A DNA stretch of 64,000 nucleotides from Lepidurus packardi (taxonomy: Eukaryota; Arthropoda; Branchiopoda; Notostraca; Triopsidae), in the NCBI GenBank assembly GCA_023053545.1, contig JAKZAN010000005.1, positions 930,001 through 994,000 on the forward strand. The letters run 5' to 3'. Numbering within the stretch: position 1 is the first letter of the stretch; each line of letters opens with the position of its first letter. Below the pieces are notes generated by a model, which was not told the origin of the DNA, ran no database searches, and saw only the letters and a program-made list of their open reading frames with translations. The position numbers were made by a program, and so were the translations under genes. Of the stretch, positions 1-64,000 are shown in pieces.

Positions 1-1466
1 GAATTAAGTCAGTAATTCATGAATTAAGTCAGTAATTGATGAATTAAGTCAGTAATTCATGAATTAAGTCATTAATTCATGAATTAGGTAAGTAATTCAT
101 GAATTTAGTCCGTAGTTTCTGAATTTAGTCAGTAATTCCTGAATAAATCAGTTATTCATGAATTAAGTCAGTAATTTATTAATTAATTCATGAATTAAGT
201 CAGTATTTCATTAATGAAGTCGGAAATTCATTAGTGAAGTCAGTTATTCATGAATTAAGTCGGAAATTCATTAGTGAAGTCAGTTATTCATGAATTAAGT
301 CAGTAATTTATGAATTAATTCATGAATTAAGTCAGTATTTCATGAACGACGTCCTTAATTCTTGAATTAAGTCAGTAATTTATGAATTAAGTCAGTAATT
401 CATGAATTAAGTCAGTACTTCATTAATTAAGTCCGTTATTATTTAATTAATTCCGTAATAATTTAATTTAGTCTGTAATTCATTAATTAATTCAGTAATT
501 CATGAATTAAGTCAGCAATTCACAAATTAAGTCAGTAATTCATTAATTTAGTCAGTAATTCATGAATTAAGTCAGTAATTCATGAATTAAGTCAGTAATT
601 CATTAATTAAGTCAGTAATTCATGAATAAAGTCAGTTATTCATTAGTTAAGTCAGTAATTCATGAATTAAGTCCGTAATTATTTTGTCAAATCCGTATTT
701 CATTAATTAAGTCACTAGTTCATGAATTAAGTCCGTAATTACTTAATTAAGTCCGTAATTCATGAATTAAGTCAGCAATTCATGAATTAAGTCAGTAATT
801 CAATAATTAAGTCAGTAATTCATGAACTAAGTCAGTATTTCACTAATTAAGTCCGTAATTCATTAACTAAGTCAGTAATTCATGAATTAAGTCAGTAATT
901 CATGAATTAAGTCAGTAATTCATGAATTAATTCATGAATTAAGTCAGTAATTCATTAATGAAGTCGGAAATTCTTTAATTAAGTCAATAATTCATGAATT
1001 AATTCAGTAATTCATGCATTAAGTCAGTAATTCATGAATTAAGTCAGTACTTCATTAATTAAGTCCGTAATTATTTAATTAATTCCGTAATAATTTAATT
1101 TAGTCTGTAATTCAGTAATTAATTCAGTAATTCATGAATTAAGTCAGCAATTCATAAATTAAGTCAGTAGTTCATTAATTTAGTCAGTAATTCATGAATT
1201 AAGTCAGTAATTCATGAATTAAGTCAGTAATTCATGAATTAAGTCAGTAATTCATTAATTAAGTCAGTAATTCATGAATTAAGTCAGTAATTCAATAATT
1301 AAGTCAGTAACTCATTAATTAAGTCAGTAATTCATTAATTAAGTCCGTAATTATTTAATTAAATCCGTATTTCAGTAACCAAGTCAGTAATTCATGAATT
1401 AAGTCATTAATTCATGAACTAAGTCAGTAAATCATGAATAAAGTCAGTATTTCATGAATTGTCAGT
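1..1466. repeat. AT-rich satellite, 20-bp unit (consensus gaattaagtcagtaattcat)
   Basis: The first 1.47 kb is a head-to-tail array of roughly 73 copies of a 20-bp unit, truncated by the window edge. Most variation falls in a few positions (gtcag/gtccg, gaatt/taatt), and some units are shortened. The junction of two units forms the 12-bp palindrome AATTCATGAATT. A block of variant units near 416-560 recurs near 1048-1190 in the same order, suggesting a higher-order period of about 630 bp. No coding potential is seen. Confidence 0.95.
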
Positions 1467-1818
1467 GTAACGGAATGAAGGAACAGCGCTGTGGTCTTGT
1501 GCAGGAAAAACGTTGCACGTGTATTGCTCACAAGAAACTCGGTTACAACCATACGAGACTTTGACATTGACTTGACTGGCGCTCAGGTACACCAGAGGGA
1601 GCCATTTTGCTGGCGGGAAGTTTGGACGTGTTTTGAAGCGCGCTCCTGCTTTTCACTTGTTTAATTAGTGTACCCAAGTTTGTTTGATTTGATCTTGTTA
1701 CTTAGTGTAGTTCGGTGCTTTCTGCACCTTTTTCGATCGTTTTTATATCGTTTAGTTTCTGCTTTGTGTATGAACGAGGTCTTCTAAGTGACTGTTTAGG
1801 GCTTAGCCCAGTGTCGAA
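1467..1818 (+). other. Unique 5' leader before LINE ORF1
   Basis: This stretch separates the satellite from the ORF1 start and contains no ORF. Its composition changes sharply from the AT-rich array to balanced sequence. It is best read as the 5' UTR and internal promoter region of the non-LTR retrotransposon that follows, but no specific promoter motif was identified. Confidence 0.4.
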
Positions 1819-3300
1819 ATGCTAAGAACACTAGAAAACTCGCCCGTAAAAGGGGAAATCCGCTTTTCTCAAGCCGGCCCGTCCCGTGCTCTTGTAGAAA
1901 TTGAAATAGACTCGCCCATACCAACCGTCACACCACAACCCCAAGTGAAATGTCTAACCTGCGGTGACCTTTTTCAAAAAGACAAGCCTGCGGCTAAAAT
2001 CTGCAAATCGTGTCGAGAAAGAAAAATGAACCCAGCCCAAGCACAGAAACGGCCTATGCTCTCCCCTTCAGATGACCTTGCTTTCCGTAAAAGGTCCCTT
2101 TCAATCGATGACCCCACACAAATGTCTACTATGGACTTCATCGTAACCACGCTTAGGTCGCTGAAAGACTGCAATGATCACCTGAATCAGGAAATCATGG
2201 CGCTCAAAGCGGAAGTTATTGGTCTTCGTAAAGACCTGGAAGTAGAACGCGGGAAACCTTCCTTGATGCAGACCACCACAGAAGAAAGTAGAAGAAAAGA
2301 AACTGAACTGTAGGAAGCAAACGATAAGTTGCACCGGCAAATCAAGGAATCCAACGTACAGCTGATGCGGCAGGTGAAGGCCTTGTCGGAGGAAATTTCA
2401 TCCCTCAGACAAGACCCCCATAGCAAACCCCAGCCAGCGAATGTACTGTCTTTCTCCCAGGCGCTCAGAAGCCGCGCAGCATCAGTAAGCAATATTCCGG
2501 TTCCAGCAAGCCCCTCTCCGCAAAACCCAACAGCTAACGGTCAATCGGAAACGCTGTTTATTCAACAGCAGGACTCGGAAAAACGCAGAATGACGGTTCC
2601 AAAGAAAGATCTTCTGCTAGCAGTGGACAAGGATCTTAACAAAATCTGCCCGAATGCTCCGAAGCCGGTCTTGGCCTGGAAGGCGAAGAATGGAAACCTT
2701 GCGCTCACGTACAAGAACAGAGAAGAAAGGGAGAAGGCTGAACCTTTTTTAAAGTCCGCCCAGCTAGAATCCCTGGGGCCGGTGAAAACCGTCATGCATC
2801 AACCCAATCTGAAGGTAGTTATCCACCAGCTGCCCAGAGACCAAACCTATCAAGAAATCTGCGAACACCTCTCTGAAAGAAATTCCGACTTGGGAGTTGT
2901 CTTTGACGAGAACAAAGTTTCATGGTTGAACCCCAACAGTGAGAAAGCTTATGGCTCCCTCCTCCTCACCTGCCGTTCCCCTGAAGAAAAATCCACGTTG
3001 CTGAGAGTGGGCTCGCTTTACGCCTTCAACCGGTTAGCGCAAGTAGAAGACAAACGGTTTCCCACAGTTCTGAAATGTTTCAACTGCCAAGCATACGGCC
3101 ACTTGGCTGCCACTTGCCGCTCGACAACACCGACCTGCGCAAAGTGTGCGGAAAAGCACGATTCAAGATCATGCAGTAGCAGTGCGAAGAAATGTGCGAA
3201 CTGTAAAGGCGATCACTGCACCTTTGACAACACCTGCCCGGTCCGGAAAGATGAGACGAAGAAGGCAGAACGAACCAAAGAACTGGTTAAGAAGAAATGA
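1819..3300 (+). pseudogene. Non-LTR retrotransposon ORF1 (gag-like, three CCHC knuckles), one in-frame stop
   Basis: A single reading frame runs from the ATG at 1819 to the TGA at 3298-3300 and is broken only by a TAG at 2311-2313. The N-terminal part has a CxxC...CxxC pair (CLTCGDLF and CKSCRE) and then a likely coiled coil. The C-terminal part has three zinc knuckles (CFNCQAYGHLAATC, CAKCAEKHDSRSC, CANCKGDHCTFDNTC), the standard arrangement of ORF1 in Jockey/I-type arthropod LINEs. The layout matches the intact ORF1 at 43554-44699, so both belong to related families. ORF1 proteins bind the element RNA in the retrotransposition particle. Confidence 0.85.
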
Positions 3301-3450
3301 TAGTGGGCACGGGGCTGGTAGTCCATAACGTCAGGAAAAGTTTTCATCAAGTACAACCAACGCTATTGTAGGAGTATTGCGTGACGCCCTCCAAAGTATT
3401 AAGGAAAATAAAAAAAAAGGAAAAGGAGGGAATCTTCTGATTCTGATTGA
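3297..3450 (+). pseudogene. LINE ORF2 endonuclease N-terminus, truncated
   Basis: An ATG at 3297 overlaps the ORF1 stop as ATGA. It opens a frame whose start (VVHNVRKS) resembles the beginning of the endonuclease in the ORF2 at 40435-43557 (IIFHNIRKS). A frameshift near 3370 leads into a continuation ending LLILID. All homology stops near 3450, so the reverse transcriptase is missing. The overlap suggests ORF2 was translated by termination-reinitiation. Loss of the 3' part is unusual for a LINE and probably reflects later insertion or deletion here. Confidence 0.55.
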
Positions 3451-3603
3451 CTAAACGTTCGTTTTTTAAAGAATATGCAATTTGAATGTAGCTTAATTAA
3501 AAATGTAATTACAGTCATTACTTATATATACACACAAATAAAATTTTGATTTCAGAAAATGTTAACCTTGTTCTGAAACTGCAGCAATGTGTGCCATAAT
3601 CAT
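3451..3603. other. AT-rich spacer
   Basis: This short AT-rich interval lies between the broken LINE and the Harbinger transposase remnant. It probably includes the 3' end of the Harbinger element, but no convincing terminal inverted repeat was found. Confidence 0.3.
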
Positions 3604-5038
<1,435 letters not shown>

Positions 5039-5191
5039 CTCGGCCTTTCCTGACCACCACCACTCGTCCTCGAGTGGTATGTATGCATGTTTCTTCATTA
5101 AATAATTTTGCATACACAAGTCATTCAAATAATCACAGGCAATTTAGGAACTGGCAGATAAATAAAGCGCGTACAAAATCACAAATATTCT

Positions 5192-8100
5192 CTAAAGGTT
5201 GGTAACATAATCAGTCAGCTTATCAGGAGGTCTAACAATTCGCCGTGGATAGCGACTCTTCGGAACTTCGTTTTCCATCATGCCTTCCAGGACGGCCAAA
5301 GGCTCTTCTTCTAACTTGTTCGCCGCCTCACCCTCTGAGCTCTCGCAATCTCTGTCATCGGCATCATCTTTCGGGCTTTCGCTGTCGCCGCTGTAATAAC
5401 CTTCTCGGTAAGGTTTTAGTTGGGAAATGTGTGCCGGAAACACACGCCAGCGTTTCTTGGTATGCAAGCCGGAGGGGTCCTCAACGCGATAGGTAACCTC
5501 TGTTAGTTGCCTGGCGATACGAAATGGACCGATGTATTTCGGCATGAGTTTTGAAGATTTCCCCGCGATCCGAATCTGTCGTCGCACCTAAACTAAATCG
5601 CCAATCTGGTATTTTTGTGGCCTACATCGTCGCTTATCGTAATTTCGTTTTTGTCGTAACTTGCGCCGAACCGATTGTTCCATAGCATGCCGTCTAGTGT
5701 GTTCCACACGATCTATAAAGTCTTCGTACGACTCCGGAGCTTCCACGGGCCAGGGATACTCAACGTCTTCGGGCAAATTTGGCAACCGACCGTACACTAA
5801 CTCAAATGGGCTATATCCCGTACTCTCCTGGCGTGCCGTGTTAATCGCGAATACTGCTTGCTGGAGTACCAAATCCCACGTGATTTGTGTTCCGTCTACA
5901 TATGCGGCCAATACTTCTTTTAAGGTACGATTCATTCGCTCACACAACCCGTTCGTTTGAGGATGGCATGCTGCAGCCATTGAATGGTTAATCCCCAACT
6001 GCTCTAAAGCATCTTCAAGTACTTGAGCCGTGAATCCTGTCCCACGGTCGCTGATTGACTTCATTGGAATTGAATGTCGCCAGATAATGTGGTTCGCCAG
6101 GAAGTCTTTTACAACGAGGGCAGACGTATCCGGTACGGCTTCTGCTTCGACCCACCTGGTACAGTAGTCTATGCAGACCAAGAGATGTCGATTACCTCGT
6201 GGGGTTTTCGGAAGTGGTCCCACGTGATCAATTCCCAATATGGCAAATGGTCGTTGTGCCGCTTCGGTAGGTTGGAGGAACCCGAAAGGCATTCCAGGCG
6301 GCTGTTTGTGACGCTGGCAATGGCCACAAGCACCAACAAAAAGCTTGATGTGTTTGCGCTGATGGACCCACCAATACCGTTCTTGTAGCCGAGCTAACGT
6401 CTTGCTAACTCCGAAGTGCCCTCCGGTGGCACCCGCGTGACACGCCTCCAATACAGGTCTTCTCATTGCGCGAGGCACTACCAACAGTAACCTCCGTCCG
6501 TGATGTCCGTTTCTTCGATACAGGCCACCGTTGATCACCCGGAAGGTAAGCAATTCAGGGTTAGCGGTATCCTTCTTCACAGGGTCTTCTTGTTTCTCCA
6601 GTTCTTCCAGTTTCTCAATCAGTCTGCTTATTTCAGGATCTGCTCGTTGGGCCAAGATGAAGTCATTGCGTCGGACAGCAGCATCAGCAAGCACGGAGAT
6701 GTACAATTCGGGGCGTACATCCGTTTCTTCGGGGATTCCATTGCTGTTGCGAGAGAGAGCGTCGGCTACCACGTTAAGCTTACCCTTCCTGTGGATGAAG
6801 CGGATTTCGTGTTCCATTAGACTCATGATCCAGCGGCCAAACTTTGCGTTCGTCTCTTGTTTGGTGTGGAGCCATGCGACGGCAGTGTTATCCGTGACAA
6901 CCAGGAATGGGCGTCCATAAATATAATGGCGGAACTTCTCAATCGACCAGACAACCGCCAACATTTCTAACTCGTTGCTGTGATAGTGGCTCTCAGGATC
7001 GGTCAATCTTCGGCTGATGAACGCCACGGTGTGTTCTGTCGTCCCGTCCTTCTGAATAAGCGCTGCGCCAAGCCCACCATAACTGGCGTCTGTGTGGATC
7101 TCACAGCTCAGATCGTCTCGAAAATGTTGGAGGATGGGAGAAGATGATAATCTCGTCCGGAGTTCTTCAAAGGCAGTGGACTCTGCTGGTCCCCATGACC
7201 AACGACGACCCTTTTTAAGGAGTTCATACAACGGACTGGCAAGGTGCGAAAACCCTGCTACGAATCGTTGGTAATAGCCTGTCATCCCCAAGAACTCCCT
7301 AAGGTTTCGAATGTTGGTGGGTACTTTGAACTCGCGAATACCTTGAACTTTCTCGGGGTTTGGCCGAATTCCATCTTGGTCAACGAGGTGTCCAAGAAAA
7401 TGAATCTGCGCCATGGCAAAGTGACATTTCTTCTTCTTCAGGGTCAAACCAGACTCTCGGATGGCGTTTAACACTGCTCGCAGACGTTTTTGGTGCTCTT
7501 CAAAGCTGCGTCCAAGTACCATAATGTCATCCAAATATACGAGGCAGTGCTCCCATTTAAGCCCTTCTAACACGCGATCCATCAAACGTTGAAAGGTAGC
7601 CGGTGCGTTCGACAATCCAAACGGCATCTTTTTGAATTCAAACAGCCCATCTGGAGTGCTAAAGGCTGTCTTTTCACGGCAAGACGATTCGATTGGCACC
7701 TGCCAATATCCACTGGCTAAATCTAAGGAGGTGAAAAACGTTGTTCTTCCAAGACGATCCAGCACGTCTTCGGTACGGGGAAGCGGATATACGTCGCGTT
7801 TAGTGATGGAATTGAGTCGAAGGTAGTCAACACAGAAGCGTATTTCGCCCGTCTTCTTCCGGACCAGTACTACCGGGGACGCCCAAGGACTAGCGGATGG
7901 GATGATGACGTCGTTGGCCAGCATTTCTTCTACTTGCTCGGTGATAATTCGGCGCTCACCAGGGGATACTCGTCGTGGCGGTTGGTAAATAGGTTTACTG
8001 TCCCCAACATCAATGGTATGGGAGACTAATGTTGTACCCGTAATAGGCTTATTGGGACCATCGAAGCAGTCTTGATACTCTCCCAGTAGAGTACTCAACT

Positions 8101-9172
8101 CTTCTCGCTCAGAATTGGACAAATCTTCCCCCATACTCCATTCTGTAGTGGACGCTTGATGCCCAGGTGTCGCTTTAGAAAGGGAACAACATAACCGGCT
8201 TCCGTTTGTCCCCAAAGGGTCACTTACGGCGTCTACGTATTGGGCGTTGACCAAACGCTGTTTTGGAGTAAGGCGAAGCGTACGTTGACCAATGTTAATT
8301 ATGGGGATCATCACGCTGTTTTCGTGAACACTTAGCAGTGACGCTGGACTAATCCATTCTTTACCAGGCTTTCCACACAACGTCGTCGGGGTACTGATAG
8401 TATCTGGGGCTGTTCGTGGTACCTTTGCTTCGACAAACACGAGTGTACCGGGGGCAATGTTGACAACCTCCGCGACGGTTAGTGTGCCATTGGTTTTGGG
8501 TTCTTCTCGGTCGATTATGTCGATCTCGCTCATCTGCCGTGTCACAGTTTCCCAATCGTCCGACTCCCTTCCCCTGACATCCACTGCTCCACCAGGCCGC
8601 AGTGACGTCATCTCTGGACGGTGCTCGTCATCACCAGTCAGTTTGGCCTCTGCTTGGCCATCCCCCACCGTGACCTTCATCCCACCGTTACCATCGGGAC
8701 ACAGAGAAACTTTGCTTTTGGCGATCCAGTCCATACCCAAAATTAACTGAAAAGGAGACGACTCCACCACCGGTACGCTGTCCAATTGTACTTCTGTGTT
8801 TTGAAATGTAACCCTAAGTTGCACCATCCCCAAGGGACGCACCAAACTTCCATCGACGCTACGTAGGTCTACTCCATTAGTCGGTATCATGTCGTTTGCC
8901 AGAGATTTCGCCGCGTCCGCTCAAATGACGCTGACACACGCTCCAGTGTCTACGAGTGCGTCATATCCACCAATAGGATGAACAGTCACCTGGACCAAGG
9001 GTAACTGTCCTTTCGTCGTCGTCAAGCTTACTATTGGGTGTGCCGGACCTGGTCCCGTGGACCGGCTTCCCCGTTTCCCGCAGCAGTACGTTGCGGGCAT
9101 TCGCGCGACATGTGTCCTTCTTCTTGGCAGGTATAGCAAACACCCCGTCGTTGACGCTGGGGTTGCGGGCAT
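5192..9172 (-). pseudogene. Gypsy 1 pol (protease-RT-RNase H-integrase) with two nonsense codons
   Basis: Three open segments share one frame (9172-8921, 8890-5588, 5587-5192). They are separated by a TGA at 8921 just after the protease active site (VDTGA) and a TAG at 5588 near the integrase C-terminus. The protease region continues with LGMDWI. The RT has FCVDYLRLN, TSLDLASGYWQ and the catalytic YLDD. RNase H has HTDASYGGLGA. Integrase has an HHCC zinc site (HFGVSKT ... CGHCQRHK) and the D,D,E core (GIDHVGPL, ISDRGTGF, CERMNRT), and ends in a GPF-type chromodomain-like module (YIGPFRI). Pol is in a different frame from gag, as expected for programmed frameshifting. Confidence 0.92.
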
Positions 9173-10230
9173 TCACGGGCCAGGTGTCCTTGTCCACCGC
9201 AGTTATAGCATCCAGCACGTCGCTCACGGGGCTCTGCAAGAGTGTGAGGCACAAAATTGGCGGGTGGTGTTTGGACATTTCTTCGGACATCTACGTCGGA
9301 CATTCGGACAGGGACTCCGGGGTTGCGGTCAATTCGGTTTTCCAAGCTCGTGAGGCGGTTCAACATCTTCTCCAAAACTTCATCGATGGTCCTTGCTGAC
9401 TGAGGAGGGTATAAGGGTGGTGTTCCAGAGACCCTGTGTGTCGAATGGATGGGCGGTGCAGTGTTTGGATACACCGGTGTAATAGATGTTATTGCGGCGA
9501 CCGGCGAAGCGATTGCTGCGCTGCCCATTCCTTGTTCCACGTTATTAACCTGCGCAATGAAGGCGTCCACGGTAGCTGGCGCACCCGCCATGACCGCTGC
9601 TGCTAATTCTGACCGGAATAGCCCCCAGGCCAATCGCTTGACCTGCTCGATTTCGGGAAGAACTACCGGGCATAATCGACAAAGTCGGAGTTTGTCGTAA
9701 ATGTACACAGTGGTCGGCTCTCCAGGAAGCTGTCGTCTAGCCTCCACCATACGCCCCCATTCCTCCAACGTCAACGTCCTTCCAAACGCGCCTACGAGAG
9801 CCGTTCTCCACGAGTCCCAATCCTGGTTGTCCATTCCTTTGGCTGCATGCCAAAGGTAGGCTGTGTCCGCGATCTTGGATAAGGCGGCTCGTAGACGATC
9901 CTCTGCAGTCCATCCTTCTACTGTTCCTACACGGGCAATCGTGTCCAACCACGAATGTACGTTTTCCATGGGACCCCCGGTAAAATGGGGAATCGCAGCT
10001 AGGCTCGCTTGTGAAAGAGCTCTTGGTGGATTAGCTTGGCATGGAACAGCTTGGTTACCCAGTTGACCAAGAAACGCCTCTCGTTGAGCCTGAAGTTCTT
10101 CGCGAAAAGCTAATCTCTCCCGCTCCATGACGCCGGCTTGGCGTTGCACCACAACTTCCAACAAGCGTTCGACGTCGTTAACATCCATCTTCGGTTCTTG
10201 ATAGTAGTCCCGGCCGCTACGCGTTGGCAT
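9031..10230 (-). CDS. Gypsy 1 gag with two CCHC zinc knuckles
   Basis: Gag runs from a likely ATG at 10230 (MPTRSGRDYYQ). The frame is open slightly further upstream but without an ATG. It ends at 9031. The C-terminal nucleocapsid part has two canonical CX2CX4HX4C knuckles (CYNCGGQGHLAREC and CYTCQEEGHMSREC). The middle carries retrotransposon-gag capsid features (the WEEWGRMVEARRQL-like region). The frame is intact, unlike pol, and overlaps the start of the protease frame. The product would form the virus-like particle. Confidence 0.85.
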   Translation of the reverse strand: MPTRSGRDYYQEPKMDVNDVERLLEVVVQRQAGVMERERLAFREELQAQREAFLGQLGNQAVPCQANPPRALSQASLAAIPHFTGGPMENVHSWLDTIARVGTVEGWTAEDRLRAALSKIADTAYLWHAAKGMDNQDWDSWRTALVGAFGRTLTLEEWGRMVEARRQLPGEPTTVYIYDKLRLCRLCPVVLPEIEQVKRLAWGLFRSELAAAVMAGAPATVDAFIAQVNNVEQGMGSAAIASPVAAITSITPVYPNTAPPIHSTHRVSGTPPLYPPQSARTIDEVLEKMLNRLTSLENRIDRNPGVPVRMSDVDVRRNVQTPPANFVPHTLAEPRERRAGCYNCGGQGHLARECPQPQRQRRGVCYTCQEEGHMSRECPQRTAAGNGEAGPRDQVRHTQ

Positions 10231-10558
10231 ACAGGGATAAAAACAAAAAGGGAATTCGAAAACAGATTCTGACAACAATCAACTTTTGGAGAAATAAGTT
10301 TCAATGAACTTGCAGGATCGTCAACACTGAATTGTTCTTTGGACATACAACACGCAACGCAATAATGAAAAATTAAGAACCACCGGACTACGCAACAGTG
10401 GAATTTGATTAGATCGAATTAGGCAACAATGAAATTTTGGAGAAATCTTATAAAAGTTTTGGAATTTTAACAACTTTGAGGAGTTAACCAACTTAACTTT
10501 TCGCAACACTACCCTTTACAATCACGAATTACGCAACTGGGCGCCACTGACACGTTCT

Positions 10559-10576
10559 ATCCCACTCCTGACACCA
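10559..10576 (-). other. Primer-binding site of Gypsy 1
   Basis: The plus strand reads ATCCCACTCCTGACACCA and lies two bases inside the 5' LTR. It ends in CCA like a tRNA 3' terminus, so the element strand would pair with that tRNA. The cognate tRNA was not determined. Confidence 0.75.
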
Positions 10577-10578
10577 AA

Positions 10579-10842
10579 TGTAGCGTAAATTTGTGATTTA
10601 CACTAACGGATTTCACACTAAAAAGGAGAAACTGGCCTGGGAAAAAGGTGTACACAGTTTTAATTTAATTTAGATAGGATAGTTTATTTAAAGTGGGGGT
10701 TTAGCTCGGGGCTTCTACAACAATCAAAACGGTAACTCCGTCTTTTACACTCGCGCGCTTTTCCTCTCGCTCCCTCTCTCTGACTCCCTCTTGGCCTTTC
10801 ACAGGCGTTCTCCTTGCCTCTCGCACGCCATCTGCCGCTACA
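10579..10842 (-). repeat. 5' LTR of Gypsy element 1
   Basis: This is nearly identical to 4777-5038, with only a few substitutions (for example, gtgggggttt here against gtggggattt there). It starts and ends with TGTAGCG/CGCTACA and is followed by the remaining (TA)n target. Confidence 0.9.
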
Positions 10843-10934
10843 ATATATATATATATATAAAGTCTTTGTATGGGAGTTATGGATCAGCTTGGAATTCAAA
10901 TCAGTATTTTTTCCCTTCTTAAAAAATAAATAAG

Positions 10935-11182
10935 ACTTTCGACTACACCGAGCTCAACAATGCGGCTTTGTTTGAACCGGGATTCAATGGGGACAATGCG
11001 GGTCCTGCGACTGGGATTGAGCCTCGCGGTCCGCCGGATACGCCAAGGTCTGGCGGAGGATCCATCAACGGGGGTACTAGCCCCGATAGCAATACCGTCA
11101 CTCCGACGTCGCCTTCCCGATCCCGTGCGTGGTACGATTGTGGCCGACAAGGCGAAGCGGACGAAGTCCAGATCCCGAAAGT
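10935..11182 (+). CDS. grh: grainyhead exon (N-terminal border of the DNA-binding domain)
   Basis: The frame reads from an AAG acceptor at about 10934 through Ser/Gly/Pro-rich sequence to RAWYDCGRQGEADEVQIPKV. This matches the start of the Grh/CP2 DNA-binding domain (RAW-D-GRQ--AD--QIPK). The exon ends at 11182 at a GTAAGT donor with two bases of the Val codon, and the next exon supplies the third base. The 5' border is less certain than the 3' border. Upstream exons with the activation domain are not in the window, because the Gypsy element and satellite lie to the left. Confidence 0.8.
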
Positions 11183-12143
11183 GTAAGTTTTTACATTTAT
11201 GCGAATTCATGCCAATGTGCGTGTTGGAATGCAAACACAGTGTTACTATAGCGTGGTAGAATAACTGTAGTTGCATACACTTTAGTGACTGCAGATATCT
11301 AGACTAGTTATGCTTTATCGTTTTTGAACCTCTTTTTTTTATTAAACTTGCTTTTCGGGACTCTAAAACTTTTGTTGGAGTTCCCCAGTTAAACTTAATC
11401 CCCACACAAACCTGCTCTAGAAATAAGTGGAGGAACCTGTGCTATTTCAGTTGTAAACAAGACTCTTGTTCCTCTCGTTCTGGGAGGATTTTATTTGCCG
11501 ATCCGGTTTCTCTTGTTCAGCCATTTTGACGCGTGTCGTGTTGCGATAACTTCCGTTCTTACTGTATACCGTGAAACATAACCGGTGTGGATGGATCTGA
11601 TAGTACCGGATCCATTGCACTCTGGGGCTGCGGCCCGAAAAAACTTAGCCTGTCAATTCAGGAAAACAAGCAACAGAGGAACATAAATTATTAGCATAAT
11701 TAACAACTAGACTAGTCTGACTCGTGCCACGACTAATAGGCCACGACTAATATGCCAATCTAAGAAAAACCAGTCGTGCAGCAAAGGCGGTGACCGTTTT
11801 GCCTAAAAGATGTTTAGCGAATGACGACTCTTTGGGCATAGGGAATACAGTACTAAATCGGAAGTTTTAAACCAACTAAGGGGCCTTCTTTTCCCAGGAT
11901 GCATAACACCGAGTGGTGCCTGTGTTACACAACTATACAATTTCTATGATTTATTTAAGCTTTCAGACAAATTACTTCACCTTCCTGTTTCAACGGTAGC
12001 TCTGTTGAATACAGTAACATCTAGGCTTTAATAGTATTCTGTGCAAGCTACCCTCAGGTTACTTAAGCAGTGGAGAAGCCACGTACCATACTCTGGATCG
12101 CGCTTAAGCTCCTTCATTTGTATTTCGTTATTCTTTCCTGTAG
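11183..12143 (+). other. grh intron
   Basis: This intron has a GTAAGT donor and a CTGTAG acceptor. It is about 960 bp with no ORF, repeat or recognisable regulatory motif. Confidence 0.75.
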
Positions 12144-12306
12144 ATATTCCCAGCACGGGTTCCGCTATCATTTGGAAAAGCCCATTTCGACGAGCCAGTT
12201 GCGGGAGGATGACCGTATAACGTATATAAATAAGGGCCAATTCTATGACATTACGCTGGAATATATTCCCGACCCGGAACATCATCTCAAGAATCAGACC
12301 GTCAAG
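12144..12306 (+). CDS. grh: grainyhead exon, DNA-binding domain
   Basis: The acceptor TAG at 12141-12143 joins in phase with the previous exon. The exon encodes [32 protein letters not shown] and [17 protein letters not shown]. This is the diagnostic core of the Grainyhead DNA-binding domain, an immunoglobulin-like fold related to p53. It ends in phase 0 at a GTAACA donor. Apart from a few conservative changes, the segment follows the conserved metazoan Grh pattern, which implies a gene under constraint until recently. Confidence 0.95.
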
Positions 12307-13542
12307 GTAACATTCGACATTTGCATATATTTCCCATGCCAGGATTGGATTCGAAGATTAAAAACAAAATAAAAAAAGAAAAGCTTTTCTCTTAATATCG
12401 CTACGAAAAGTGTCGTTGAAAGCCAAGTTTGATTGCGTGTATACTGGTGGCTATTTGGTGTAACCGTTTTATGGTCCATCAATCTCCGAAGCTAAAATGG
12501 GGAGGGGCTGGTGTAGTTTTCTAAACCGCTCTTCTACAATTGCAGCAACTTCCCGACTGGCATAAGTTGCACCTTTATTTTCTACTGTCTTCTGACAAAC
12601 TCATTTGGCGTCCAGGGTTAAAACTGTACTTCACATTTGAAATGTCTGGCGAGTTTTTTAAGAGAGTCGTAAAATGCTAAATCAAAGCATATACAAGTCC
12701 TGATTGATAAAGTTGTAAAGTCCTTAATTTTCTGGGGTGAAAATTTGGCGTAGTTACTTGGCAGCTGCGACGTAGTCATCCGTTTCGTGTCGTATCCTGT
12801 CTTAATTTTTGTTTTTTTGACTCATTAACCGTATCAAGGACAGTTAGTCATAAGTATATGGAAATGTTATACGTGTAAACTTTCTCTCGCCATAAAACTG
12901 TGTGACCTGGATCGACAGAAGCTTTAAGAAACTTTGCATTAATTACCAAGATGGATAGCTGTGATTGTCATGAAGGTCCCTGGCTCTGCATTAATTTGCG
13001 TGGCCATTTTGAGTGACTTTTTCAAATCAGATCGAACCTCAAGGTGTTACGCAACAAGAAATGTTAGAGTGACGGTGGCTTGCTACGACGTGTCCTCGAT
13101 TGGTTTTGTTGTTTATTAGTGGGTTCTTATAGAAAAAACATCTTTCTTCGACTATATCCTGCAGTTAGCCCCCCTAGAAGTACTTCCTAATGCAAATGCA
13201 ATCACATGATCACGTGAGAAAGTTCCTTTGCTTTCCTGTCGTTCTTTTCGTCTAATCAATCTGAAGCGGACCTCTTTGTCACTCGCCATTGGACGGCTAC
13301 TCTATCATCCGAAGCAATTAACTCGAGGAACTGTATGCTTCTTTATTTGCGGACAGAAGTAAAGGTGCAAAGGGGGGAAAGTTAATGGAATGGTGTGAGA
13401 AGTAACAGAAGCGTGCATATGTTGGGAGCGCTGCTTACCTTTTGCAATCCATTACAATTACGATAGTCCGCAAAGAGATAATTCGGAGGCGGAACTTTAA
13501 TTACCTTTTCTTTCTTTTCCTTTTTTTTGTTATTCACCGCAG
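12307..13542 (+). other. grh intron
   Basis: This is an intron of about 1.24 kb ending in a pyrimidine-rich tract and CAG. No repeat family or RNA gene was recognised. Confidence 0.75.
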
Positions 13543-13650
13543 AGCGTGGTCATGCTGGTGTTCCGTGAGGAGAAGAGCAATGAAGAAGAGACCAAAGCTT
13601 GGCATTTCTGGCATAGTCGTCAGCACAGTATCAAACAACGCATCTTGGAT
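13543..13650 (+). CDS. grh: grainyhead exon 3, 5' portion (interrupted by P-like element)
   Basis: After the CAG at 13540-13542 the exon encodes SVVMLVFREEKS, KAWHFWHSRQHSIKQRILD, the next part of the Grh DNA-binding domain. At 13650 coding sequence stops and the terminal repeat of a P-like element begins (CACAGTATAAAGG). The expected end of the exon (GCAG before GTAAGC) reappears at 14569-14572, after the element and the duplicated octamer tcttggat. Exon 3 is therefore split by a transposon that created an 8-bp duplication (13643-13650 and 14561-14568). Confidence 0.93.
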
Positions 13651-14560
13651 CACAGTATAAAGGTTTCACAGTATGGTAACTGGGGGTATCTTCCAATGTA
13701 AAGGGATTAACACGATTTTCTCGGTCCCAAGAGGATGTGAGGGTACGAAGGCTTATATGGGGGATGGATTCCCAGACTGTGCCATGTACCCCCATGTAGG
13801 CATTCCTAATCTACTAGAGAAAGGGTTCGAGAAGAGAACAAAACATTCACAAAACGGGGGACTGGTGACCTTTCTCTCGGGCACTCTAGGGAGTTTTGGG
13901 CTGACGTAGGGTCCTACCGGCAACGCGCGCATTTGAAAGTGTTTTTGGAAAAAACGGTTGATTTCCAGTTGATTATTTTTTAAATTTGTTCGTTCGAGTT
14001 AGGATTTACTATACACTTAAAGAAGAAAATGTAGCTGTAGCAGAAAGAGCCGTAGTTAAATGTGTTAAGAAAAATACTAAACTTGCAAAAGTTAGTAACA
14101 TTTAGGAATAGTTGTAAAGTACCAATGTAATGGATAACTCGTATATAGACATAAATAGTCATAACAACACATATAGACATTAATATACATGGGTATTTTA
14201 TAGTATATGGGGTTAAACCTGTATACTATAAAACACCAATGTATGGGTTGCAAAATAGACTGCCTCCTCGTGGTGCAACCTGGGTAACGCGAAATAGTCT
14301 ATAATGTGTATACGTGTTGTGCTTTGACCTAGTTAATTCATCTTTTATTTTAAGCTTACATAGTTTAAAGCAATAGATTTAAATTACGCGCTTTGTAAAC
14401 CGTCGTGACCTTTTTTGAACTGCACTGGGAGGTTTGCGAATGTACCCTTTCATTTTCTGGCCTTTTACCTGAATATTACTCTGGGGACCGAGAAGGTCGT
14501 CAGAAAACCTTAACATTGGAAGATAGCCCTGTTAGCATACTGTGAAACCTCTATACTGTG
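13651..14560 (+). mobile_element. Non-autonomous P-superfamily element (910 bp) inserted in grh exon 3
   Basis: Left end CACAGTATAAAGGTTTCACA and right end TGTGAAACCTCTATACTGTG are inverted repeats differing by one base over about 25 bp. The flanks are a perfect 8-bp duplication, tcttggat. Both subterminal regions match the ends of the transposase-bearing element at 32815-36030, while the transposase centre is deleted. Orientation is that of grh (transposase 5' end to the left). Position 13676 carries a GTAAC donor-like site inside the left terminal region. Confidence 0.93.
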
Positions 14561-14568
14561 TCTTGGAT

Positions 14569-14572
14569 GCAG
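14569..14572 (+). CDS. grh: grainyhead exon 3, displaced last four coding bases and native donor
   Basis: The four bases gcag followed by GTAAGC are the native exon 3 end, giving a phase 1 junction to the exon at 17735 (Asp-Ala-Asp-Thr across the splice). They are now separated from the exon body by the element and one copy of the target duplication. Confidence 0.85.
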
Positions 14573-17500
14573 GTAAGCGCGTTGCAGAACTTTTCGGAAT
14601 CTATCCTAATTGCTCGACACATTTGTCACCTTGCTTTGAACTTTTCTTTTTTTGGCATGCTAATCCTTCGAACAATTCGGTTCTTTTACGCTAGAGGCCA
14701 ATCACATAGGCGCCCTTACAAGGCAAAAGAACAATAGTTTAGTCTGCGTTTATGGGCAAAGAGATATGCCTTGAACTCATGGGAAGCCCTTCTGTAAAGC
14801 TATACATTATGCAAATTATACCCTGCGTGTTTAGGTTACGACAATCCAAAAGGCTAAGATGCATTGCAACAACGCCACATAAGCTGGTTGTTGTGGTACT
14901 AGTAGGTCTCTCCATATGTCTCTCCATAGGTCTCTCCATATGACGCTCCCAATTAAATGCCGCTGACCTATACCTTTTTTGTTCAAAACATAAAATTTCC
15001 CCCGAAAAGAAAGAAATGCTTCGACCTTCCGTAAGTTACACGGGATTCAGGGATTTGCATACGCACTAAAAAACTTGTAAAACTCTTCAAAGAGTCAAGT
15101 TGGGATCATTTCGCCCTTCGCAAATTATAGCGTGCGATGCGACTGAACCCGCTTACTAAAAAAAATATATAAAGGAAACAGAAAGATAGAAAAAGGAAAA
15201 AAGGTGGGAAGAATAGCAAGGAAATCACCTCGCCTTCTGGAAATGGGTTTCTTAGGACGAATCTTGGCGTAGTTATGCCAACTTTTCCGCTTACCAGGGA
15301 AGAAGCCAGGTCTCGAACCGTCTTTTTTTTTACCTCCAAATAGGCCATAAACTGTGCGAAAATAAGGAAGTAAAAATAATTAAAAATAGTCCTTTTGGGA
15401 TGGAAGCGGAGTGGAAAGAGTTATTAGAAGGTATAAAATGCGCCCACGGTGCTTAGTTAGCGTTTTTAGGGGTGCGTTCCAATTGGCGACTCAACCCGGG
15501 TTGAAGTGGGTTTTCAACTCGGGTTCCAGAACTCGCCTGTTTCAAGTGGCCAAACTCGGGTTCAAAGCTGAGTTTGGGGAAGGGTTGTTCGACTCCACTT
15601 TGGATCAGGGTTGAACACAGCAGAAGCGAGTTGGGGGACGTTTCGCGTCTGGGTGCTAGGTGGAGTCGTGGTTCCATGTAAACAAAACAAAGCTTCATTG
15701 ATTCAAACTAAGATTCATTGTCTCTGATTACAAGTTATATCGATTCCAACCATAACCCGATTGAATAGTACAAGTGCCTATTGGGACGCGGGTTTACTCA
15801 ACCCGAGTTCAGAAAACTCAACTCCCTAGTCGAGTTCGCAATTGGAACGCACCCTAGGTTCTCTTGTCTCAATTACTGGATCTTAAACTAGAACCTCAGC
15901 ACGGAAGAACAAAGAAAAAGTGCAGACCCCCCCCCCCCCCGTTCCAAACTACGTTCTTTCTTCTTCTAAGTTTCTTCTTCCAATTATAATATTCCCGTAA
16001 AATTAAACCTCCCTATTGCCAAAATTGCCAGGTTTCCACATTTTCTCTCACTTTGAAGCCAAGCAAGGTAAATCGTATGACATTTCGTATGCAGCAATAC
16101 CTCGCCACTGGGGCACCCAGATAAAGTTCTTTTTTGAAAGTTTCATTTGGAGATGCGTTCAACATAATATTTCTTTTTAGGGAAAAGCATTTTGTTTATG
16201 TATATATAAACATGTGCGTTTACGTTCAAACAGGCCGGATTTCGTAATGATATGCGTTCTGTTAGAAACTTCAGCTCAATTCAACCGTCCCTACTATTAT
16301 TACCTGCCTACTGCAACCAACGGCCACGGTGGAAACAAGAGAACGATAGCTTTTGGCTCCGTTTTTTATCCATCCTTGGTCATGGCACAAAGGATCGGGA
16401 AAGTTGAGACAAGAAGACAGTTTCTGAGAAACGTACGCTAAGTCATATGCAACACCATGCCGGGCCACCTTTTGTATTTTACCTCCCGTTTTCGGGGTCC
16501 CGGGACCCCCTTCCCTTCTAGCACTAAATGAGTACCAGCGACTTATGATGCGTCCTGTGGTTCATACTATAGGCTTCACGGATTAACTTACTTTTACTTC
16601 TGTCTTACTTCGTAGTACTTAGTTCCTTAGTTCGAATAAGGGGAAGGAGCACAATAAGAAAAATGCCCGAAAATATAGAAACAAAATCAGACATGGAGAA
16701 AACGAGCTTGTATTAATAGAAATAACTTGTTTGGGGGACCAGTCATGTCCAGGGAGGTTTGTGGATAAGATGGATTCCGTTTCTCACACGCATAGAAATT
16801 GCTCATCATCATCTCTTGATGCTCGAGGTAGGATACACACCTTGCCAACAGGGAATGAACTTCGGCTCTCTGTCCCTTCAACCTGGCCCAGAATTACGCT
16901 GGGAAGAGTGGGGGGGACTGGAGAGATTGGCAGCTCCAAGGAAGTATTATGTTTGTGAAAAATAGAGGAAAAAAGAAAGATAGAGCGTCTTCCATTACAG
17001 CCAGCAGGAAGTTGGGCCAAAACCCCGAGCTATTTTTCCACGAGCATCAGGTTGCGCCATAGCGGTGGTACATAGAGGCTTTCTAAGGGGGAGATAATAG
17101 CGTTACCCTCTTACCTCTCGATCTATAACTCTAATTCCATCAAGTAAAGCTTTTGCTCGAAAGGAACTCAAAAGAACTTGCCAGGATTTTTCTCGCACCT
17201 TCTTTTCCAGGCCTTTGGCTCCTATCAGGGACCTTTTAGATGCTAAAGAAAGGCCCATACTTTTAGAATGGTACGTCTGCCATTTTTCGTCTTCGTGATG
17301 CCAACCCCTTGAAAAGGAGAAACTTGCCAGTGAAGCAGAAGAGGCTGTTTCGTGAAAACGAGGTTTTTGGATTAAACTTGCAATTTCCACCTCAGATTTA
17401 AGGTTTGCTTTACCAGTATAAACGCGTTTGGGTAGCGGTAGAAAATAGTGCATTTTAACACTTTAATGTTAGCCACGGTTAATGATGTCTTGGGGAAATT

Positions 17501-17734
17501 TGATGGAAAGTCTCCAGCCACTACAGTTCATGCGAACTGTATTTCATAGTGTAATTAAGAGCTATTCCTAATTTATGTTTTTAGGTTTTGAATTCTATTA
17601 AACTTTTTTCTACTTTTGGATCATGGCGATCGTGCTAGGCATTTCAAGTAGCAAATAAGCAATTATTAATTAATTAATTTTTAATTTAGGCCCAGTTATT
17701 AATTTTTTGTCCTTTTCTTTCGTGTCTATTATAG
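14573..17734 (+). other. grh intron with a small TIR element
   Basis: This is a long intron (3.2 kb). It contains a small inverted-repeat element (15467-15856) and a poly-C run near 15930. A 116-codon minus-strand frame at 17103-17453 has no recognised homology. The triplet of ggtctctccata repeats near 14906-14940 is a local tandem repeat. Confidence 0.6.
15467..15856. mobile_element. MITE-like element with about 20-bp terminal inverted repeats
   Basis: The left end taggggtgcgttccaattgg is mirrored by the right end caattggaacgcacccta. The interior holds several copies of caactcgggttc/aacccgggttga in both orientations. Target duplication could not be fixed, so the superfamily is unassigned. 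Confidence 0.7.
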
Positions 17735-17829
17735 ATACGAAAAACAGTGTGGGCCTTGTAGGCTGCATTGATGAGGTTGCCCGTAATGCTAGTGCAATCT
17801 ACTGGAATCCGTTGGAAAGCTCAGCCAAG
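17735..17829 (+). CDS. grh: grainyhead exon, DNA-binding domain
   Basis: Following a TTATAG acceptor the exon encodes TKNSVGLVGCIDEVARNASA and IYWNPLESSAK, highly conserved in Grh family DNA-binding domains. It begins with two bases that complete an Asp codon with exon 3 (phase 1) and ends in phase 0 at a GTGTTA donor. No disabling change is visible. Confidence 0.95.
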
Positions 17830-18299
17830 GTGTTATAATTATATTAAAAAAAAGTGGGATAAACCTTGGGTACCTTTGCGTTGTCTGTGCCATTTTGCAA
17901 GAGGTCTCTATGCCTTTCGGGAATTATTTTCTTTGTGGAAAAAATGTTTTCTTTTCGGTCGAATTATCTGAATTTTTGTCAGCGGTTCTGCACAGAAAGA
18001 GATGGGGGCCAAGCCAAGGAGATGGCTGCGTGACAGTTGGGAGATAGCCAGGGATGCATGATAGACTGCATAAAGCTATGTGTCTGGCATATTTACTACA
18101 TCAGCCTCATTTGCATATCGCAGGCAAAGGGACAGGGGGCGGCTGCCTGCATCTGCATGTCTGTTTGTAATTTTTACAAATTAAATACCATTTTGAAACG
18201 GTATTTTTTGCTTTATAAAAGAGAAGATGTCAGCTCCGGTAGTTCTGCGTTTTATACCTTCAGCTAATCATTAATGCAAGGTATGATCTCTTTTTCTAG
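17830..18299 (+). other. grh intron
   Basis: This 470-bp intron ends in TTTTTCTAG. No additional feature was seen. Confidence 0.8.
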
Positions 18300-18356
18300 A
18301 TCAACATTGCCGTCCAATGCCTGAGCACAGACTTCAGTACCCAAAAAGGCGTGAAG
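18300..18356 (+). CDS. grh: grainyhead microexon, DNA-binding domain
   Basis: This 57-bp phase 0 exon encodes INIAVQCLSTDFSTQKGVK, one of the most conserved Grh blocks. It is bounded by a CTAG acceptor and a GTAAGT donor. Confidence 0.96.
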
Positions 18357-19484
18357 GTAAGTCAAAATCCTGCACCGTATCTGCTCGTTCGTTCTGCTTC
18401 GTCCGGGGGGGATGGCATGTTTTTTGTTTGAAAAAAATGTAATTTGGAATTCCAAGCTCGCCACGTTCATATTGTTTCAGTCGTATCTGAAATTCACGTA
18501 TTGGTTACCTTGCACCCCCATTTTTTTGCCCTCTCGGAACGGGGCAATGGCCAACGTAAAAAGGCTTTATGGAGGGTAACAGGGTTGCGTGTTGCCTTTT
18601 TTTCTTAGAAAGGATCATTCTAACGGGGAAATTACGAGCTTTTTTCGCTGAACAAGGCAGTTTTCTATGAGAAAAGAAAAACCCCTTTACTAACTCACGC
18701 AGAGCCTCAAATTCTTTTGAGTCCCCTCTTATTTATTTTTCTTCTTATTTTTACCTGGCATTCATATTGAACACATTGAAGACCTTTCTGGCGATCTAAC
18801 AACCGCGAAGCTTTCCTAGGTCAAAAGCAACTACGTAATTTATACCCCTATACCCACCCTCTTTTTATTTTCTACAAAAAATGGATTTTATACTTTACCT
18901 TAACATCTACCATTTCTACCTGAACATCTCTTGCAAAGCACCTTTCTTATCCTGGGAGGAGAAGAAATAACATAACACCTGGTCATACAAACGAAATCGT
19001 AGGGCCACCTACTGCACTGTCAATTAGTATGATTGACACTCGCGAAGAAATTTTCCCACTCGGATTATCAAGAGCGATGCGTGTTAAAAACTTATATATA
19101 CAGTATACCAAGCTTTAGCTTGTTGTCCTATAACGAAGCTGAAAAGACATGCATGCAGTGTGTGATGGACAGGCATCTGTACCTTTCCTCTCTGCATGCA
19201 ATCATAATCTTATGGTAAGACAAAGGGGAGAAAAATAACACAAAACAAGCTCAAGAATGCGTCTCCACGAGCGGCATTGCGAACGTGATGGCGGTTCCCT
19301 TATTCGGGTACAGGGACAGCGAACAAGCTTAGAAGTTATGCCGTGCCAAAACTGGCATTACCTTGTTTAATGCCGATACTTACTTCGCTTTTTCTTTTCT
19401 TTTTTTTCCTCAACCTGCTCTCTTGTGTGTCGCCGTTTCTGTCATTCCGACCGTCTAACCGTCTTGGGATTCGGTGGACATCAG
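18357..19484 (+). other. grh intron
   Basis: This is a 1.1-kb intron without recognised repeats or genes. The acceptor region is pyrimidine-rich upstream of CATCAG. Confidence 0.75.
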
Positions 19485-19586
19485 GGCTTGCCGCTGCACA
19501 TTCAAATCGACACATACGACGATCCCCGAGACAACAGTCCTGTGTCCCATCGTGCTTACTGTCAAATCAAGGTTTTCTGTGGTAAG
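19485..19586 (+). CDS. grh: grainyhead exon, DNA-binding domain
   Basis: This 102-bp phase 0 exon encodes [16 protein letters not shown], then [13 protein letters not shown]. The family usually ends this exon with VFCDK, so Gly replaces the conserved Asp next to the final Cys. The donor is GTAAGA. All other residues follow the Grh consensus. Confidence 0.95.
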
Positions 19587-21553
19587 GTAAGACATTTGAT
19601 TCCATGTTTTTATGGCTTTGTAATTTTCCTTGTTCTTGTGTTGTGTGTGTGTGTGTGTGTGTATCGTTTCCATGCACTAGTGTTGCTGTAAAGGAATGGT
19701 TACGAAACAAAGTTCAAAAGTCTAGTTTTTTACACGGTTTTTTAGAAAGTGTTTAACAACGTGGTTCGTTTGGATGCAAGAAGAAAGTAAGCACCAAGTT
19801 TGTTTAACATTTCTTTTGGAGCCAGAAAGGTGTGGGAAAGGAGAAAGACGAGTCTTTTAGAGTGTGTATACACCGCGTTTCGAATCTTTCCATAGAAAAA
19901 CACCATTCCAAAGCATTTATCACCCGAAAAAGAAATCTCGCATCTTTTTCGCGTAGTTTAGTCGGTTCCAGCTACTTTCCCTTGCCTTCTGTAAATCATG
20001 CATACACATTGAGAAAAGCTGAGGTAAAGCTCCACAGGACAAAATAAATCCCGAATTTATTAAGACACGTAGCAATCACTATTTCTCCCAGACTATGAGA
20101 AAAAAAAAGATTACTCAGTTTACTTGAGGGTGTCTTTTTTTGTCGTAGTAGACAATAACCAAAAATTCGTACACGCGAAGTCGATTGAAAACATTGTTTG
20201 TAGCAGCTTAACCCCCCTCTATTGGGCCAAAACTGCGTGAAACCTAAGACGAGAAGCTGCCGTAACTCATAATCGGACGACTTTACGACGGTCGTAGCTT
20301 GGCAGGGGTTTAAAAGTTTACATTCGTATCCGACATCAATGTTTTTAAGAACCCCGAGATTTGCATAATAAACACCCGTGTATCGCCAAGCCGGAAGACA
20401 GAACATCAAAAGTTCCGCGAGCGTCATACATGTCATGCATTCAAAATAGGGGCGAAAAGAGCCGTGACGTGACTTGACTTGGCTTGTGTGTCGATTGAGA
20501 TGCCCTCCAAATGGTATTACTTTACTTTAACTTCGTGGCCTTTTATATTCTTCTTTTTCTTTTGGGTCGAGTAAAACATATAGCTGTATAGTCATACCCC
20601 CCCAACCGCATGCAAACTCGAAAAGTGGTAAGAACCTGAAAGGGGCCACAGTTGCGCGCACCGGTCATGATTAATATCCCAGCTATAAATCTATCAAAGG
20701 GAAGCTTACCACTAAATTAAACAGATTCTTTAAACTAAATATTCCCTAGAGTGACGAAGCAAATATTCATTACCCTAAAAGACCGCACCCAAAAATCGTA
20801 TTACCGGAGCACATATGTAGTTATTTTCAAGCCATATGACACGTTTTATCGGATCGTGAGATTTTACTTCTATCAAATTGCATTCTTTTGGAAATCATAG
20901 AAAACCCAAATAACCACGTGCACAAGATTACAATCCGCCATGAAAATCTATCAAGTCTCCAGATTCTAACGTTCTTACGATACGCAGACGGTTTTTCGTT
21001 GCGCTATCCCGAACGTGTTACTTCCACTGAAACTGCGCTTGATAAAGGAATAATATAAATAAAAACCACAGATTTTGGGGACAAAAGGTTTAAAGTTTGG
21101 GGACTGTAAAATTTGCAAGTACAGGATAGAAGACCAAGGAGTAATAAAAGACGGTTATAAGTGGCCAATTGGCATCAACTATAAATGTCACTTGACCTTT
21201 GTCTTTGTCTGTTGGTTCTGCTGCAGTTTCACATTTTTTTAACCAATCCATGTTCACTTTTATGAGCACTTCTACCCGAGTGTTAAAAAAACAGACAGTT
21301 TACTGAAACGACACATTGAAAGAAAGAAGCAAATACATCAGTGTACTGAGTGGTCGCGTCCGCAAAATTCTCGCTAAGTGGAATAATGGCGTTGGTCCAA
21401 ACGCTAAGTATCAAGACAGTTTTTGCAGAGAGACAGGATGACATAGAAACTCACTTTTTTAGGGCAAACGGTCTTGTTGTATTCCCTAAGTTTCGGTAGG
21501 AGAAGTTCAATAATGACAGTTCTTTTTACTTTCTTGTTTGCTTTGGCAAATAG
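19587..21553 (+). other. grh intron
   Basis: This intron of about 2 kb contains a short (GT)n run at about 19644-19660. Minus-strand frames near 19996-20436 look like chance ORFs. No mobile element was recognised. Confidence 0.7.
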
Positions 21554-21736
21554 GGCGCTGAGCGGAAAACGCGCGACGAGGAACGCCGAGCTGCCAAACG
21601 CAAAATGACGGCCACGGGACGCAACAAGCCATTGGACGGTTTATACCACACCTCGTGTCAACGATCCGAGTTCTACTCCATGGCCGATTTGAGCAAACTC
21701 CCTGCTCTTTTCACGCCCTCCGAAGACATGGACAAG
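21554..21736 (+). CDS. grh: grainyhead exon, end of DNA-binding domain
   Basis: This 183-bp phase 0 exon encodes GAERKTRDEERRAAKRKMTA, the basic Grh signature, and continues to RSEFYSMADLSKLPALF and PSEDMDK before a GTAAAC donor. The family's KKLDELYHP appears here as NKPLDGLYHT. Exons for the C-terminal dimerisation domain should follow downstream but were not found. A Gypsy insertion starts 70 bp into the next intron and the oppositely oriented NEDD1-like gene lies beyond. Grh proteins control epidermal differentiation and barrier genes as dimers. Confidence 0.95.
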
Positions 21737-21807
21737 GTAAACATTAAACATTTGCTAAACATTTCCAGTAACGTTTGCTTATTCAGTACTATTATTATTA
21801 TTGTTAG

Positions 21808-21973
21808 TGTAATATTTGTTTACTCAAATATAATAATTTAACACACCGATGGGTCGTTTACTCGACGATAATCGGGGAGCTTTTTATCACACTCCTGCTC
21901 TCTGTTATGTCCGTGTATTTACCATCCTCATTCCCCGTGCTGCCCTCTGTTGGCTGCTTAGCACGATGTTACA
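21808..21973 (-). repeat. 3' LTR of Gypsy element 2
   Basis: This 166-bp LTR starts TGTAATATTT and ends GATGTTACA. It is preceded by target duplication gttag (21803-21807). It appears to differ from the right LTR by a single base (ccgtgctgcc against ccgtcctgcc). Confidence 0.95.
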
Positions 21974-22302
21974 ATGCTATTTTTTTTTAAATTTTTTTTT
22001 CTTAACTAGAATAATTGTGACTGGTTTCCGCTTGAGACCATCATACAAACAGATCAAAATTGTGATTCACACTTTCTTTAAGCGGATGACCAGAACTGAA
22101 ATTATTTAAACAATACAAAAGTGAGGATTATTAATATAACACGAAATCTTCGTATCTTCGAGGTCGGTGATGCTCTCGACCGCTTCGTCTGACATTACCG
22201 GCGTCTGGAGGTTGGTCTTCAGTTGGTATATCGGCGCGCGGAGGTTGAGTTTCAAAAATGGTGGTACTAGGTTCCTCTTCCATCTCTTCATTTGGATTTG
22301 GT

Positions 22303-25300
22303 TCACCTGCAGGAATGCCACCACTTATTTTCCGAAAGAAGCTTATGTTCCTGGTGAACGCAACGATGTTCGTTCACCGCAGTGACCATAGTACCGTTTA
22401 TCTTGGTGACCATGAATGGACGTGTCTCATACGGAGTCTGCAGTTTGTTTGAGATTCTGTCGCGTCTTAATAGAACGGTATCGCCCACTTCGAAGACGCG
22501 ATGCTTCGACTTCTTGTCAGCGTAGTTCTTTATCTTGTTCTTGTAGGCCGTGTCCTTGTTGCGGATTTCATCCTCGGATAGAGCTGCGCGGACTTGTGGA
22601 AGCCTTGTTCGCATTGGTCTTCCGAATAGCATGGAACCGGGCGATTCACCTGAGCTAGGATGAGGTGAGGCGCGGTAGTCTAATAGGAAGTTTGAGATTC
22701 GATGTCGCCAGTTGGCTCCCTCGGCAACTGCACAGTGGAGAGCCTTTTTTAAGGTTCTCATAAATCTTTCAACTCCGCCATTTGCCTGGGGCCAAAGTGG
22801 CGTGACTTTGCGATGATGGAAATTCATGCTTATCGCAAACTGAGCAAATTCTGCACCGTTGAACGGCGGACCGTTATCGGTCTTGACAACTTCTGGTATG
22901 CCGAATAACGCAAATATTTCTTCTAGCTTCGGTGTCACGGCTGCTGTGGACGTCGTTGTGACCTTACTGACAACGGGGTAGCGTGAATAGTCGTCATAAA
23001 CAACTAGAAGGTAATCCCCGTTCCGCATCTCTGCGAAATCAGCGCTAACTTCGGTCCACGGTTTTGCAGGTAAGCTCGACATTAGGAGGGGTTCTGGTTG
23101 ATTCGTGTTTGTGCAAGCTTGACATGGAATACAATTGCTGATTTTGTTTTCAACCAGTTGATCCAAATTTGGGAACCAGACTTTTTCTCGGAGTAAGCCT
23201 TTCGTTTTCACCATACCCAGATGACTTTGGTGCGCGATGTCTACGATTCGCTGCGTCAGGATGTCGGGAATAACAATCTTGGTCCCTTTAAGGAGGAATT
23301 CACCGTCCTTGGAGCTTAGAATCGTCATCTGGTCTGCGCACTGCTTCAGTACTTTGAGTCGTTTTTCTTCAGCTTCGTTTAGCTCAGTTGCTCCACCGCG
23401 TTTAATCCTTTTTAGGCTTTTAATTATAATCTGAAGCGGCTGGTCGTTGGCTGTAGCAGCGGCAATTTCGTGGAGAGAGACATGCTTCGGTTGCGAGCGG
23501 AGACATACAGAGTCAATGTAGTTTTCCGCCAGTATTTCTTCGCGTGATGAGACTTTTGATTCCTTGGTTGGATGCCTGGACATAAAATCTGCCGGGTTAT
23601 TTTTCCCGGGGCGGTACTCTACAACGAAGTCATACTGCTGTAATTTCAACAGCCATCTCTCGATTCGTGCGGGTGATTGTATTAGAGCTTTATTGAAGAT
23701 GGGAACTAATGGCTTGTGATCGGTTATGATCTTGAAACCTTTTCCTGACACATATAAATGAAAATGGAGGATGGCCCACGTGATGGCTAACGCTTCTCGT
23801 TCCGTTTGAGAGTAGCGTGACTCGATGTCTGTTAATCGGCGGCTAGCAAAAGCAATTGGAGTTTCGTGTCCATCTTTGGATACTTGTACTAATATGGCTC
23901 CTAGGCCCTTTGGACTAGCATCTATCATTATGGTGGTTTGCTTGTCCACGTCATAATAGGCTAGTGTCGTAGCTTCTCGTAGACGTCTTTTCAATTCTTG
24001 GAATGCGCCTTCTTCTTGAGTGTCCCACGTCCATGTGGAGCCTTGCCGTGTGAGCTTGCGCAATGGTTCCGCAACTGTGGCTGCGTCTGGAATGAATCTA
24101 TTACAGAACGTTATCATTCCAAGAAAGCTTGCAACTTCTTCCGGGCTTTGTGGTTGTTCCGCTTCGTCGATTGCCTTTACTTTCATCTTGTCAGGTGCCA
24201 GACCATCGGCGCTAAAGTTCAAACCATAAAATGTGATGCTCGTCTTCCCAAACTCACATTTATCAAAATTTAGTGTAAGCTGTTTTTTGGCGAGACGTTG
24301 GAGCACTTCTTTAAGGTTTCTGTCATGCTCGTTCTTGGTTTTCCCAGTGACGAGGATGTCGTCACTACGGTTGACTACTCCTGAGATGCCATTTACGATT
24401 TGACGGATGATGTCGTCAAAAATTTCCGACGCGCAATTGACTCCAAAGTTGAGCCTTTTATACCTGAACAGGCCCTGGTGTGTAGCGAAAGTCGTGATGT
24501 AGCGTGATTGCGGATGTAATTCGAGCTGATGATATCCCTGGTTCATATCCAGCTTTGTAAAGAACCGTGCGCCGTTCAGGTCAACGATTAGGTCCTCTAC
24601 AGTTGGGATTACATGCCTGGTCCTTAAAATTGCCAAGTTCGGTGCGCGCATATCGACACATACTCTGAACTTTCCAGGCTGCTTTGGTTTCGGCACCATA
24701 ATACACGGCGAAACCCATGGTGTCGGACCGTCTAGGACTTGCTCGATGATGTCTTCTTTTAGAAGTCGGTCGATTTCCTCCGACATCGCTTTGCGAAGGT
24801 GAAAACCCACACGTCGGTGCTTTCTAGTGACCGCAGGTACCGAAGGGTCTATGTGTAGTTTGACTTGGTGATTCCGGAGTATTCCAATACCTTGGAACAG
24901 TTGGGGAAACATGTCTCTCAGGTACTGATATCCGGGATCCATTGTTACTGCGTTGGAGATGTGGACTAAACCCAGCGCTTTTGCTGTCTCGTATCCTAGT
25001 AGACAGTCTGCCTGATGATCGGAGCTTACAAATACTGTTGTTTGGATTGAGGCGTGTTTGGACTTCAATCGCGCTGTGAAAGATCCTTCAATTCCAATTT
25101 CTTTGCTGCCGTATGCCCTAACTGTGCTTCGGTTTGGCGTGAGGGGCGGGGCATGGGCCAGCTTGCTATATACTCCAGTGTCGACTAGGTTGCACGTCGA
25201 ACCGGTATCGATCATCATCTTGATACTTGACCCACATAGCTTGATTTCTGCAGTTGGTCTTGGGTCTGGCTTGTTTCTTACAGCTAATACGGATTCGTCA

Positions 25301-26097
25301 CTTGATGACCGCTCTTCAGTTAGCTGCTTGACTTCTTTGCGTCCGCTTTGCTGAGTTTTCTTCCGGCATTGTTGTGCGAAATGGTTTACTTTCCCACAGC
25401 TAGAGCAGACTCTTCCTTTTGCGGGGCATGGTTTGTCGGGTGGGTGTGGCCAGCTCCTTCCACAATTGCGACATTTTCCTTGCATCTTGCACGGTGTCGT
25501 TCTTCTATGTGGCCACGGGTCGCCACAGTTTCTACAGGTGCCCCTGCTCGTTGTTCGAACCTTTTCTTGTCTTGATGGTACTTGTGTCTTGAGAGCTTGC
25601 GTTGAGTTGATTGATGATTTGCGGAGACTATCATCGTACTTTGTTGCTGCCTCTGACGATCTTGCGTGTTCAAGCATTTTGGATAACGACAACTGATCAC
25701 GAAGACATACTTTGCGAAAAGTGCTTGATCGGCATCCTTGAATGATCTGTTGGTCTTGATCCATGAATTCACATCGGGCAGCGTGCTCGCGCAGTCTGGT
25801 AGCGAAGGCGTCCATGCTTTCTCCTTCTTCTTTGGAAGTCTGACGGAACTTGTAGACCTCCAATTCTATATTCTTCTTCGGGACGAAATACGCATGTAAT
25901 AATGGCTTCATTTTGGTATACGTATTCTTTTCTTCAGGATTTCCAGGAGTTGTGTCGCATATGGCTGCAACCTCTGCACCTGCGTAATAGCGCATGAGAG
26001 CTAATCGTCTTCTATCGGCCGCGAATTTCTCTGCTACGTTCCCAATGTGTTCTGGAACAATATCTAGGGCAATCATTAGGTTTCCGAACTCAGCCAC
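22303..26097 (-). CDS. Gypsy 2 gag-pol polyprotein (about 1264 aa)
   Basis: One frame encodes in order: a gag domain; three zinc-knuckle-like motifs (CRNCGDPWPHRRTTPC, CRNCGRSWPHPPDKPC, CSSCGKVNHFAQQC, the first two with an unusual CX2CX5HX5C spacing); a protease (MMIDTGSTCNLVD); an RT (KLDMNQGYHQLEL, RLNFGVNCASEIF, catalytic SDD in NRSDDILV); RNase H (MIDASPKGLGAILV); integrase zinc site (HLGMVKTKGLLR ... CIPCQAC) and catalytic core (VVYDDYSRYP, KTDNGPPF, GGVERFMRTLKK). The FGVNCASE/SDD features are typical of Mag-like lineages. The frame begins without an obvious ATG: 26097 is a GTG and the frame is open to about 26124. The polyprotein may start elsewhere or use frameshifting. Confidence 0.93.
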   Translation of the reverse strand: MAEFGNLMIALDIVPEHIGNVAEKFAADRRRLALMRYYAGAEVAAICDTTPGNPEEKNTYTKMKPLLHAYFVPKKNIELEVYKFRQTSKEEGESMDAFATRLREHAARCEFMDQDQQIIQGCRSSTFRKVCLRDQLSLSKMLEHARSSEAATKYDDSLRKSSINSTQALKTQVPSRQEKVRTTSRGTCRNCGDPWPHRRTTPCKMQGKCRNCGRSWPHPPDKPCPAKGRVCSSCGKVNHFAQQCRKKTQQSGRKEVKQLTEERSSSDESVLAVRNKPDPRPTAEIKLCGSSIKMMIDTGSTCNLVDTGVYSKLAHAPPLTPNRSTVRAYGSKEIGIEGSFTARLKSKHASIQTTVFVSSDHQADCLLGYETAKALGLVHISNAVTMDPGYQYLRDMFPQLFQGIGILRNHQVKLHIDPSVPAVTRKHRRVGFHLRKAMSEEIDRLLKEDIIEQVLDGPTPWVSPCIMVPKPKQPGKFRVCVDMRAPNLAILRTRHVIPTVEDLIVDLNGARFFTKLDMNQGYHQLELHPQSRYITTFATHQGLFRYKRLNFGVNCASEIFDDIIRQIVNGISGVVNRSDDILVTGKTKNEHDRNLKEVLQRLAKKQLTLNFDKCEFGKTSITFYGLNFSADGLAPDKMKVKAIDEAEQPQSPEEVASFLGMITFCNRFIPDAATVAEPLRKLTRQGSTWTWDTQEEGAFQELKRRLREATTLAYYDVDKQTTIMIDASPKGLGAILVQVSKDGHETPIAFASRRLTDIESRYSQTEREALAITWAILHFHLYVSGKGFKIITDHKPLVPIFNKALIQSPARIERWLLKLQQYDFVVEYRPGKNNPADFMSRHPTKESKVSSREEILAENYIDSVCLRSQPKHVSLHEIAAATANDQPLQIIIKSLKRIKRGGATELNEAEEKRLKVLKQCADQMTILSSKDGEFLLKGTKIVIPDILTQRIVDIAHQSHLGMVKTKGLLREKVWFPNLDQLVENKISNCIPCQACTNTNQPEPLLMSSLPAKPWTEVSADFAEMRNGDYLLVVYDDYSRYPVVSKVTTTSTAAVTPKLEEIFALFGIPEVVKTDNGPPFNGAEFAQFAISMNFHHRKVTPLWPQANGGVERFMRTLKKALHCAVAEGANWRHRISNFLLDYRASPHPSSGESPGSMLFGRPMRTRLPQVRAALSEDEIRNKDTAYKNKIKNYADKKSKHRVFEVGDTVLLRRDRISNKLQTPYETRPFMVTKINGTMVTAVNEHRCVHQEHKLLSENKWWHSCR

Positions 26098-26119
26098 CCA
26101 TTTAGGCCACCTAACTCCA

Positions 26120-26175
26120 GCCGTCTGGGATCACTCCCCACGTGGAATCACTCCCCACGAGGATCACTCCCCACG
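26120..26175 (-). repeat. 17-bp tandem triplication in the Gypsy 2 gag leader
   Basis: Three near-identical copies of the 16-17-bp motif atcactccccacgtgga lie just upstream of the open gag frame. The ATG frame beginning at about 26207 runs into this block and stops, so the block coincides with the loss of a clear gag start. Confidence 0.7.
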
Positions 26176-26273
26176 TGGAATTTTTCGAAAAGAGGTAATG
26201 CCAATGCCATGTCCAGATTTAGTCCTCGTTATTTACCTGACTGATGGCCTTCCCAATTTATCCTCGTCGCCAA

Positions 26274-26439
26274 TGTAATATTTGTTTACTCAAATATAAT
26301 AATTTAACACACCGATGGGTCGTTTACTCGACGATAATCGGGGAGCTTTTTATCACACTCCTGCTCTCTGTTATGTCCGTGTATTTACCATCCTCATTCC
26401 CCGTCCTGCCCTCTGTTGGCTGCTTAGCACGATGTTACA
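26274..26439 (-). repeat. 5' LTR of Gypsy element 2
   Basis: This 166-bp copy is collinear with 21808-21973 and is followed by the gttag target duplication at 26440-26444. Confidence 0.95.
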
Positions 26440-26444
26440 GTTAG

Positions 26445-26820
26445 TATCATTAATTATAATATGATTTTGACCAGATTGGACATATGGATATTATTGATGG
26501 GTCTCTAATAAATTCGAGCATGCACGCAAGCACCCCTGTCAAACGGAGACGGTGCACGCCTCCATAAGTATCTAATCGTAAGTAACGATTAGTAACGTAT
26601 CGTAAGTAACGATGTATACATAGCGGGCATGTTTTATAATCAAAAATTTTTGTCGTGTTATCCGTTCTTAACAAGTGTAATTTTTTAAATTTTTTTATGC
26701 ACTGATAATCCATACTCCCATGTGCAACGATGTATACATAGCGGGCACGTTCTATAATCAAAAATTTTTTTCGTGTTATCCGTTCTTAACAAAGACACAA
26801 AATATAAGTCCTGTCGCTAA
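26445..26820. repeat. Direct duplication of an approximately 70-bp AT-rich segment
   Basis: The segment gatgtatacatagcgggca followed by aatcaaaaattttt and gttatccgttcttaac occurs at about 26609-26675 and again at about 26727-26795, with a few differences. No gene was seen in this stretch. Confidence 0.8.
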
Positions 26821-26934
26821 ATTTTAGCTTGTACTGTTCTGCCATAGGAATGTGAATAAAAATGTGCACGTTTGTGCTGCTGTTTCGCCTTTATAGAGCA
26901 AATACAATCTGAAAACGAAACTTTCTACTCGTAT

Positions 26935-27261
26935 AGTAACGAACTTACTGATCGCTACATGGACTTTGCAAACTGACCAAATCACATTGTTTTTCCATTG
27001 TTGGGCCAATCCTATCATTTGAAGCCTACTTCTACTCTTAAGTAGGGTTCTCAACAAGATATCCCTTCTTAATTCCCTAGTCAATTAAAGGAGCAGGTTA
27101 TGTAATTAAATAACCTGCTCTTTTAATTGATTGAGGAGTTTAGAAGGAATTCACTACCTAAGTGTAGTAGGCTAGAAATGACAGGATTGGTCTGAACAAA
27201 GGAGAAGCAATGTGATTGGTCAGTTTGCAAAGTCCATGTAGCGATCAATAAGTTCGTTACT
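26935..27261. mobile_element. Foldback element (near-perfect 327-bp inverted repeat)
   Basis: The ends agtaacgaactta and taagttcgttact are inverted copies. Homology continues inward (gcaaactgacca against tggtcagtttgc, aatcctatcattt against aaatgacaggatt) to a central hairpin, gagcaggttatgtaattaaa with its complement. Nearly the whole element can fold on itself. It has no coding capacity and no clear target duplication. Confidence 0.88.
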
Positions 27262-27690
27262 GAACATCTTTTTGCAAAAGTTATTAGTAATTAATGTTGA
27301 TACACTGTAGTGGAATAGGCTTTGTAAAGCTATCTTGTCCTTCCCCAAAAGAATTAGCATACAAAGGTTGCTATTAGATTACCTACTGAGTGTGATCTAA
27401 TGCTCTCAGCTGGCTCCACGAGTCCGGAACGATGAGTAAACAGAGACACACGCCTTTGGGAAAGATGTCGTTCCTGACTCCCTGTGCACAAACGAAACGT
27501 GAACACATCGTGAAAACGAGTTGTAGTTTGTATTCAAATTTAAACGAGTTGTAGTTTGTAGTCAAATTGTAGAGGTAGTTGTACGAGTTGTAGTAGTTTG
27601 TAACACAAAACGAGTTGTAGTTTGTAATCTCTCCTTGAATTAACTTCCTAATCCACTGAGATCCATTTTAACCAACCTATTACTAGAATC
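27262..27690. other. Intergenic region with an aacgagttgtagtttgta repeat
   Basis: Between the foldback and the duplicated NEDD1 exon lies unassigned sequence. At 27518-27625 the motif aaacgagttgtagtttgta occurs three to four times with variable spacing. No gene was recognised. Confidence 0.6.
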
Positions 27691-27692
27691 TT

Positions 27693-28031
27693 AACTTACT
27701 TAACAAAACCCATTGCAGTTAAATTCTTGAAATACAATACTTATAAATTTAGTACTAACTTACAACTAAACTAAAGTTTAAAAAATCCTAAAATCTCATT
27801 AAAGTTCTCTTGTAATGAAGGCACGTAATTTACACAAAAGGACACGAAATGACGAGAAAAGGCACTTATTAATACAGGGTCCTTAGGTGATTTACTTCCA
27901 CCATTAAACGCTGCGATGTTTCCACGAGATTAAATCCATCTTCCAACCGCTCGATAATGCCATTAAAATCTCACTAAAAAAAATAAAAAATGAGTATCTC
28001 AGAGGTGCCAAGTAAAATATCTATTTACCTA
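27693..28031 (-). pseudogene. Downstream duplicate of the terminal NEDD1-like exon
   Basis: This approximately 340-bp block is a tandem copy of 28034-28372. It includes the terminal exon, its poly-T/AG acceptor and its 3' flank, and ends exactly at the donor fragment of the upstream exon. Lacking an upstream exon of its own, it is probably an inert copy or an alternative last exon. The two copies look almost identical, so the duplication is recent. Confidence 0.8.
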
Positions 28032-28210
28032 TATAACTTACTTAACAAAACCCATTGCAGTTAAATTCTTGAAATACAATACTTATAAATTTAGTACTAA
28101 CTTACAACTAAACTAAAGTTTAAAAAATCCTAAAATCTCATTAAAGTTCTCTTGTAATGAAGGCACGTAATTTACACAAAAGGACACGAAATGACGAGAA
28201 AAGGCACTTA

Positions 28211-28311
28211 TTAATACAGGGTCCTTAGGTGATTTACTTCCACCATTAAACGCTGCGATGTTTCCACGAGATTAAATCCATCTTCCAACCGCTCGATAAT
28301 GCCATTAAAAT
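28211..28311 (-). CDS. NEDD1-like gene, putative terminal exon
   Basis: Downstream of a 55-59-bp intron the sequence encodes FNGIIERLEDGFNLV ... LMVEVNHLRTLY and a TAA stop at 28211-28213. This resembles the C-terminal coiled coil of NEDD1, which binds gamma-tubulin. However, the preceding exon ends in phase 0 at GAG/GTAAAT, and joining it to either visible acceptor does not enter this frame. A one-base frame change or an unseen splice choice is needed, so the terminal structure is unresolved. Confidence 0.5.
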
Positions 28312-28370
28312 CTCACTAAAAAAAATAAAAAATGAGTATCTCAGAGGTGCCAAGTAAAATATCTATTTAC

Positions 28371-29925
28371 CTCAGCTATATTGAGGACCATTGAGACGTC
28401 GAAAGTCACCCTGTGAAGTAGATCCCGAATGTCGCTTCTGGTCAGCCTCAAAGTTTCGCGGACTTCTTCATGCCTCTCTCGCATTTCTTGCTTGAACTCC
28501 TGGAATTCCTTGTAAAACGCCGCAAACTCTTGACCGGAACGCTGCTCTCGACTTCCAGCAGCTCCTGGCTCAGAACTTCCGGCTTCAGGGGTACGGCTCG
28601 TGTAATCCGACTCGTTACGTTCTGACGGTACATTGGCGTGCAGGGAAGGCGAGGTTTCCTCACTGGATCGGTTCACGTCTGGCAGTTGCATCAAATGGGG
28701 CATGAAGGGTTGGAATCCCGTAACTGGAACTGGTTCCTGCGTTGGATTATTGTCATCTTTCGACTTGGTTACCGAGGAGTTTGCAGGTTCAGGTCGCTTA
28801 TCCGCCTCCGCCAATCCTTCTGATGTTCCTAACCAGCTATTGGAAGAACGACGACGTGTACCAGCGTTCAGGGATGAACGTCTTACCGGCGAAAAGGGTC
28901 CTAATGAAAAATTGAGACAATCCTCCAGAAATAAGCTCGAATCTCTAGGTCGTGAGCCCAAACTGTCCCGAACGGGGGAGTATAACGAGTCAATACTGAC
29001 GTTGGAGCTATTGGGGAGGACGTCCGACGTGAGTTTCGAAGTACCAGGCGCTGGCGAATACTGAACGGGACTGAAAATACTCTCTGAAGCCTCGAAGCCA
29101 TTCGAGTTTTCGGAAAGTTTCGGAAAAGTGGTATCAGTCTTGGCGGGGGGCGCGGCTTGGGGTAGATTGGCAGCTGAGCCACGAGATCTATTGAAACCGA
29201 AGTGAAGCTTGGCATTGGAGGTGTAAGGTACAATAGCAAAGGCGCTGGAATTAGAAGAGTTTAAGTTAGTGGCAGCATTCGGTTTGTTCCGTTCCAATCG
29301 ATCGGGTGAACCAGAACGTGAAATGCCTTTGGACTGACTGGCATTGAAGCTGTTCTTCAAGGAAGGTTGCGCTGAAGGAGCTGGAATGGATTTGACAGGT
29401 AGTTTGGACACGCTAGACGTTTCTGAGGCGTTTTGTATTGGTAAAAAGGTGGAAGAAGTCGCTTCTGGCTCAACGGAAAGGGGCCGGTTACCTTGGCTAA
29501 GTGATCGGCGTGCAGATTTAGGTTCTTCGTGTGATTCATTCGTTGGAGTGGGATTGCGGCTGGTGGGACGGGCTAAACGGGACGTAAATTTCAGAGGGAC
29601 ATTCAATAAAGATTCCGTTTGGTTCGCAGGAGAAGGAGAACGAGAAGGAGCTTTTGGCGGGGGTTGAGGCACACGCGGCAAGGAAGATGTGGAATGATAA
29701 GCCTTCAGTTTCGAAGCGGCCAGTGATCGATAGATGACGTCATTGGACTGGAAGTAGACCTTCAGAAGAGGGGAGCCTTGTGCTTGTTCGCATTCCGTTA
29801 GTTGTTTGGTCCTGAGATCCAAAGCGAAGACTTGACCTTGACAAGTGCCCACGATGACGCTGTTGCCGTCTTCGCCAGTATCAATGCAGGTCAACGGTTG
29901 TGAGAAAGTTCGTTTTAGCATAATC
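28371..29925 (-). CDS. NEDD1-like gene, large exon (end of WD40 repeats, Ser/Pro-rich linker, coiled coil start)
   Basis: This is a single 1.55-kb exon. It begins with one base completing the codon from the previous exon and encodes a last WD40 blade (CIDTGEDGNSVIVGT, QGQVFALDLRTK). A long Ser/Pro-rich low-complexity linker follows, containing the FSPVR motif twice (IFSPVQYSP, LYSPVRDS, PFSPVRRSS). A charged helical segment (FYKEFQEFKQEMRERHEE) comes last. This organisation (N-terminal propeller, phosphorylatable linker, C-terminal helix) is that of NEDD1/GCP-WD, which recruits the gamma-tubulin ring complex to spindles and centrosomes. Confidence 0.8.
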
Positions 29926-30094
29926 CTAGTTTGATTTCAATACAAATATAAACTCATTATAAATAAATAATATTCAATATAAATGTATATTTTTATTTAA
30001 CTAGAACAACGCCCTTTCGAAAAAAATAAATAAAATTCAAATAAATAAATAATATTCAATTTAAATATATACTTTTATTGAAATTAAGCGTTAC

Positions 30095-30336
30095 CTTTTC
30101 TCTACTATGTCGTAACCAATCAACTCCTTGTCCAATCCAACGCTGAACATCACTTTGGCGTTGACTCGTGAAAAGACAATGCCGACACATGGTGCTTTGT
30201 GTCCTCCGTTCTTGTAATCGAAGGAAAACAGAGGCTGACGCGTGCCATTCAGATCCCATAAGGCGACGGTTCCGGTATCATACGCTGCGCCAAGTCGACT
30301 GGTTCTCAGATGTCCAAACCGAAGGTCTCCCAACAA
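30095..30336 (-). CDS. NEDD1-like gene, WD40 exon
   Basis: The exon is bounded by a TAG acceptor and a GTAACG donor (phase 2). It encodes GAAYDTGTVALWDLNG, APCVGIVFSRVNAKVMFSVG and LDKELIGYDIVEK. This corresponds to two WD40 blades that align with the NEDD1 pattern (GIVTLWDVN, HKAP--GICFSPVN, GLDK--YDT). It splices in frame to the 29925 exon. Confidence 0.88.
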
Positions 30337-30473
30337 CTACTAGATGAAAAACATCAATAAATAACTTCAAAAATCTATATAAATCAAAAACTTTTTTAAA
30401 AATGTAAGTTTTAATAAGTTAATATAAGTTTTATTAAGTAAATACTACACTAATGGAAGGAATGGTTGCTTAC

Positions 30474-30614
30474 AGCAGAACTGCCAGCCGGGCAAGGTAA
30501 TTGGGTTAACTGTTGGCCGGTTTGGTGTCCAAAGATGGAGATCATGCCATTCGTCTGCCCACTTGCTACCGATGTACCGTTGGAGTGGACTTTCCTCACA
30601 CCTTCTCGGCGAGT
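30474..30614 (-). CDS. NEDD1-like gene, WD40 exon
   Basis: This 141-bp phase 0 exon encodes TRREGVRKVHSNGTSVASGQ, TNGMISIFGHQTGQQLTQL, a WD40 blade. The acceptor is CCAG and the donor GTAAGC. Confidence 0.85.
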
Positions 30615-30668
30615 CTGGTAAGAATAACGTGAGAGTTTGGACGGAAGATAACAATGGTTTAAACTTAC

Positions 30669-30791
30669 AACGGCGAAGTTTTGTTGGATTTTGCTTTTCG
30701 CGCAATCCCAGACGTAAACGCTTCCGTTCGCCTGACCAAGGACAACTCGATCTGTCTGTTTGGGCACAAAGGAGACGCAAGTCGCAGGAGT
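30669..30791 (-). CDS. NEDD1-like gene, WD40 exon
   Basis: This 123-bp phase 0 exon encodes TPATCVSFVPKQTDRVVLGQ, ANGSVYVWDCAKSKIQQNF, a clear WD40 blade with the terminal YVWD. It lies between a TTTAAG acceptor and a GTAAGT donor. Confidence 0.88.
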
Positions 30792-30851
30792 CTTAAAGAA
30801 AACCTTGTTATATGCAAGCAGATATAAATTTTAATTTGATACGGCACGTAC

Positions 30852-30979
30852 TGGAAGAATGCTGGCTGGACGAACAGTTAAGTTCTCGACGTCGATTAAC
30901 TGCAGATGCGACTCGTTCTCAAGCGTGGCTGCTATGAGCTTTCCATTGGAACTACATGACACGTCTGTGATTAAACCTA
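30852..30979 (-). CDS. NEDD1-like gene, WD40 exon
   Basis: The exon encodes GLITDVSCSSNGKLIAATLE and NESHLQLIDVENLTVR, a WD40 blade with a degenerate terminal WD. It starts with two bases completing a Val codon from the 31085 exon and ends in phase 0 at GTACGT. Confidence 0.82.
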
Positions 30980-31084
30980 CTGTACAAAAGAGAAGAAATG
31001 GTATTAGTATGAACTGTAACGTCTAAGGATGCAATGCAACATGCGAATAACTATATGATTGGAAAAGTAAGGGCAATAACTTAC

Positions 31085-31254
31085 CATGTAAACCGAAATT
31101 CTTCAAGATGTTGTTGTTTTTACGGTCCCATATTAAAACATTCTTTCCAGTGCAGGCAACAAAGATGTTTGAAGTTGCTATGGTCTCTTTTGGGCATGTG
31201 TGCGTATAGAGAGAACGATGTCTTCTTTCCCAACAATGAAACTCAAACTGGACA
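31085..31254 (-). CDS. NEDD1-like gene, first recognisable exon
   Basis: The exon encodes ETIATSNIFVACTGKNVLIW followed by DRKNNNILKNFGLHG, a WD40 blade ending in IWD, and then a GTAAGT donor in phase 1. Its 5' border (CTGCAG at 31255-31260) is tentative. Exons for the first blades of the propeller are not found to the right. A LINE begins at about 31441, and nothing WD40-like was seen up to 38 kb. The gene is therefore either split by very long, transposon-filled introns or truncated. Confidence 0.75.
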
Positions 31255-31440
31255 CTGCAGAATCTGGAACTGGTAGTGATACTATATATAGGTAAAAGAA
31301 AAGCTCCTGAATCGAGTTTGAACACTATACAAAAAGTTTTGCACAAACTAGGAAAAGTTTTGCACAAACCAGGAAAGAAAGAAGTTTTCTTACACAAAAC
31401 AATAAACCGTAAACGAAACTTTTTTCGTTTCTCGTGAGGT

Positions 31441-32814
31441 TCACATTTTGACGCATGCTCAAAACGACCCGGGGCAAAACGACTCACTACAGGTTTCGAC
31501 TACGGAAACGGATACAGAGGAAGAATTAGAGAAAGCGGAGGAGAAATGCCCAGTAGCGTACCGAGCAGCAAGAAATGAGGAGAGTTTCGATAAGCTAAGC
31601 CCCTTCAAAATTAATAAAATGGTGGGAGATTTGAATATGAGAGAAATGAAAATCAAAGTAACGCGTGCAGGAGAACTGTTGGTTTTCCCGACCAATCAGG
31701 ACGAAACGGATAGATTCCTAAAGGTAAAACAGATAGGGGAAAATAAAAGTTCAGGCCAGGATAACTAAACCTAAGTTTCTGCAACACGGGATTGTAACCA
31801 TATACGGGGCGACTAAAAAGGAGATCGAGGAAGAGAATTTTGCAGGATTAGTCGGGTAAGAGTAAGTCGGGTAAGAGCCCTGTACAAAGAGCGAAGATTA
31901 GATAACGGGGGAAAAGTTCAAGAGGAAAAAAAGTTCAAGAAAAAAAGTTCAAGAGGAAAGTTCAAGTCACTAGCCGTTTCCATCTTCTTTTTGAAAACGG
32001 CAAATTGCCATCCTATTTGAACTTAGGATTCCTCAAAATAAAAGTTCATCACTTTGAACCAAGAACCATCAGATGTATAAGTGTCAAAGATTTGGACATA
32101 TCAGCTCTGTCTGCGAGGCAAGGGATAGAACAAGAAAGAGGGAAAGGAGCCAACATGTGCAAACTGTAATAAGCAACATACTGCAGCGGATAGGAACTGC
32201 GAGTTTTTTAAACGAGCCGAAGGGAACCAAACTCAGGCAAACCGAAAAGCGGACACATTAGGTGATCAGACCATAATACGTAACGAGGTAGAACACATTG
32301 AAAAGAGTCAAATATCGGTTAAGAACATCAGGACAGGAGAAATAGCAGAAAAGGAAGAAGACAGAACAGTTCAAGAACTAATGGAAAAAGCGAAGAAAAC
32401 TTTAGTAGTAGCGAAACAAAGCTACAGTGAGGTATTACAAGGTAAGAAAAAGGAAAAAGAGAGACAAACAAATCCAGAGGAAGGGCAACAAGACGAAGAG
32501 AAGCCAGAAGATGAAAAAGAGACAACTGATTTGAGGAATTGGGTAGGAGGATTGGTCAGAAAAATAATTGCAGTAGTTTTGACAGGAGGGAAATGGGAAG
32601 AAATCTGCCAGGAAGTAAAAAATGTTATTAGGAATGGAAACTTTATACAACAAATATTATTAGGAATGGAAACTTTATACAACAAATATTATTAGATGTT
32701 ATTTTAACAAATTAGATGTTATTTTTATGTGTGAAACATGGCTAAAAGAAGGGGTGAAAATTAATTTAAGAGGTTACGAGGAATATAGAGTGGACAGAAA
32801 AGGAGACAGAGGGG
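31441..32814 (+). pseudogene. Degenerate LINE: ORF1 remnants and start of ORF2 endonuclease
   Basis: Several short frames on the + strand derive from a non-LTR element. They include a gag-like N-terminus (31448-31768), a single zinc knuckle (CYKCQRFGHISSVC near 32060-32110), a Lys/Glu-rich linker (32381-32680) and then the endonuclease start FMCETWLKEG at about 32720-32760. Frameshifts and stops separate them. The frame is cut at 32814 by the P-like element and resumes beyond it at 36031. Confidence 0.8.
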
Positions 32815-35800
32815 CACAGTATAAAGGTTTACACAGTATGGTAACAGGGGTATCTTCCAATGTTAAGGTTTTCTGACGACCTTCTCGGTCCCCAGAGTAA
32901 TATTCAGGTAAAAGGCCAGAAAATGAAAGGGTACATTCGCAAACCTCCCAGTGCAGTTCAAAAAAGGTCACGACGGTTTACAAAGCGCGTAATTTAAATC
33001 TATTGCTTTAAACTATGAAGCTTAAAATAAAAGATGAATGAACTAGGTCAAAGCACAACACGTATACACATTATAGACTCTTTCGCGTTACCCAGGTTGC
33101 ACCACGAGGAGGCAGTCTATTTTGCAACCCATACATAGGTGTTTTATAGTATACAGGTTTAACCCCATATACTATAAAATACCCATGTATATTAATGTCT
33201 ATATGTGTTGTTATGACTATTTATGTCTATATACGAGTTACCCATTACATTGGTACTTTACAACAATTCCTAAATGTTACTAACTTTTGCAAGTTTAGTA
33301 TTTTTCTTAATACGTTTAACTACGGCTCTTTCTGCTACAGCTACATTTTCTTCTTTAAGTGTATAGTAAATCCTAACTCGAACGAACAAATTAAAAAAAT
33401 AATCAACTGGAAAAGCTTCGCATGTCAATTCAGATAACCAAGCAGTTTAAGTTTAGCAACAATAACACTAACTATCCCTGGCTCACAAAAGGATTCCTGA
33501 TAAGTTTCCTGAAAAACGGACTCACACTTAAAAAGATATAACTGATAAACTGAATAAAGGCCTCGCTCGGGACTATTAATCTTCCACATGAAGGTCGCTT
33601 AATTTACGCCCTTTCCTCGGTGTACGTATGAGCGGATGCTGGGTTACACTGTACAGTACGATACTTGCAAAACTGACAATCATGGCGCTGAAAAATTTTA
33701 AGCAAAAATACCCAACAACGTAAACAAAACCCGTCTCCTCTAACTCGTCCGGATGCCACTCAACTTCTTCTCTTAGCGCCTCTGTTCCCTCGCGAAATTT
33801 GGCGTTTTCTTCAAAATCTTCTAAAGACAAAATCGGAACGGAAGACCGAGTCTGAAGAGCTCCTAGTAATTCACAATTACCTGAACTATTGTCAGACATC
33901 CGCTGAATCTTGGCTAACAAATTCTTCTTGTACAGGTTAAGGAATCGAAGTGGTGTAGGGTTGCAGGAAAGCCCACCGCTCGCTCTAATGCTACCAAACA
34001 AATGTTCTAAGTTGTCCTGGTTGAAGTTTCTTAAGCGGAGATTGTCAATTGTCATTGTTTTTATATAAATGCCTAACTAAACCTTGACAGCTTGACTCGA
34101 AAGCTTGACAGCATTAACCGATAACAGCCAGCCATTTACACATTTAATACGCTTCGTGACATTCTTACCAGCCTTAGAAATAGCTTTAATGGAACGCAGA
34201 AAGTTTGAAAGCTTCTGAAGTGTTATCCAGTGAGCGCTACTAAAAACAGTGGGGATGAAAATTGGACGTCGCAAAGCTTTGCGATCAACAGATGACAACC
34301 ATTAAAAATATCAAACAAACTGTCGAAATTTAAGAGGAACTCTGCGGTTTGAAGAGCTTGAACCGGTAGCTTGCTAAACCGAACTAAAGTTCGGATTCCT
34401 GCGGCAACAGTATGACTGCAAACCTGCGAAGCTAGTTTAACCTTCATCTTCAGAAAACTAGTTGTGTTAATATGCTGTAGAGTTAACATTCTAGCTAAAC
34501 GTAATTTTTGTTTACGATCTATTTCAAAAAATCTACGTAAGTGACCCCACTTTGCTACGTTAATTTTGCCCGAACCGAATACCATGTAATACTTAATGAG
34601 GTTGTTTCTGATACTTTTTAACAAGTGGGGTGCGTCAAAAGAAAAACTAACTAATCTTGAAGCAGAACGGGGTTTCTTCAACTGTACTCTTAACATTGAT
34701 ACTAATTTTTCGGCATGCGCAAGTTTTTTTGAAACAGCAGCACAATCGGCACGCAAACAAGATGCCTGGGGTAAGGTTGGGATTTTGGAAGTAGAAAAGT
34801 TACCATATTCAAATTCACTATACAATTCCAAACCATCTAAAGAGGCATGAAAACCGTCAAGATCGATAGTCTCGGGGTGAATGTCCCGAATACTACTAAT
34901 TTCTGGTGAAGCTGGGGAAACAAGCGTTGCTTTAGCGGGGTGAATGTCCGGAATACTATAAATTTCTTGGGAAACTGGAGAAAGAGACGTTTCTATAGAA
35001 CTCTGTTTTTGCGCGTAGTTGTGCTCAGCAGAAATGGATGTCGAAGCTAACTGGACTGTAAAATGACCTTCGGGTGGTTCGCAAACAGGAATAAATGGAT
35101 GTCGATAGCAAGAAGATTGCTTACAACTTCGAAAATGCTCTGAGCATATGCGTAAACCATTTTTTGGTAAAACTAATCTCTCTTTACCCATAACCTTTAA
35201 CCATAATTCTGAACAATTGTCATTCGGAATACGAAAAAACTTTGTTCCTGCTGGTTTTCTATAGGATGCGTTCTTACAAAAAGGAACACAACAAAGTACG
35301 CTAGGCATGTTTAATTAACTAGCTTAACTATTATTTTACACTAATATTACACTTAGCTAAAACTCACTTATAAACACACTCACTTATATTACACTTAGCT
35401 AAAACTTATATTACCGAAATGAAAACTTAATGAAAAAGTTTAATTTAATTAAACCGTAATTCGTCTTGAAAAAAAGAGAAATTACAGAGTCGTGTTAAGA
35501 AAACGGTAAAAATCTGCTTTGAAAGAAATTGCGAGTGAGCTCTGTGAAATTTGCAACAAACTGCACGGAAGCGCAATAGCAATTGCTGACGAGTTGATGA
35601 GACGACGCTATTTATATGAAATTAAAAACAGTAGAACGTAGCAAGTGCTTGTCTTTCTTTGCGGATTAGCAAGCAATGTGAAGTGAAAGATATTACCGTA
35701 AGACTTTAATACCAAGATCCAGAATAATCAATTCCGGGAGAAAAACTTTCAAAATCGCGCAATGCTAGTCGAATCTTACGTCAGCCCCAAACTCCCTCGA

Positions 35801-36030
35801 GACAAAGGTCACCAGTCCCCCGTTTTGTGAATGTTTTGTTCTCTTTTCGAACCCTTCTTGTAGTAGATTTGGAATGCCTACTTCTGGGGTAGGATGGGCA
35901 AGTCTGTGAATCCATCCCTCCTATGTTCCTTGTTACCCCCAAATCCTCTTGAGACCGAGAAAATCGTCTTAATCCCTTTACATTGGAAGATACCCCCTGT
36001 TACCATACTGTGTAAACCTTTATACTGTGG
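32815..36030 (-). mobile_element. P-superfamily transposon, near full length (3216 bp)
   Basis: The left terminus CACAGTATAAAGGTTTACAC matches the inverted right terminus exactly over the first 40 or so bases. Inverted similarity extends to the subterminal segment with tatcttccaatgt. Between them a THAP-domain transposase is encoded on the - strand. Sibling copies have 8-bp target duplications, the P-family value. For this copy the flanks (cagagggg and gggggagg) share only a G run, so its own duplication is unclear. It is nested in a LINE endonuclease reading frame. Confidence 0.92.
33576..35308 (-). pseudogene. P-element-like transposase with THAP domain (one frameshift, one nonsense)
   Basis: The ATG at 35308 starts a THAP zinc finger (CCVPFCKNASYRK ... 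ICSEHF, C2CH). A predicted coiled coil and the P-transposase core follow (SFDAPHLLKSIRNNL, KLASQVCSHTVAAGI, then RNFNQDNLEHLFGSIRASGG), as in Drosophila P and vertebrate THAP9. The frame changes once near 34298 (FDIFNG to SSVDRK). A TAG at 34077-34079 then interrupts the same frame before the QDNLEHLFG block. The final segment ends at 33576. With only two lesions the protein was functional recently. THAP binds subterminal DNA and the RNase H-like core catalyses GTP-dependent cut and paste. Confidence 0.9.
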
Positions 36031-36178
36031 GGGGAGGAGTCCTATTCTGGGTTAAAGAAGGTATTCAGTGGGAGAAAATCAATATCAAAAGATACAATAA
36101 CGGGGCCTTAGAATTTATAGGAATAAAAGTAGTGGAAAAAGGAAAGAAGCTTTATTTAGCTGGGCTATACCTCCCAGG
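36031..36178 (+). pseudogene. LINE ORF2 endonuclease continuation after the P-like element
   Basis: The frame GGVLFWVKEGIQWEKINIK followed by ALEFIGIKVVEKGKKLYLAG continues the endonuclease interrupted at 32814. It shows that the P-like element inserted into an existing LINE copy. Homology ends abruptly at about 36178, where an unrelated GACGT-rich segment begins. Confidence 0.85.
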
Positions 36179-36370
36179 TTGCACACTACGGTCGAAAAAT
36201 GGTTGAAATGACGTCGCCGACGTTGAAAGTTGTCGTCACTCTGCGACGTCAATGTCACTTGGAAATTGACGTCATCTTCCCTTTTCTCGGACATCGAATT
36301 TGACCGTCTACATTGACGTCGCTTGCAGGTTGAGGCGACGTCGCAAAGAGCCAACTTTCTGCGCCCCAGT
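36179..36370. other. Segment dense in GACGT/ACGTC motifs
   Basis: This approximately 190-bp insert contains at least eight ACGTC or GACGT cores, several as palindromic TGACGTCA-like sites, in both orientations. It interrupts the LINE endonuclease. It may be a small MITE. No coding frame of note is present. Confidence 0.5.
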
Positions 36371-38181
36371 TAGGTCAAATATCTGGTCCTGGGAGGGTTT
36401 CTATTTGGTGACTCCAGATTCATACTTAAAGCCGATGTTTTCTGAAATGGGCATTCTTTAATAAAATATATGTTGAACTGCTGTTTAAATTTAAGAGGGA
36501 TATTTAGAAGAATTCTCGTGGTCGCCCTTGCGTATCCCTTTATTCTCGTGGTCGCCCTTGCGTATCCCTTTATTTTGGTCGAGTCATGCGTAACAATTGA
36601 CAATTAAATCTTATAGAAGTTTTTATTAATACATGACATAAAACTAACTTGTCTGTTCCGTTTATTTTCATTGCATGTATATAATAACAAAACGACAGGC
36701 GAGCTGTCAACTACGCTATGCAAGTAGGATGGCTGAAACGTCTAAAGACGAGTCTGGGTACATTCTGCGTGGTATGGCCGTTGGCCTGAAACGTCTAATA
36801 TTTTTGTCTACGTGAGTAGGTTGTACAGGATGTACACGGTAGATGGCAATGACGTTAGTTGAAATTGGTATGAAGCGGGAATTGAAGAACAAACAGGAGC
36901 AGGAGCTTGTGACGCAAGGTAAGGGAAGTAGTTACCCATAACTATAACTGCCATATCACAATACGTGCTCCTTGTCGAAACCCTTCTGCTCAGTCTCGTA
37001 CTTAACTTGTAAAATTCGTTGCAGTGTATTGTTTACAACTAACTGAACGTTATCTTCATTTGGGCTTAAACATACAATTCAGGGAGGTACAGTATTTGTT
37101 TCTTAAGAAAAATAACAGCAAAGCGTTAAGTTTACGCAACTTAACACAATTTATTTCTTATTAATTAGGAAACATGGTGAAAGGTACATTGAAGGCAGAG
37201 GGAAGTATTTTACATGGCGAAACGTACACTGAAGGCACCAGGGAAGTATTAGAATTTTAAGCTGATACCTGGATTGACTCGCGCTATGAAGATGCTTCCG
37301 CCTTCTGATATTCCAGAGACGCTTCTCCTTCATGTCAACGTGGATGGCCTACCGATGGCGAAAAGCTCAAGTCACTGTTTTTGGCCCATTTTATTGAAGG
37401 TTACAAGAATCACGAACTAATCATGAATCACGAACTAATCATGCTAAAGTGGTTAGTCTTACACGAAAAAAGAGGATCAATTGAAGGTTAAGATTATCCG
37501 GAGCCAGGAAAGGCTGTCGAGGTCTTTGAAGGTTATTTGAAAGAAATAATACCTAAATAAATATATACATTTGTATTGATTAATATATGACGATCACCTA
37601 CAGCCTTACCTTCCATTATCTACAAGTTTGCAAGATTATTTTGTACTTCTCTGTATGTATTTGAAAACATGATAAAAAATTATTACCTAGTTCACAAGTC
37701 AAAATCATTCAATTCAAATCATTCAAAATCATTCATTTGTATACAAAATGATTACAAGGCCATGCGTTAACTTCAAGTTATTTGTATCAAAAGCTCACAC
37801 ATACAATATACATTTTCAAATGATCCTTACAGTCCTGAACGAAGGGTCGGTCTTTGATCAGAACTGATCATCAGTCAAGGATCAGTTCCGCCCAAAAGAG
37901 CTTTTTCGGGAAGCTTCAGAATACTTAGGTCGTTTAGGACAACGGCTTCGAGTGCATTTTGCATAGTTTTTCCTTTGGAATCCTTTGAAGCACTTAAGTT
38001 ACTTGAACGCCTTGCAATTTACTTGATTTACTCGCTCCAGCCATGCTTGCATTGTATACAAAACATGGGTCGTAGTACAAAGTGAATGATGAACGGCAAA
38101 TAGCGGAGCACTAGTCAGGCCTAAGCGTAGCACTTTCTCAACCAAACAAGAAACGCCCCGGCGTGGAAAACATTGGACGTT
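36371..38181. other. Unassigned intergenic DNA with local tandem duplications
   Basis: No gene was recognised. Local repeats include the 31-bp segment at 36514-36574 that starts attctcgtggtcgcccttgc (twice in tandem), the pair around 37170 and 37210 (acatggtgaaaggtacattg), and cacgaactaatcatg twice near 37411-37441. A 34-bp segment at about 36748-36782 recurs near 50318. Confidence 0.6.
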
Positions 38182-38798
38182 TAGGGATTCATCTTTATTA
38201 TTTGAGAACCAATAATCACATAAAGACCTGTTCTCTTTTCACTTAACCTAACTTCATCAACTGAACGAACCCACAACCTTCCCCCCTCTGACGATAGATA
38301 CATAGAATTACCCATAGAATTACTAACAAGATCCCTTACTTATAATAAATTTATTTTCCTAGCAGCTATATTAAGAGGGGTTGTTGGGGGTTTAGGGGGG
38401 ATTAATTTAAACCTCTTACGTTCGATAATAGCATTCTCATCAATTAATCATATGGGTTGATTACTACTTGCCTCCCAAATTAACAATTCAGTTATGTGAA
38501 TCTACTTTTTTGTCTATGTGATTGTTCTATTCTCTGTGACTCAACTGTTTAATTTATACCAACTAATCTCTTTAATTCAAATTAACTCCAACCACTGTTT
38601 AAACTTTATGATTAAATTACTACTATCCTTAATATGCTCTCCCTAGGGGGATTACGCCCTTTTTTAGGATTTATACCAAATTGACTTATCATCAAAAATA
38701 CTAGTACTTCAATAATAATTTTTAGATTAATAATTTTAATTGTCTCCACTTTGTTCACTCTTTATTATTATTTACGAGTTTCATTTAACAGAAATCTT
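38182..38798 (+). pseudogene. NUMT: cox1 3' end joined to nd2
   Basis: With the invertebrate mitochondrial code, 38182-38310 encodes the cox1 C-terminus (PPSDDRYMELPM). The sequence then passes directly into nd2 (AFSSINHMGWLLLASQ at about 38430-38470, RPFLGFMPNWLI at about 38655-38690). In arthropod mitochondria nd2 precedes cox1, so the order cox1-end then nd2 is not the standard junction. The copy is degraded by indels and is interrupted at 38799 by LINE sequence. Confidence 0.85.
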
Positions 38799-41527
38799 TT
38801 TTTTTTTTTTTTTTTTTTCCGTGTATTTGTAGCGTGAGCTAATGCTCGTTGCTGACTTAGGGTTTACAGTGACACAAACAACTTGATGGCTTCACATAGT
38901 GTACCAGTTGGTCTTCGTACGAATGCCAACTTAAGTTAGGAAGATATTCTTAAGCTAATTGCTCTTTAGGATGTTGAGTGCCTCTGTTGCAAAGATATGA
39001 GTCGCGGGGAAAACTGTTGTATTCGTCAGAATATTGTCCGGATTAAAGTGTAGTCTTTTTCTTGAAAGATGTCTGCGCAGCAGTGCTCGTTGTCTGTTGA
39101 GTAGTCTGCAGTGGAAAAAAACATGTATAAGGTCTTGTTTTGAAAGTCCGTTGCAGGTGCAGGTCGTCTCGTCGGTCTTTCTTATTCTGTGGAGGTAAGT
39201 CTTAGTCGGGAAATGGGCAGTTCTTAATTTTATGAGTGTCGATATTGTCTTTCTGTCTAGTTTGAGTTTACAAATTGGTTTTAAGGTCGGGGTAACATGT
39301 AAGTCTCTGAGTGTTGATGATGCGTCAGACCATTTCTTTTGCCATTTTTGAAGAATGATGAGGTTCATCGCAGCCTTTTTGTTCATGGATTTGTCCGATA
39401 TGGGGTAAGTATTCTTGTAAGATATCATTCTCTGGGAGCAAGTGTTATACCTTCCGTGTTTTGGTTTCGTAATTGGTCCGTCCGGTAGTTTCTGGGCGAA
39501 TCGTAGGAGCGTTTTCAGCGTGAGAAGATCTAAAGGAGGGATACCCGCTTCTACTTCGAGGGATGCAGTAGGGGTGGTTTTTAGGGCGCCGGTGATGAGT
39601 AAGAGCGCTTGCCTGTGTAGCGCTCGCACAGGGAGTAGGTTCTGCAGATTCGCATTCGCCAAGGCAGGTAACCCATATAATATTCTTGAGTACAGTGTGC
39701 TCTTGACTATAGTTGTTAGTTGATCTATTCTTATGGAGGGGATGAATTGCACTAGTTTTCTTAATTTGAAGATGGTGTGGCTGCCCTTGGAAGCGAGAAG
39801 ACTTGCGTGGGCTGACCAGTCGAGCCTTGAATCATATTGTAGGCCTAGGTACCGTACACTGTTTTTTGCGTGGATAATTTCTTCTCCCCACTCCAGAGGA
39901 ACGGGGTCTTGGAAACGTTTTCGGGAGAAATGTATAAGCTCTGTTTTGGATTTGGCGAAGTTTAGGCTCAGTCTTTTCCCCCATTTTTCTAGCGATATTA
40001 GTGCATTTTGTAATCGGCCAATATTTATATTTTCGGAAGAGTTTAAACTCTTTAATTCAAATTAACTCCAACCACTGTTTAAACTTTATGATTAAATTAC
40101 TACTATCCTTAATATGCTCTCCCTAGGGGGATTACGCCCTTTTTTAGGATTTATACCAAATTGACTTATCATCAAAAATACTAGTACTTCAATAATAATT
40201 TTTAGATTAATAATTTTAATTGTCTCCACTTTGTTCACTCTTTATTATTATTTACGAGTTTCATTTAACAGAGATCTTTTTTTTTTTTTTTTTTTTTTCC
40301 GTGTATTTGTAGCGTGAGCTAATGCTCGTTGCTGACTTAGGGTTTACAGTGACACAAACAACTTGATGGCTTCACATAGTGTACCAGTTGGTCTTCGTAC
40401 GAATGCCAACTTAAGTTAGGAAGATATTCTTAAGCTAATTGCTCTTTAGGATGTTGAGTGCCTCTGTTGCAAAGATATGAGTCGCGGGGAAAACTGTTGT
40501 ATTCGTCAGAATATTGTCCGGATTAAAGTGTAGTCTTTTTCTTGAAAGATGTCTGCGCAGCAGTGCTCGTTGTCTGTTGAGTAGTCTGCAGTGGAAAAAA
40601 ACATGTATAAGGTCTTGTTTTGAAAGTCCGTTGCAGGTGCAGGTCGTCTCGTCGGTCTTTCTTATTCTGTGGAGGTAAGTCTTAGTCGGGAAATGGGCAG
40701 TTCTTAATTTTATGAGTGTCGATATTGTCTTTCTGTCTAGTTTGAGTTTACAAATTGGTTTTAAGGTCGGGGTAACATGTAAGTCTCTGAGTGTTGATGA
40801 TGCGTCAGACCATTTCTTTTGCCATTTTTGAAGAATGATGAGGTTCATCGCAGCCTTTTTGTTCATGGATTTGTCCGATATGGGGTAAGTATTCTTGTAA
40901 GATATCATTCTCTGGGAGCAAGTGTTATACCTTCCGTGTTTTGGTTTCGTAATTGGTCCGTCCGGTAGTTTCTGGGCGAATCGTAGGAGCGTTTTCAGCG
41001 TGAGAAGATCTAAAGGAGGGATACCCGCTTCTACTTCGAGGGATGCAGTAGGGGTGGTTTTTAGGGCGCCGGTGATGAGTAAGAGCGCTTGCCTGTGTAG
41101 CGCTCGCACAGGGAGTAGGTTCTGCAGATTCGCATTCGCCAAGGCAGGTAACCCATATAATATTCTTGAGTACAGTGTGCTCTTGACTATAGTTGTTAGT
41201 TGATCTATTCTTATGGAGGGGATGAATTGCACTAGTTTTCTTAATTTGAAGATGGTGTGGCTGCCCTTGGAAGCGAGAAGACTTGCGTGGGCTGACCAGT
41301 CGAGCCTTGAATCATATTGTAGGCCTAGGTACCGTACACTGTTTTTTGCGTGGATAATTTCTTCTCCCCACTCCAGAGGAACGGGGTCTTGGAAACGTTT
41401 TCGGGAGAAATGTATAAGCTCTGTTTTGGATTTGGCGAAGTTTAGGCTCAGTCTTTTCCCCCATTTTTCTAGCGATATTAGTGCATTTTGTAATCGGCCA
41501 ATATTTATATTTTCGGAAGAGCTCGTG
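38568..41527. repeat. 1.48-kb tandem duplication of NUMT plus LINE 3' end
   Basis: The interval 38568-40041 recurs at 40048-41521 with an offset of 1480 bp. Each copy consists of about 230 bp of nd2 NUMT, the poly-T, and the last 1.24 kb of the LINE. A short filler (tttaaac) marks the junction at about 40042-40047. The copies are almost identical (cagaaatc in copy 1 against cagagatc in copy 2 beside the poly-T), so duplication followed LINE insertion and was recent. Confidence 0.93.
38799..40041 (-). pseudogene. Duplicated 3' fragment of LINE ORF2
   Basis: This holds the 3' UTR, poly-A tract and the last approximately 360 codons of ORF2, including the whole 265-codon frame 38955-39752. The protein matches the C-terminus of the 40435-43557 ORF2 exactly over that stretch. 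It lacks the catalytic RT motifs and all upstream parts, and exists because of the tandem duplication rather than an independent insertion. Confidence 0.92.
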
Positions 41528-43557
41528 GTTGCTAATAGGATATCATCCGCAAAGCCCGTTGATAGGGAGTTCTTGGCTTTAACTAACGAGAGAGCTCCAT
41601 CGACGTATATAGTGAACAGTACAGGTGAAAGGGGTGACCCTTGAGGCACCCCTTTTTCTATGCCAAAAGCTTCGCTCCTATTGTGTCCGTTAGCGATGAA
41701 GCCGCGTCTGTTAACCAGAAAACTCTTAATCCAGTTTACTAGGTAAGCTGGTATCTTTTTCTTTTCCGCTTCCCGGCAGAGTTTTCCGTGATTTACGTTA
41801 TTGAATGCGCCTTCGATATCCAGTAACAGAACTGAGGTTACTTTGCCGTTGTCAAAGCCGGAAAGCACTTTGTCTGACAATTGCAGCATCGCGTTTGTCG
41901 TTGACCTGTTTGGTCGGAAACCCCATTGGTTGTTAGACAGGGCTTTATGACTCTCTAACATTTCCGACAATTTGGCTGCGATTGCTTTTTCAAGGACTTT
42001 GCCTAGACAGGGCAAGAGGGCAATCGGGCGAAAGTTTTTAAAGCTAGAGTAGTCAGCCTTATTTGGCTTTGGAAGAGCTAATATTTTTGCTGTTTTCCAT
42101 GCAGTGGGGAAGTGACATAGTCTGAGGCTAGAATTAAAGATGTCCATAGTGGTCCTTTTTATTGTTTGCCACGTCTTTTTAATTAGGATTGGTTGTATGC
42201 AGTCAATTCCAGGCGCTTTCATATTCGGTAAGGAGTGAACTATTTGTTCCAATTCTTCTAAAGTCACAGTTGGTAAGTCTTTTTGTCTAGTCTTTTGTGG
42301 GTGTGTGCGTCTTGTTTGTTTATGTTGGTTTACAGTGGAGGGAGGGAAGCTTTTAAAATCGAGAAGTTTAGCAGCAAGGTAATTAAGCTTCGAGATTTCA
42401 TTGGCAAAAGGTTTACGATTGTCGTCCAGAAGTTGGTCTAGGGAGAGAGAATTTCTTGATTCACGAAATTTTCTTTCCAGGTTCCATAACACTCGAGAAT
42501 CTGAAGTGTCTAATTTTCGCTTCCAGTATTCTTCCTTGGTGATGCGTACTTTTGTCGTATAGCTATTTCTAGCATCTTTCCACTTGCGTTCGTTAAGCGA
42601 GCTTGGGAAGACACGGTAAGCCCTGAGTGATTTTGCTACATCCTTTCGAAGTAGATTGAGCTGGTTATTCCACCACGGGTTTTTTCGATTCGTAATGTTT
42701 CTTTTGGGTATGTGTACCTGGGCGCAGTTGTAGAGAGCTTCAGTTAAAAGGTTAACTGCGGTGTCGAGTTTTTCCACTGTATCTATGTCGGACAGTGCCT
42801 CCTTTATCCTCTGTAGTGTTAGTTCCAGGTCCGCATTTAGTTTTGGCCAGTTTGTTTTGTTGTAGTTCCATATTTCCTGTTTAGGTTTTTCGATTCGAAT
42901 ATCGATGTACAAGCGGATGGCTTCGTGATCTGATAGGTTTGGGAAAAAAGTTTTGTCGATAATTTGCAGGTCTATTAAAAAAGCAATATTTGGAGAGGCA
43001 AAGGCCAAATCGAGAGTTGAAAAGTCTCCTCTTTCATTGTTAAAGGTGCAGACATTCCAACTATTGAGCAGAATTAATTTTTTTTCGGTAATAAAATCGA
43101 AAAGTTGTCTTCCAGGTTTATCTGCTGGTTTGTTCTCCCAGTGCCAATGATGGGCGTTGAAGTCTCCGCAGAGAATTACGTTCTGGGAAGATGAAGGTAG
43201 TTCTCTCCAGATTTCGGTCATAAGCTCCGCAAGGTCCTCAGTATGTCTTCTGTACACAATGATTAGGAATATGGGTGTAAATGCTTTTGGGGCTATTTTT
43301 ATAATCGAATATAAGTCTGTTACGGTAACTACAGAAACGTTAGGTGTTCTGCATCTTTTGAAGCATATAACACCTTTATAATCACTCTGGGATTCGAATG
43401 AGGTGAAGTGATGAAAAAGGGGAGTCGAGGGATTAGATGGGGGTTCGATTATGGCTATAATGTCAGCGTTAAAGTCGTTAGCTTCTCTTAGCGTTTCTGA
43501 CAGCTGAGCATTGCTTTTCCTTATGTTATGGAAGATTATTTTTATTCCGTCTGTCAA
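40435..43557 (-). CDS. LINE ORF2: AP-type endonuclease and reverse transcriptase (about 1040 aa)
   Basis: The N-terminal exonuclease-endonuclease-phosphatase domain has CGDFNAHHWHW and the terminal SDHEAIRL. The RT follows with FRPIALLPCLGKVLE, WGFRPNRSTTNAMLQL, LLDIEGAFNNVNH, GVPQGSPLSPVLF and the catalytic GFADDILL. The C-terminus has a Cys/His motif (CTCNGLSKQDLIHVFFHC), and no RNase H domain is present, which suggests a Jockey-like organisation. The first codon after the overlap with ORF1 is TTG (sequence TATTGACAG), so initiation is probably by termination-reinitiation or frameshifting. No stop codons interrupt the frame. Confidence 0.94.
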   Translation of the reverse strand: MTDGIKIIFHNIRKSNAQLSETLREANDFNADIIAIIEPPSNPSTPLFHHFTSFESQSDYKGVICFKRCRTPNVSVVTVTDLYSIIKIAPKAFTPIFLIIVYRRHTEDLAELMTEIWRELPSSSQNVILCGDFNAHHWHWENKPADKPGRQLFDFITEKKLILLNSWNVCTFNNERGDFSTLDLAFASPNIAFLIDLQIIDKTFFPNLSDHEAIRLYIDIRIEKPKQEIWNYNKTNWPKLNADLELTLQRIKEALSDIDTVEKLDTAVNLLTEALYNCAQVHIPKRNITNRKNPWWNNQLNLLRKDVAKSLRAYRVFPSSLNERKWKDARNSYTTKVRITKEEYWKRKLDTSDSRVLWNLERKFRESRNSLSLDQLLDDNRKPFANEISKLNYLAAKLLDFKSFPPSTVNQHKQTRRTHPQKTRQKDLPTVTLEELEQIVHSLPNMKAPGIDCIQPILIKKTWQTIKRTTMDIFNSSLRLCHFPTAWKTAKILALPKPNKADYSSFKNFRPIALLPCLGKVLEKAIAAKLSEMLESHKALSNNQWGFRPNRSTTNAMLQLSDKVLSGFDNGKVTSVLLLDIEGAFNNVNHGKLCREAEKKKIPAYLVNWIKSFLVNRRGFIANGHNRSEAFGIEKGVPQGSPLSPVLFTIYVDGALSLVKAKNSLSTGFADDILLATTSSSENINIGRLQNALISLEKWGKRLSLNFAKSKTELIHFSRKRFQDPVPLEWGEEIIHAKNSVRYLGLQYDSRLDWSAHASLLASKGSHTIFKLRKLVQFIPSIRIDQLTTIVKSTLYSRILYGLPALANANLQNLLPVRALHRQALLLITGALKTTPTASLEVEAGIPPLDLLTLKTLLRFAQKLPDGPITKPKHGRYNTCSQRMISYKNTYPISDKSMNKKAAMNLIILQKWQKKWSDASSTLRDLHVTPTLKPICKLKLDRKTISTLIKLRTAHFPTKTYLHRIRKTDETTCTCNGLSKQDLIHVFFHCRLLNRQRALLRRHLSRKRLHFNPDNILTNTTVFPATHIFATEALNILKSN

Positions 43558-44699
43558 TAGATTTGGGCATGGATTTGGGAAACGGTGGGGTTGCGTTTTT
43601 GCCTTTCAGCAATACGCGTTGGGCAGCTACTTTCAAAGGAGTAGTGATTACTTCCGCAGTTTCGGCATTTCCTTGTATTGTTTGTGCATTCTTTCGTGTT
43701 GTGTTTGTCCGAGCATTTCCCACAAGTCGGGTGTGTTTCTTTGCAGTAAAATGCGGTGTGACCGTACTTCTGACAGTTATAGCACTGTGTGAAATGCTCT
43801 TGGCGGCGGTCTTCGAGCTGTACAGATCTGCTGAAGGCATATAGGTAGCCTCGGTTAAGCAGCCTCGTTTTAGCGTCAGTCGAAGGGCACGTGAACAGGA
43901 TTGAACCAAAGGCTTTCGTGCTGTCAGGGTTCAGCCAGCGTAGAGACTCAGCAGTGAACTCGATTTGTGTGGCTATGTTTTTCCTAGTCAGGTGGGAGGC
44001 GATTTCTTCGTAGTTAAATTGTTTGGGGATTTGGTGGATGACTAAATCTTTACGTGGTTTCGGGCAGGTTACTTTTATCGGGCCGAGTGAGTCCAAAGTG
44101 GTGTCATGAAGGAGGTTTTCTGTTTCACTCTTTTCCCGTTCGCTTCCAAGTGTGAGTTCGACTAAATTCTTCGTTTTCCGTGCCACGATCACGTTGGGAG
44201 CCTTGGGGCCAAACTTTTTAAGCAAGTCCCTGTCCAGATTACGTAGTAAGTCTTCTCTTTTGACTACTTCTTTCTTCTTTCCGTCATTCAATTGTTCATC
44301 ATAGACGATAAGCTCATCTTGTTGTCGTCTTTGGTAATTCGTCGGGCTGGGTTGGCTTGGTTGAATAGGGGAGGCGGCGGGCTTTGTTGATTTGGGTAAA
44401 GGCCGTTTTCGGTTTACCACGGACCAAGGACCTTCCATTGGCGACGGAGTAGGTTTTGGTTGGATTCCATGTTTGTTGATGAGTTCTCTCAGGTATTTAA
44501 CCTCCGCTTGAAGCTGGGGAACACATTCAGCAATTGGGAGAAGGTCCTCGACTTTGCAATTGAGGATTGTCACTTGGTTTGACAGCTCTTCGTTTTGTTT
44601 TCTGAGGGATTCGAACATTTCGGAAGGGTTATTCGGATTCGGAAAGTCTTTAACCTTTTTCTTCTTCGGGGGTTCGAGCGAGGCCGCGTTGGTTTCCAT
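43554..44699 (-). CDS. LINE ORF1: gag-like RNA-binding protein (381 aa)
   Basis: This frame is intact from an ATG at 44699. The N-terminus is basic (PPKKKKVKDF, a likely nuclear localisation signal), followed by a Leu-heptad coiled coil and a Pro-rich linker. The central domain (IKVTCPKPRKDLVIHQIPK) resembles the RRM-like gag domain of Jockey-type elements. Three zinc knuckles end the protein (CYNCQKYGHTAFYC, CGKCSDKHNTKEC, CRNCGSNHYSFESSC). It overlaps ORF2 by a few bases. Confidence 0.93.
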   Translation of the reverse strand: METNAASLEPPKKKKVKDFPNPNNPSEMFESLRKQNEELSNQVTILNCKVEDLLPIAECVPQLQAEVKYLRELINKHGIQPKPTPSPMEGPWSVVNRKRPLPKSTKPAASPIQPSQPSPTNYQRRQQDELIVYDEQLNDGKKKEVVKREDLLRNLDRDLLKKFGPKAPNVIVARKTKNLVELTLGSEREKSETENLLHDTTLDSLGPIKVTCPKPRKDLVIHQIPKQFNYEEIASHLTRKNIATQIEFTAESLRWLNPDSTKAFGSILFTCPSTDAKTRLLNRGYLYAFSRSVQLEDRRQEHFTQCYNCQKYGHTAFYCKETHPTCGKCSDKHNTKECTNNTRKCRNCGSNHYSFESSCPTRIAERQKRNPTVSQIHAQIY

Positions 44700-44749
44700 G
44701 CTCTCGGGGTTATTCTCATTGTTTGTTGAGTCACCGCGAGTGATGTCCC

Positions 44750-46580
<1,831 letters not shown>

Positions 46581-47305
46581 ATATGACGAAGTTTGTATTA
46601 TATGGCACGGGTTAAAAGTCATAGAAGTTTCCAAGCACCCCTTGTCGGTACTTAACGTACAACAGGGGTGCTTTCGACGCTGGCTGTGATATGAGAGCTT
46701 GTGGAGCTTCAATTTTACTTGTAACGTTACTCATACTCTCAACATGTGTTGTCTGAGCTATTAAAGATTAACAGAATTTCAATGAAAGTACTAAAATTAA
46801 GTTATTAGCTTGGAGCCCCTGCTAAAACAAATCGATTCCTTTCTTATGTAAGGGTGCTAATAACAGTTAAACGTGTAAAGAATAGGACAGCATTGCTCTT
46901 TACAGACAGAAATCATCTGCATCTGGAGCTGTTGAATCCAGGATATCTTGGAATGTTATGGTACGTACTAAGATAAGGTTTGCATTTCAGGAAAATTCAA
47001 GGCGAATAGTTCCATAATGAGCACTGCCTGAAGTTTCTTTAGCGCAGGGAAAGCCCGTATCCCAAGATCCGTTATACTAGATAGGACCCCAAAAACGCAA
47101 ACGCTCTCCTCCTGAACGTGATCAATTTCCCTCCGGAACTAACCAAAAAGGACCACATTCAGGACTGACGTTACTGTCGTTTAAGAATGGGGCGTCTCCT
47201 AATGGCTTTCCATTCCAACCAAGGACATCGTAGTTTACGGTACTTTCGCTTCAGTTTTGCCGTTGTCCCTTACGTACTGCATGATGATCAAATAGTATGT
47301 GACAT
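46581..47305. other. Unassigned spacer
   Basis: This interval between the NUMT and the next LINE has no long ORF. A short inverted repeat (gcaccccttgtcgg ... caacaggggtgc, near 46638-46672) is visible. Confidence 0.5.
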
Positions 47306-48937
47306 ATGAACGGTTTTGAAATAGCAGCCGAAAAAACGAAATGTCTAGTCATAACAAAGAAAAGAAAGACAGAAACAGAAGTTAATGTCAAAATCAGGGG
47401 TACGGAAATAGAAAAAATAAAAGAAGGAAAATTTTTGGGAATCACTTTCGACAAGGAACTACATTTTAAACAACACATGGAAAAGATGAGAGAAAGGGGA
47501 ATGAAAGCTAATTTAATACTGCAAAAATTGGCAGGGACAAGTTGGGGAGCAAATATAAAAACAATGCTAACGCTTTATAAAGGACTAATAAGAGCAAAAT
47601 TAGAATATGCGGCAATAGTTTTTAAAGACGCCAACAAGAGCATGTTAAAACGCATAGAAGCCATACAAAACAGAGCACTACGAATAATTCTCGGGGCAAT
47701 GAAAACCACGCCCATAGCTGTGTTACTGTGCTCAACAGGACTAACACCGCTCAGAGATAGGTGGGAAGAACTAGCTTTAAGGTATCGCAACAGAATGATG
47801 GAACGTTATTATGAAGACGAGGTAGTATTCAGAGTCCTAGATCACAGGGAAAAAAGAATATATGCACAAATTAGTACATGGATAGAAGCCTACCAACTAC
47901 CGGAAATAGAAATAGGAAATATCTATGAGAAAAAAATCGCGCCATGGGATTTCGATGTAGAAGGTATAACGGATTCAATACCAGGACTTGCCACGAAATC
48001 AGTTTACCAGGCCGGAAAACACGCAACAATTTTAGATTTCTTTGAGAAGCGTTACAAAGATAGAAAAAGAGTTTTTACAGATGGCTCAAAAGACGACGAA
48101 GGAAACGTAGGAGCAGGGATATATGTGGAGTATGAAGACAAGATGGTGGCTCTCGCTCTACCGAAATTTTCATCAGTAATGGCAGCCGAACTGTATGCAG
48201 TTTTGGAAGCTTTACAATTCGTAAATACAGCACAGGAAAACAAATATGTAATATTTACAGATTCAAAGGCGGCAGTTTTGGCAATAAAAAATTATGATAA
48301 CAGGAAATATAGCCGAGTCATTCAGGAAATCCAAAGGTCAATTATGGCTTTAAAAACTCAAGGGAAAGACGTAGCTATACAATGGGTGCCAGGACACGAG
48401 GGTTTTAAGGGCAACGAAAAGGCAGATTTAGCAGCAAAGCTGGGAAAAGGATCAGAAAATTTTATAAACAGACGACTAACAACTGAAGAAATAATGTCAC
48501 TTTATAAAGAAAAGAACGAAAAGAGAATTTTAAGAATGCTAAAACTTCAATCTGAACAAGAATTGGTACAAGCGGCCATATCTCTCAAACCGCAACCATG
48601 GCTAGAACACCCGAATAGAAGAGTAGCCGTAGCGCTCTTAAGAATAAGAAGCAAACATGCAAAGGTGGGTTGGTGGATGAAGAGATTTAAGCTTAAAGAC
48701 ACAGATATATGTGAAAACTGTAGGGAACAAACAGACACAGTGGAACACAGGTTGGTGTATTGCCCATCATACGAATACGAAAGAGAAAAATGGAGGAAAA
48801 AAGTAGAACAGATCGGAGTAACTTTTAACATGGAAAATGTATTAGGATTAGGGGAAATTGAACCAGAAAGACAATATAAGTTAAGAAACTGTCTAGTAGA
48901 CTACTTTAAAGACACTAGACTAATAGAAGTGGTGTAA
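47306..48937 (+). CDS. 5'-truncated LINE ORF2: RT thumb and RNase H
   Basis: The open frame of 543 codons starts inside an RT domain, past the catalytic motifs (AAEKTKCLVITKKRK, KFLGITFDKELHFKQH). It continues through the thumb (YKGLIRAKLEYAAIVF, IQNRALRIILGAMKTTP). A full RNase H domain follows (VFTDGSKDDEGNVGAGI, MAAELYAVLEAL, VIFTDSKAAVLAI, WVPGHEGFKGNEKADLAAK) and a C-terminal CCHC-like motif (CENCREQTDTVEHRLVYC). RNase H places it in the I group of arthropod LINEs, different from the element at 40277. The missing 5' part is normal target-primed truncation, so the ATG at 47306 is not a real start. Confidence 0.92.
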   Translation: MNGFEIAAEKTKCLVITKKRKTETEVNVKIRGTEIEKIKEGKFLGITFDKELHFKQHMEKMRERGMKANLILQKLAGTSWGANIKTMLTLYKGLIRAKLEYAAIVFKDANKSMLKRIEAIQNRALRIILGAMKTTPIAVLLCSTGLTPLRDRWEELALRYRNRMMERYYEDEVVFRVLDHREKRIYAQISTWIEAYQLPEIEIGNIYEKKIAPWDFDVEGITDSIPGLATKSVYQAGKHATILDFFEKRYKDRKRVFTDGSKDDEGNVGAGIYVEYEDKMVALALPKFSSVMAAELYAVLEALQFVNTAQENKYVIFTDSKAAVLAIKNYDNRKYSRVIQEIQRSIMALKTQGKDVAIQWVPGHEGFKGNEKADLAAKLGKGSENFINRRLTTEEIMSLYKEKNEKRILRMLKLQSEQELVQAAISLKPQPWLEHPNRRVAVALLRIRSKHAKVGWWMKRFKLKDTDICENCREQTDTVEHRLVYCPSYEYEREKWRKKVEQIGVTFNMENVLGLGEIEPERQYKLRNCLVDYFKDTRLIEVV

Positions 48938-49338
48938 TAATAATATATAAAATAATAATAAGATCAATAGAAAGATCAAGACCAATAATAAGATCAAAAG
49001 AAAGTTTGTTTAAGAAATAATCTTATAAAAAAAATGGACAGAAGTAGTCGATAATGTGCCCGTTAGATGGCACAGTTTTTGACTAAAAACAGTCCAACAA
49101 CAACAAGTAAAGAAGAAAAGGGATAGATTGCTTATTGCCGGCAAATTCTGTAAGCTTGTTCCTGCTTCTGAAAAGTACGTTGTCACCACACTTTATTGTA
49201 GCGGCACAGTTTCCCAAATCAAGCCGTCTAACTTTCGATTCAAGATTATTCGAAAACCCGAAATTTAATTTCGAAATTCTATAGGTCCCTTCAAAGAGGT
49301 TTAGCGTATAGGTCCGATGTATAGGTCCGTATAACTCA
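48938..49338. other. LINE 3' UTR and flank
   Basis: This AT-rich 3' UTR has repeated aataataagatcaa blocks at 48950-49005. The retroelement end is probably near 49105 (caacaacaacaag). No gene was seen. Confidence 0.5.
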
Positions 49339-49877
49339 GGGGCCGTCCATAAATGGCGCCAACCAGGGAGAGGGTGGGTGGATTCAGTAAACGATGACGC
49401 GAGATGACGAGAGGGTGGGAGGGGGTTTAGTGACGCCATCCTGTAACTCTAAACTTAACTGGTGATTCTGTACAAACCATTTTTACGTAAGTGCCAAAGC
49501 GTGAATGTTATTCTTGTATTTTCACAATTTTGTGAAAGTTTTCTTGCTATTTCTAGCTCCTAAGTAGACAGAGTTTGTAGCGTTTACCTAACTCTTCAAG
49601 GATTGTCAATATGTCGGTTAAAAAAAGCCCATATTGGCATATTGTAATGGAACAATGGCTCATTACGTGGAGGACGGATTCAGATGCCCTCGCGTCTGCT
49701 TGAAATTTTGTTAAAAAGCAAGCGATCTCATTACACAAGGTCTCCTATTTATTTTTTTTCCCTTTTTTGTGAGAGGTGATGGCGCCATTTTAGAGGGTGG
49801 GGTGACGGTAGGTAACTGAGAGGGGGGGTGGGTAAAAAATTCGAGATTTTTTGGGTGGCGCCATTTATGGACGATCC
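49339..49877. mobile_element. MITE-like element with terminal inverted repeats (ggccgtccataaatggcgcc)
   Basis: The left end ggggccgtccataaatggcgcc corresponds to the inverted right end ggcgccatttatggacgatcc. The interior has G-rich gagggtgggtgg tracts near both ends in inverted arrangement and no transposase. Comparable ends beginning GGCCGTCCATAAAT are common in arthropod MITEs. The superfamily is left open because no target duplication could be fixed. Confidence 0.78.
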
Positions 49878-50316
49878 TTCACCTGTGTGAGTTCAAATGG
49901 GAAGAAAAGAACAAACAGTGTATGGGCGCGTGCCCGATACCAGCTTTCCGAGTTATAAACTGAGAATAGGGGGAAACAAAGGAGTTTACCAGAGTGTCTG
50001 GAGTCTGTTAACTTACTGGGGAGGAATGGCGGGGAAAAACAGTTCGATACCAGCTTTGTGAGTTCGAAACTGAGAGAAAAAGGCAAAAAAAGGGGGGGGG
50101 GAGGGATTTAACCAGACTGTCTTGATTTGTATGTGGAATCTGCCTAACGACAGCTTACTGGAGAGAATGGGGGAAAATTGGAAATGCACAATTTCCTTTT
50201 TAATAATCACGCCAAAAAAATTGACACTATCACGGGATTCTAACTCTCGTGATGAACTATGAACTAGAAAACGGGTTTTGCTCGGGAGCGATCGGAAATT
50301 GACTTCCAGGAGCTGA

Positions 50317-51236
50317 TGAGTCTGGGTACATTCTGCGTGGTATGGCCGTTGGCATGTAACTTATATTAAGCCGGCTAAAGATGTTGCGGTTATGCTTGAG
50401 CAGGCCGAATGAACGCTACTATTCCAGGCCTGACTCGTCCCACCTCTCTTCTTTCTCACCTTCTTTTTCACATGCACTAAATAGGACTGCTTTTCGTTGA
50501 GGTAGTGCCTGAGCAGGCCGAAGGAACGCCACGAACCCTGACCTGACGCGTACCGGAAATGGGGCTGCATAGCTTTTCTGGTTAGCAGACGTGATGAAAT
50601 CCCAGGCATACAGGCACCTGGGGACGAGGGGTGCAAGGTGCAATGTCCACAGGCGAAACTCTTAACCCTGCCAGGCGACGTCTTCGCGTTCTCTATTCGA
50701 GCCTCCACCAACCCGTTTGACTCCATGACCCCAGAAAAGTTCCGCTGTTGCCATTCAAGACCTAATGAATGGCAACAACGAAGACTTTCTCCCCCCAGGA
50801 AGCAAAAAGTTGTGGCAAAAGACCTAACCAGCCACAACACTTTCACTCCGGCATACCTGTTCCTTCTGGTTCTCCTGATTCCCACAAGAGGTGAATTAGC
50901 TACCTCCAAGTAGCCGAATATCAGCTTAGCGGATTAAAGTTGCGGGTCTTTTCTTCTTCTCCAAAGGATGATGCAAGGCCAGGGCTAAAGTTAGGCTGAG
51001 CGGGATGGGAGGAGGGAAAGCATCGCACACCATACGACAGGCTTGTCTTGACCAATGCGCAATCTAATTGAACAAAGCAATTACATTTTAACAAAGTCTC
51101 ACTGAACAAATAAAAAAAACCTACTGAACCTCTTCGGAACAAAGATGGACTATCAAAGGAACAAGCTAAGCTTCAAAAAATCATCGCAAACGAGCGGACC
51201 AGCTCACCGTACTTCTATACGGAGCTCCATATGAAG
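50317..51236 (-). repeat. Module 1 of a divergent modular repeat
   Basis: This shares with 56250-56640 the segments gacctaaccagccacaacac, cttctggttctc and cttctccaaaggatg, and with 54010-54110 the segment gagcggaccagctcac followed by cggagctccat. A 182-codon minus frame (50361-50909) is open but has no recognised domain. The module is interrupted at 51245 by a P-like element. Confidence 0.6.
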
Positions 51237-51244
51237 CCCATAAC

Positions 51245-52250
51245 CACAGTATAAAGGTTTCACAGTATGGTAACTGGGGGTATCTTCCAATGTAAAGGGA
51301 TTAACACGATTTTCTCGGTCTCAAGAGGATGTGGGGGTAACAAGGAACATAGGAGGGATGGATTCACAGACTTGCCCATCCTACCCCAGAAGTAGGCATT
51401 CCAAATCTACTATAAAAAGGTTCGAAAAGAGAACAAAACATTCACAAAACGGGGGACTGGTGACCTTTCTCTCCGGCACTCTAGGGAGTTTGTGGCTGAC
51501 GTAGGGTCCTAGGGCCTCTATTCACTATCTTTTTAAGTGTGAGTCCGTTTTTCAGGAAACTTATCAGGAATCCTTTTGTGAGCCAGGGATAGTTAGTGTT
51601 ATTGTTGCTAAACTTAAACTCCTTGGTTTATCTGAATTGACATGCGAAGCTTTTCCAGTTGATTATTTTTTTAATTTGTTCGTTCGAGTTAGGATTTACT
51701 ATACACTTAAAGAAGAAAATGTAGCTGTAGCAGAAAGAGCCGTAGTTAAACTTGTTAAGAAAAATACTAAACTTGCAAAAGTTAGTAACATTTAGGAATA
51801 GTTGTAAAGTACCAATGTAATGGATAACTCGTATATAGACATAGATAGTCCTAACAACACATATAGACATTAATATACATGGGTATTTTATGGTATATGG
51901 GGTTAAACCTGTATACTATAAAACACCTATGTATGGGTTGCAAAATAGACTGCCTCCTCGTGGTCCAACCTGGGTAACGCGAACTAGTCTATAATGTGTA
52001 TACGTGTTGTGCTTTGACCTAGTTAATTCATCTTTTATTTTAAGCTCACATAGTTTAAAGCAATAGATTTAAATTACGCGCTTTGTAAACCGTTGTGACC
52101 TTTTTTGAACTGCACTGGGAGGTTTGCGAATGTACCCTTTCATTTTCTGGCCTTTTACCTGAATATTACTCTGGGGACCGAGAAGGTCGTCAGAAAACCT
52201 TAACATTGGAAGATAGCCCTGTTAGCATACTGTGAAACCTCTATACTGTG
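51245..52250 (+). mobile_element. Non-autonomous P-superfamily element (1006 bp)
   Basis: The ends CACAGTATAAAGG and CCTCTATACTGTG are inverted. The flanking octamer cccataac is perfectly duplicated (51237-51244 and 52251-52258). The left 270 bp match the 35780-36030 end and the right 730 bp match the 32815-33570 end of the transposase-bearing copy. It is therefore a simple internal deletion that removed the whole transposase. An 80-codon frame (51628-51870, minus) is shared with the other copies. Confidence 0.95.
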
Positions 52251-52259
52251 CCCATAACA

Positions 52260-54140
52260 GCCTGGGACCAAGCAAATATTAATTTAAAGACTAGTTCGTT
52301 CAAATTAAAATACTTTACCTCCAGTGGTGAACGCCAAGGTAGCAACTGTTGAATTCGATTGCAGGTCACACGAATCTTGGTTTTCTTCTAACGGCCGGAA
52401 TTTAACGACATAAAGGCATTGTCATTGAAGAGAATATTGAGTAATAACGCAGGAGATCCAATTGATAGCCTATTTGAATCAAAACATCCTCAGTATAAAA
52501 TTTAGAAAACAAGAATTGAAAACTTACTCCACCTCTTCAACACCACACACGAGATACCGTCCCTTGCCTGCTGGTTCTTCACGGGTCCCTCAATGCCCTC
52601 GAACCACGTCCACCAGAGAAGCTCCTTTGCTAACCATGTAAGACCTAACACGCGGAAAATGAGCGGGCCTGCTCGCTCATTTTCGCAATACAGAATATTA
52701 GCACCATGGAGCTCTATCTCAAGCCTATTAGCCAAGGAAAAGGCGAACATTAAAAAAAAAATCGAATTCATTCAAATTTAAAAAAAGAATACCTTGCGTA
52801 ATGAACACCAACATGAATCTGATGAAACTGATAACTGCAGCTCACAAGAATCTCTATTTCCTTATAAGAATGGACGGAATTTAACGACATAAAGGGATAG
52901 ACATCTTTAAAGATTATGTCCAGTAACAATGCAGGAGATCCAATTAGTCTCTTTGAATAAAAACAACATTAGTATAGAATTTAAAAAAATTAAGAACTTA
53001 AAACTTACTCTTCAACACCATACACGAAATACGGTCCCTTGCCTGCTGGTCCTTCACGGGCCAAACAATGCACTCGAACCACGCCCACCCAACGCCGGGG
53101 AAGCTCCGTTGCTATATTGTAAAACACGCGGAAAATGAGCAGACCTGCTCGTGGTATTTCCCCAATACGGAATATTAGCACAACGGAGCTCTATCTGAAG
53201 CCCATTAGCGAATAACAAGGCAGATACTAATAAAAAAAATCTAGTTCATTCAAATAAAAAAATTACCATGCCAGCAAAGATGAAACTGCAACTCACAAGA
53301 ATCTTTGTCTTCTTATCAAGTGGACGGAGTTTAGCGTCATAAAGGCTTCAATTGAAGATAGTCTTCGGCAGTGGACCCAGTTGAAAAGCCTTTTTTTATT
53401 AAAAACTAAAACTATTAGTATTCAGCAAAAAAAAATAAGATAAAAACTTACCCCACTTCTTGAACCCACACTCGAACTCAACCCTGACCTGCCTAGCTCC
53501 ATCGGGCTGCCAAATCCATCCAAATCACGCCCCCCAACCCCAGAAAAGCTCCATTTAAAGACCTAATACGCGAAGACCTAACGCATAATGGAGCAACGGA
53601 AGCTTTTCTGACCCCCAGAAGGTTAAACTGCAGCAAATCTTTAGGCGATTTACCGCAACCAAACCTCCTAGCATACCTAGTGCCCTCTGCGTTTCCTAGT
53701 TCCATCACAAGAAAGGGCGAATCCGAATCAAAGGCGACGTAAACACGATCAGCGGGATCAGCTAGGACGGCGTTCAAAGGCAAGGCAAGGGTTGAGGGAA
53801 GAGCTATAATGATGACGATGATCTTCGGTGCTGCAGCTGGAGAAATCGCCATAGATGTACGCATAATTTTCTTTGGGAATGCCTTCGCATTAACTAGCGA
53901 GGAAAGAGCACCAAGGGCTCAAAAACGGAAGCCTAGAGCAAAGAGGAATGAGAAAACCCAACGAATAAATGACATATTTCCACTGCAGAAAACTATATTT
54001 GGAGCGATATTATAAAAGGAACAACTTACCCTGCAAAGAACCTTCCCAAATGATCGGACCAGCTCACAAATTTGTCGAGACGGAAAATTAGCGCAAACGG
54101 AGCTCCATCTCAAGCCAACAATAGCCTAAACGATTAAGCA
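52260..54140 (-). repeat. Modular tandem repeat with splice-site-like boundaries (about 3 modules)
   Basis: Three diverged modules of about 450-550 bp follow one another. On the minus strand each has a segment related to ctttatgtcgttaaattccgtcc that ends in a GTAAAG/GTATTC/GTAATT-like donor. An approximately 60-100-bp A/T-rich gap follows, then a segment starting near ctatctcaagc (inverse strand) and ending at GAGTAAGT. The organisation looks like repeated two-exon units. Reading frames differ between modules and contain stops, so a protein product is not supported. The function is unknown. Confidence 0.55.
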
Positions 54141-54411
54141 GATATTCATTTCCGGAAAGTGAGTTCATTTAACATTAAAACACTTTACCTTTCGTTATAA
54201 ACGCCATGGACAAAACTAGTGAATTTAACAACGGCAGCTTACAAGAATCTTCTTCTTCTTCTAAAGTGGATGATATTTTGCTCATATTTTTAGCTTCATT
54301 GTGGCTCCGAGAACTAGAAGAAAAGAGAAAACAACCAGTATTAACCACTATGAAAGACGCTACAATTTAAGAGTATTCGGCGTTTGTACCTTTTGTCGAC
54401 ACTCGGTGAGT
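54141..54411. other. Short spacer with one more module fragment
   Basis: This contains tttacctttcgttataaacgcc and cagcttacaagaatcttctt, the diagnostic exon-A-like segment of the modular repeat. No gene was recognised. Confidence 0.45.
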
Positions 54412-55314
54412 AATAGCGATTTTCACTGGCTACTCTGGAGTACTCTGGAGTACTCTTTTTTACTCCGAGTAGCGGCGGCGTCTTTCACTGAGCCAGCCAG
54501 AGGGGGAGTTACTCTTGTTGACGCCCTTCAGTGGAAATCTCACTTCGTTTCGAGTCAAAAAGAGTACCCTCGGCTACCCCGTCTTTGAAGTCGGAGTAGG
54601 ATATCCAGAGTGCGTTCGTTTGCGCGGGAAACATGGATCCAAATAGAGAGAAATTGTTGCTTGCTTTGCTTGAAGAAACGTCTTCAAGTTCCAGTAGTGA
54701 CAGTGACGAAGAAAATTATGGAAGAATGATGTGTATGCTTTTAGCAGAAAGATCCGAAGAGTCAAAACCCAGAATTCCAGATTTTATATCGAATGTGCAC
54801 AAGTACTCAGATTGGGAAGTATGTAGCATATCTGTTCCACACAGAGGCACAGTTTAATAATAATTTTGTTAACAGTTTAAACGAAACTTTAGGATTACTC
54901 GGCAAGTTTCAGAGCTGCTAATTGACATGTTTACAAATTTCAAGGCATTTTCTTGACACAGCCTGCACTTTGATTTCTCCTAACATATTTCCGAATCAAT
55001 AAGAGGATATTTGCAAAACAAATACAGAATAACAAATACAAAGAAAATCGCTTCCTATCATTGGTAAACCACCTTCACTAGTACGTATAAATTTCTGAAA
55101 AACCGCCATTTATTTCAGTAAAAACTTCTTAAAAAAAAACGTAAGTTGCGCGGGTAAAAAGCGTAAACAAGTATGGCTGCGCTTTACTCCTAAAATTACC
55201 AGCGCCCTCCACTGGGAGTAGCAAATCCGAGATCTCACGGCGAATCTGCAGTTTCGGAGTACGCTTTGCCAGAGTAGAGTGACACTCTCAGAGTGGCCAG
55301 TGAAAATCGCTATT
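54412..55314 (+). mobile_element. TIR element with Harbinger-like ORF fragment
   Basis: The left aatagcgattttcactggc and right gccagtgaaaatcgctatt are perfect 19-bp inverted repeats (54412-54430, 55296-55314). Inside, 54633-54857 (+) encodes LLALLEETSSSSSS, DFISNVHKYSDWE, resembling the N-terminal region of Harbinger-type transposases, then stops. It is probably an internally deleted PIF/Harbinger derivative of about 900 bp. Flanking TAA/TTA bases fit the 3-bp target preference but do not prove it. Confidence 0.7.
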
Positions 55315-56250
55315 ATTAACATCTTCCTTTTCGCTTCGAGACATTGGACGAGTTTCGCAGCCCCAAAAGGATTCCTTCCCACCCTCTTCCTGCGGTCTCC
55401 ATTACGGAGGCCCTACAAAACAAACATAGAAGGGGGAAAAAAGTTAGTCGGAACTTGTACAAACGAGTCAAAGGCTAAATCCTTAAAACAACATTTTCTT
55501 TCTAATGCAAAAGACTTTCTGAATCTCAAAGAGCATGTATAAATCTTTTATTTTGCATAAAATTGAAGGATAAATTGGACTATTCTATTCAGTATTTTGA
55601 ATTTTAGCTCTTATTTAAAAGAATGACTCAAGAGACTCAAATGAGAAAGAAATTTCCCTCAAAAGTTTGAGAATTTAACACTTATTTGGGGGAAACAAAA
55701 AAGTTACCTCGACTTCCAAATTTGACATCGTCTTCGGTAGATGCTCAAAAAGACGAACACAGGCGAAAGCAGAGAGTAATACACGAAATGTACTCCCCTT
55801 TCTGAAAAGACTCCAATGTGTCCCGTCCCCACGCCTCTAGACGTAGCAGGGGTAGAAAAGACGAAGATTTTTCCCCAAGTCGACCAGGTCCAGTTTCTGC
55901 TCCCCTTTTTCGTAGCTGTTGCAACACAGGACCTTCGAGAGTTCTTCCTCCTTTTCTCTCGTGGTCTCATGAGCATCCTAGAAAAAAAAGGAACAAGAAT
56001 AAAAACTGTAAAATAGGAATAAAAACGCTAAAACTCAGCTATTTAAACACTGGAAAATCAGTCTACCTTCTATGAACATATTACCAATATGTTCAAACAT
56101 AAAGTGAACGCCTCGGCTAGGGAAAGAAACCAAAAAACCACACTGGAAAAAATAAAATAAGCTCTTACCTCTTCTGAAAAGTTCTTATCCGGCCCCAAAA
56201 CAGCAAACAGTCTTGGAAACACGGCAAAATCGCAGACAAAATCGCAAGGG
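55315..56250. other. Unassigned DNA
   Basis: No gene was recognised. Overlapping frames on both strands at 55700-56016 are short and without known motifs. Confidence 0.5.
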
Positions 56251-56660
56251 ACCCAAATGGAGTGAAAGCCTGTTTTCGCTGTTTTTGCCATTTAAGACCT
56301 ATTGTATGGCACAGCGAAGACTTTTCTGTCCCCCAGGAAATTCAAATGTTGCAGCAAAAGACCTAACCGGCCACAACACTTTGAATTCCTGGCATACCTT
56401 TCCTTCTGGTTCTCGTGACGGCTCCCATCAGAAGGTGAATAATAGCTGTCTCCACCCAGCCTCAGCTTAGCAGATAAATAGCAGAAACAGTTGCGTTTTT
56501 CTTTTTCTTCTCCAAAAGGATGGCAAAACGCACGGGGATAAAGTTGGCTGAGCGGAACTGGATGAGTGAAAAGACCACACTCACACATTGAACCCTTGTA
56601 AACTGTTCGTGAAATTTGTCACCACCTAATAAACAGAAAAGAGACATCACTTAGTAATAC
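56250..56660 (-). repeat. Dispersed copy of the modular repeat
   Basis: This matches 50745-51000 through cttttctgtcccccaggaa, gacctaaccggccacaacac and cttctccaaaaggatggc. It shows that the same repeat flanks both sides of the 54412 TIR element. Confidence 0.65.
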
Positions 56661-58800
56661 TGTTCATGTTTAAACACAACTTAAGGTCTTCAGCTTTAAC
56701 AAGTTTGATTTGAGTCCCGGAAAAACACGTCATCCCACCCACTGGACAAACCGAAAATTGGCTGACCAGCCGTGTATGCGAATGCTCTCGCGTTGAGCGG
56801 CATGGAACAAGGACGGCAAATTGTTCGCTAGCTCGCTTCGGACGCGGTACCGGCTATGGCGGCCATTGCTAGGGAATATTAAATATTACGTTTTTCAACC
56901 GGAAAATTCAAAAAATTGGTTTCCACTGATATTTTCTTTATTTTAAACACGGGATTTTTCCCCGGGAGTGTATCTTTGTTGGTAGTCACGAGACTTGAGG
57001 AATTAAGCGAAATTTGAATATGGCTAAAATCGGATTGGATTTTTTTTTTTAAAGTGGAGACATAATTTTCGCCTCATTAAAGGAAAAGAAAGGCAGTGTA
57101 CGGGAACTTGAGACTTATTCTTAAGCGAATGAATGGCACTATGTAGTCAGTGGGAGCGAACAAACTTGAAAACGTTCGAAACCTAGTGACGCAGGAATAA
57201 TTTCGAAAATAAGCAATAGTGCCGCTGTTAATGAACAAAATGTGAACATAGTCACGCTGCTTGGTTAACAGTTAAGCTTTGATTGCTTTCAGTTTGATTA
57301 AAGTCCGATGGAGTCGATACGTTTAAAATAAAACGGGAGCAAATTACCTGAGGCGTTTTAACAATACGTTTTACACATTTTGAATAGAAAATTCAATGAT
57401 TTTTGTAAAAGAAAAAAAAAAGTAAAATATTGGTAAGTAATTAAACTGTGGAGTCTACGCCTCGCAGCCACATTTGCAGATTAAACTAAAAAGCTTACAT
57501 TTGCTTTAAAAGTCGTCTGAATGGATTAAATATAAACGTTCGTTTACATTTATAAATACATAAATTTAATGCACACAATGCAAATCAAGAATTGAAAGCA
57601 AAATCACAGTTGATGCAACCGCAGGCATAGAGTATATTTATACAGCGTTGTAGTTTCAGACTTGAAACTGTTCGATTTCCACGTCAAAAGAGAGCATGTT
57701 GTTGCTATGGCATGGTAAAAGGTGAAGGAAAAGGGGGGAGGTGGCTAAATTGGCGTTTGAAAGGCGACGAAACGAAGCGCGGGAGAGCGGATTTTTTGGC
57801 CAATCGCGGCAATCAGCTCCAGAGTTTGGAAAACGTGCAATGAGCAACCCCTTTTCATGCCAGTTATGCAAACTTGTTGGACTGTGGGAGAATGCATGCC
57901 CGTTCGTTTGAAATAAAGACAAACTTTTGAGAAAAAACGCCTTCTACTTTGTCTGGAGCAGTAGGCTCCCGTTTTCGAGGCGTTTTGGGAATGAACTGAT
58001 TCACAATCTTTTTTCATCTTGGCTGTTTTATCATGTCGGTTGAATCTTTTTCACATTTTTGAAACTTTTGGAATCTTTTTCTCATTTGCTGTTTCATTAT
58101 GCCAGTTGCAGACAATAAAGTCTTCTTATCGTGTTTCCCCTAGCTTTTACTGTGTAGATTGACCCCAGGTCTCTGGAAGGGAATCCGTTCTTTCGATTTG
58201 TCAAGAAGGAAAAAGGTATTTTGTGCACAAAGGTGCGACATGGGTGTTGCCCTCAATTAGTAAACGAGCCCTACATTTGTCTTTTAATTATTCAAAAAAG
58301 AACGACCAGGTGGGACACAGAAAAGAAATACAGACATTCCATTTGACGGGCCTGTTCTGTCAAAACTGTTGCACGATATAAGTGCTTCCACTTCTAGAGG
58401 TTTTCCTCCAGATTAGAGGTTTTTGACATTTTATTTCTAAATCTAGAGGTTTTAATAAAAAAATAAATAAATCTTTACTGTTTAGGTATAATAATTCAAT
58501 TCATCAATGCCAGAAATCCACCGAAAATAAGCCTAGTTGCGTTTCCTTTCCGGAACACTGAATGCATGTTCTGAGTGGAGCACCAGGTTCGCCCTCTTAT
58601 GCCCGTGACGTCATAGCTGTGGGATACCCTAGTGTGACTAGAAACGACTGACTGCACTCAGTGCAAGAAAGTGGCGAACAAGGTTCCCATGGGAGTCGCC
58701 ATGAGTATTACGAAAGGCTGCATTAAAACCGCATGGCAACGCTGTTTCTGTTTGTAAATAAATTCAGAGTGCTGTGTCTGAGATCGACTTCTATCATTAA
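56661..58800. other. Unassigned intergenic DNA
   Basis: No gene was recognised over 2.1 kb. An 88-codon minus frame at 57656-57922 lacks known motifs. Repeated tctagaggttttcc/tctagaggttttaa occurs near 58395-58455. Confidence 0.5.
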
Positions 58801-58833
58801 TTACATGCAATCTAGTCTAAACGTTCGTAAGAA

Positions 58834-59200
58834 ATGCTTAAGTGGCTTCGTAAAGATGCATCTACAATAGAAGATGGCACTGAACAACAGGGATCTAAAA
58901 GAAAACAGCCTGATTGCGATAGCGAAGAGCCAGTGGCAGGCCCAAGCGCAAGAGAACGTAATACAGAAGAAACATCTGTACATTGCGATCCTGTTGAACT
59001 CTTGATTCTGGTATATTATATTAAAATTGAACTTTGCTTTTTTAAGCTTACGTTATAATAGATGTAGGTGCGAAACCAGATTCAGACGGCAACGACAAGA
59101 AGAGAAAAAAGCTGTCATACACGCAGCAATGTAGAGATGCCTGGCTCGAAGAGCCTTTGTACAAAAGCTAGTCCAGGTGTTTTTTATGATCTCCGTACAG
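58834..59200 (+). pseudogene. Transposase-like N-terminal fragment (KWLRKD..., KKRKKLSYTQQCRDAWL)
   Basis: The ATG at 58834 opens MLKWLRKDASTIEDG and an acidic linker. A separate downstream frame carries KKRKKLSYTQQCRDAWLEEP, resembling the Lys/Arg-YxxxF--EWL--P motif found before BED-type zinc fingers in hAT-like (ZBED/DUF4371) proteins. A 50-bp GT...AG interval (about 59011-59060) lies between them but does not join the frames cleanly. No zinc finger or catalytic core follows, so this is probably a fossil. Confidence 0.35.
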
Positions 59201-59384
59201 AATGTTTCCGTCCTGTGAATTTTACGAAGTGATGGACGAGCAGCTTTTATTGTCAAGATTTCTAAAGCCAGGGTGCATACCATATACAGGCGTTTCCTTC
59301 GAATTTCAGCAATGCTTGAAAGAGCCAAGAGCAGCCCAATCTCACGATTTTCTCTTATTTGTTGGGAAAGCCTCGCAGGAAAAC

Positions 59385-59592
59385 TTGCTGGGTACGAGAA
59401 GATTCACCACAGCCAAAACCTGTTTTTACTAATCCTGTAAACTCACCACAACTTTTCTCTAATTCCCCACAGGAAAATTCACCACAAATGGCTCCACAGC
59501 CAAATCCTGTTTGTACTAATCCTGTAAACTCACCACAACTTTTCTCCGCCTCATCCGCCGCAAATTATTACCTCTTTCAGGTCTCGGCATAG
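59385..59592 (+). repeat. Coding-like tandem repeat (TNPVNSPQLFS)
   Basis: Two copies of an approximately 84-bp unit occur in one open frame: TNPVNSPQLFSNSPQENSPQ and TNPVNSPQLFSAS. They are separated by MAPQPNPVC. The second copy abuts the 3' truncation of the BEL pol fragment at about 59565. The frame could be the end of a proline/asparagine-rich exon, but it has no recognisable start or partner. Confidence 0.5.
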
Positions 59593-61186
59593 GCGAATGG
59601 CGTCTTCCTCCGCTGGCATGTAGTCTAAGTAGTCGTCCATGTAAAAGTTCTTCTCAACCAGTGGCGCCACATGTGGGAATTCCTCAGCTTTATCTCGAGC
59701 AGCTCTTCGCAGCACGTAGTTGCACACGGTCGGGGATGATCTCGCGCCAAATATCTGAACGGCCATTTCGAACGTCTCTGGTGGGGTTGCTGCGCCCGGC
59801 AATCTCCAAAAGAAACGAAGTGCTGGTCGATCACTGGGAATGACTTGCACTTGATGGAACATCGACTTGATGTCCGCGGAGACCGCTACGGAAAACTCCC
59901 TGAAACGTAAAAGTACGCCTAGCAGATTATTCAGTAAGTCGGGTCCAGTAAGTAAAGCGCCGTTCAAAGAAACACCACCCGTTTCCGCAGCAGCATCAAA
60001 TACCACCCTGACCTTCCCTGGTTTGTTAGGGTTGGTCACTGCGTGATGGGGGAGGTACCAAATGCGGGGGGGTGTTTTGTCCAACTCTGATCGGCTGAGC
60101 TTGTGGGCGTGGCCATCCGATACGTAAACTTCGATGGTCTTTACGTAGGACTTTGCGAGTTCGGGATTCAACTTCAACTTCCGTTCAAGGGCGAAGAACC
60201 GTCGCAGAGCTGTCTTCTTGCTGTCGGGCAGGGTTTCGGTCGACGAAGACCATATCAGCCCTGCTTCGTATCTTTCGCCAACAAAACGGACAGTCGACTC
60301 TAGTGTCTTCAGCGCCATTGCGTCGGTTTCCGATATCATCTTGCATGTTGTGGGTGTAACTCCTAGTGATTCGGTCGTCCAAAAGGACTTCATGCTCTCA
60401 TGAAGGTCATCGAACGTTATGTTCATGATATGCCGCTTGGTGGGGAACACAGACTCGACTTGGACTGGTCCCCTCAGGCTCCATCCAAAAGGAGTAAACA
60501 GCGCGCGTGGCCCTCTGACTCCAGGAGGCGGTTTTCGGATATCATCAAAATCAAGAGCTTCTGGTACGTCAGTGAAAATGAAAACGGTTACCTCGCCAGG
60601 CTCAGCTTCGTTCAATGGCAGATCTTGCAAGTGCGGCCAGACTTTCTTAAGATGGGGAATATTCCTCTTGCGGAAGGTCGATACCAGCGTCGGAACTGCC
60701 GTAGCTTCATCAGCTAAAAAGAACTTTTTCCCATCTAGCGAGGCGATAAGAAAATCCACCGTTTGGACCATCATGGAATCGCTCCCCTTGAACGTCTTGA
60801 GGTCTGCTTCTTCCATCGGGCCCTTCAGGTTCAGTTTGCGGGCCATGTCTTGGTGGATAAGCGTTCCATCGCATCCGGGGTCTAGAAGGGCGAACGTGTC
60901 GATTCTTCTACCATTAGCTCGTAGTTCGACTGGTACTATACAAAGTAGAGACACCTTGCGGCGCATCAGCCATGAAGGAGAGTCTTCGTTCTTGTGGCAG
61001 CTCACGTTGTTCACAGCAATGGAGTCTTGGCTAGATGTCGCTGGGATCTTGGCTTCGCCTTTTCTGGAGTACCTAGGTGGTCGGTGAAGTAAAGTGTGGT
61101 GCTTGGCTTTGCACCCGGCTTCTCCACAAACAGCCTTCGCAGAGCAATCCTTGGCCAGGTGTCCATCTCCCAAGCAGCGGAAAGCT
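59551..61186 (-). pseudogene. BEL/Pao retrotransposon pol fragment (gag knuckle, protease, RT)
   Basis: One 540-codon open frame holds the end of a zinc knuckle (CFRCLGDGHLAKDC, starting at 61186), an aspartic protease (FALLDPGCDGTLI), and the BEL/Pao RT (VRVVFDAAAETGGVSLN, SVAVSADIKSMFHQVQV, LRFFWRL, catalytic YMDDYLD). It stops at 59551 just after YMDD. RNase H, integrase and LTRs are absent, and the frame is cut on the left by unrelated repeat sequence and on the right by a P-like fragment. The remaining frame has no stop. Confidence 0.92.
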
Positions 61187-61668
61187 TTCTGCTACAGCTA
61201 CATTTTCTTCTTTAAGTGTATAGTAAATCCTAACTCGAACGAACAAATTAAAAAAAATAATCAACTGGAAAAGCTTCGCATGTCAATTCAGATAAACCAA
61301 GCAGTTTAAGTTTAGCAACAATAACACTAACTATCCCTGGCTCACAAAAGGATTCCTGATAAGTTTCCTGAAAAACGGACTCACACTTAAAAAGATACTG
61401 AATAGAGGCCCTAGGACCCTACGTCAGCCCCAAACTCCCTAGAGTGCCGGAGAGAAAGGTCACCAGTCCCCCGTTTTGAGAATGTTTTGTTCTCTTTTCG
61501 AACCCTTTTTATAGTAGATTTGGAATGCCTACTTCTGGGGTAGGATGGGCAAGTCTGTGAATCCATCCCTCCTATGTTCCTTGTTACCCCCACATCCTCT
61601 TGAGACCGAGAAAATCGTGTTAATCCCTTTACATTGGAAGATACCCCCAGTTACCATACTGTGAAACC
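61186..61668 (-). mobile_element. Truncated P-superfamily derivative
   Basis: This begins inside the element (ctttctgctacagctacatt, equivalent to 33329) and runs to cctt, about 11 bp short of the terminal inverted repeat. Left and right ends are therefore both missing. The internal deletion joint resembles that of 51245-52250. It lies precisely between the BEL fragment and the inverted duplication. Confidence 0.88.
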
Positions 61669-63139
61669 TTTCGCTCTTTCTTGTGATGGAACTAGGAAAC
61701 GCAGAGGGCACTAGGTATGCTAGGAGGTTTGGTTGCGGTAAATCGCCTAAAGATTTGCTGCAGTTTAACCTTCTGGGGGTCAGAAAAGCTTCCGTTGCTC
61801 CATTATGCGTTAGGTCTTCGCGTATTAGGTCTTTAAATGGAGCTTTTCTGGGGTTGGGGGGCGTGATTTGGATGGATTTGGCAGCCCGATGGAGCTAGGC
61901 AGGTCAGGGTTGAGTTCGAGTGTGGGTTCAAGAAGTGGGGTAAGTTTTTATCTTATTTTTTTTTGCTGAATACTAATAGTTTTAGTTTTTAATAAAAAAA
62001 GGCTTTTCAACTGGGTCCACTGCCGAAGACTATCTTCAATTGAAGCCTTTATGACGCTAAACTCCGTCCACTTGATAAGAAGACAAAGATTCTTGTGAGT
62101 TGCAGTTTCATCTTTGCTGGCATGGTAATTTTTTTATTTGAATGAACTAGATTTTTTTTATTAGTATCTGCCTTGTTATTCGCTAATGGGCTTCAGATAG
62201 AGCTCCGTTGTGCTAATATTCCGTATTGGGGAAATACCACGAGCAGGTCTGCTCATTTTCCGCGTGTTTTACAATATAGCAACGGAGCTTCCCCGGCGTT
62301 GGGTGGGCGTGGTTCGAGTGCATTGTTTGGCCCGTGAAGGACCAGCAGGCAAGGGACCGTATTTCGTGTATGGTGTTGAAGAGTAAGTTTTAAGTTCTTA
62401 ATTTTTTTAAATTCTATACTAATGTTGTTTTTATTCAAAGAGACTAATTGGATCTCCTGCATTGTTACTGGACATAATCTTTAAAGATGTCTATCCCTTT
62501 ATGTCGTTAAATTCCGTCCATTCTTATAAGGAAATAGAGATTCTTGTGAGCTGCAGTTATCAGTTTCATCAGATTCATGTTGGTGTTCATTACGCAAGGT
62601 ATTTTTTTTTTAAATTTGAATGAATTCGATTTTTTTTTAATGTTCGCCTTTTCCTTGGCTAATAGGCTTGAGATAGAGCTCCATGGTGTTAATATTCTGT
62701 ATTGCGAAAATGAGCGAGCAGGCCCGCTCATTTTCCGCGTGTTAGGTCTTACATGGTTAGCAAAGGAGCTTCTCTGGTGGACGTGGTTCGAGGGCATTGA
62801 GGAGCCCGTGAAGAACCAGCAGGCAAGGGACGGTATCTCGTGTGTGGTGTTGAAGAGGTGGAGTAAGTTTTCAATTCTTGTTTTCTAAATTTTATACTGA
62901 GGATGTTTTGATTCAAATAGGCTATCAATTGGATCTCCTGCGTTATTACTCAATATTCTCTTCAATGACAATGCCTTTATGTCGTTAAATTCCGGCCGTT
63001 AGAAGAAAACCAAGATTCGTGTGACCTGCACTCGAATTCAACAGTTGCTACCTTGGCGTTCACCACTGGAGGTAAAGTATTTTAATTTGAACGAACTAGT
63101 CTTTAAATTAATATTTGCTTGGTCCCAGGCTGTTATGGG
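61669..63139 (+). repeat. Inverted copy of the modular repeat (arm 2)
   Basis: This is the reverse complement of about 52251-53721, with scattered substitutions (for example, caccatgg with different neighbours, and gggtccctc against gggctcctc). It includes three modules, and the donor-like GTAAGT sites are now on the + strand. Together with the next element it forms the second arm of a >2.3-kb inverted repeat. Confidence 0.93.
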
Positions 63140-64000
63140 CACAGTATAGAGGTTTCACAGTATGCTAACAGGGCTATCTTCCAATGTTAAGGTTTTCTGA
63201 CGACCTTCTCGGTCCCCAGAGTAATATTCAGGTAAAAGGCCAGAAAATGAAAGGGTACATTCGCAAACCTCCCAGTGCAGTTCAAAAAAGGTCACAACGG
63301 TTTACAAAGCGCGTAATTTAAATCTATTGCTTTAAACTATGTGAGCTTAAAATAAAAGATGAATTAACTAGGTCAAAGCACAACACGTATACACATTATA
63401 GACTAGTTCGCGTTACCCAGGTTGGACCACGAGGAGGCAGTCTATTTTGCAACCCATACATAGGTGTTTTATAGTATACAGGTTTAACCCCATATACCAT
63501 AAAATACCCATGTATATTAATGTCTATATGTGTTGTTAGGACTATCTATGTCTATATACGAGTTATCCATTACATTGGTACTTTACAACTATTCCTAAAT
63601 GTTACTAACTTTTGCAAGTTTAGTATTTTTCTTAACAAGTTTAACTACGGCTCTTTCTGCTACAGCTACATTTTCTTCTTTAAGTGTATAGTAAATCCTA
63701 ACTCGAACGAACAAATTAAAAAAATAATCAACTGGAAAAGCTTCGCATGTCAATTCAGATAAACCAAGGAGTTTAAGTTTAGCAACAATAACACTAACTA
63801 TCCCTGGCTCACAAAAGGATTCCTGATAAGTTTCCTGAAAAACGGACTCACACTTAAAAAGATAGTGAATAGAGGCCCTAGGACCCTACGTCAGCCACAA
63901 ACTCCCTAGAGTGCCGGAGAGAAAGGTCACCAGTCCCCCGTTTTGTGAATGTTTTGTTCTCTTTTCGAACCTTTTTATAGTAGATTTGGAATGCCTACTT
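63140..64000 (-). mobile_element. Non-autonomous P-superfamily element, cut by the window end
   Basis: The terminal CACAGTATAGAGGTTTCACA starts at 63140, preceded by gttatggg, the complement of the cccataac target of the 51245 copy. It is the same insertion as 51245-52250 carried by the inverted duplication (coordinates sum to about 115390). Its other end lies beyond 64000. Confidence 0.94.

Follow-up and report, generated by a model that had tools for sequence, protein, structure and literature searches.

The interrupted grainyhead copy

The window is the whole 64,000-nucleotide stretch of Lepidurus packardi DNA that was analysed, C4:930001-994000; C1, C4, C5, C6 and C16 are labels for contigs of the 108.6-Mb assembly (344 contigs). 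It contains a copy of part of a grainyhead (grh) gene, in which an exon is split by a transposable element. The features of the copy and of the element family in the window are as follows.

10843..21808, forward strand: segment common to the window and the C1 grh locus, with the element and some gaps excluded; five blocks, 92.2-95.2%
10935..11182, forward strand: exon Z of the grh copy, coding end ...RAWYDCGRQGEADEVQIPK
12144..12306, forward strand: exon A of the grh copy
13543..13650, forward strand: exon B of the grh copy up to the insertion
13643..13650, no strand: left copy of the target duplication TCTTGGAT, 8 bp, present as a single copy at C1:6485254-6485261
13651..14560, no strand: internally deleted P-type element, 910 bp, multi-copy, with inverted ends and substitutions relative to the copy majority
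13676..13681, forward strand: element-borne GTAACT, candidate frame-keeping donor, present in the left end of 8/8 aligned copies
14561..14568, no strand: right copy of the target duplication TCTTGGAT, 8 bp
14569..14572, forward strand: GCAG, with which exon B ends; the native donor GTAAGC follows
17735..17829, forward strand: exon C of the grh copy
18300..18356, forward strand: exon D of the grh copy
19485..19586, forward strand: exon E of the grh copy
21554..21736, forward strand: exon F of the grh copy, beyond which no grh exon was found in the window
32815..36029, reverse strand: larger member of the P family encoding THAP, GTP-binding insertion and RNaseH_C domains, around which no matching duplication of 8 bp was seen
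51245..52250, no strand: further P-family copy with a perfect 8-bp duplication, CCCATAAC

An AG acceptor precedes exon B, which opens at 13543 and up to 13650 reads SVVMLVFREEKSNEEETKAWHFWHSRQHSIKQRILD. The preliminary description of this DNA had stated that an exon of the grainyhead DNA-binding domain is cut by a 910-bp element with a perfect 8-bp duplication, and this was confirmed in the letters. When read without the element, the window exons match the CP2 DNA-binding domain (PF04516) with 200.0 bits (209.6 for the C1 locus), and the encoded domain matches the solved GRHL1 and GRHL2 domains. All seven exons retain their AG and GT. The window copy holds only these seven (Z-F): with 8 outgroup queries, neither the conserved N-terminal VDLPSPDSGIG exon nor the C-terminal grh exons were found in the 75 kb of C4:919001-994000, and none of the 10 genome matches to the C-terminal GRHL1_C domain lies on C4. 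Thus, the copy shares the CP2 domain with grainyhead/GRHL genes, but differs from them in that no GRHL1_C domain and no conserved N-terminal exon were found with it. Literature searches on grainyhead pseudogenes or duplications with the DNA-binding domain found none, and those on Lepidurus genome assembly and transposable elements returned matches concerning Artemia only.

The surrounding DNA is crowded with mobile elements. Two retroelements (5588-10278 and 22303-26130) carry reverse transcriptase, RNase H and integrase domains, from the order of which we take them to be Gypsy-like; the latter occupies the place where C1 has its C-terminal grh exons. The window also contains a satellite at 1-1460 (20-bp units, ~74 copies), a tRNA match at 45019-45084 and nuclear COX1 pieces at 45274-46407, whose partner on the other strand (C4:1021792-1022931) perhaps reflects an inverted duplication. 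The nuclear copy of mitochondrial COX1 has one stop; among the best 7997 candidates, its identity is 98% with the proteins of Lepidurus apus and L. couesii and 96-97% with those of Triops. Indirectly, as befits a nuclear copy, this indicates a notostracan crustacean, most probably Lepidurus or a near relative.

The element and its family

The window element is bounded by outer inverted repeats of 34 nt (91%), and a subterminal pair spans 51 nt (80%). At least 22 genome copies, the window's own included, cover the full 910 bp at 92-100% identity (among the best 40 of 431 candidates scored), and the element is therefore not a chance arrangement. Ten copies, again including the window's, were inspected for an 8-bp duplication, which was perfect in six, compatible in two (an 8-bp fit would require a change of the final one or two bases of the element) and not matching in the other two. 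Relative to the majority of eight aligned copies (the eight best in the genome-wide listing, a majority that serves as no more than a proxy for the source element), the window element carries 3 substitutions in 910 positions. Another family copy, at C1:11764121-11764935, has different flanks and no matching duplication.

The P-like identity proposed in the preliminary description is supported by a longer relative of 4.1 kb, C5:11480051-11484145, the ends of which are 97.5% and 91.8% identical to those of the window element. It encodes THAP, TNP-like RNaseH N and C and GTP-binding insertion domains (PF05485, PF21787, PF21788 and PF21789, in three of the four reading frames scanned). The terminal inverted repeats, the perfect 8-bp target site duplication and a longer transposase copy (THAP, RNaseH-like and GTP-binding) with the same kind of ends, all of which characterize the P superfamily, were thus found. 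The genome contains 28 matches to PF21787, some of them outside the family of the window element. With the 33 transposase relatives found in the protein database, identity reaches no more than 43% and extends over part of the query. Among the matches listed genome-wide, 4 of the 41 longest family members fall in the window. Within these 64 kb, the family is represented by four additional copies or fragments (32815-36029, 51245-52250, 61185-61671 and 63140-64000). Elsewhere, another grh exon also carries a P insertion: the 4.1-kb copy splits exon F of the grh copy on C5, with the duplication GCCACGGG.

According to a review (PMC7776569), internally deleted Drosophila P and zebrafish P-like elements likewise have an 8-bp duplication and terminal inverted repeats, and their short copies share ends with a longer copy that encodes a THAP transposase. 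The same review gives a 31-bp perfect inverted repeat for Drosophila P and 13 bp for the zebrafish P-like elements, whereas the ends of the window element start CACAGTATAAAGGTTTCACAGTATG and its 34-nt outer repeat is imperfect.

A fuller locus with an empty site

A search for a second grh locus, as proposed in the preliminary description, recovered one with the empty site on C1. This fuller locus (C1:6476177-6488498, reverse strand) has an uninterrupted exon B with one TCTTGGAT. Its N-terminal VDLPSPDSGIG exon lies at C1:6488271-6488498 and was matched by 4 of the 8 outgroup queries. At C1:6476177-6476812 there are three C-terminal exons, and two of these match GRHL1_C. A probe of 521 bp spanning the empty site matched C1 as a whole, C4 in two parts flanking the element, and a short C5 piece ending before exon B; a 901-bp upstream probe gave matches at C4, C5 and C1 only. 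The CP2-domain scan of the assembly returned 14 matches, which outside the window are located at C1:6479965-6486758 (reverse strand), in single-exon fragments at C1:~11.76 Mb and C5:11.48 Mb, and in a pair on C5 labelled TFCP2-like from its CP2 and GRHL1_C matches, the matched exons of which are 33-45% identical to the window's. The two members of this pair (C5:7273982-7274650 and C5:7296463-7297131) are ~22.5 kb apart and have identical profile scores.

That an essential gene was hit by the transposon, or needs rescue, as the preliminary description had considered, is not supported in view of the fuller, better conserved C1 locus with its empty site; the alternative raised there, a loss-of-function paralogous copy, is supported. 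Exon structure and frame arithmetic would suit a window copy that is the essential grh itself, either disrupted and rescued by splicing or present as a heterozygous lethal allele, but this is scarcely credible, as the empty-site locus is on another chromosome-sized contig and the two differ by ~4% in aligned noncoding sequence, in addition to large gaps. The grh function appears to be supplied by C1. An insertion segregating at a single locus was also considered and judged unlikely: exon B was found at no place other than C4, where it is filled, and C1, where it is empty; these copies differ by many gaps.

Other partial grh copies

Beyond that of the window, the genome yielded five more partial grh copies, four of them with in-frame stops. 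Counting all six partial copies, four have in-frame stops (one being also frameshifted) and one has lost a donor; the window copy is alone in having no stop, frameshift or lost splice site, its only lesion being the insertion. The copy at C5:11465809-11486023 comprises parts of exons Z, A and C-F, with a frameshift and a stop in exon A. That at C1:~11.76 Mb has only exons E and F in the surrounding 29.5 kb, and the GT donor of its exon E is changed to AT. Exon B was not found in either of them. The remaining copies are pieces of the C-terminal exons (C16:594701-595500, C6:121700-122400 and C5:12388800-12389560), ~92% identical to C1, each with at least one stop. Identity between the C6 and C5 pieces is 99%, and both lie within ~0.13 Mb of contig ends.

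In principle, the window and C1 copies might be haplotypes of a single locus that scaffolding has put in different places, since ~96% noncoding identity could suit a very diverse species. Exons of the binding domain are, however, found at four places (C4, C1:6.48 Mb, C5:11.47 Mb and C1:~11.76 Mb) that are related in a near-star fashion and carry different gaps and insertions. As two haplotypes cannot yield four copies, this explanation is considered very unlikely.

Divergence, constraint and timing

The window copy and C1 differ at 32 of 953 positions in coding sequence and at 328 of 8575 in noncoding sequence (Fisher p 0.53). This comparison is not specific to the window, because similar results were obtained for C1 and C5 (22/692 coding, 282/6809 noncoding) and for C1 and C1:~11.76 Mb (7/288 coding, 78/2025 noncoding, p 0.31). 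The Ka/Ks ratios, all from small counts, were 0.57 for window-C1 (317 codons), 0.65 for window-C5, 0.34 for window-C1:~11.76 Mb, 0.51 for C1-C5, 0.27 for C1-C1:~11.76 Mb and 0.82 for C5-C1:~11.76 Mb. Six replacements and five synonymous changes could be placed on the window branch.

The amino-acid differences between the window and C1, 20 in total, were compared with 11 outgroup Grh proteins (hand-chosen from 120 listed, with 1094 found), which side with C1 in 14 cases, with the window in 4 and with neither in 2. In 149 columns, taken as conserved, no more than one outgroup disagrees; the window departs from these at 11 and C1 at four, three departures being shared; the discordant sites are thus 8 versus 1 (two-sided p 0.039, a sign test resting on 9 sites). 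Residues kept in 10 or 11 of the 11 outgroups are replaced in the window copy (R->L, G->D, Q->H, H->R and D->G), and two conserved-column replacements, K->E and H->R, are common to the window and C5.

No indel or stop is present in the 317 aligned window codons. In the alignment of the window with C1 there are 67 gap openings in 9710 columns, and at that rate ~7 coding indels would be expected (P ~0.0007 for none). Constraint on the C1 branch and the repeat-rich introns explain part of this absence, and the window copy itself may have experienced a period of selection. The missing indels and stops, the retained splice sites and a window-C1 Ka/Ks below 1 speak against a simple pseudogene.

At the 2180 sites common to the four copies, 40 private changes were counted for C1, 35 for C5, 32 for C1:~11.76 Mb and 23 for the window, with a single site backing each of the three possible groupings, i.e. 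an unrooted near-star. In the noncoding DNA around the element, 90 of 6809 positions carry window-private changes. The Poisson intervals for the element (0.07-0.96%) and for the flanking noncoding DNA (1.06-1.62%) do not overlap, from which it follows that the insertion is younger than the separation of the window copy. Judged by the point estimate, which has a wide error, the insertion would be about a quarter as old as the separate existence of the copy.

The element-borne donor

The frame arithmetic of the preliminary description for the GT at 13676 proved correct: ATG|GTAACT ends an open frame in phase 1, as the native donor does. The product would read ...RILD-HSIKVSQY-D-TKN in place of the native ...RILD-A-D-TKN, with HSIKVSQY replacing one Ala. 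Among 66 GT sites scanned, that at 13676 is the joint best match to CAGGTAAGT, tied with one other. Only two GT sites are both open and in phase 1, and 13676 is the better of them (6.5 versus 3.5 in a simple consensus count); exons Z, A and F have native donors with the same score, and that of exon B scores 8. Removal of the element as an intron, with the GT at 13676 paired with the AG at 14534-14535, would leave 58 extra bases (counted by hand) and be out of frame. The GTAACT belongs to the element family and not to this particular insertion, since it occurs in the left end of all eight aligned copies, and its position in the grh frame seems incidental.

Transposon insertions that are removed or bridged by splicing are known from maize Ds and C. 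elegans Tc1. The window element resembles these cases in having a usable-looking candidate donor near its end; it differs in that the host grh copy looks dispensable. Splice rescue through 13676 is mechanically possible, and nothing here requires it. Even perfect splicing at this site would not yield a normal Grh from the window copy, because the copy is without recognisable N- and C-terminal parts and differs at conserved residues.

The C4 copy could instead be a working, shortened paralogue, with a binding domain and no C-terminal part, in which 13676 is spliced to exon C at 17735 and HSIKVSQY follows RILD. The open frames and intact AG/GT of its seven exons, the lack of coding indels and the quality of the in-phase donor at 13676 agree with this, but the replacements at conserved residues, a coding divergence from C1 about equal to that of the introns and the missing terminal exons and GRHL1_C domain argue against it, and we regard it as improbable. 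Still less probable is the bolder proposal that C4 may express a shortened grainyhead with eight transposon-encoded residues in its DNA-binding domain, a product that, lacking the C-terminal part, would modify or inhibit the full protein. We infer that the C4 copy is non-functional.

Origin of the interrupted copy and its meaning

Very probably, the window contains an ordinary insertion of a transposon into a spare, partial grh copy, tolerated as the C1 locus is untouched. In the proposed course of events, seven internal grh exons would have been copied from the fuller C1 locus (6.48 Mb) to C4, C1 to C4 being the apparent direction, and other grh pieces would have been copied to further places. 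The C4 copy, with which no N- or C-terminal coding exons were found, would then have been drifting. After the copies had parted, a non-autonomous P-type element presumably jumped into the third recognisable exon on C4, producing the 8-bp duplication; its mobility would need transposase from a longer relative. The insertion would have been tolerated because the C1 locus was untouched.

The P family itself, in a branchiopod crustacean, is of modest interest; several copies that are 98-99% identical to the window element, together with longer transposase-coding relatives, suggest recent movement. With regard to grainyhead, the apparent paradox of an essential gene cut by a transposon is removed. 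What is seen instead is a common pattern, in which a duplicated piece of a gene, surrounded by many repeats, gains insertions because a better copy of the gene remains.
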